Below, one piece after another: positions 1 through 26,145 of a stretch of DNA of 26,145 nt; within the stretch, counting starts at the first letter, position 1, and each line of letters starts with the position of its first letter. The position numbers and the translations under genes were made by a program. The notes below the pieces were generated by a model. The model worked only from the letters and a program-made list of their open reading frames with translations, was not told where the DNA came from and did no database searches. Origin of the DNA: a virus. The stretch is taken from positions 1 through 26,145 of IMG/VR virus record IMGVR_UViG_3300025870_001106. One strand, given 5' to 3'.

Positions 1-1
1 T

Positions 2-472
2 CCATTTCATCAAACATACATAAAAACGTTGATATCTGATCTAGAACGCAAGGCCCAATGGAGAATGCTTGACGAATTTAAAGATTATCACCAGTACAAT
101 AAGTATATTAAAAAAGATTTAATTTTTAACGACATTGATATAGAATTAGAAGTTTTAAAATATGTAAGTACACTAAAACTATTAAGTAAACATTTTCAAA
201 ACACATTAGTCTATACTAACTTTAACGAATTAGATAACGAGATAGTCGAATGCAACGATACAAAGTTTTGTTTTGTAAACAGTAGCTTAATTAATGTTGA
301 TGAACACGATAATGCTAATTTGCCTAATCATATGTGCGAGTCTAATCATAAAATAATGTACGGACAACTTGCATCGTTTTTCCTCAAAGGCACTCAACCA
401 AATATCAATAAATTTTTAAATGTAAGTAGCAGTAGTAAAAAAAATAAAAAAACACTTGACAACGATAAATAA
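2..472 (+). CDS. C-terminal part of an unidentified protein, possibly SGNH-hydrolase-like
   Basis: The reading frame is open to the left edge, so the 5' end of the gene lies outside the window; a TTG at 29 is only an internal codon. About 156 residues are visible. The stretch PNHMCESNHKIMYGQLASFF resembles the end of SGNH/GDSL hydrolase-fold proteins, where a D-x-x-H block is followed by S-x-x-G/N-H-K and a final helix, but the Asp of that block is not evident. The last ~15 residues are Ser/Lys-rich and probably disordered. It ends just before the gp32 promoter, whose -35 box overlaps its last codons. The function is not established; the SGNH suggestion rests on one short motif. Confidence 0.5.
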   Translation, partial: PFHQTYIKTLISDLERKAQWRMLDEFKDYHQYNKYIKKDLIFNDIDIELEVLKYVSTLKLLSKHFQNTLVYTNFNELDNEIVECNDTKFCFVNSSLINVDEHDNANLPNHMCESNHKIMYGQLASFFLKGTQPNINKFLNVSSSSKKNKKTLDNDK

Positions 473-484
473 ATTGTGTAGTAT
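456..484 (+). promoter_or_regulatory. Sigma70-type promoter of gp32
   Basis: TTGACA (456-461), a 17-bp spacer and TAGTAT (479-484). A better -10 match, TATAGT (482-487), would need a 20-bp spacer. This is the only sizeable non-coding gap before gp32, so it probably drives gp32 and the genes after it, with a leader of about 80 nt. The -10 region lies inside a perfect inverted repeat (475-504). Confidence 0.6.
464..471 (+). promoter_or_regulatory. Possible T4-type late promoter upstream of gp32
   Basis: GATAAATA matches the relaxed T4-type late element (TATAAATA) and sits between the -35 and -10 boxes of the sigma70-type promoter. T4 gene 32 is also transcribed from more than one class of promoter, so an overlapping late promoter is plausible. 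The evidence is the motif and its position only. Confidence 0.35.
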
Positions 485-504
485 AGTAACTGTGCTACTA
501 CACA
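475..504 (+). repeat. 9-bp perfect inverted repeat over the gp32 promoter
   Basis: TGTGTAGTA (475-483) and TACTACACA (496-504) are perfectly complementary, with a 12-nt spacer. The left arm covers the -10 region and the right arm lies at or just after the predicted start of transcription. It could be an operator, or an mRNA hairpin if transcription starts upstream at a different site. Confidence 0.6.
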
Positions 505-574
505 TTAAAGGCACAACAAGAAACGTAGCAATGTAGCTACAAATATCATAGGCACTATTAGGAGGCATTAAACT

Positions 575-1561
575 ATGGCATCATTAGCAGAAATCCGAGC
601 GAAGCTCAAAGAACAAGAAGCAAACACAGGCGGCAATCGTTCGTCAGGTGGAGGCGACAACAGCATTTACCCATTTTGGAATATGAAAGAAGGCGAACAG
701 TCAACTATTCGTTTCTTACCTGATGGCGATGCAGATAACACTTTCTTTTGGAAAGAACGTTTAGTTATCAAATTACCATTTGCTGGTATTAAAGGTGAGA
801 CAGATTCACGTCCAGTACAAGTACAAGTTCCATGTATGGAAATGTATGGTGAGAGTTGTCCAATCCTAGCAGAAGTACGTGGTTGGTTTAAAGACGCAAG
901 TCTAGAAGACATGGGTCGTAAATACTGGAAGAAGCGTTCGTACATCTTCCAAGGCTTTGTAACAGATAATCCACTGACAGACGATACTACACCTGAGAAT
1001 CCAATTCGTAGGTTTATTATTGGTCCACAAATTTTCCAATTGATTAAAGCGGCTCTTATGGATCCGGATATGGAAGAACTACCAACAGATTATACTGCTG
1101 GTGTAGACTTCCGTTTGTCAAAAGGATCAAAAGGTGGATACGCAGACTATGGCGCAAGTAATTGGGCACGTAGAGAGCGTCCATTAAGTGATCAGGAAAT
1201 GGCAGCAGTTAATACAAACGGGCTGTTTAACCTTAATGACTTCCTGCCTAAAAAGCCAGACGAAACAGCACTCAGAGTACTTACTGAGATGTTTGAAGCA
1301 AGTGTAGACGGTGAAGCATATGATCCAGAACGTTGGAGCAATTACTTCCGTCCTGCAGGTATGGCAGCACGTACAGGTGATCCACAAAATAGAGCACCAG
1401 CACCAGCACCAGCACCAGCAGCACCAGCAGCACCAGTAGCCGAAGCTACAACTGATACAGGTTGGCAAGATCCTGCTCCGGTAGCACCGGCAGCAGAAGC
1501 AGCACCAGCAGAAGGTGGCGCACAAGACATTTTAGCAATGATCAGAGCACGTCAAGGTTAA
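575..1561 (+). CDS. 32: T4-type gp32 single-stranded DNA-binding protein
   Basis: This protein coats single-stranded DNA during replication, recombination and repair and interacts with the replisome and with UvsX/UvsY. Its 328 residues are close to T4 gp32 (301). The N-terminus (MASLAEIRAKLKEQE) is the basic self-association region. The core carries IRFLPDGD (45-52), FFWKERLVIKLPF (57-69) and KYWKKRSYIFQGF as in marine T4-like gp32. Cys87 and Cys95 lie where T4 gp32 has its zinc site, but the usual His/Cys set is not complete, so zinc binding may be lost or altered. Residues ~273-312 are an Ala-Pro linker encoded by AGCACC repeats, followed by a short conserved tail ending DILAMIRARQG. The start is set by GGAGG at 561-565. 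A hairpin terminator follows. Confidence 0.95.
   Translation: MASLAEIRAKLKEQEANTGGNRSSGGGDNSIYPFWNMKEGEQSTIRFLPDGDADNTFFWKERLVIKLPFAGIKGETDSRPVQVQVPCMEMYGESCPILAEVRGWFKDASLEDMGRKYWKKRSYIFQGFVTDNPLTDDTTPENPIRRFIIGPQIFQLIKAALMDPDMEELPTDYTAGVDFRLSKGSKGGYADYGASNWARRERPLSDQEMAAVNTNGLFNLNDFLPKKPDETALRVLTEMFEASVDGEAYDPERWSNYFRPAGMAARTGDPQNRAPAPAPAPAAPAAPVAEATTDTGWQDPAPVAPAAEAAPAEGGAQDILAMIRARQG
1393..1436 (+). repeat. AGCACC microsatellite in the gp32 linker
   Basis: Four perfect AGCACC units (1393-1416) are followed by interrupted AGC/AGCACC units to 1436. They encode the alternating Ala-Pro linker of gp32. Length variation by slippage would stay in frame because the unit is 6 nt. Confidence 0.8.
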
Positions 1562-1568
1562 TTAACTT

Positions 1569-1600
1569 TAGTGGGGGAGCAATCCCCCATTACGCTTTTT
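1569..1600 (+). terminator. GNRA-loop hairpin terminator after gp32
   Basis: A 7-bp GC-rich stem, TGGGGGA (1572-1578) with TCCCCCA (1583-1589), closes a GCAA tetraloop. Three more pairs (one G-U) extend it to 1569-1592. Five T residues follow at 1596-1600. The T tract starts 3 nt after the extended stem, so termination may be partial and let transcription reach uvsX. The hairpin could also protect the 3' end of gp32 mRNA. Confidence 0.75.
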
Positions 1601-1614
1601 AGATAGGAGAAAAC

Positions 1615-2706
1615 ATGGCTACTAAATCATTCGATCCTTCAAAGTTTCGAAATAGTTTAACTAAATCAATTAAAGGTATGAGCGCAGGCTTTAATGATCC
1701 GCAAGACTGGATTAGCACAGGCAACTTTGCACTTAACTACCTACTGAGCGGAGACTTTCAAAAAGGTATTCCACTTGGTAAAGTATCAGTATTTGCCGGA
1801 GAGTCCGGTGCTGGTAAATCATATATTGTAAGCGGCAACATTGTTAAGGCAGCACAAGAACAAGGCATTTTTGTTGTTCTTATTGATAGCGAAAATGCAC
1901 TTGACGAAAGTTGGTTACAAGCACTTGGCGTCGAAACAACTGACGACAAAATACTAAAACTAAACATGGCAATGATTGACGATGTTGCTAAAACTATTAG
2001 TACATTTATGGATGACTATCGTAGTATGAACGAAGAAGATCGTCCTAAGGTGTTGTTTGTAGTTGACTCATTAGGCATGCTTATGTCACCAACTGAAGTT
2101 AGTCAGTTTGAAGCAGGTGATATGAAAGGTGACTTTGGTCGCAAAGCAAAGGCACTAAAAGCACTAGTAACTAACTGTGTTAATATGTTTGGTAGTTACA
2201 ATGTAGGTATGTGCGTTACTAACCACACATATGCATCTCAGGATATGTTTGATCCAGATGACAAGATCTCAGGTGGTTCAGGCTTTGTGTATGCGAGTTC
2301 AATGGTTGTTGCTATGAAGAAACTTAAACTTAAAGTAGATGCAGACGGCAACAAAACATCACAAGTACATGGTATTAGAGCAGCGTGTAAGGTAATGAAA
2401 ACACGTTACGCTAAACCCTTTGAAGGTGTACAAGTTGAGATTCCATATGAAACAGGCATGAATCCGTATTCCGGTATGTTTGATTTATTGGAAGGCAAAG
2501 GCTTGCTTGAGAAACAAGGCAATCGCTACAAGTACATTGATAGTAATGGCGAAGAAACACTTGAATATCGTAAGAAATGGACAGGTGAACTACTCGAAAT
2601 GGTTATGGCAGATTTACCAGCAAAAGAAGAACAAATGGTAAATATCGCTAACGCAACCGAAGAAGTTGTGGATCATGACGAGGAGCCAATGATCGATGAA
2701 CGATGA
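1615..2706 (+). CDS. uvsX: UvsX RecA-like recombinase
   Basis: UvsX is the phage RecA/RAD51 homologue that forms filaments on single-stranded DNA and carries out strand exchange in recombination-dependent replication. The 363 residues fit the family (T4 UvsX about 390). Walker A is GESGAGKS (62-69), the catalytic Glu region is DSENALDE (91-98), and Walker B is VLFVVD (146-151). The basic, flexible N-terminus and the C-terminal acidic tail (VVDHDEEPMIDER) are typical. The start follows AGGAG at 1605-1609. The gene lies directly after gp32 and overlaps the next small gene by 11 nt, so its product is made beside the proteins it works with. Confidence 0.95.
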   Translation: MATKSFDPSKFRNSLTKSIKGMSAGFNDPQDWISTGNFALNYLLSGDFQKGIPLGKVSVFAGESGAGKSYIVSGNIVKAAQEQGIFVVLIDSENALDESWLQALGVETTDDKILKLNMAMIDDVAKTISTFMDDYRSMNEEDRPKVLFVVDSLGMLMSPTEVSQFEAGDMKGDFGRKAKALKALVTNCVNMFGSYNVGMCVTNHTYASQDMFDPDDKISGGSGFVYASSMVVAMKKLKLKVDADGNKTSQVHGIRAACKVMKTRYAKPFEGVQVEIPYETGMNPYSGMFDLLEGKGLLEKQGNRYKYIDSNGEETLEYRKKWTGELLEMVMADLPAKEEQMVNIANATEEVVDHDEEPMIDER

Positions 2707-2926
2707 GCAAATAGTAGATGTTTGGAATCTCTTCAAAAACTATTTAGATAAAAAACATATTGAAACAGCAGCAGAAAGGTTTGTTGACTTGTTAGCAGAC
2801 TATGGGGTTGATGATATTACGTTTAAAGAATGCTTAGGATCTGAAAATAATTTAGATCAAGCAATATCATATTATCTAGATGACGATGTTGACGAGGACA
2901 ATTATAACGACGAATGGGATGACTGA
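2696..2926 (+). CDS. Small acidic conserved-type phage protein after uvsX
   Basis: A 76-residue protein that I cannot assign. It starts 11 nt before the end of uvsX, with AGGAG at 2681-2685 inside uvsX as its ribosome site, and its TGA shares a base with the ATG of the next gene. It has no Cys and ends in a very acidic tail (DDDVDEDNYNDEWDD). The rest is predicted helical (ETAAERFVDLLADYGV, NNLDQAISYYL), somewhat like UBA-type helical domains. Translational coupling between uvsX and the uvsY-like gene suggests a role in recombination, but this is inferred only from position. Confidence 0.8.
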   Translation: MNDEQIVDVWNLFKNYLDKKHIETAAERFVDLLADYGVDDITFKECLGSENNLDQAISYYLDDDVDEDNYNDEWDD

Positions 2927-3381
2927 TGGGTTGGTATAGTGAAGTATCACGTGACATATCTAAGATACCCGAGGCGGTTGCACACTTTGAACATGAACTA
3001 GGAATTGCTCGTAATGAGTGTAAACTTGTAGGTAATGTTGAACGTGCTGCTGCACAAATGCCAGGCATTGTTGAATACCGTTTTAATCAGCTACAAGAAA
3101 TTGAAGCAATCCTAAACTACTTAAATATCGAACTGCGTAGATTGCGCAGTTCGTTTTTCAAGAAATATTTAGAAAATTACCAGCGAGCTCTGTCAAGCCG
3201 TGACGTTGAAAAATACGTTGACGGTGAGGCAGACGTTTGCGACTACGAAAAGATTATCAACGACTTTGCACTTATGCGTAATAAATGGCTAGGTGTTCTC
3301 AAAGCACTTGATCAGAAGCAATGGCAAATTACTAATATTGTTAAATTACGTGTTGCTGGAATGGAAGATGCGACATTATGA
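2926..3381 (+). CDS. uvsY: UvsY-like recombination mediator
   Basis: UvsY helps UvsX load onto gp32-coated DNA. This 151-residue protein has the size and character of the family (T4 UvsY 137 aa): helical, basic, with a middle segment RRLRSSFFKKYLENY (position ~66-80) and a C-terminal helix WQITNIVKLRVAGMEDA that resembles the conserved UvsY end (I-x-x-I-x-x-x-R). The sequence match is weak, as expected for fast-evolving UvsY; the location behind gp32 and uvsX is the stronger support. Its start overlaps the previous stop by 1 nt and its end overlaps the next gene by 4 nt (ATGA). It contains a terminator-like hairpin at 3129-3158. Confidence 0.65.
   Translation: MGWYSEVSRDISKIPEAVAHFEHELGIARNECKLVGNVERAAAQMPGIVEYRFNQLQEIEAILNYLNIELRRLRSSFFKKYLENYQRALSSRDVEKYVDGEADVCDYEKIINDFALMRNKWLGVLKALDQKQWQITNIVKLRVAGMEDATL
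3129..3158 (+). terminator. Terminator-like hairpin inside the uvsY-like gene
   Basis: CGAACTGCG (3129-3137) pairs perfectly with CGCAGTTCG (3145-3153) across a 7-nt loop and is followed at once by TTTTT (3154-3158). This is the form of an intrinsic terminator, yet it lies in the middle of an open reading frame. Translating ribosomes would normally suppress it, so it could reduce transcription into the glycan genes when uvsY is poorly translated. Confidence 0.5.
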
Positions 3382-3998
3382 TAGACTTTACTGAAACAAG
3401 AGGTAATTATATTTGGCCAAAAACCGATACAAGATGTTATAATTACATGATGACACATTTTGATTTGCCAGAGCAAATTTGTAAGTTTGTACCTGATAAA
3501 AAAGTTTGTGTTCAAGCTGGCGGAAACATGGGTGTGTATACTAAAATGTATGCTGAAAAATTTCAGCATGTATATACGTTTGAACCCGAGCCTTTAAACT
3601 TTTACTGTTTAAATCAAAATGTTACTGAACCAAATGTATTTAAATATCAAAGTTGTATCGGTAAAGATCGCAAATTAGTAAATTTAAAAATAAAAGAAGC
3701 TAACAGAGGTAAAACTCATGTAAGCAAAACAGGATTTATTCCAACCTTGCAGATTGATGACTTGGGATTAAATGTGTGTAGTCTAATACATTTAGACATC
3801 GAAGGGTTTGAATTATTTGCATTACAAGGTGCAATACAAACCATACGAACATGTAAGCCAGTTGTTGTAGTAGAATATTTTGAAAAAAATGCTGTACGTT
3901 ATGGATGGACATTAGAACAATTAGAATCATTATTAAAACAGCACGGTTACAAGTTTGAGCATAATATTGAGGAAGAAAGGATTTATATTCCTGCATGA
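3378..3998 (+). CDS. FkbM-family SAM-dependent methyltransferase
   Basis: FkbM-type enzymes O-methylate sugars and natural products using S-adenosylmethionine. The 206 residues show the SAM-binding loop VQAGGNMGVYTK (45-56; normally D/V-x-G-A-x-x-G), the acidic end of strand 2 in TFEPEP (67-72), and the family signature LDIEGFELFALQGA (139-152). The C-terminus has the expected WTLEQLESLLKQHGYKF. It starts by a 4-nt ATGA overlap with uvsY-like and ends by another with the GT25 gene. As the first gene of the glycan block it probably methylates a sugar of the glycan, though its acceptor cannot be told from sequence. Confidence 0.9.
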   Translation: MIDFTETRGNYIWPKTDTRCYNYMMTHFDLPEQICKFVPDKKVCVQAGGNMGVYTKMYAEKFQHVYTFEPEPLNFYCLNQNVTEPNVFKYQSCIGKDRKLVNLKIKEANRGKTHVSKTGFIPTLQIDDLGLNVCSLIHLDIEGFELFALQGAIQTIRTCKPVVVVEYFEKNAVRYGWTLEQLESLLKQHGYKFEHNIEEERIYIPA

Positions 3999-4714
3999 AG
4001 AAAGCCAAACATTTAATTCCTGCTTACATTATTAGATTAGAAAATAACAAACATTCACGTAATATGGCGTATGAGTGCAAAGTTGCAGCAGAAGCTAATG
4101 GTATAACAGCACAGTACTTTCAAGCAATTGATGGCAAAAATGCAAACGACGAATATATTAAATCAGGCGTACCAAGGCCTCCTAAAGCAATCAAAAAAGG
4201 TAGAGCAGGTGTGCTTGGTTGTTTCTTTAGTCATTATTATCTTTGGGACAAATGTGCTAAACTTAATCGACCTATAATTATACTAGAGCATGATGGATTT
4301 TTTATACGACCTTTGCCAGATAATATATTAGAACAATTTGACGATATATTAAAATTAGATCGCTATGATCCTTACAGTAAAGAATATAATCAAACAGTTG
4401 ACAAATCTATAAAAAGCAAATTACGTGTAATTGACTATAAAAATCCAGCACCAAAGAATACATTAAAAATTGGAACTGGTGCAGAATACTTTAAAGGTGC
4501 TTATAGTTACATTATAAAGCCACATGCAGCAAAAAAATTAATACATTGGATTAAAATGAATAGGCACGGAAAAGGACATAGGCCTGCAGACCAACAAATT
4601 GGCAGCGGCATAAACAGATTGCAGACTACCGAATGCACTGTTGCAAGATTACATCCTTTTTATTCTTTAGGTGATAATATAAAAACAGAAAGCCTTACAA
4701 GAAATTACCACTGA
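3995..4714 (+). CDS. Glycosyltransferase family 25 (LPS-type)
   Basis: GT25 enzymes add galactose, glucose or related sugars to lipooligosaccharide. The 239-residue protein opens with AYIIRLENNKHSRNM, as expected for 'vinLd...R...m', followed by YFQAIDGK (41-48) and the signature GVLGCFFSHYYLW (72-84). IIILEHD (94-100) is the position of the usual LEDD metal site; the first Asp is replaced by His, which may alter metal binding. DQQIG near residue 200 matches the conserved D-x-x-(L/I) of the family. It overlaps the FkbM gene by 4 nt. Its 3' end overlaps the reverse-strand sulfotransferase by 10 nt, tail to tail. Confidence 0.85.
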   Translation: MKKAKHLIPAYIIRLENNKHSRNMAYECKVAAEANGITAQYFQAIDGKNANDEYIKSGVPRPPKAIKKGRAGVLGCFFSHYYLWDKCAKLNRPIIILEHDGFFIRPLPDNILEQFDDILKLDRYDPYSKEYNQTVDKSIKSKLRVIDYKNPAPKNTLKIGTGAEYFKGAYSYIIKPHAAKKLIHWIKMNRHGKGHRPADQQIGSGINRLQTTECTVARLHPFYSLGDNIKTESLTRNYH

Positions 4715-5310
4715 TATTTGAACATATCAAAATCTTTTTCATAAACATGATCTATGCGTTTTCTTAATTTGCTAGATACAATATTATGATAATGTAATTT
4801 GTGATTATCTGATTTATTATATTTTGTTTTAGGCATATCTATATTTGCAAATAATGGCATTGAGTTTATATATTTTATATCTTCAAATCTTATAACTTGA
4901 ACTGTTTCATCTATCCATTCTGTTTGATTATTATAGCAACCAAACCATGTACCTTCCCAATTATTGTTTGAATACGCATCAAACCAATAATCAATTCCTT
5001 TTTTTGTTGCTTCAATTTCTTCTATTGTGCTAATCTTTCCAGTTTCAATTTTTCTTTTTCTAAAATTAAAATAACTACAAACTCTATCGTATGGATTTCT
5101 TACAATTGAAAATACATGATATTTGCTTGTATCAACTAGTTGTTTTGCATGATGTATTGTGCTATGATAATTGTCAGTTTCGGTATCGTTGTTAGGTATA
5201 AGTTCTATGTCATATTTTGATGATAATGCATTTGTAATACTACGCCCGGCAGTCTTAGGTATATGTATAAAAATATAAGGTGTCGGGGTTTTGTATATAT
5301 AATAACTCAT
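4705..5310 (-). CDS. Sulfotransferase (PAPS-dependent)
   Basis: The enzyme would transfer sulfate from PAPS to a hydroxyl or amine of a carbohydrate. The 201 residues show the 5'-phosphosulfate loop IFIHIPKTAGRSI (13-25) and the 3'-phosphate site SIVRNPYDRVCSYFNF (68-83, with Arg71), both in the usual order and spacing for the Sulfotransfer_2 type; the His-rich IHHAKQL (52-58) lies between them as in related enzymes. It is the only reverse-strand gene in its part of the block. It shares a 39-bp divergent region with the nucleotidyltransferase-cupin gene and has a late-type promoter (AATAAATA, 5323-5316) whose predicted +1 falls on its ATG. An APS-kinase-like gene at 17424 could supply PAPS. 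Confidence 0.88.
   Translation of the reverse strand: MSYYIYKTPTPYIFIHIPKTAGRSITNALSSKYDIELIPNNDTETDNYHSTIHHAKQLVDTSKYHVFSIVRNPYDRVCSYFNFRKRKIETGKISTIEEIEATKKGIDYWFDAYSNNNWEGTWFGCYNNQTEWIDETVQVIRFEDIKYINSMPLFANIDMPKTKYNKSDNHKLHYHNIVSSKLRKRIDHVYEKDFDMFKYQW
4712..4739 (+). terminator. Weak terminator-like hairpin after GT25
   Basis: TGATAT (4712-4717, beginning with the GT25 stop codon) pairs with ATATCA (4724-4729) around a 6-nt loop, and TTTTT follows at 4735-4739. The stem is short and AT-rich, so strength is doubtful, but it sits exactly where forward transcription would run into the oppositely oriented sulfotransferase. Confidence 0.35.
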
Positions 5311-5315
5311 AAAAG

Positions 5316-5323
5316 TATTTATT
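5316..5323 (-). promoter_or_regulatory. Late-type promoter of the sulfotransferase gene
   Basis: On the reverse strand AATAAATA (5323 to 5316) matches the T4-type late element. Only 5 nt separate it from the ATG at 5310, so the mRNA would begin at or next to the start codon. There is no ribosome site between them. Confidence 0.5.
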
Positions 5324-5336
5324 AATTATATACGCA

Positions 5337-5344
5337 TATAAATA
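5337..5344 (+). promoter_or_regulatory. Late-type promoter of the nucleotidyltransferase-cupin gene
   Basis: TATAAATA is an exact T4 late-promoter consensus. It points away from the sulfotransferase promoter and again leaves only 5 nt before the ATG at 5350, which implies a leaderless or nearly leaderless transcript. Confidence 0.6.
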
Positions 5345-5349
5345 TCAGT

Positions 5350-6111
5350 ATGAAAACTGTTTTGGTCACAGGTGGATTTGACCCACTACATTCTGGACAT
5401 ATAGAATATTTTAAAGCTGCTAAAAAATTAGGAGATACCTTAGTTGTAGGTGTAAACAGCGATACCTGGCTTACTCGTAAAAAAGGTAGACCGTTCATGC
5501 CTTTTGCAGAAAGGTGTGCAATAATCAAGGAATTAGCTGTTGTAGATAAAGTTATTGGATTTGACGATAGTAACGATAGTGCTGATATGGCTATAGGAAA
5601 TATTTTACAAACTACAACAGATAAACTTATAGTTGCTAATGGCGGCGATAGAATAGACGGTAATGTAAAAGAGCAAAATACATATGGCGATCATAATAGC
5701 GTAGAATTTGTTTTTGGAGTTGGTGGCGAAGATAAAAAGAATTCAAGTAGTTGGATATTAGAAAATTGGGAAAAGCCTGTAACTAAACGTACATGGGGTG
5801 AGTACAAAATTTTAGATCGTAACGGCGCATGGCAAGTAAAGGAACTTACGTTTGCAGAAGGACAAGCACTTAGCGATCAACGACATTTTAAACGCAGTGA
5901 ACACTGGCATGTTGTAGACGGTGTAATCAATATGTTTCTTGAAGATAAACAAGGTAATCAAACTACTACATTATTAACACCGGGTGATAGTATTGATATT
6001 CCAACTGGATGGTGGCATAAGGCTATAAATTTAGATAATAAAGATGCTAAGGTTATTGAAGTTTGGATGGGTAACAATCTAACCGAAGAAGATATAGAAA
6101 GACGTGATTAA
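5350..6111 (+). CDS. RfaE-like nucleotidyltransferase fused to a mannose-6-phosphate-isomerase-type cupin
   Basis: Residues 1 to ~135 are an HxGH nucleotidyltransferase: TGGFDPLHSGHIEYF (7-21), VVGVNSD (32-38), a KKGRPF loop and NGGDR, closest to the C-terminal domain of HldE/RfaE that makes ADP-heptose, or to glycerol-phosphate cytidylyltransferases. Residues ~140-253 are a cupin of the type II phosphomannose isomerase/ManC C-terminal kind: RTWGEYKIL, the metal-site block HFKRSEHWHVVDG, PGDSIDIPTGWWHKAIN, and EVWMGNNLTEEDIERRD. Together they could isomerise a sugar phosphate and activate a sugar phosphate, but the true substrates are unknown. The start is leaderless behind a TATAAATA box. 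The stop overlaps the next ATG by 1 nt (TAATG). Confidence 0.85.
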   Translation: MKTVLVTGGFDPLHSGHIEYFKAAKKLGDTLVVGVNSDTWLTRKKGRPFMPFAERCAIIKELAVVDKVIGFDDSNDSADMAIGNILQTTTDKLIVANGGDRIDGNVKEQNTYGDHNSVEFVFGVGGEDKKNSSSWILENWEKPVTKRTWGEYKILDRNGAWQVKELTFAEGQALSDQRHFKRSEHWHVVDGVINMFLEDKQGNQTTTLLTPGDSIDIPTGWWHKAINLDNKDAKVIEVWMGNNLTEEDIERRD

Positions 6112-6638
6112 TGGACAGAGTGATTATTAATTACAAACCTTGGAAGTATCTAGAAATTGAAAACTTTCTACCTCCGAAACAATTAAAATATGTTAAAAAC
6201 ATGTTTGACCATATTACAGATAATAATCGACGTATAATTATAAATGATCCAAATTTAGAAAAGTTTGCAAACTCTATATATCCTAGGTTATGTAATTTTT
6301 TAAATAGAGGCTATTTTCAAAAATGCGATATGTTATATCAATATAATAATTTTGATAACGCATCGTCAAATATACATGTTGATCAAAAATACAAACATAT
6401 GACAGTTGTTTGTCAATTATCACCAGAAGCAAACGGAACAGCAATATATAATGCTAATAAAGAATATGTAAGAACAACTGATTGGAAATACAACAATGCA
6501 GTTGTTTTACCTAACCACAAAGATAACTGGCATGATGTACACACGTACAGTAATCAACAAAGAATGACATTAAATATTATCTATTGTAAATTAGGTTTAA
6601 TACCAGAGGAAGTAAAAAAGGAATACGAAAATGGATGA
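6111..6638 (+). CDS. 2OG-Fe(II) oxygenase-like protein
   Basis: A 175-residue protein with the features of prolyl-4-hydroxylase-type dioxygenases: an iron-binding HVD (His89, Asp91) in NIHVDQKYKHMTVVCQLS, a second iron His at NWHDVH (His141), and Arg151 ten residues later as the 2-oxoglutarate anchor in QQRMTLNIIY. Phage enzymes of this fold hydroxylate proteins, sugars or nucleobases. Its place between the nucleotidyltransferase-cupin fusion and a two-domain glycosyltransferase, with TAATG coupling upstream and an 8-nt overlap downstream, suggests the same glycan pathway, but the substrate is not visible. Confidence 0.75.
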   Translation: MDRVIINYKPWKYLEIENFLPPKQLKYVKNMFDHITDNNRRIIINDPNLEKFANSIYPRLCNFLNRGYFQKCDMLYQYNNFDNASSNIHVDQKYKHMTVVCQLSPEANGTAIYNANKEYVRTTDWKYNNAVVLPNHKDNWHDVHTYSNQQRMTLNIIYCKLGLIPEEVKKEYENG

Positions 6639-8337
6639 AAAACAGGAACCACTGAGAATATATGTAGGCTGGGATAGTCGCGAAGATCTTGCCTATCAAG
6701 TATGTAAAGAAAGCATAGAATACCATGCCAGTGTTCCAGTAAGAATTATTCCTTTAAAGCAAAAACATTTACGCAGAGATGGATTTTATTCAAGAAACAT
6801 AGATAAACTTGCGAGCACTGAATTTACATTTACAAGATTCCTTGTTCCCGAACTTGCTGAATTTAAAGGATGGGCGTTGTTTATAGATTGCGATTTTGTT
6901 TTTCTAGATGATGTCAAAAAACTATTTGATCAAGCAGATCCAAAATATGCAGTAATGTGTGCCCAGCATGATTATACACCAAAAGAAACAGTAAAAATGG
7001 ACGGCAAAGTTCAACATATGTATCCAAGAAAAAATTGGAGTAGTATGATGTTGTTTAATTGCGGTCATCATCATACTCAAAAATTAACCAAGCATGTTGT
7101 AAATAATGAAACAAACGATGGTGCATATTTTCATAGACTAACATGGGCACCTGATAAATGGGTAGGTAAATTATCTCATGAATGGAATTGGTTAGTTGGA
7201 TGGTATAAAGAACCAGAGGACGGTACTCCATCTGCATTACATTATACAGAAGGCGGCCCTTGGTTTGAACAATATAAAGATTGTGAATATTCAACTGAAT
7301 ATTATAGATATGAAAGATTGTATCATCAAAGGCATATTTCAGAATTGTATCAAACAATTCAGCACATGCGAAACGCAGATAAAAATGTTAATGACCTAAG
7401 TTTACCAGGTCCAAAAAAAAAATTAGTTGAAAATTTTCTTAAAGTAGGAATAGACGATACTGGAGATATATACGGAACTAAAGAAGAATTCTTAGAAATA
7501 TGGAAGGCACATGATACAGCAATGAGTAATAAAGTAGCAACTATCGAAAGCGACGGCGGAATAAATTATAGATCAAAAGGTCACAAATACGACACATATC
7601 TTGAAGCATTTGCAACGGGTTCTTTTGGTACTATTAGTACTTGGGAAAAACAAAAAGATAAAAAAACTCCATTGATTATACGAGGGTTAGGCGGTAGTAG
7701 TAGAAAAGCCATTCAGCATTGTATTAACCATAATCGTCCATATTATGCAATAGATACAGGTTATATTCAACCTGTAGGTATGCGTAAAAAAATGTACCAC
7801 AGAGTTACAAGAAACAATCTACAAAACTTACAGCTAATACAAGAACGTCCAAAGGATAGATTAGCAAAACTAGGGTATACTTACAAAAAATTTACACCAG
7901 GTAAAAAAATATTAATTTGCCCTCCTAGTCAAAAAGTAATGGCTATGTTTGACCAACCCGATCCCAAAACTTGGACAGAAAACGTAATTGCTGAATTAAA
8001 GAAACACACCGATAGGCCTATAGAAGTACGACTAAAACCAGACAGAGCCGATAGAGTAACCATAAACACAATGGAACAGGCATTATCCGACGATGTACAT
8101 TGTATGGTAACTTACAACAGTATTGCAGCAGTAGAAGCTATTTTACTAGGAAAGCCTGCAATTGCATTAGGACCTAACGCAGCTTCAACGTTGTGTAATA
8201 GTAACTTAGACGAAGTTGAAAATTTAAATTATCCTGAAAAAGATTTAGTTGTAAAATTTGCATGTCATTTAAGTTATTGTCAATTTACCGAAGGTGAAAT
8301 GCGTAGCGGGTTTGCATGGAACATAGTCAACGAATGA
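6631..8337 (+). CDS. Two-domain glycosyltransferase: GT8-like domain plus KpsC/KpsS-like domain
   Basis: Residues ~7-230 resemble GT8 (glycogenin/LgtC) enzymes: RIYVGWDSREDLAYQV at the start, TEFTFTRFLVPEL, and the metal-binding DCD (86-88) in WALFIDCDFVFLDD. Residues ~310-568 form a second domain with HTDRPIEVRLKP (459-470), YNSIAAVEAILLGKPAIALGP and a tail GEMRSGFAWNIV. This second domain recurs in the two other GT-B-like proteins of the block and has the look of capsule synthesis Kdo-transferase-like proteins (KpsC/KpsS), where a basic xHP/xKP strand end precedes an S/N-x-x-A/G-x-E nucleotide site. The start has AAGGA 10 nt upstream. A single polypeptide may thus add two sugars. The KpsC/S link is a pattern judgement. 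Confidence 0.75.
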   Translation: MDEKQEPLRIYVGWDSREDLAYQVCKESIEYHASVPVRIIPLKQKHLRRDGFYSRNIDKLASTEFTFTRFLVPELAEFKGWALFIDCDFVFLDDVKKLFDQADPKYAVMCAQHDYTPKETVKMDGKVQHMYPRKNWSSMMLFNCGHHHTQKLTKHVVNNETNDGAYFHRLTWAPDKWVGKLSHEWNWLVGWYKEPEDGTPSALHYTEGGPWFEQYKDCEYSTEYYRYERLYHQRHISELYQTIQHMRNADKNVNDLSLPGPKKKLVENFLKVGIDDTGDIYGTKEEFLEIWKAHDTAMSNKVATIESDGGINYRSKGHKYDTYLEAFATGSFGTISTWEKQKDKKTPLIIRGLGGSSRKAIQHCINHNRPYYAIDTGYIQPVGMRKKMYHRVTRNNLQNLQLIQERPKDRLAKLGYTYKKFTPGKKILICPPSQKVMAMFDQPDPKTWTENVIAELKKHTDRPIEVRLKPDRADRVTINTMEQALSDDVHCMVTYNSIAAVEAILLGKPAIALGPNAASTLCNSNLDEVENLNYPEKDLVVKFACHLSYCQFTEGEMRSGFAWNIVNE

Positions 8338-9269
8338 AAGTAGTTAGTTATTTAAATGTAATACCTGCAAAAAATAAAAGTCAAGAAAAAACAGATATAT
8401 TACATAATTTTGTTGAAGGTGTTCGTATAAGAAATGATGAAGGATTAATACAGAACGAGCCTAGGATTGTTGACTGCGATGTAGCAGTAATACAAGGATG
8501 GACACATAGTAAAGGCAAAACTGGTACGCATTTACAATTACGTGAAAAGATTATCAAACATCAAATACAATCAGGAAAATATGTATGCACAGCAGATAGT
8601 AACTTGTTTTTGTATGCAAATAGTAGTAACAAGCCTCATCATTATCTCCGATATAGTTTTAATGGTGTATTTCCTAATACAGGTATATATTTTGACGATA
8701 ACATTGATCCAAATCGCTGGCAACAAATATCGCATCATTTACATATTGCACCACAAGCTAAGTTATCTAAAGGAAAATATATATTACTTTGCTGTCAGCG
8801 CAACGGCGGCTGGAGTATGGATGGCATAGACGTAGTAGATTGGGTAGTACGCACTGTACAGAAAATTAGAGAATACAGCGACAGACCAATTGTTGTAAGA
8901 GGCCATCCCGGTGATAAGGCTGCACAAACTTATCTATATCATCGTTATAATAGAATTAGTAAATTACCAGGAGTAAAAGTAACTCCGTTCGGCAGACCAT
9001 TAGAAGATGATTTACATAAATGTTGGGCTGTTGTAAATCATAACAGTAGTAGTATTGTAGGTCCTATTATCAAAGGCTATCCTGCATATATAACTGATTC
9101 TCATAGAAGTCAGTGTGCAGAAGTAGCACACCATGGATTCAAAAACATTGAAAGTCCTCAACAGTTTGATAGAGAAAAATGGCTACAACGTATTAGTATG
9201 TTTCATTGGAATTTCGAGGAATTACGTAGCGGTAAAGCATGGGCACATATGAGAAATTATGTCCAATAA
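8334..9269 (+). CDS. KpsC/KpsS-like GT-B-type transferase
   Basis: I take the ATG at 8334, which overlaps the previous stop as ATGA, as the start (311 aa); an ATG at 8316 in the same frame would add 6 residues. The C-terminal half matches the second domain of the preceding protein: SDRPIVVRGHPGDKA, WAVVNHNSSSIVGPIIKGYPAYI, and a tail FEELRSGKAWAHMRNYV. The N-terminal half (VVSYLNVIPAKNK, DCDVAVIQGWTHSKGK) looks like the first Rossmann-like domain of a GT-B fold. The HP and the S-x-x-G-x-x-x-G-x-P motifs fit capsule polysaccharide transferases that use CMP-Kdo. Its 3' end overlaps the reverse-strand GT gene by 13 nt. Confidence 0.7.
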   Translation: MKVVSYLNVIPAKNKSQEKTDILHNFVEGVRIRNDEGLIQNEPRIVDCDVAVIQGWTHSKGKTGTHLQLREKIIKHQIQSGKYVCTADSNLFLYANSSNKPHHYLRYSFNGVFPNTGIYFDDNIDPNRWQQISHHLHIAPQAKLSKGKYILLCCQRNGGWSMDGIDVVDWVVRTVQKIREYSDRPIVVRGHPGDKAAQTYLYHRYNRISKLPGVKVTPFGRPLEDDLHKCWAVVNHNSSSIVGPIIKGYPAYITDSHRSQCAEVAHHGFKNIESPQQFDREKWLQRISMFHWNFEELRSGKAWAHMRNYVQ

Positions 9270-10081
9270 CTTTCGCTTCTTGGTTTTATTAAATCTCTAG
9301 GTTTTGCACTTTTACCTAATTCTTTTCTGTCACCTTTTAAATGATCAAAGTATTTTCCCAAGTCGCTGTTTATAAAAGGATGTCCTTCGCCGTTTACTAA
9401 TCCAGCACTTATATTATAGAATCTTTCTCTTGGCCATTTTTCTTGTACAATTTTTCTTACTTCTTCAAAAACAAAACTATCGTGCCATTCTTCCATTTGA
9501 AATATTCCATCTTCGGCATTTTCATATACATATTCAAATTCGTGTAGAAAGTTTTTTCCTGCCTTTGTTTTTAAATTAATTCCATAAAAGCCACATTCGG
9601 GCCATTTCTTGCCTCTGCCTAAATAACTCATCCAAGCATTGTCTGGTGTAAAATTTTCAAACTGTTTAAGGCTTATTGGACTGTGTACATATGTATCAGC
9701 GTCTAACCAAACAATCCAATCAGTCTCACATCTTTTTGCTGCATCAAATACAGCATAAACTTTGTTTGCAAATCTAATTGCATTCCATTTAAAATCTTTA
9801 TGCCAGTCTTTGGGTCTGCGTTTTTTTATTTCATCAGGCGGCATGCCGTTAGCTTTGGGCACATCTTTCCAACGTTCTTTAAATGACATTAATTTTGGCA
9901 AATGATCTTTTTGATCTAAAATTTCTATACGAGGATCGTTGGTTGTAGGAGTACAATTTTCTGTATACAAATATAATTTTATATTCTTATCTACTCGATT
10001 ACTAAAACTATCAACAAAACGTTGACCATATAGATCTAATACAGGTTGATGAAATGTTGATACTACAGAAATTTTTGACAC
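9257..10081 (-). CDS. GT-A-type glycosyltransferase
   Basis: A 274-residue protein with a GT-A nucleotide-sugar fold: SVVSTFHQPVLDLYGQRF at the N-terminus, an aromatic/basic helix KWNAIRFANKVYAVFDAA (~98-115), and the metal site WIVWLDADTYVHSPI (122-136, with DAD 127-129). A later HDSFVFEE could carry the catalytic acid side. The first codon is GTG at 10081, chosen because AAGGA lies 8 nt upstream on the reverse strand and an ATG two bases earlier is out of frame. It is a lone reverse-strand gene, overlapping its forward neighbour tail to tail by 13 nt and leaving 39 bp to the next forward gene. Sugar and acceptor are unknown. Confidence 0.8.
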   Translation of the reverse strand: MSKISVVSTFHQPVLDLYGQRFVDSFSNRVDKNIKLYLYTENCTPTTNDPRIEILDQKDHLPKLMSFKERWKDVPKANGMPPDEIKKRRPKDWHKDFKWNAIRFANKVYAVFDAAKRCETDWIVWLDADTYVHSPISLKQFENFTPDNAWMSYLGRGKKWPECGFYGINLKTKAGKNFLHEFEYVYENAEDGIFQMEEWHDSFVFEEVRKIVQEKWPRERFYNISAGLVNGEGHPFINSDLGKYFDHLKGDRKELGKSAKPRDLIKPRSESYWT

Positions 10082-10120
10082 ATTAATATCCTTGTTAAAT
10101 ATATTACATGGTATTTAACA
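10082..10120. promoter_or_regulatory. Divergent control region with 9-bp inverted repeat
   Basis: TGTTAAATA (10093-10101) and TATTTAACA (10112-10120) form a perfect dyad that ends at the ATG of the forward gene. Each arm contains TTAAATA, close to the late element, one pointing each way so that the two predicted promoters face each other and overlap. The reverse gene also has AAGGA before its GTG; the forward gene has no evident ribosome site. Confidence 0.5.
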
Positions 10121-10972
10121 ATGAGATTTAGTTTATTCAAACAATATGGTGCATTAAACAGTAGACCAATATTCGATGCTTTTGAATATAGTCTAAAACA
10201 AGCTGGACATATAATCGAAGAAGATAGTATGCACAGCGATGTTGCTGTTATATGGAGTGTGTTGTTTAACGGACGTATGACTGGGAACAAACCTATATGG
10301 GACTACTATACTAAAACAGGACGTAAAGTTATTGTACTAGAAGTCGGTGGAATAAAACGAGGAACAACTTGGAAGGTAGGATTAAATGGAATCAACAGAA
10401 GTGCTTACTTTGGTGACAAAGACAATGATAGGGCTAGGGCTGATAGCTTGGGATTGGTTTGTAAACCTTGGAGATCCAACGGCAATTTTATTTTAATATG
10501 TGGACAACATGATAAAAGTTTGCAATGGCGTGATATGCCACGTATGAGCAATTGGTTCTTAAATACATACGATGAAATACGCAAACATACAGACCGTCCA
10601 ATTATATTTCGTCCGCATCCACGCTGTAGACTAGAACACATCGAGCGTGGACTTAGGCACGTAACAAGACAGGAGCCTCGACATGTTAACGGCACTTATG
10701 ATTCTTTTGATATGGGGTTTGATAATATACATTGCACTATCAGTTACAGTAGCAATCCTGGGATACATAGTGTCATCGAAGGCGTTCCTGCTTTTGTTAG
10801 TACTCATAGCATTGCTTATGATGTGGCCAATGACATAGACTTCCTACACGATATTGAAGATCCTCTAACACCAGATAGAACACAATGGCTAAACGATTAT
10901 GCATGGACAGAGTTTACTGTTGAAGAAATATCTGCTGGCTTACCACTGAAGAGATTGACACCTGCCCTATAA
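10121..10972 (+). CDS. KpsC/KpsS-like GT-B-type transferase (third relative)
   Basis: The 283-residue protein has the same plan as the protein at 8334 and the second domain of the one at 6631. An N-terminal part carries a DVAVIWSVLFNGR strand, comparable with DVAVIQGWTHSKG in the protein at 8334. Then come HTDRPIIFRPHPRCR (156-170), TISYSSNPGIHSVIEGVPAFVS and the tail TEFTVEEISAGLP. The three copies are divergent enough to be old duplications or separate acquisitions. RPHP is the best match in the set to the capsule-transferase His-Pro motif. Its end carries the -35 box of the next promoter. A Kdo-transferase function is an inference from the fold pattern and the presence of kdsA and kdsB about 4 kb away. 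Confidence 0.7.
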   Translation: MRFSLFKQYGALNSRPIFDAFEYSLKQAGHIIEEDSMHSDVAVIWSVLFNGRMTGNKPIWDYYTKTGRKVIVLEVGGIKRGTTWKVGLNGINRSAYFGDKDNDRARADSLGLVCKPWRSNGNFILICGQHDKSLQWRDMPRMSNWFLNTYDEIRKHTDRPIIFRPHPRCRLEHIERGLRHVTRQEPRHVNGTYDSFDMGFDNIHCTISYSSNPGIHSVIEGVPAFVSTHSIAYDVANDIDFLHDIEDPLTPDRTQWLNDYAWTEFTVEEISAGLPLKRLTPAL

Positions 10973-10983
10973 AGTGTTATAGT
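10955..10983 (+). promoter_or_regulatory. Sigma70-type promoter for the 378-aa gene and uvsW
   Basis: TTGACA (10955-10960), 17-bp spacer, TATAGT (10978-10983). The ATG at 10990 lies 6 nt after the -10 box, so transcription should begin at the start codon. ATAGTA (10979-10984) and TACTAT (10986-10991) form an inverted repeat across the -10 box and the start. Confidence 0.7.
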
Positions 10984-10989
10984 ACTACT

Positions 10990-12126
10990 ATGACATATAT
11001 TGAAGATTACCTTGAATACATTTGCAACAATCAACTTGATTCTTTACAATCTAATAATAATATATACTTTAGTATATACAAACAGACAGTACGAGGTGTA
11101 GGAATTACTGATAGACAATATGCTCTTGTCTTAAAAAAGATACAGGAGTATTTGGATGTACAGGATCTTCCTACCCGTATTCCGTTACGACACATTGATA
11201 GAAGCAAATATGTTAAAATTGTAGACAATAGTCATATGACAGAGTACTGGGATGTGCTCGATCAATCCAAAAGCAATTGGCAATGGATTAAAATTAGATT
11301 TCCGTTTAGCAAAAAAGATATACTCAAAATAGAAAAAATAAATCGATATACACACGGAAAAGAATACTATCATCAGAAAGGATCACACGAACATTATTAT
11401 AAACTTACTGGTGCTAATGTACGCCGTATAACACAGGCATTTGACACGTTTGAGTTTGACGAACAAGTAAAAAAATATAAAGACGAAGTAGATGATGTAA
11501 TAACTCGCACCAATGAAATTATAAATGATTTGCCTACACCGCAAACAGATTTTAATGATATTCAAAAATACGATAGGCGTTTTAGATTAGGACTTGTAAA
11601 TTTGTCAAAACCATTTACTAATAATTTATTATTAGACCAAGTAATTGACAGAAATGATCATTATTTTAATGTTCCAGAATCATCAAATAATATAAACAAT
11701 ATTGTTGAAATATTAATTGAACTTGATAGATTTCCGTTACTAGTATTAATCAACAAAGATAATAGTTATCAAGAATTAAGTAGTTTTTATAATGCAATAA
11801 AATATGTTGTGCCTAGCGAAAAACAAAGTGTATTATTTAGAGTAACAGATCCAAATAGTGAAGAAAATGTTAACAGTTTTGTACGACATAACAATCTTAA
11901 CAATTGGGTTGACAAAGAAACAAAAATCGTGTATATTAGTAAAGATAAGTTACCGAAGGTATTGTTTACAAGTGAGTTTAGACCTATAACTAGTTTTAGC
12001 AAAACAAATTCTAAGAATCAACAGTTAGTTGATCTTTATATTAACCATTGCTGTGATTTAAATTTATCACTAGATAATGAATTTTGGGGTAACAGTTATC
12101 AAAGATATATTAAAGGAAGATTTTAA
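10990..12126 (+). CDS. Unknown 378-aa phage protein upstream of uvsW
   Basis: I do not recognise a named family. The N-terminal part (YFSIYKQTVRGVGITDRQYALVLKKI, then IPLRHIDRSKYVKI) has the feel of a conserved core protein found beside uvsW in marine T4-like phages. The stretch ending in GSHEHYYKLTGANVRRI includes several His and Tyr that could be functional. There is no Walker motif, no Cys cluster and no membrane segment. It is read from a strong promoter with its ATG at the predicted +1, and uvsW starts 2 nt after its stop, so the two are surely co-transcribed. A role in recombination or fork processing is plausible from position only. Confidence 0.85.
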   Translation: MTYIEDYLEYICNNQLDSLQSNNNIYFSIYKQTVRGVGITDRQYALVLKKIQEYLDVQDLPTRIPLRHIDRSKYVKIVDNSHMTEYWDVLDQSKSNWQWIKIRFPFSKKDILKIEKINRYTHGKEYYHQKGSHEHYYKLTGANVRRITQAFDTFEFDEQVKKYKDEVDDVITRTNEIINDLPTPQTDFNDIQKYDRRFRLGLVNLSKPFTNNLLLDQVIDRNDHYFNVPESSNNINNIVEILIELDRFPLLVLINKDNSYQELSSFYNAIKYVVPSEKQSVLFRVTDPNSEENVNSFVRHNNLNNWVDKETKIVYISKDKLPKVLFTSEFRPITSFSKTNSKNQQLVDLYINHCCDLNLSLDNEFWGNSYQRYIKGRF

Positions 12127-12128
12127 AG

Positions 12129-13592
12129 ATGCCAACGTGCAAACTTATAATCGAAGATGAAGTAAACATTAAGATCGAAGGACTTGATGTTGATGTACGG
12201 CGGAAGTTATCAAATGCTCTCAAGTTTGATGTTCCATATGCACGTTATATGCCACAGTATAAACTAGGACGCTGGGATGGCAAAGTTGCATTCTTTGGCA
12301 TTGGTGGCACTGGCTATGTTAATCATCTTGATGTAGTTACACAAGTGCTTGCAAAAAACAATGTACAAATAGTTGACATTGAAGATAGGAGACATCCTAT
12401 TGACTTAAACTTTCCACAAGTATCAGAACGTTATTGGGCAGACCAGGGAGTGTGTTGGCCTAAAGGACACCCAGCAGAAGGTGAAGAAATTATTCTGCGA
12501 GATTACCAAGTTGAAGCAATCAATAACTTTGCTAACAACCCACAGAGTCTACAGCAAATTGCAACAGGCGCAGGCAAAACTATTACTACTGCTACACTAT
12601 CACACATGAGTGAAAAGTATGGACGTAGTTTGGTCATTGTTCCTAACAAGAGCCTAGTAGAGCAAACTGAAGAAGACTATATTAACTGTGGGTTGGATGT
12701 AGGGGTGTACTTCGGCGACAGGAAACAATTAGGTAAGACTCATACAATATGCACTTGGCAATCCTTAAATATTTTGGACAAGAAGCATAAGGACGGATCA
12801 GCAGTATTATCACTTGCAGAGTTCTTAGAAGGTGTGAGCACTATCATTGTCGACGAAGTACACCAAGCCAAAGCAGAAGTTCTCAAGAACCTGCTTACAC
12901 GCAACCTACGTAATGCACCCATACGTTGGGGACTAACCGGTACAGTACCTAAAGAGAAGTTTGAGTTTGAAAGTATTCACGCTAGTTTAGGACCAGTTAT
13001 TGGACAGATTAGTGCTAAAGAATTGCAAGACAAAGGTGTATTATCAGAGTGTCATGTTAATGTAGTACAGTTAATAGACACTGTAGTACATTCAGATTAT
13101 CAATCAGAATTAAAATATTTAACAACAAATCAAAACAGATTAGAATATATAGGCAAATTATTAAACACAGTAAAAGAAACAGGCAATACACTAATACTAG
13201 TAGACAGAATTAGTGCTGGAGAAGCACTAGCAGAACTAATACCAGGCAGCACATTTGTAAGCGGCGCTGTTAAAAACAAAGACAGAAAAGAAACATATGA
13301 TACGATTCGTGAAGGGACTAATGAAGTCATTATCGCAACCTACGGGGTTGCCGCTGTTGGACTTAATATACCGAGGATCTTTAATCTTGTTCTTCTTGAG
13401 CCTGGCAAGTCTTTTGTTCGTGTTATTCAAAGTATTGGTAGAGGTGTAAGAAAGGCAAAGGACAAAGACTTCGTTCAAATATGGGATCTTACAAGTACTT
13501 GTAAGTTTGCGAAGCGGCACCTTACCCAACGTAAAAAGTTTTATAAGGAAGCTCAATACCCATTCACAATAGAAAAAGTGGATTGGAATTAA
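12129..13592 (+). CDS. uvsW: UvsW RNA-DNA/branched-DNA helicase
   Basis: UvsW is a superfamily 2 helicase that unwinds R-loops and branched DNA and switches T4 from origin-dependent to recombination-dependent replication. The 487 residues (T4: 503) show the N-terminal substrate domain with KLGRWDGKVAFF, Q-motif region LRDYQVEAI, Walker A ATGAGKT (145-151), VPNKSLVEQ (motif Ia), DEVH (242-245), GLTGT (motif III), ATYGVAAVGLNIP (motif V) and QSIGRGVRK (434-442, motif VI). The start follows AAGGAAG in the end of the upstream gene. Its stop shares a base with the next ATG (TAATG). Confidence 0.96.
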   Translation: MPTCKLIIEDEVNIKIEGLDVDVRRKLSNALKFDVPYARYMPQYKLGRWDGKVAFFGIGGTGYVNHLDVVTQVLAKNNVQIVDIEDRRHPIDLNFPQVSERYWADQGVCWPKGHPAEGEEIILRDYQVEAINNFANNPQSLQQIATGAGKTITTATLSHMSEKYGRSLVIVPNKSLVEQTEEDYINCGLDVGVYFGDRKQLGKTHTICTWQSLNILDKKHKDGSAVLSLAEFLEGVSTIIVDEVHQAKAEVLKNLLTRNLRNAPIRWGLTGTVPKEKFEFESIHASLGPVIGQISAKELQDKGVLSECHVNVVQLIDTVVHSDYQSELKYLTTNQNRLEYIGKLLNTVKETGNTLILVDRISAGEALAELIPGSTFVSGAVKNKDRKETYDTIREGTNEVIIATYGVAAVGLNIPRIFNLVLLEPGKSFVRVIQSIGRGVRKAKDKDFVQIWDLTSTCKFAKRHLTQRKKFYKEAQYPFTIEKVDWN

Positions 13593-14098
13593 TGAATATA
13601 TTAACACTAGAAAATAAAACATTTGAGCTTAATGCTCTACCAGACGAAGTTGATGACGCTATGCGATTTAGTGTACTTGATAATAGCGATCCAAAAGATC
13701 CTGATTTCTTTTTTGTACCTCTAATCTTTTTAGAATCATTCAATTCACCTGCTGTCGTACTAAACATAAACGGACATGAAGTAACAATGCCATTGGATTG
13801 GTGCATTGCAGTAGGATGTAGTCAGGCCGGCAGCGACTTAGAAGTATTACCTTTAACAAGCCTTAACGAAAGAGGATTTGAAGCATTTCTTTTTAATCCT
13901 TTAAGTAGTTTTAAACCAAACTTTGGACATTTAGAAATAGTAAATTTTTACAATGATGTAAAATGGTATTTTCCAAAAATGAAGAACGGCCAGCTACTTA
14001 GTGTACCAGTAAGCACAGGCGAGAATCCGGATTGTGCTTTTTTTGTAAAAGACATAAATCGACAAAGCGAAGTTATTGACTTTGGAAAGTTATTATAG
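13592..14098 (+). CDS. Unknown 168-aa phage protein after uvsW
   Basis: The ATG at 13592 overlaps the uvsW stop by 1 nt and gives 168 residues; a TTG at 13583 in frame is a weaker start. I recognise no catalytic motif. It is mildly acidic, with a DDAMRFSVLDNSDPKDPDFFFVPL block, a PLDWCIAVG strand, PLTSLNERGFEAFLFNPL, and a basic stretch WYFPKMKNGQLLSVPV. The repeated strand-like segments suggest a compact beta-rich domain. Being coupled to uvsW, it could be a partner of the helicase, but nothing in the sequence shows this. Confidence 0.8.
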   Translation: MNILTLENKTFELNALPDEVDDAMRFSVLDNSDPKDPDFFFVPLIFLESFNSPAVVLNINGHEVTMPLDWCIAVGCSQAGSDLEVLPLTSLNERGFEAFLFNPLSSFKPNFGHLEIVNFYNDVKWYFPKMKNGQLLSVPVSTGENPDCAFFVKDINRQSEVIDFGKLL

Positions 14099-14107
14099 GA
14101 GAGTAAA

Positions 14108-14461
14108 ATGAAAGCAGGAAAGATTTGGGGACAAACTGAACTTATACATGCTAACGGCGTACTAGAGTTTCACCGCATTGAATTCAAAGGAGGCTACAAA
14201 TGTAGCGAACATGAACATCAATTTAAATGGAATGGTTTTTACGTAGAGTCAGGTAAAATGCTTGTGCGTGTGTGGCAAAAAGATTACGATTTAGTAGATG
14301 AAACTATTCTTGGTCCAGGCGATTTTACACAAGTTAAACCTGGTGTGATACATCAGTTTGAAGGACTGGAAGACGGTGTAGCATTTGAACTATACTGGGC
14401 AGAATTTAATCACAGCGATATAGTGAGAAGAAGTGTTGGATCAGAAACTAATACCGGGTGA
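14108..14461 (+). CDS. Small cupin-domain protein
   Basis: A 117-residue single cupin: CSEHEHQFKWNGFYVESGKMLV (the first conserved cupin block, with His35 and His37 as likely metal ligands) and GPGDFTQVKPGVIHQFEGL (the second block, with a third His). Such proteins are often isomerases or epimerases of sugar phosphates or simple metal-binding proteins. It opens a four-gene coupled run that leads into kdsA and kdsB, so a role in making or modifying a sugar precursor is a reasonable guess. The ribosome site TAGGAGAG lies 8 nt before the ATG. Residue identity of the substrate is not visible. Confidence 0.8.
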   Translation: MKAGKIWGQTELIHANGVLEFHRIEFKGGYKCSEHEHQFKWNGFYVESGKMLVRVWQKDYDLVDETILGPGDFTQVKPGVIHQFEGLEDGVAFELYWAEFNHSDIVRRSVGSETNTG

Positions 14462-14702
14462 AGCATTAATATACGAACGTGCTAATGGTGTAGTATATGC
14501 AAGATATAGAGACCCGCCGCATAACACTACACCTCGTTGGGTTATTGGTGGAGATCCGGGTGCCGTGGCAAGAGCACAAGGCAAATTGCTAGATTACGGC
14601 GAATGGTTAAAATTATGTGATGCGACTGAAGAACATCCTACTTTAAAAATGCAAATGGATAAACTTGTTAATACGTATTACTTAATAAAGGATAGTAAAT
14701 GA
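14433..14702 (+). CDS. Small conserved-type protein between the cupin and kdsA
   Basis: An 89-residue protein starting at GTG 14433 (a TTG at 14436 is equally possible), inside the end of the cupin gene, with GAGAAG just upstream. Its sequence has a well-ordered look: IPGEALIYERANGVVYARYRD, PRWVIGGDP, ARAQGKLLDYGEWLKL. No known catalytic motif is seen. It ends with an ATGA overlap with kdsA. The tight coupling on both sides suggests it is translated with the Kdo genes, though similar small genes are common in marine T4-like phages and the link may be only positional. Confidence 0.8.
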   Translation: MLDQKLIPGEALIYERANGVVYARYRDPPHNTTPRWVIGGDPGAVARAQGKLLDYGEWLKLCDATEEHPTLKMQMDKLVNTYYLIKDSK

Positions 14703-15481
14703 AAATTATAGCAGGACCTTGTCAACATGAGACACTAGAACAAAGTTTAGAAATTGCAACAGAGTGTAAACGGGTGTGTGATAAGTATGGCATCGAATAT
14801 TACTTTAAAGCAAGTTTTGATAAAGCAAACCGTACAAGTGCAAACGGTATGCGTGGCCAAGGATTATATTCTACGCTGTTTGACTTTAGAGAAATAAAAA
14901 AAACTTTAGGTGTAAAAACATTAACAGATGTACACAATCAACGACAAGTTTACACAATACGTATTGAATTTGAAGATGCTGTTGATGTACTACAAATTCC
15001 TGCATTTTTGTGTAGACAAACAGACTTAATTTGTGCTGCTGTTAATACAGGTATGATTGTAAATATTAAAAAAGGACAATTCCTTGCACCTTGGGACGTC
15101 AAAGGCATACTGAGCAAAACAGAAGGCGCAAAGGAAGTTTGGATAACAGAAAGAGGAACAAGTTTTGGATATAATACTTTGGTTGTTGATTTCACTGGGC
15201 TTCAGTATATGCTTGAGCATTACGATGTACCTTGCGTTTTTGACGTTACCCACGCTGTCCAAAAGCCAGGAGGCAATGGGGAATCGAGTGGCGGGAATCG
15301 TGATTACGTTCCAGGTCTTGCTCGTGCTGCCGCTGCTATGGGCATTGACAACTTCTTTTTAGAAGTACACGCTGACCCAGATAATGCTCCTAGTGATGGA
15401 CCTAATATGCTACGCTTAGAAGACTTTGCAGAAACAGTGCGTCAACTATATCATATCAATCAAACTATAAAGGGATTTTAA
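14699..15481 (+). CDS. kdsA: KdsA, 3-deoxy-D-manno-octulosonate-8-phosphate synthase
   Basis: The enzyme condenses phosphoenolpyruvate with arabinose-5-phosphate to give Kdo-8-phosphate. The 260 residues (bacterial KdsA about 265-285) show IAGPC (4-8), FKASFDKANR (36-45), LTDVH (75-79), IPAFLCRQTDL (100-110), NIKKGQFLAPWD (122-133), ERGTSFGYN (151-159), FDVTHAVQKPGG (181-192) and DGPN. Cys8, His185, Glu222 and Asp233 coincide with the metal ligands of the metal-dependent KdsA class (Aquifex type), whereas E. coli KdsA has Asn in place of Cys. All catalytic blocks are present, so it should be active. It is coupled to the next gene by TAATG. Confidence 0.95.
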   Translation: MKIIAGPCQHETLEQSLEIATECKRVCDKYGIEYYFKASFDKANRTSANGMRGQGLYSTLFDFREIKKTLGVKTLTDVHNQRQVYTIRIEFEDAVDVLQIPAFLCRQTDLICAAVNTGMIVNIKKGQFLAPWDVKGILSKTEGAKEVWITERGTSFGYNTLVVDFTGLQYMLEHYDVPCVFDVTHAVQKPGGNGESSGGNRDYVPGLARAAAAMGIDNFFLEVHADPDNAPSDGPNMLRLEDFAETVRQLYHINQTIKGF

Positions 15482-16149
15482 TGACAACAGCAATACTAAT
15501 ACCTGCTAGATATGCCAGCACACGTTTTCCTGGTAAAATGATGGCAAAATTAAATGGAGTGCCATTAGTAGAACATGTCTATAATATTTGTTCTGCTACA
15601 GGGCTAGACACTTATGTACTAACTGATCACAAGGATATTTTTGATCACCTCGGCCCGTCAAAATGTATAATGACACAAGACGCAGACAACGGTACTGAAC
15701 GTTGTATGCAAGTTATTGATGAAAAATTACAGTATGATAGATATATTAATGTTCAAGGCGATATGCCAGATATTACAGCAGAAATAATACGTGCAGTTGA
15801 AAAAGAATTAGAACGCAGTGACGTAGCAACTGCATATACTCCGATGAATTTAGACTTGCGTTCTGATCCAAACTGTGTTAAACTAATACATAATAGAGGT
15901 AGAGCACATTGGTTCTTGAGAGCTAGTTTGCAGTATGGAGATCATCATTTAGGTATATATGGTTATAATCGTGAAATAAAAACAATTTACAACGTAAGTA
16001 CCAAGTACGCCGAGGAAACACTAGAGCAATTAGAACAACTGCGTTGGATACAAAACGGAATTAAAATAGGTGTCGTTGAAGTTGAGTTTAACGGCATAGA
16101 AATAAACTCACCACAAGATTTAGAAGATTGGCACAAAAACAATGGCTAG
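15481..16149 (+). CDS. kdsB: KdsB-like CMP-Kdo synthetase
   Basis: KdsB activates Kdo with CTP to CMP-Kdo, the donor for Kdo transferases. The 222 residues (E. coli 248) start with AILIPARYASTRFPGKMM (4-21), the CTP-binding signature, followed by TQDADNGTERCMQVI (the family has T-x-x-x-H-x-S-G-T-[DE]-R; the usual His-x-Ser is Asp-Asn here), NVQGDMP, HLGIYGYN and LEQLEQLRWIQNGIKIGVVEVEF, ending INSPQDLEDW. It lacks about 25 residues of the E. coli protein, mostly loops. A Kdo-8-phosphate phosphatase (KdsC) is not seen in the window and could come from the host. It overlaps the next gene by 8 nt. Confidence 0.93.
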   Translation: MTTAILIPARYASTRFPGKMMAKLNGVPLVEHVYNICSATGLDTYVLTDHKDIFDHLGPSKCIMTQDADNGTERCMQVIDEKLQYDRYINVQGDMPDITAEIIRAVEKELERSDVATAYTPMNLDLRSDPNCVKLIHNRGRAHWFLRASLQYGDHHLGIYGYNREIKTIYNVSTKYAEETLEQLEQLRWIQNGIKIGVVEVEFNGIEINSPQDLEDWHKNNG

Positions 16150-16297
16150 AGAACTAATAGACAACAAAGACCAAAAATTAATACAAGAATGGTTGAAAAC
16201 AAATGAAATTACAGTTTGCGAATCAGGTGCTGTAACTGAAAACATTGAATATACATTCGGCGCAAAGAAAAAGAAGAAACCGGCAAATGCCAAATAA
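16142..16297 (+). CDS. 51-aa basic-tailed conserved-type phage protein
   Basis: The ATG at 16142 lies inside the last codons of kdsB, and the TAA at 16295-16297 lies inside the start of the next gene. The protein begins MARELIDNKDQKLIQEWLK and ends in GAKKKKKPANAK, a Lys-rich tail. It has no recognisable domain. It is supported by its fit into the overlapping gene chain and by its clear coding character. Function unknown. Confidence 0.7.
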   Translation: MARELIDNKDQKLIQEWLKTNEITVCESGAVTENIEYTFGAKKKKKPANAK

Positions 16298-16757
16298 AGA
16301 ATTAGACTTATTCAAAGAACTTATTCCAAGTATTGATATGGGCTTCAAAGAGCTGTATGATGCTGCCGGCGAAGATGGCAAGAAAGATATCAAAGGCGAC
16401 TTGTGGAATCTCAACAGATACATTAGTAGTGTCAAAGGCAATTACGAAAAAACTGCATTAGCAGTGTTTAAAGTTAATGAGTATTACAATAAAAACTGGA
16501 ATGTACTAGGCGGAACCAACCACGTAAAACTACAATGGCAACTATTATGTGTTGCTGGTAATACAGGTAAAAAACAATTTCATCCGTGGATTGGTTTGAA
16601 AAAGAAAAAAGACGATAGTAGTAAAGCAGTAAAATTATTATCAAACATATATCCAAATATGAAAATGGACGAGGTCGAAACACTTGCTAGAATATCTACA
16701 AAAAAACAAATCAAAGAACTCGCCCAAGAACACGGTTACGAAAAAGTTGACATCTAA
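16287..16757 (+). CDS. 62: gp62-like clamp-loader small subunit
   Basis: In T4, gp62 joins gp44 to load the gp45 clamp. The ATG at 16287 overlaps the preceding gene by 11 nt and gives 156 residues; a longer frame from 16245 lies wholly inside that gene and is less likely. The pattern NLNRYISSV (~38-46), a helical middle with HVKLQWQLLCVAGN, a basic KKQFHPWIGLKKKK, and ARISTKKQIKELAQEHGY at the end matches the layout of marine gp62 (N-R-x-L-S, L-Q-x-x-L-L, K-x-x-x-W, I-L-T-x-x-Q-I). The call is from pattern and length; no gp44 or gp45 is in this window, so gp62 is separated from its usual partners or they lie elsewhere. Confidence 0.6.
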   Translation: MPNKELDLFKELIPSIDMGFKELYDAAGEDGKKDIKGDLWNLNRYISSVKGNYEKTALAVFKVNEYYNKNWNVLGGTNHVKLQWQLLCVAGNTGKKQFHPWIGLKKKKDDSSKAVKLLSNIYPNMKMDEVETLARISTKKQIKELAQEHGYEKVDI

Positions 16758-17427
16758 GTACACATGTGAATATTGCAATAAAAGTTACATGAAAGAAAGT
16801 ACATTGTTAGCTCATGTATGTGAGCCTAAACGACGATGGTTACAAAAAGACGATAAGCCTGTACAAGTTGGATTTTATGCATTCCAAAGATTTTACAAAC
16901 TAAGTGCAGGACATAAGAAAGATAAAATATATGAAGATTTTGTTAAGTCATCATTTTACAATGCTTTTGTAAAGTTTGGCAGTTTTGTTAATAACGTGCG
17001 ACCTTTATATCCTGACAAATACATTGACTATGTTGTTACCAGTAATGTAAAACTTGATCACTGGTGCAGAGAAGAAATGTATGAAAAATATGCAGTAGAA
17101 CTTATTCGCAAAGAAGGTGTTGAAACTGCACTGGAACGTAGCATTCAAACAATGACAAAATGGGCTGAAGAAAAAAATAGTGTGTATAATCATTATTTTT
17201 ACTATGCAAGTTCAAACAGAATCACTTGGGATATCAAAGACGGAAAAATAAGTCCTTGGTTAGTATTAAATTGTGCTAGTGGTAAAAAAGTTTTAAATGA
17301 CTTTAACGACGAACAACTAAATATGCTAGGATTTGTTTTAGACCCTAGTCATTGGGCTTTGCGTTTTAAAAGACAGCCATCAGATGTGGCTTTTGCAAAA
17401 CAAGTCATTAAGGAAATGCAATTATGA
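16747..17427 (+). CDS. Zinc-finger protein of unknown function
   Basis: The TTG at 16747 is the best start: it falls in the last codons of the gp62-like gene and keeps the zinc finger intact, giving 226 residues. Residues 7-25 are CEYCNKSYMKESTLLAHVC, a C-x2-C-x12-H-x-C finger that resembles C2H2 fingers but ends in Cys. The following CEPKRRWLQKDDKPVQVGFYAF starts a helical body with DHWCREEMYEKYAVEL and ISPWLVLNCASGKKVL. I know this layout as a recurring uncharacterised family in marine T4-like phages. The stop overlaps the next start (ATGA). DNA or RNA binding is suggested by the finger and by the next-door replication gene. Confidence 0.8.
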   Translation: MTSKYTCEYCNKSYMKESTLLAHVCEPKRRWLQKDDKPVQVGFYAFQRFYKLSAGHKKDKIYEDFVKSSFYNAFVKFGSFVNNVRPLYPDKYIDYVVTSNVKLDHWCREEMYEKYAVELIRKEGVETALERSIQTMTKWAEEKNSVYNHYFYYASSNRITWDIKDGKISPWLVLNCASGKKVLNDFNDEQLNMLGFVLDPSHWALRFKRQPSDVAFAKQVIKEMQL

Positions 17428-17855
17428 AAATATTAATATTTGGGCTGCCAGGCAGTGGCAAAACAACACTGGCTAAACCATTTGCTGAATTAGTAGGCGG
17501 TATACACATTAATGCTGACGAAATACGCAGCCGTTACAACGATTGGGACTTCAGCATGGAAGGACGTATGAGACAAGCACAACGTATGAGACACCTAAGT
17601 GATGGTGTAGTACTAGCAGGTAAAATTGCTGTTACTGACTTTGTTTGTCCAACAGAAGAAGCACGTAAAGCCTTTGACCCTGACTTTACTGTGTGGATGG
17701 ATACTATTAAAGAAGGTAGGTTTGAAGATACAAACAAAGTGTTTGAACAGCCGCCTAAATGCGATTATCATGTAGCAGATTGGTTTGATAATACTCACGA
17801 AACACTAATGCTTGCAATTGAGAGATACCAGACCTGGAGAGAGAAAAATGTTTGA
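17424..17855 (+). CDS. APS-kinase-like P-loop kinase
   Basis: A 143-residue P-loop kinase: Walker A GLPGSGKT (7-14), NADEIR (30-35) at the position of the D-G-D-N-x-R of adenylylsulfate kinase (CysC), then DFSMEGRMRQAQRMRHL, matching GFS-x-x-D-R-x-E-x-I-R-R, and IAVTDFVCPTEEAR, matching a-F-I-S-P-Y-R. This supports an APS kinase-like enzyme that would make PAPS, the donor for the sulfotransferase at 4705. It is shorter than CysC (about 200 aa) and its substrate residues are not all conserved, so other small-molecule kinases (for example sugar or nucleotide kinases) remain possible. It overlaps the previous gene by 4 nt and the next gene by 8 nt. Confidence 0.75.
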   Translation: MKILIFGLPGSGKTTLAKPFAELVGGIHINADEIRSRYNDWDFSMEGRMRQAQRMRHLSDGVVLAGKIAVTDFVCPTEEARKAFDPDFTVWMDTIKEGRFEDTNKVFEQPPKCDYHVADWFDNTHETLMLAIERYQTWREKNV

Positions 17856-18258
17856 TTGGAAAAAACCCACAGCACAAATGCTAGGTAGATGGCAACCGTG
17901 GCATGACGGACATACAGAATTATTTAAACGTGCTCTTGCTGAAACTGGACAAGTGTGTATTATGATACGAGACGTAGGCGGCATTGTAGGGGAAGACGCA
18001 GGTGCCGGTCGTACAGCAAAGCAAGACGATAATCCTTTTGATTATAGAACTGTGAAACGTAATATTGAAAAAGGCCTAAGCAAACACGGATATACGTTAG
18101 GAGAAGAATACGAAATTCTTTCAGTGCCTAATATTGTTGATATAAGTTATGGCAGAGGCGTAGGTTACACATTTACAGAACACAATCTTGGCGAAGATAT
18201 ACACAATATATCTGCAACTAAAATACGTGCAAAGATGAGAGAAGAAGGTACACTATGA
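17848..18258 (+). CDS. HxGH-motif nucleotidyltransferase (cytidylyltransferase-like)
   Basis: The ATG at 17848, with GGAGAGAG upstream, gives 136 residues; an earlier TTG at 17812 is out of keeping with the neighbouring stop. LGRWQPWHDGHTELFKRAL (12-30) holds the HxGH nucleotide-binding motif and NISATKIRAKMR near the end is the I-S-x-T-x-x-R motif. Together these define the class of cytidylyl- and adenylyltransferases such as pantetheine- or nicotinamide-phosphate enzymes. The middle (MIRDVGGIVGED) resembles a phage-specific group often annotated as cytitidyltransferase. Its product is unknown; the placement beside an APS-kinase-like gene is suggestive of nucleotide-sugar or nucleotide-sulfate chemistry. 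Confidence 0.8.
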   Translation: MFDWKKPTAQMLGRWQPWHDGHTELFKRALAETGQVCIMIRDVGGIVGEDAGAGRTAKQDDNPFDYRTVKRNIEKGLSKHGYTLGEEYEILSVPNIVDISYGRGVGYTFTEHNLGEDIHNISATKIRAKMREEGTL

Positions 18259-18467
18259 ATACAACTACACAAGTATATGTAGTACAAGTTCGCAATATGG
18301 ACACAGAAGCGCCATATCGTACAGTTGGCGCTTACAGTACCAAAGAACTAGCAGATGAAGCCGGTGAAGCAGCATGTGAACTTTGGGAAGAAGGGCGGAT
18401 GCATCATACAGTTCATATCTTTGCATTAGATGATATGATAAATGGAGTTCATCGCAGTGAACTTTAG
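18255..18467 (+). CDS. Small 70-aa phage protein
   Basis: Starts by an ATGA overlap with the nucleotidyltransferase, with GAAGAAGG just upstream. The body (QVYVVQVRNMDTEAPYRTV, YSTKELADEAGEAACELWEEG, HHTVHIFALDDM) suggests a small alpha/beta fold with a central acidic helix. I recognise no family, and there are no Cys pairs or membrane segments. Supported by clear coding character and coupling. Confidence 0.7.
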   Translation: MNTTTQVYVVQVRNMDTEAPYRTVGAYSTKELADEAGEAACELWEEGRMHHTVHIFALDDMINGVHRSEL

Positions 18468-18639
18468 AACATTACAAGACGGTACCGAAGTAGAAGTATT
18501 CGAAGAGCCGATAACACTAGTCGTACATACCAAGTGTCCTCCTAAATGGAAACTGGTTGACATGGAAACTGGAATCGAGTATACTGGACAAGTACCGGAT
18601 GAAAACGGTGAATACCACTGGAAGAGAACAGATGCCTGA
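18457..18639 (+). CDS. Small 60-aa phage protein
   Basis: I choose GTG at 18457 because GGAG (18444-18447) lies 9 nt before it; the ATG at 18442 would place that ribosome site inside the gene. The protein (NFRTLQDGTEVEVFEEPITL, CPPKWKLVDMETGIEYTGQ) is a likely all-beta small domain of unknown function. It overlaps its neighbours by 11 nt and 8 nt. Confidence 0.65.
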   Translation: MNFRTLQDGTEVEVFEEPITLVVHTKCPPKWKLVDMETGIEYTGQVPDENGEYHWKRTDA

Positions 18640-19198
18640 TATTGATATCGACTTTGCAGATAGAGAGATACTACTTTCTCAAATTAAGCACAGAGTTGCA
18701 AAGCTAGACACAGATAAAAAACACAACACTGGGGTGTATGTAACTGAATGTCCGCACAACCCTATCGATAATCTGTCAACTGTTGATTACAAAACCGCAG
18801 AAGAGCGTGGATACTTTAAATTAGATTTTCTTAATGTAAGCATATACAAAGACGTTACAAACGAAACACACTTAAACACACTAATGGAGAAGGAACCCTT
18901 ATGGCAACTACTGGAACACAAAGACTTTTCAGATCAAGTATTTCATCTAAACGGACACAGCGAACTATTGCAGCAATTGAAACCTACTTCGGTAGAACAG
19001 TTGGCAGCGACACTAGCAATAATTCGGCCTGCGAAGAGGCATCTTGCCAACGAAACATGGCAAACGATATTCAAAGAAGTTTGGAAGAAGCCTGAAGACG
19101 GCAGTTACTTCTTTAAAAAAGCACATGCATTTGCATATTCTATGAGTGTAATAGTACACATGAATTTAATTTGTGAAGGACTTACTTCTTCCGCATAA
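18632..19198 (+). CDS. Compact DnaE (DNA polymerase III alpha)-like protein
   Basis: The 188-residue protein is made almost wholly of short DnaE motifs in the DnaE order. MPDIDIDFADR (1-11) matches P-D-[FI]-D-[VI]-D-F, with Asp3 and Asp5 at the places of the E. coli catalytic Asp401 and Asp403. HNTGVYVT (31-38) matches H-A-x-G-V-V-I; GYFKLDFLNV (60-69) matches v-K-F-D-F-L-G-L, with Asp65 at the place of Asp555. Then come VFHLNG (103-108), LKP (116-118), LAIIRPA (128-134) and FFKKAHAFAYS (160-170), which match VFQLES, L-x-P, AL-x-RPGP and F-N-K-S-H-A-x-A-Y. DnaE is about 1,160 aa, so the PHP, finger and C-terminal parts are missing. It might be a relict, a decoy or a new enzyme. The start is within the previous gene. 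Confidence 0.8.
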   Translation: MPDIDIDFADREILLSQIKHRVAKLDTDKKHNTGVYVTECPHNPIDNLSTVDYKTAEERGYFKLDFLNVSIYKDVTNETHLNTLMEKEPLWQLLEHKDFSDQVFHLNGHSELLQQLKPTSVEQLAATLAIIRPAKRHLANETWQTIFKEVWKKPEDGSYFFKKAHAFAYSMSVIVHMNLICEGLTSSA

Positions 19199-19547
19199 CT
19201 TGAATACTTTTACGTTTAACTCGTTTTATATTCATATTATTCAAATTTACACAAGGTCCTAAACTTACTCTTACATCTTTAGTGTTCATTGTTACTAAAC
19301 TATAGTTTAATATTCCAATTTCTTTTTTTAGGAATATGTTAATTGGAATCATCCTGTTTGATTCCCACCACCAAATTTCTCCAAATTCTAAAAATGCTTT
19401 TTTGTGCTCGTCAGTTTTTAACCTTGTAAATACATACATACTTGTGACACTGCTGTCTTGATTTGCAATTATGCCAACATATTCGTTCTGCCCGTAAGCA
19501 ACAACACTAATAAAAGGATAATTTTGTTCTATATTCTTTAATAACAT
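19182..19547 (-). CDS. Small reverse-strand protein of unknown function
   Basis: A 121-residue protein that I cannot name. NEYVGIIANQDSSVTSMYVF, FGEIWWWESNRMIPINIFL and SLVTMNTKDVRVSLGP are the best-formed parts; the tail is strongly basic (KRVKRKSIQVMRKK), which could bind nucleic acid. It overlaps the DnaE-like gene tail to tail by 17 nt and is read divergently from the virion-type gene, with 31 bp between start codons. This repeats the layout of the two other lone reverse-strand genes. No clear late element was found in front of it. Confidence 0.75.
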   Translation of the reverse strand: MLLKNIEQNYPFISVVAYGQNEYVGIIANQDSSVTSMYVFTRLKTDEHKKAFLEFGEIWWWESNRMIPINIFLKKEIGILNYSLVTMNTKDVRVSLGPCVNLNNMNIKRVKRKSIQVMRKK

Positions 19548-19549
19548 AC

Positions 19550-19557
19550 CATAAATA
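19550..19557 (+). promoter_or_regulatory. Late-type promoter of the virion-type gene
   Basis: CATAAATA fits the relaxed T4 late element. The predicted start of transcription is near 19563, AAGGA follows at 19568-19571, and the ATG is at 19579, a complete and normally spaced set. Confidence 0.6.
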
Positions 19558-19578
19558 CTTATACAAAAGGAAACCGTG

Positions 19579-20547
19579 ATGCAAAAAAACTTCGCATATT
19601 TATTAAAAAATAGAGTACAATTAGAAGCAAACTTATCCGGTTATGTTACGGAGTATAGATCAGTGTATAAAAAACAAGTAGAAATTACAAAAGGTATAGA
19701 TAATACCATCGAATTCGAAGTTAGAAATCAAGATCAAAAACCTCAAAGTTTAATAGACTACACACCAAAGTTTATTGCATTTGATGAAAATCAAACTATG
19801 GTAGTTGAGAAAGATGGCACAGTGCTAGACGATGTAACTACAAAAACAATGCCAGCTGATTCTAGTAGCAATACAACTACAATTACACTTACTAGCACCG
19901 CAGGTATAGAAGTAGGGCAAACTGTATCAGGTAACAATATAAAAGACAAAACTATAGTCAGCCAAGTAACTGATACAACTGTAACAATTAACAAAGCGTC
20001 TAGAGGAGTTGTTACATCAGGTACTGTTTTAACTTTCCAAAGCTATTTCAAAAAAGGTATGTTTAGCATTACTATAAATGAAAACGATTTATTGAATATA
20101 AAAAGTCAGTATCTAAGTTATGGTGTATATCTTGTTAAATCAGATAACTCAAAAACATTAACATATGCAAACACTGATTTTCAGTCTAGTGGTGTAATTT
20201 ATGTAGACGATAATACATTTCCAGGACCTAGTGCAACCTACAGTGTAAATTCGTTTACTAATCTTATCACAGAAGCTATAGATGCACAGCCTGGTATTAA
20301 TGGCAACGAAGCATTACATACCGCTGCAATATATTCAGATTCATATGCTGGCACAATAAAAGTACAAGCAACATTAGACAATCAAATTGTAAGCGACAAC
20401 AACTGGGCAGATATCAGTACTGTAACTCTTACAGGAAGCGAAACAGAACCAACGCCTGTTAATTTTACTGGCGTGTTTAACTATATTAGATTTGTTGCTA
20501 GTGATGATCCTACAGACAAGATTTCAAAGATACTTGTTAGAAACTGA
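19579..20547 (+). CDS. Probable virion structural protein (beta-rich)
   Basis: I use ATG 19579 (AAGGA 8 nt upstream) over GTG 19576; it gives 322 residues. Residues ~1-90 resemble an Ig-like baseplate/fibre N-domain (VTEYRSVYKKQVEITKGI, NTIEFEVRNQDQK). Residues ~97-150 (STAGIEVGQTVSGNNI, TDTTVTINKASRGV, SGTVLTF) are a small repeat-type module that recurs in phage and surface adhesins; it looks inserted. The C-terminal ~80 residues (NNWADISTVTLTGSE, FTGVFNYIRFVASDD) look like a jelly-roll or discoidin-like domain that may bind glycans. With its own late promoter in a replication region it is probably a late gene. The exact virion part is unknown. Confidence 0.6.
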   Translation: MQKNFAYLLKNRVQLEANLSGYVTEYRSVYKKQVEITKGIDNTIEFEVRNQDQKPQSLIDYTPKFIAFDENQTMVVEKDGTVLDDVTTKTMPADSSSNTTTITLTSTAGIEVGQTVSGNNIKDKTIVSQVTDTTVTINKASRGVVTSGTVLTFQSYFKKGMFSITINENDLLNIKSQYLSYGVYLVKSDNSKTLTYANTDFQSSGVIYVDDNTFPGPSATYSVNSFTNLITEAIDAQPGINGNEALHTAAIYSDSYAGTIKVQATLDNQIVSDNNWADISTVTLTGSETEPTPVNFTGVFNYIRFVASDDPTDKISKILVRN

Positions 20548-20575
20548 TTGACAAAAGATACAATGATGCTATAAT
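20548..20575 (+). promoter_or_regulatory. Sigma70-type promoter of gp61
   Basis: A consensus TTGACA (20548-20553), 16-bp spacer and consensus TATAAT (20570-20575). The ATG is at 20582, 6 nt after the -10 box, so the mRNA probably begins at or beside the start codon. ATGCTAT (20566-20572) and ATAGCAT (20577-20583) form a perfect inverted repeat over the -10 box and start codon. Confidence 0.8.
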
Positions 20576-20581
20576 AATAGC

Positions 20582-21562
20582 ATGAGTATTGTATCCGACA
20601 CAATCACAGCACACCTGCCTGGCAAGCGTAAGACTACTCCTAGTGGTTGGACTAGCTTCAATGCACCCTGTTGTCATCACACAGGTAACACAATGGACAA
20701 GCGTGGGCGTGGCGGACTTATTTCAGAAGGTGATACAGTTAGCTATCACTGCTTCAACTGCGGATACAAAGCAAGCTGGCAACCGGGCAGACCGGTATCA
20801 CACAAGCTACGTAAGCTGCTACAGTGGCTCAACTGTAGTGACGATACAATAACGAAGCTGACGTTTGATGTGATGCGTATAAACGAAGGTGTAGAGGTTG
20901 CAGAGCGCAAGATAGAACTGCCTACGTTTGAAACTGTACCACTGCCGCCGGATGCTGTAAAGATCACAGATATAAAAGACTTCAACAAGTTTAGTATGGC
21001 TATACTAGAGTATATGTCTACAAGACAACTAAACTTAGATGATACAGATTACTATTGGAGCCCTAGCTTAGGATACCGCGACAGGCTTATTGTTCCATTT
21101 TATTATGAGAAACGTATTGTAGGTTGGACTGCTAGAACCATTACAGAAGACAAGAAGCCCAAGTATCTCACAGAAACACAGCCTGGATTTGTTTATGGAT
21201 TAGATGAACAAAATCATAATAAGATATTTTGTATTTTATGCGAAGGTCAAATAGATGCTATACACATAGACGGGTGTGCGTTAGGAGGTAGCGAAATAAA
21301 TGATCAACAAGCATTACTACTTGATAGATTGCAAAAAGAAATAATTGTTGTTCCTGATCGAGATAAAGCAGGTAGTAAACTTGTAGAACAGGCAATAGAA
21401 AGAGGCTGGAGTGTTAGTTTGCCAGAGTGGGATGACAGTATTAACGATGTAGGTGATGCTGTTGCAAAATACGGAAGGCTATATACATTGTATAGTATTG
21501 CTAATGCAGCAGAAAGTTCTCCATTAAAAATTAGACTAAGGGCAAAGAAGTGTTTCCAGTAA
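20582..21562 (+). CDS. 61: T4-type gp61 DNA primase
   Basis: gp61 makes the RNA primers for lagging-strand synthesis as a partner of gp41. The 326 residues (T4: 342) open with a zinc domain: Cys30/Cys31, His33 and the pair Cys57-x2-Cys60 in YHCFNCGY. The TOPRIM core follows: CEGQIDA (220-226, with Glu221) and VVPDRDKAG (256-264, with Asp259 and Asp261), the metal-binding residues of DnaG-type primases. The RNA-polymerase-like segment DRLIVPFYYEKRIVGWTAR (167-185) is also typical. Both ends are sound. It is transcribed from a consensus promoter with a near-leaderless start. The next gene starts inside its last codons. Confidence 0.95.
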   Translation: MSIVSDTITAHLPGKRKTTPSGWTSFNAPCCHHTGNTMDKRGRGGLISEGDTVSYHCFNCGYKASWQPGRPVSHKLRKLLQWLNCSDDTITKLTFDVMRINEGVEVAERKIELPTFETVPLPPDAVKITDIKDFNKFSMAILEYMSTRQLNLDDTDYYWSPSLGYRDRLIVPFYYEKRIVGWTARTITEDKKPKYLTETQPGFVYGLDEQNHNKIFCILCEGQIDAIHIDGCALGGSEINDQQALLLDRLQKEIIVVPDRDKAGSKLVEQAIERGWSVSLPEWDDSINDVGDAVAKYGRLYTLYSIANAAESSPLKIRLRAKKCFQ

Positions 21563-22770
21563 ACAAGAATGTAGTATATAAAAATAACACAATTCAACAG
21601 TGCGTTGGTAAAATGCGCACGACATACGGACTTGATATATTAGTAAACTATATTAATAGCAAGGGCAAACTTCCTAATGTGAAGTATCTAGCAATTAAAC
21701 CAATATACGATAAACATACATGGAACTGGTCTAAAAAACATCATTATATAGATTTTATACGTTATATTCCGTTGAAATATATTAAAATGATGCAACGTAA
21801 AGAACTTGTATTAATATTCGATAATGCACAAGAAGCATTTGATCCTATCAACGAAATATTATTTTGGGAAACAATTAGACACAATATAAAACGTTATAGA
21901 ATAGATCCTGATTACTTTTGGTATCTTAGTAGCAATGTAAACGATAGAAGATATAGTCCTGGGTTTAGAGTATACAGTGAACACTTTTGGTCATATGGAA
22001 TTGCTGTAGATGATGTTGATAAAGCATTTGAAGAGACTGTCAACAACACAATAAAAACATTTGATAAAGAACGTGCTTTATTCAGCAGTCTAAATGGACA
22101 AGATAAAATACATAGACACTGGTGGCACTATAAATTATTTAAATCTAAATTAGATCAATATGCAATGATAAGCAATCCTCGTGTAAATTTTACTACACAA
22201 CAACAATTAGTTGAGTTAGGAGAAAGCAATTTTCATACAAAACGTTGGGCTGCTACTACTCCAAGGACAGTAGATAGAGATCCTGATCCGAGTAAAAATC
22301 ATGGATGGGTAAACAATCAGCAATACTTGAAAAAAGATTATGCAATATTAGATGCTAGTGCATTTCACATTGCATTGGAAACCTATATCGAACCAGGCTA
22401 CAATAATAAATTGTTAAGCGAAAAGACTTGGAAACCATATGCAAGATTTATTCCTACAATTGTGCTAAGTATTAATGATACATCAAAACATTTATCTCAA
22501 CTGGGATATGATACTTTGTATAGTGTATTTGGATTAGAAGAGACATGGGACAAACATGTAATTGATCGTCGATACACAGAAGCATTAAACGCAGTTGATA
22601 TAACTTGTAAAAAACTCAATGCAATGACCAATACGCAAATTATAGATTGGAAATTTAAAAAAGAAAAGGCTCTAAAACAGAACTATACTATATTACAATC
22701 AAACAATATAAATTGTAAATGGAGAGATGAGTTTATAGAAAATATGGAGACAGTATATGAAAATACTTAA
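21550..22770 (+). CDS. Unknown 406-aa phage protein after gp61
   Basis: A GTG at 21550 overlaps the gp61 end and is the first start in the frame. I cannot assign a firm function. Near the C-terminus LSEKTWKPYARFIPTIVLS followed by LSQLGYDTLYSVFG matches a motif (E-K-T-W/F-K-P ... L-G-F/Y-x-T) that I know from phage and bacterial proteins around surface glycan loci, usually unnamed. The N-terminal half is basic and aromatic (NWSKKHHYIDFIRYIPLKYI, RHWWHYKLFKSKLDQYA) and may be transferase-like. There is no Walker or DxD motif I can be sure of. Low-complexity is absent, so it is a real globular protein. Confidence 0.8.
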   Translation: MFPVNKNVVYKNNTIQQCVGKMRTTYGLDILVNYINSKGKLPNVKYLAIKPIYDKHTWNWSKKHHYIDFIRYIPLKYIKMMQRKELVLIFDNAQEAFDPINEILFWETIRHNIKRYRIDPDYFWYLSSNVNDRRYSPGFRVYSEHFWSYGIAVDDVDKAFEETVNNTIKTFDKERALFSSLNGQDKIHRHWWHYKLFKSKLDQYAMISNPRVNFTTQQQLVELGESNFHTKRWAATTPRTVDRDPDPSKNHGWVNNQQYLKKDYAILDASAFHIALETYIEPGYNNKLLSEKTWKPYARFIPTIVLSINDTSKHLSQLGYDTLYSVFGLEETWDKHVIDRRYTEALNAVDITCKKLNAMTNTQIIDWKFKKEKALKQNYTILQSNNINCKWRDEFIENMETVYENT

Positions 22771-22879
22771 ATATATCTGGTCATGGATTACATGGCCATA
22801 CAACTGGTACAAAGAAGAACAAGAGTTTAAAAAGAAATTAGCAGAAATTAAAAAACGTGATCCGTTTATTTACAAATGA
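22757..22879 (+). CDS. 40-aa aromatic, basic phage protein
   Basis: ATG 22757, with GGAG at 22746-22749, lies inside the end of the preceding gene, and the TGA overlaps the next ATG. The first half, KILKYIWSWITWPYNWYK, is rich in Trp and Tyr and could lie in or on a membrane; the second half (EEQEFKKKLAEIKKRDPF) is a charged helix. This end pattern (RDPFIYK) is a kind of small gene common in T4-like marine phages. Function unknown. Confidence 0.75.
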   Translation: MKILKYIWSWITWPYNWYKEEQEFKKKLAEIKKRDPFIYK

Positions 22880-23154
22880 GTGAAATTAAACAAGCAGTAC
22901 AAGCAGGTCAGTACGGACATCCTAATGTGTATCCTAACAGTGAACACATTAAACCTCCTATGGAAAAAGAACGTATTAGGGTTGTAGAAGCAGCAACACG
23001 TTCAGATCTTAAATTAGATCAAACTCGACAAGTTGAAGAACGTATGAAAGAAATCCAAGTACTAAGAGATCAAGCAAAAGCAAGATATGATGCTTACGGA
23101 AATGAAATTCCGGTTGCATATACAGAAGGCGAGTTTATAGACATTGAAGTGTAG
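22876..23154 (+). CDS. 92-aa phage protein of unknown function
   Basis: It starts by ATGA overlap with the 40-aa gene. The body is mostly helical and charged (RIRVVEAATRSDLKLDQTRQ, VEERMKEIQVLRDQAKARYD), possibly coiled coil, and the N-terminus is Pro/Gly rich (GQYGHPNVYPNSEHIKPP). No catalytic motif is seen. The last residues (EGEFIDIEV) are acidic. The carbamoyltransferase follows 6 nt later. Confidence 0.75.
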   Translation: MSEIKQAVQAGQYGHPNVYPNSEHIKPPMEKERIRVVEAATRSDLKLDQTRQVEERMKEIQVLRDQAKARYDAYGNEIPVAYTEGEFIDIEV

Positions 23155-23160
23155 AATATT

Positions 23161-24666
23161 ATGATAACATGGGGCATTAGTGCAAACAGTCATGATGCTG
23201 CTCTAGCAGTATTTACAGATGACGGTTTAGAGTTTGCAAGCCACAGTGAACGATTCAGTGGTGTAAAAAATGATGCGCATTTAAATGATAAATTAATAGA
23301 GTATGCAAAAAAATGGGGAGAACCTGATGAAATTATTTGGTACGAAAGACCCTTTGTCAAAAGCCTTAGACAACTTCGAGCAGGGCAAGGATTCAACTTT
23401 AGGGAAAACAATATTAGTCGTTATCTTCGACAGTATGGTATATCTGCTCCTATTCGCTATACTGATCATCACCTTGCCCATGCTGCTGCCGGTTTTTATA
23501 CTAGTCCTTTTAGAGAAGCCACTGTTGTTTGTATTGACAGTATTGGAGAGTTTGATACACTCACTATTTGGAACGCCGACGGAGAAAAAGGAATCAAGAA
23601 GATATACAGCCAGCAGTACCCACATTCCGTGGGATTATGGTACTCCGCGTTCACGCAAAGACTAGGACTAAAGCCACAAGAGGACGAATACATCCTCATG
23701 GGTATGGCAGCATACGGCGACCCCCTAAGGTTCTTCAACGAAATACTACATGATTTTTTCCACCCCCTTGACGATGATACCTTTAAACAAATATTTTTCA
23801 ACACACCCACAGTGAAGTTACGTCATAATTTACATAGGGGGTGTATGTGGTGGAGACCAGACCTTACCACAGAACAAGACTATTTTGACATAGCCGCATC
23901 GGTACAGGCAGTATATTCATACCTACTCAAGTATATAAGTAACTGGGCTAGATGGAAATCGCCATCGGGTAACTTGGTTTTAATGGGCGGGTGTGCTTTA
24001 AATTGCAGTGCCAACGGCAGCATTAAGAGTGACTGGAACAACATGTACATTATGCCTAACCCAGGTGATGCTGGATCAGCTATAGGCGCTGTACTAGCAC
24101 ACAAAAAAGAATTTATGTCTATGCCGCATGTGTACACCGGTTATGAAATAGAAGGAGAATATCCAGTTGAAGAAGCACTACAGGAATTACTTACTACTGG
24201 CATTGTTGGTGTTGCCAATGGCCGTGCTGAGTTTGGACCTAGAGCTTTTGGACACCGCTCCCTCCTTGCAGACCCCCGCGGCGCCGATATCAAAGATAGA
24301 GTCAATGCCATCAAGCGAAGACAGAAGTTTAGACCTTTTGCGCCAGCAGTATTGGAGGAACATGCAGCTACCTATTTCGACGGATATGTCAGCCCCTTCA
24401 TGCAATACACTGCAACTTGCACGGATCCTGGATTACCTGCAATCATCCACGGGGACGGCACCTCTAGGGTACAGACAGTTTCTAAAAATCAAAGCGTGGG
24501 CTTTAGAAAATTGCTAGAACGTTGGCACGAAGAGACAGGGTGTCCTATATTGTTGAACACAAGCCTAAACATCAAAGGCAAACCTATTGTAAACACAATA
24601 GAAGAAGCACAAGAGTTTGAAGCACACTATGGAGTGAAAGTATGTACGGCTGCTGCAACAACGTAA
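23161..24666 (+). CDS. NodU/CmcH-family carbamoyltransferase
   Basis: The family transfers carbamoyl from carbamoyl phosphate to hydroxyls of sugars (NodU) or antibiotics (CmcH). The 501 residues open with ITWGISANSHDAALAVF (2-18), then HHLAHAAAGFYTSPF, CIDSIGEFDTLTIW, EYILMGMAAYGDP, LMGGCALNCSANG, and in the second domain NGRAEFGPRAFGHRSLLADP and LLNTSLNIKGKPIVNT. Both catalytic domains are present. It is shorter than typical bacterial members (about 550-600 aa). The middle (~23560-24540) uses more C/G-rich codons, with runs such as GACCCCC and CCCCCGCGGCGCC, than the AT-rich ends, which suggests a mosaic origin. In this window it fits the glycan system as a decorating enzyme. Confidence 0.93.
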   Translation: MITWGISANSHDAALAVFTDDGLEFASHSERFSGVKNDAHLNDKLIEYAKKWGEPDEIIWYERPFVKSLRQLRAGQGFNFRENNISRYLRQYGISAPIRYTDHHLAHAAAGFYTSPFREATVVCIDSIGEFDTLTIWNADGEKGIKKIYSQQYPHSVGLWYSAFTQRLGLKPQEDEYILMGMAAYGDPLRFFNEILHDFFHPLDDDTFKQIFFNTPTVKLRHNLHRGCMWWRPDLTTEQDYFDIAASVQAVYSYLLKYISNWARWKSPSGNLVLMGGCALNCSANGSIKSDWNNMYIMPNPGDAGSAIGAVLAHKKEFMSMPHVYTGYEIEGEYPVEEALQELLTTGIVGVANGRAEFGPRAFGHRSLLADPRGADIKDRVNAIKRRQKFRPFAPAVLEEHAATYFDGYVSPFMQYTATCTDPGLPAIIHGDGTSRVQTVSKNQSVGFRKLLERWHEETGCPILLNTSLNIKGKPIVNTIEEAQEFEAHYGVKVCTAAATT

Positions 24667-24794
24667 TACAAACAGAACATCGAGAAATAATAGAAGTTGA
24701 CAATCACAAGTTTTATGTTATAATAAATTATTGTAAGACATGTGGACAAGTAAAAGCGCAATCTCATATCACGGAAGCAAAGAATGGCAACTAG
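24642..24794 (+). CDS. 50-aa zinc-ribbon-like protein upstream of gp41
   Basis: ATG 24642 has GGAG at 24631-24634 (spacing 7) and overlaps the carbamoyltransferase end by 25 nt; the TAG at 24792-24794 overlaps the start of gp41 by 11 nt. The protein MYGCCNNVIQ...INYCKTCGQVKAQ has Cys4, Cys5, Cys31 and Cys34 in two pairs, a small zinc-ribbon pattern. Function unknown. It is supported by its ribosome site and by coupling at both ends. Confidence 0.65.
   Translation: MYGCCNNVIQTEHREIIEVDNHKFYVIINYCKTCGQVKAQSHITEAKNGN
24697..24724 (+). promoter_or_regulatory. Sigma70-type promoter for gp41 inside the 50-aa gene
   Basis: A consensus TTGACA (24697-24702), 16-bp spacer and consensus TATAAT (24719-24724). 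Transcription would begin near 24731, giving gp41 a leader of about 53 nt with GGAAG near 24773. The -10 box is inside a short dyad (ATAAT, 24720-24724, and ATTAT, 24727-24731). Confidence 0.7.
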
Positions 24795-26145
24795 ACAAAA
24801 CACGGATTATGGTTATGATATACAAAAAGTATATCTAGAGATGTTTATGACGGACGCAGAAAGTTTTGTGCGCTGTCAGGGTGTTTTTGAGCCAGATACA
24901 TTTGATAGAAGGTTGGTTGAGCCTGCAAAGTTTATCAAGAACTATGTAGACGAACACAATGCATTGCCTACGTTTGATATTGTAAATGCAGCGACAGATA
25001 GCAACTTGAAAGATCCTGGGCAACTTGCTGAGAATCACTATGACTGGTTGTTGCAAGACTTTGAAACATTCAGCAAACACAAAGCACTTGAAGCAGCTAT
25101 TCTAAAGAGTGCTGACTTGTTGGAGAACGGTGAGTATGGTGCATGTGAAGACTTGGTCAAGCAGGCTGTACAGATTGGACTGCAAAAAGACTTGGGTACA
25201 GATTACTTTGCGGATCCTAGAGGCAGACTAGAAAGCATCAAAGACAAAAACGGACAGATCAGCACAGGCTGGCCGGCACTAGACAAGAAACTGTTTGGCG
25301 GATTCAACAGAGGCGAACTTAACATCTTTGCAGGTGGTAGTGGTAGTGGTAAGAGTTTGTTCTTGGCTAATATGGGTGTGAACTGGTGTTTGCAAGGATT
25401 GAATGTTATGTACTTGACATTTGAGCTTAGTGAAGCGTTGGTTAGTATGCGTGTAGATAGTATGACAACTGAGATTCCAAGTCGTGATGTGTTCAAAAGC
25501 ATTGACGATGTTGAAATGAAGGTTAAGATTATTGGCAAGAAGTCAGGTGCGTTCCAAGTCAAGTATATGCCCACAGGCAAGAACAGCAATGATGTTAGAG
25601 CATACTTGAAAGAATACGAGATCAAAACAGGCAAGAAGATTGATGTATTGTTGATTGACTACTTGGATCTTATGCATCCAAATGCTGTTAAGATTAGTGC
25701 AGAAAACTTGTTTGTCAAAGACAAGTATGTAAGTGAAGAACTACGCAACTTGGCTATGGAGCTCAACACTATCTTTGTTACAGCATCGCAGTTGAATCGT
25801 GGTGCTGTGGAAGAAATTGAGTTTGATCACTCGCACATATCAGGTGGTATTAGTAAGATCAACACAGCAGACAACTTGATTGGTATCTTTACAAGTAGAG
25901 CAATGCGTGAGCGTGGACGCTATCAAATACAGTTGATGAAGACACGTAGTAGTAGTGGCGTTGGACAAAAGATTGACTTGGAGTTTGATGTAGACAGTTT
26001 GCGCATTAGAGACTTAGGCGAAGACGAAGATGACAACAACTACAACTCTACTGGTACATCCAACAACAGCAGCATACTCAACAATTTGAAACGAAACAGT
26101 GGCACAGTTGTTGAAAAAGAAGATCCTAGCGACGGTGCAACTGTA
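24784..26145 (+). CDS. 41: T4-type gp41 replicative DNA helicase (3' end cut)
   Basis: gp41 is the hexameric 5'-3' helicase that works with gp61 primase at the fork. The frame is open to the right edge, giving 454 residues of a protein that is 475 in T4, so only a short tail is missing. The N-terminal helical domain is followed by STGWPALDKKLFGGFNRGEL and Walker A GGSGSGKS (184-191), MYLTFELSE, LLIDYLDLM (Walker B region) and TASQLNRGAV, then KINTADNLIGIFTSR and the arginine-rich LMKTRSSSGVGQKI, as in the DnaB-type core. The last ~40 residues are Asn/Ser-rich and look disordered. The start ATG follows GGAAG and overlaps the 50-aa gene. Confidence 0.95.
   Translation, partial: MATRQNTDYGYDIQKVYLEMFMTDAESFVRCQGVFEPDTFDRRLVEPAKFIKNYVDEHNALPTFDIVNAATDSNLKDPGQLAENHYDWLLQDFETFSKHKALEAAILKSADLLENGEYGACEDLVKQAVQIGLQKDLGTDYFADPRGRLESIKDKNGQISTGWPALDKKLFGGFNRGELNIFAGGSGSGKSLFLANMGVNWCLQGLNVMYLTFELSEALVSMRVDSMTTEIPSRDVFKSIDDVEMKVKIIGKKSGAFQVKYMPTGKNSNDVRAYLKEYEIKTGKKIDVLLIDYLDLMHPNAVKISAENLFVKDKYVSEELRNLAMELNTIFVTASQLNRGAVEEIEFDHSHISGGISKINTADNLIGIFTSRAMRERGRYQIQLMKTRSSSGVGQKIDLEFDVDSLRIRDLGEDEDDNNYNSTGTSNNSSILNNLKRNSGTVVEKEDPSDGATV

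Follow-up and report, generated by a model that had tools for sequence, protein, structure and literature searches.

The window analysed here, a stretch of 26,145 nucleotides (positions 1 to 26,145 of IMG/VR record IMGVR_UViG_3300025870_001106), comes from an uncultured virus contig that is presumably marine, judging by the phage group it resembles. It encodes a standalone protein of 188 residues that opens with MPDIDID, i.e., it begins at the DxDxD motif of the bacterial DNA polymerase III α subunit (DnaE), and its start codon overlaps the stop codon of the preceding ORF (Table 1). We refer to this protein as the C-half, as it is the C-terminal part (PHROG 11778) of the "minimal", split Pol III α reported by Iyer et al. 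2021 (PMC7824862) in group 2.2 jumbo phages; since the split enzyme was already described there, the gene in the window is a new member of that family.

Table 1. Features at and around the split-polymerase locus (window coordinates)
Feature	Position	Strand	Remarks
UvsX recombinase	1615..2706	+	
UvsW helicase	12129..13592	+	upstream of C-half
Gene with C2H2-like zinc finger, PHROG 11058	16684..17427	+	upstream gene; at 87/90 related loci
Shine-Dalgarno-like GGAAGAG before C-half ATG	18620..18626	+	read directly
C-half gene of split minimal DnaE	18632..19198	+	188 aa; PHROG 11778
D3-I-D5-I-D7 motif	18638..18652	+	D3/D5 = E. coli D401/D403 (Mg2+ ligands), D7 = D405
H31-N-T-G34	18722..18733	+	counterpart of DnaE KHxxG region; H31, G34 invariant
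K63-L-D65	18818..18826	+	D65 = E. coli D555, the third catalytic Asp; K63 invariant
I131-R132-P133	19022..19030	+	invariant; RP motif of DnaE fingers
K162-K163-A-H165	19115..19126	+	counterpart of DnaE FNKSH motif
Convergent gene, PHROG 11637, function unknown	19182..19547	-	3' end overlaps C-half gene by 17 bp
gp61-type primase	20582..21562	+	downstream of C-half; synteny in relatives
gp41-type DnaB helicase	24784..26145	+	extends past contig end
N-half partner family, PHROG 11127 (in relatives)			

A sequence-only reading had proposed a 188-residue protein carrying DnaE motifs at this position; the ORF is exact, and the PHROG, PDB profile and Foldseek searches concur with the assignment. In the PHROG profile search, the C-half matches its own family, annotated "DNA polymerase", with an E-value of 1e-58 and, more weakly, the DnaE-type PHROG 405, a larger phage DnaE family (E=2e-9), while Pfam and NCBIfam give DnaE matches that are sub-threshold only. 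A profile built from 67 C-half homologues and searched against the PDB retrieved Pol III α chains (M. tuberculosis, E. coli and Taq) in all matches but one, the exception being the last, with an E-value of 3.5. The AlphaFold models of the C-half and of its partner, the N-half described below, both have a pLDDT of 88, and the confident Foldseek matches of both are C-family polymerases only. For the C-half, the best 14 matches in the PDB are Pol III α or other C-family polymerases, eight of them at a probability of 1.00, with TM-scores of 0.38-0.45 when normalised by query length. The median dN/dS is 0.14, with a maximum of 0.29 (154 pairs). The profile searches, the structure comparisons and the dN/dS agree that the DnaE match is not due to chance and that the C-half is a real, selected fragment of a C-family polymerase.

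The equivalents of E. coli D401, D403 and D555 are absolutely conserved across the C-family; Asp7 of the C-half corresponds to D405, a DnaE-specific residue that is Asn in PolC (PMC3919608). Because M1 of the C-half aligns with E. coli M399 (and with Taq 461; HMMER numbering), D3 and D5 correspond to D401 and D403, and for D65 the counterpart is the Asp of the KxDFL motif, D581 in M. tuberculosis and D555 in E. coli. The correspondence of Asp3, Asp5 and Asp65 to the three catalytic residues, put forward from the sequence alone, is therefore borne out by the numbering and by the C-family rule, and all three residues are invariant in the 67 homologues surveyed, as are D7, H31, G34, K63, W91, P118, R132, P133, K163 and H165. 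The short distance noted earlier between the second and third Asp (about 60 residues in place of about 150) also holds: D5 and D65 are 60 residues apart here and 60-65 apart across 19 genomes, as against about 150-165 in DnaE. A segment has indeed been removed between Asp5 and Asp65; however, it is the thumb insertion that lies between the D403 and D555 equivalents of DnaE (PMC11646218) and not a finger insert as had been supposed, though mapping on a full DnaE reveals that the fingers of the C-half are also shortened, after Asp65. No PHP, thumb, (HhH)2 or OB domain is found in the C-half protein.

Searches of long related genomes with a DnaE palm model identified a second small gene whose product ends where the C-half begins. 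This N-half (~170-190 aa) carries the GxGRGS motif and corresponds to the DnaE segment preceding PDIDIDF. Its C-terminal end reads WGVGRGSSVASYVLYLIGVHxxxSxxYxLDxxEFL(R/K), with the stop located 35-37 residues past GxGRGS in 19 of 19 genomes, and GxGRGS is invariant in 47 N-halves. In the long genomes, the N-half covers positions ~20-96 of the DnaE profile and the C-half ~97 onward; when mapped on the full-length DnaE L326, they occupy residues 275-405, and residues 412-435, 523-654 and 742-772, respectively. The N-half is absent from the 26-kb window, where the DnaE profile search finds the C-half alone, but it is present in the long relatives G002 and G003, and by analogy with these the N-half of the window phage probably lies outside the contig, which is why the sequence-only reading missed it. 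The compact DnaE remnant proposed in that reading thus survives as a compact relative of DnaE but not as a single gene, a view dropped once the N-half gene was found in the relatives. The Phosso N-half sequence by itself gave zero matches in IMG/VR, and an alignment query was needed to detect the family there.

Relative to a full DnaE, the pair is devoid of the PHP, thumb, HhH, OB and C-terminal domains and of much of the fingers. No HhH (HHH_6) was found in five long genomes, and PHP gave no match above the family cut-off in the five, with a single sub-threshold match in G002; a third piece bearing HhH or PHP was rejected on these grounds.

The genes around the two halves are conserved. The PHROG 11637 gene is present at 86 of 90 related loci, lies on the opposite strand in all 86, and overlaps the C-half stop mostly by 4-26 bp in the relatives. 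A convergent overlapping gene is likewise seen at the same place beside the C-half of Slicko01 (141 kb). The PHROG 11058 protein, encoded near the C-half at nearly all of these loci, is a candidate partner of the C-half. The gp61 and gp41 genes lie downstream of the C-half not only in the window but also in RaK2, PA5oct-like, Phosso, Atu_ph07 and Vibrio phages, and uvsW lies upstream in those of these phages in which it is annotated nearby, while GroES and the gp44 clamp loader adjoin the N-half in most phages examined. A small APS kinase-like P-loop kinase is encoded near the C-half (17424-17855, + strand), with a sulfotransferase on the same contig.

The C-half is present in 63 of 50,697 phage records (E<=0.01), and a comparison with the top N-half records places the N-half in at least 59 of the 60 C-half phage records listed, with a clear score gap between the N-halves of the split family and full-length DnaEs. 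In IMG/VR, at least 556 stretches encode the C-half and at least 583 the N-half, and both halves are found in eight of the nine contigs of 230 kb or longer that have one. The remaining contig (G001, 262 kb) has a C-half without an N-half; PolB is missing from it too, and it is probably incomplete. The complete 141-kb genome of Alishewanella phage Slicko01 encodes both halves and PolB, so the pair is not restricted to jumbo genomes. Evolutionary distances of the N- and C-halves correlate over 19 genomes (r=0.87, 0 of 2000 permutations), but as no third gene served as a control this shows shared phylogeny and not contact. A genome scan returned two close matches, both in metagenome-assembled archaeal bins and probably phage contigs, the others being distant full DnaEs, and a plasmid search gave zero matches; a bacterial origin was rejected on the basis of these results.

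The family B polymerase (PolB) of the window phage would lie outside the window; among relatives, PolB is encoded in all four complete phage genomes examined and in eight long contigs. The DTDS and SLYP motifs are retained in the five intact frames read, consistent with the earlier expectation of a T4-like genome with a polymerase of its own. PolB occurs in two frames in Slicko01 (OQ508956.1 3529-5033) and PAC2 (PP408249.1 202949-206726), and in the related phage MIJ3 the break is explained by an intein.

On this evidence, we consider it fairly probable that the two halves constitute a split minimal C-family enzyme, in which the N- and C-chains associate to form an accessory enzyme, a DNA polymerase or a nucleotidyltransferase, that works beside PolB (gp43). 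In such an enzyme, the C-half would be the C-terminal subunit, binding Mg2+ and template, and the N-terminal subunit, which bears the nucleotide-binding GxGRGS motif, would come from another, distant gene of the same phage. Non-covalent joining of the chains would rebuild a Pol-β-like palm, and the resulting enzyme of ~370 aa, without PHP, thumb, HhH and OB, would work alongside PolB, its most likely job being gap filling or the extension of primers or recombination intermediates. The division of invariant metal- and nucleotide-binding residues between two co-occurring proteins argues for a reassembled active enzyme and not a relict or decoy. Mutual binding of the halves, polymerisation by the resulting complex and this specific job are all inferred. 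As the thumb is gone, our best guess is that the complex acts distributively beside PolB, filling gaps or extending primers; non-templated nucleotidyl transfer comes second. We put at about even odds the reading that many large T4-like phages, marine and enterobacterial, use a DnaE palm of ~370 aa, made strictly of two chains and without a thumb, as a second, specialised polymerase beside PolB.

The loss of the thumb and of much of the fingers makes the grip on primer-template and the processivity doubtful, and the product could instead be a non-templated nucleotidyltransferase, active in end-tailing, in nucleotidylation of RNA or protein, or in primer making. What remains is a Pol-β-like catalytic core with a short template-binding part, most of the DNA-binding parts having been lost, and a complete replicative PolB is already at hand; however, the IRP and FKKxH motifs of the DnaE fingers are still invariant and both half genes reside in replication neighbourhoods, and we consider this activity unlikely. 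The small size, the domain loss and the separate PolB would also suit a non-catalytic binder of a host or phage replication factor, whether decoy, scaffold or regulator, but a scaffold needs neither the metal-binding Asp residues nor GxGRGS, which are invariant in very distant phages, and the low dN/dS likewise speaks against this role, which appears improbable. The decoy and relict roles entertained in the sequence-only reading are hard to reconcile with catalytic residues that never vary in either half and with a dN/dS of 0.14.

Decay of a host dnaE after its capture, for which the large deletions relative to DnaE could be invoked, is already contradicted by purifying selection, hundreds of IMG/VR homologues, a constant breakpoint and neighbourhood, and the few near matches outside phages, and we give it very little credence. 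An artefact, or an intein-split DnaE whose halves are ligated into a full polymerase, is just as hard to credit. Cyanobacterial DnaE has split inteins, and an intein divides the PolB of MIJ3; nevertheless, the five long genomes are without HhH and without an above-cut-off PHP match (the sub-threshold one in G002 apart). Moreover, the N-half ends 35-37 residues past GxGRGS with no extra sequence behind it, and the C-half has at most ~20 residues ahead of its DxDxD, which leaves no space for parts of an intein; a split intein was rejected on the absence of intein sequence at either end.

The split enzyme shares with bacterial DnaE1 (Pol III α) the same order of motifs, including D405, but unlike DnaE1 it is encoded in two genes and is without most of the domains. 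It has the same fold as the full-length phage DnaEs (PHROG 405; Gordonia, Streptomyces and Bacillus phages), with weak sequence similarity; these, in contrast to the split pair, are single genes of 1000+ aa in the phages examined. Beyond the published account (PMC7824862), the present analysis shows that the breakpoint is fixed, the catalytic set invariant and the neighbourhood conserved, and that the pair occurs in a complete phage genome of 141 kb, that of Slicko01, which falls below the jumbo class discussed there. Our literature search found no later work on the split enzyme and no biochemical data. A gene with the PF07733 domain has been reported as the only one that is both unique to the marine jumbo phage cluster PGC_A and carried by half or more of its phages (51.9%; PMC9123017). 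Since the N-half passes the PF07733 cut-off but the C-half falls below it, this marker is probably, in large part or at least partly, the N-half; the split and the C-half go unmentioned in the portion of that survey's text consulted.

If the proposed enzyme is real, the two-chain, thumb-less palm would be smaller than any other known C-family polymerase, and would show that a palm can be reconstituted naturally from two halves expressed separately. A replicative-type polymerase appears here cut down to its palm and split mid-active site, yet kept across distant phages. The family, which is common in virus metagenomes and has two conserved companion genes of unknown function, raises the questions of what minimum of DnaE can still catalyse and why phages already equipped with PolB retain a bacterial-type enzyme.

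The N-half also matches PHROGs 13169 (463 aa) and 7513 (461 aa) near their C-terminal ends, a hint that larger DnaEs may also be split at this point, although the phage DnaEs examined are single full-length genes. Rfam and tRNA scans of the whole window gave no matches. Surface-glycan genes are scattered around uvsW (3378-16149), encoding an FkbM methyltransferase, GT25 and GT8 glycosyltransferases, a sulfotransferase, a cytidylyltransferase-cupin fusion, a DAHP/KDO-8-P synthase-like enzyme and a CMP-KDO-type cytidylyltransferase, and a full carbamoyltransferase (Carbam_trans_N and Carbam_trans_C; 23161-24666, + strand) lies between gp61 and gp41.
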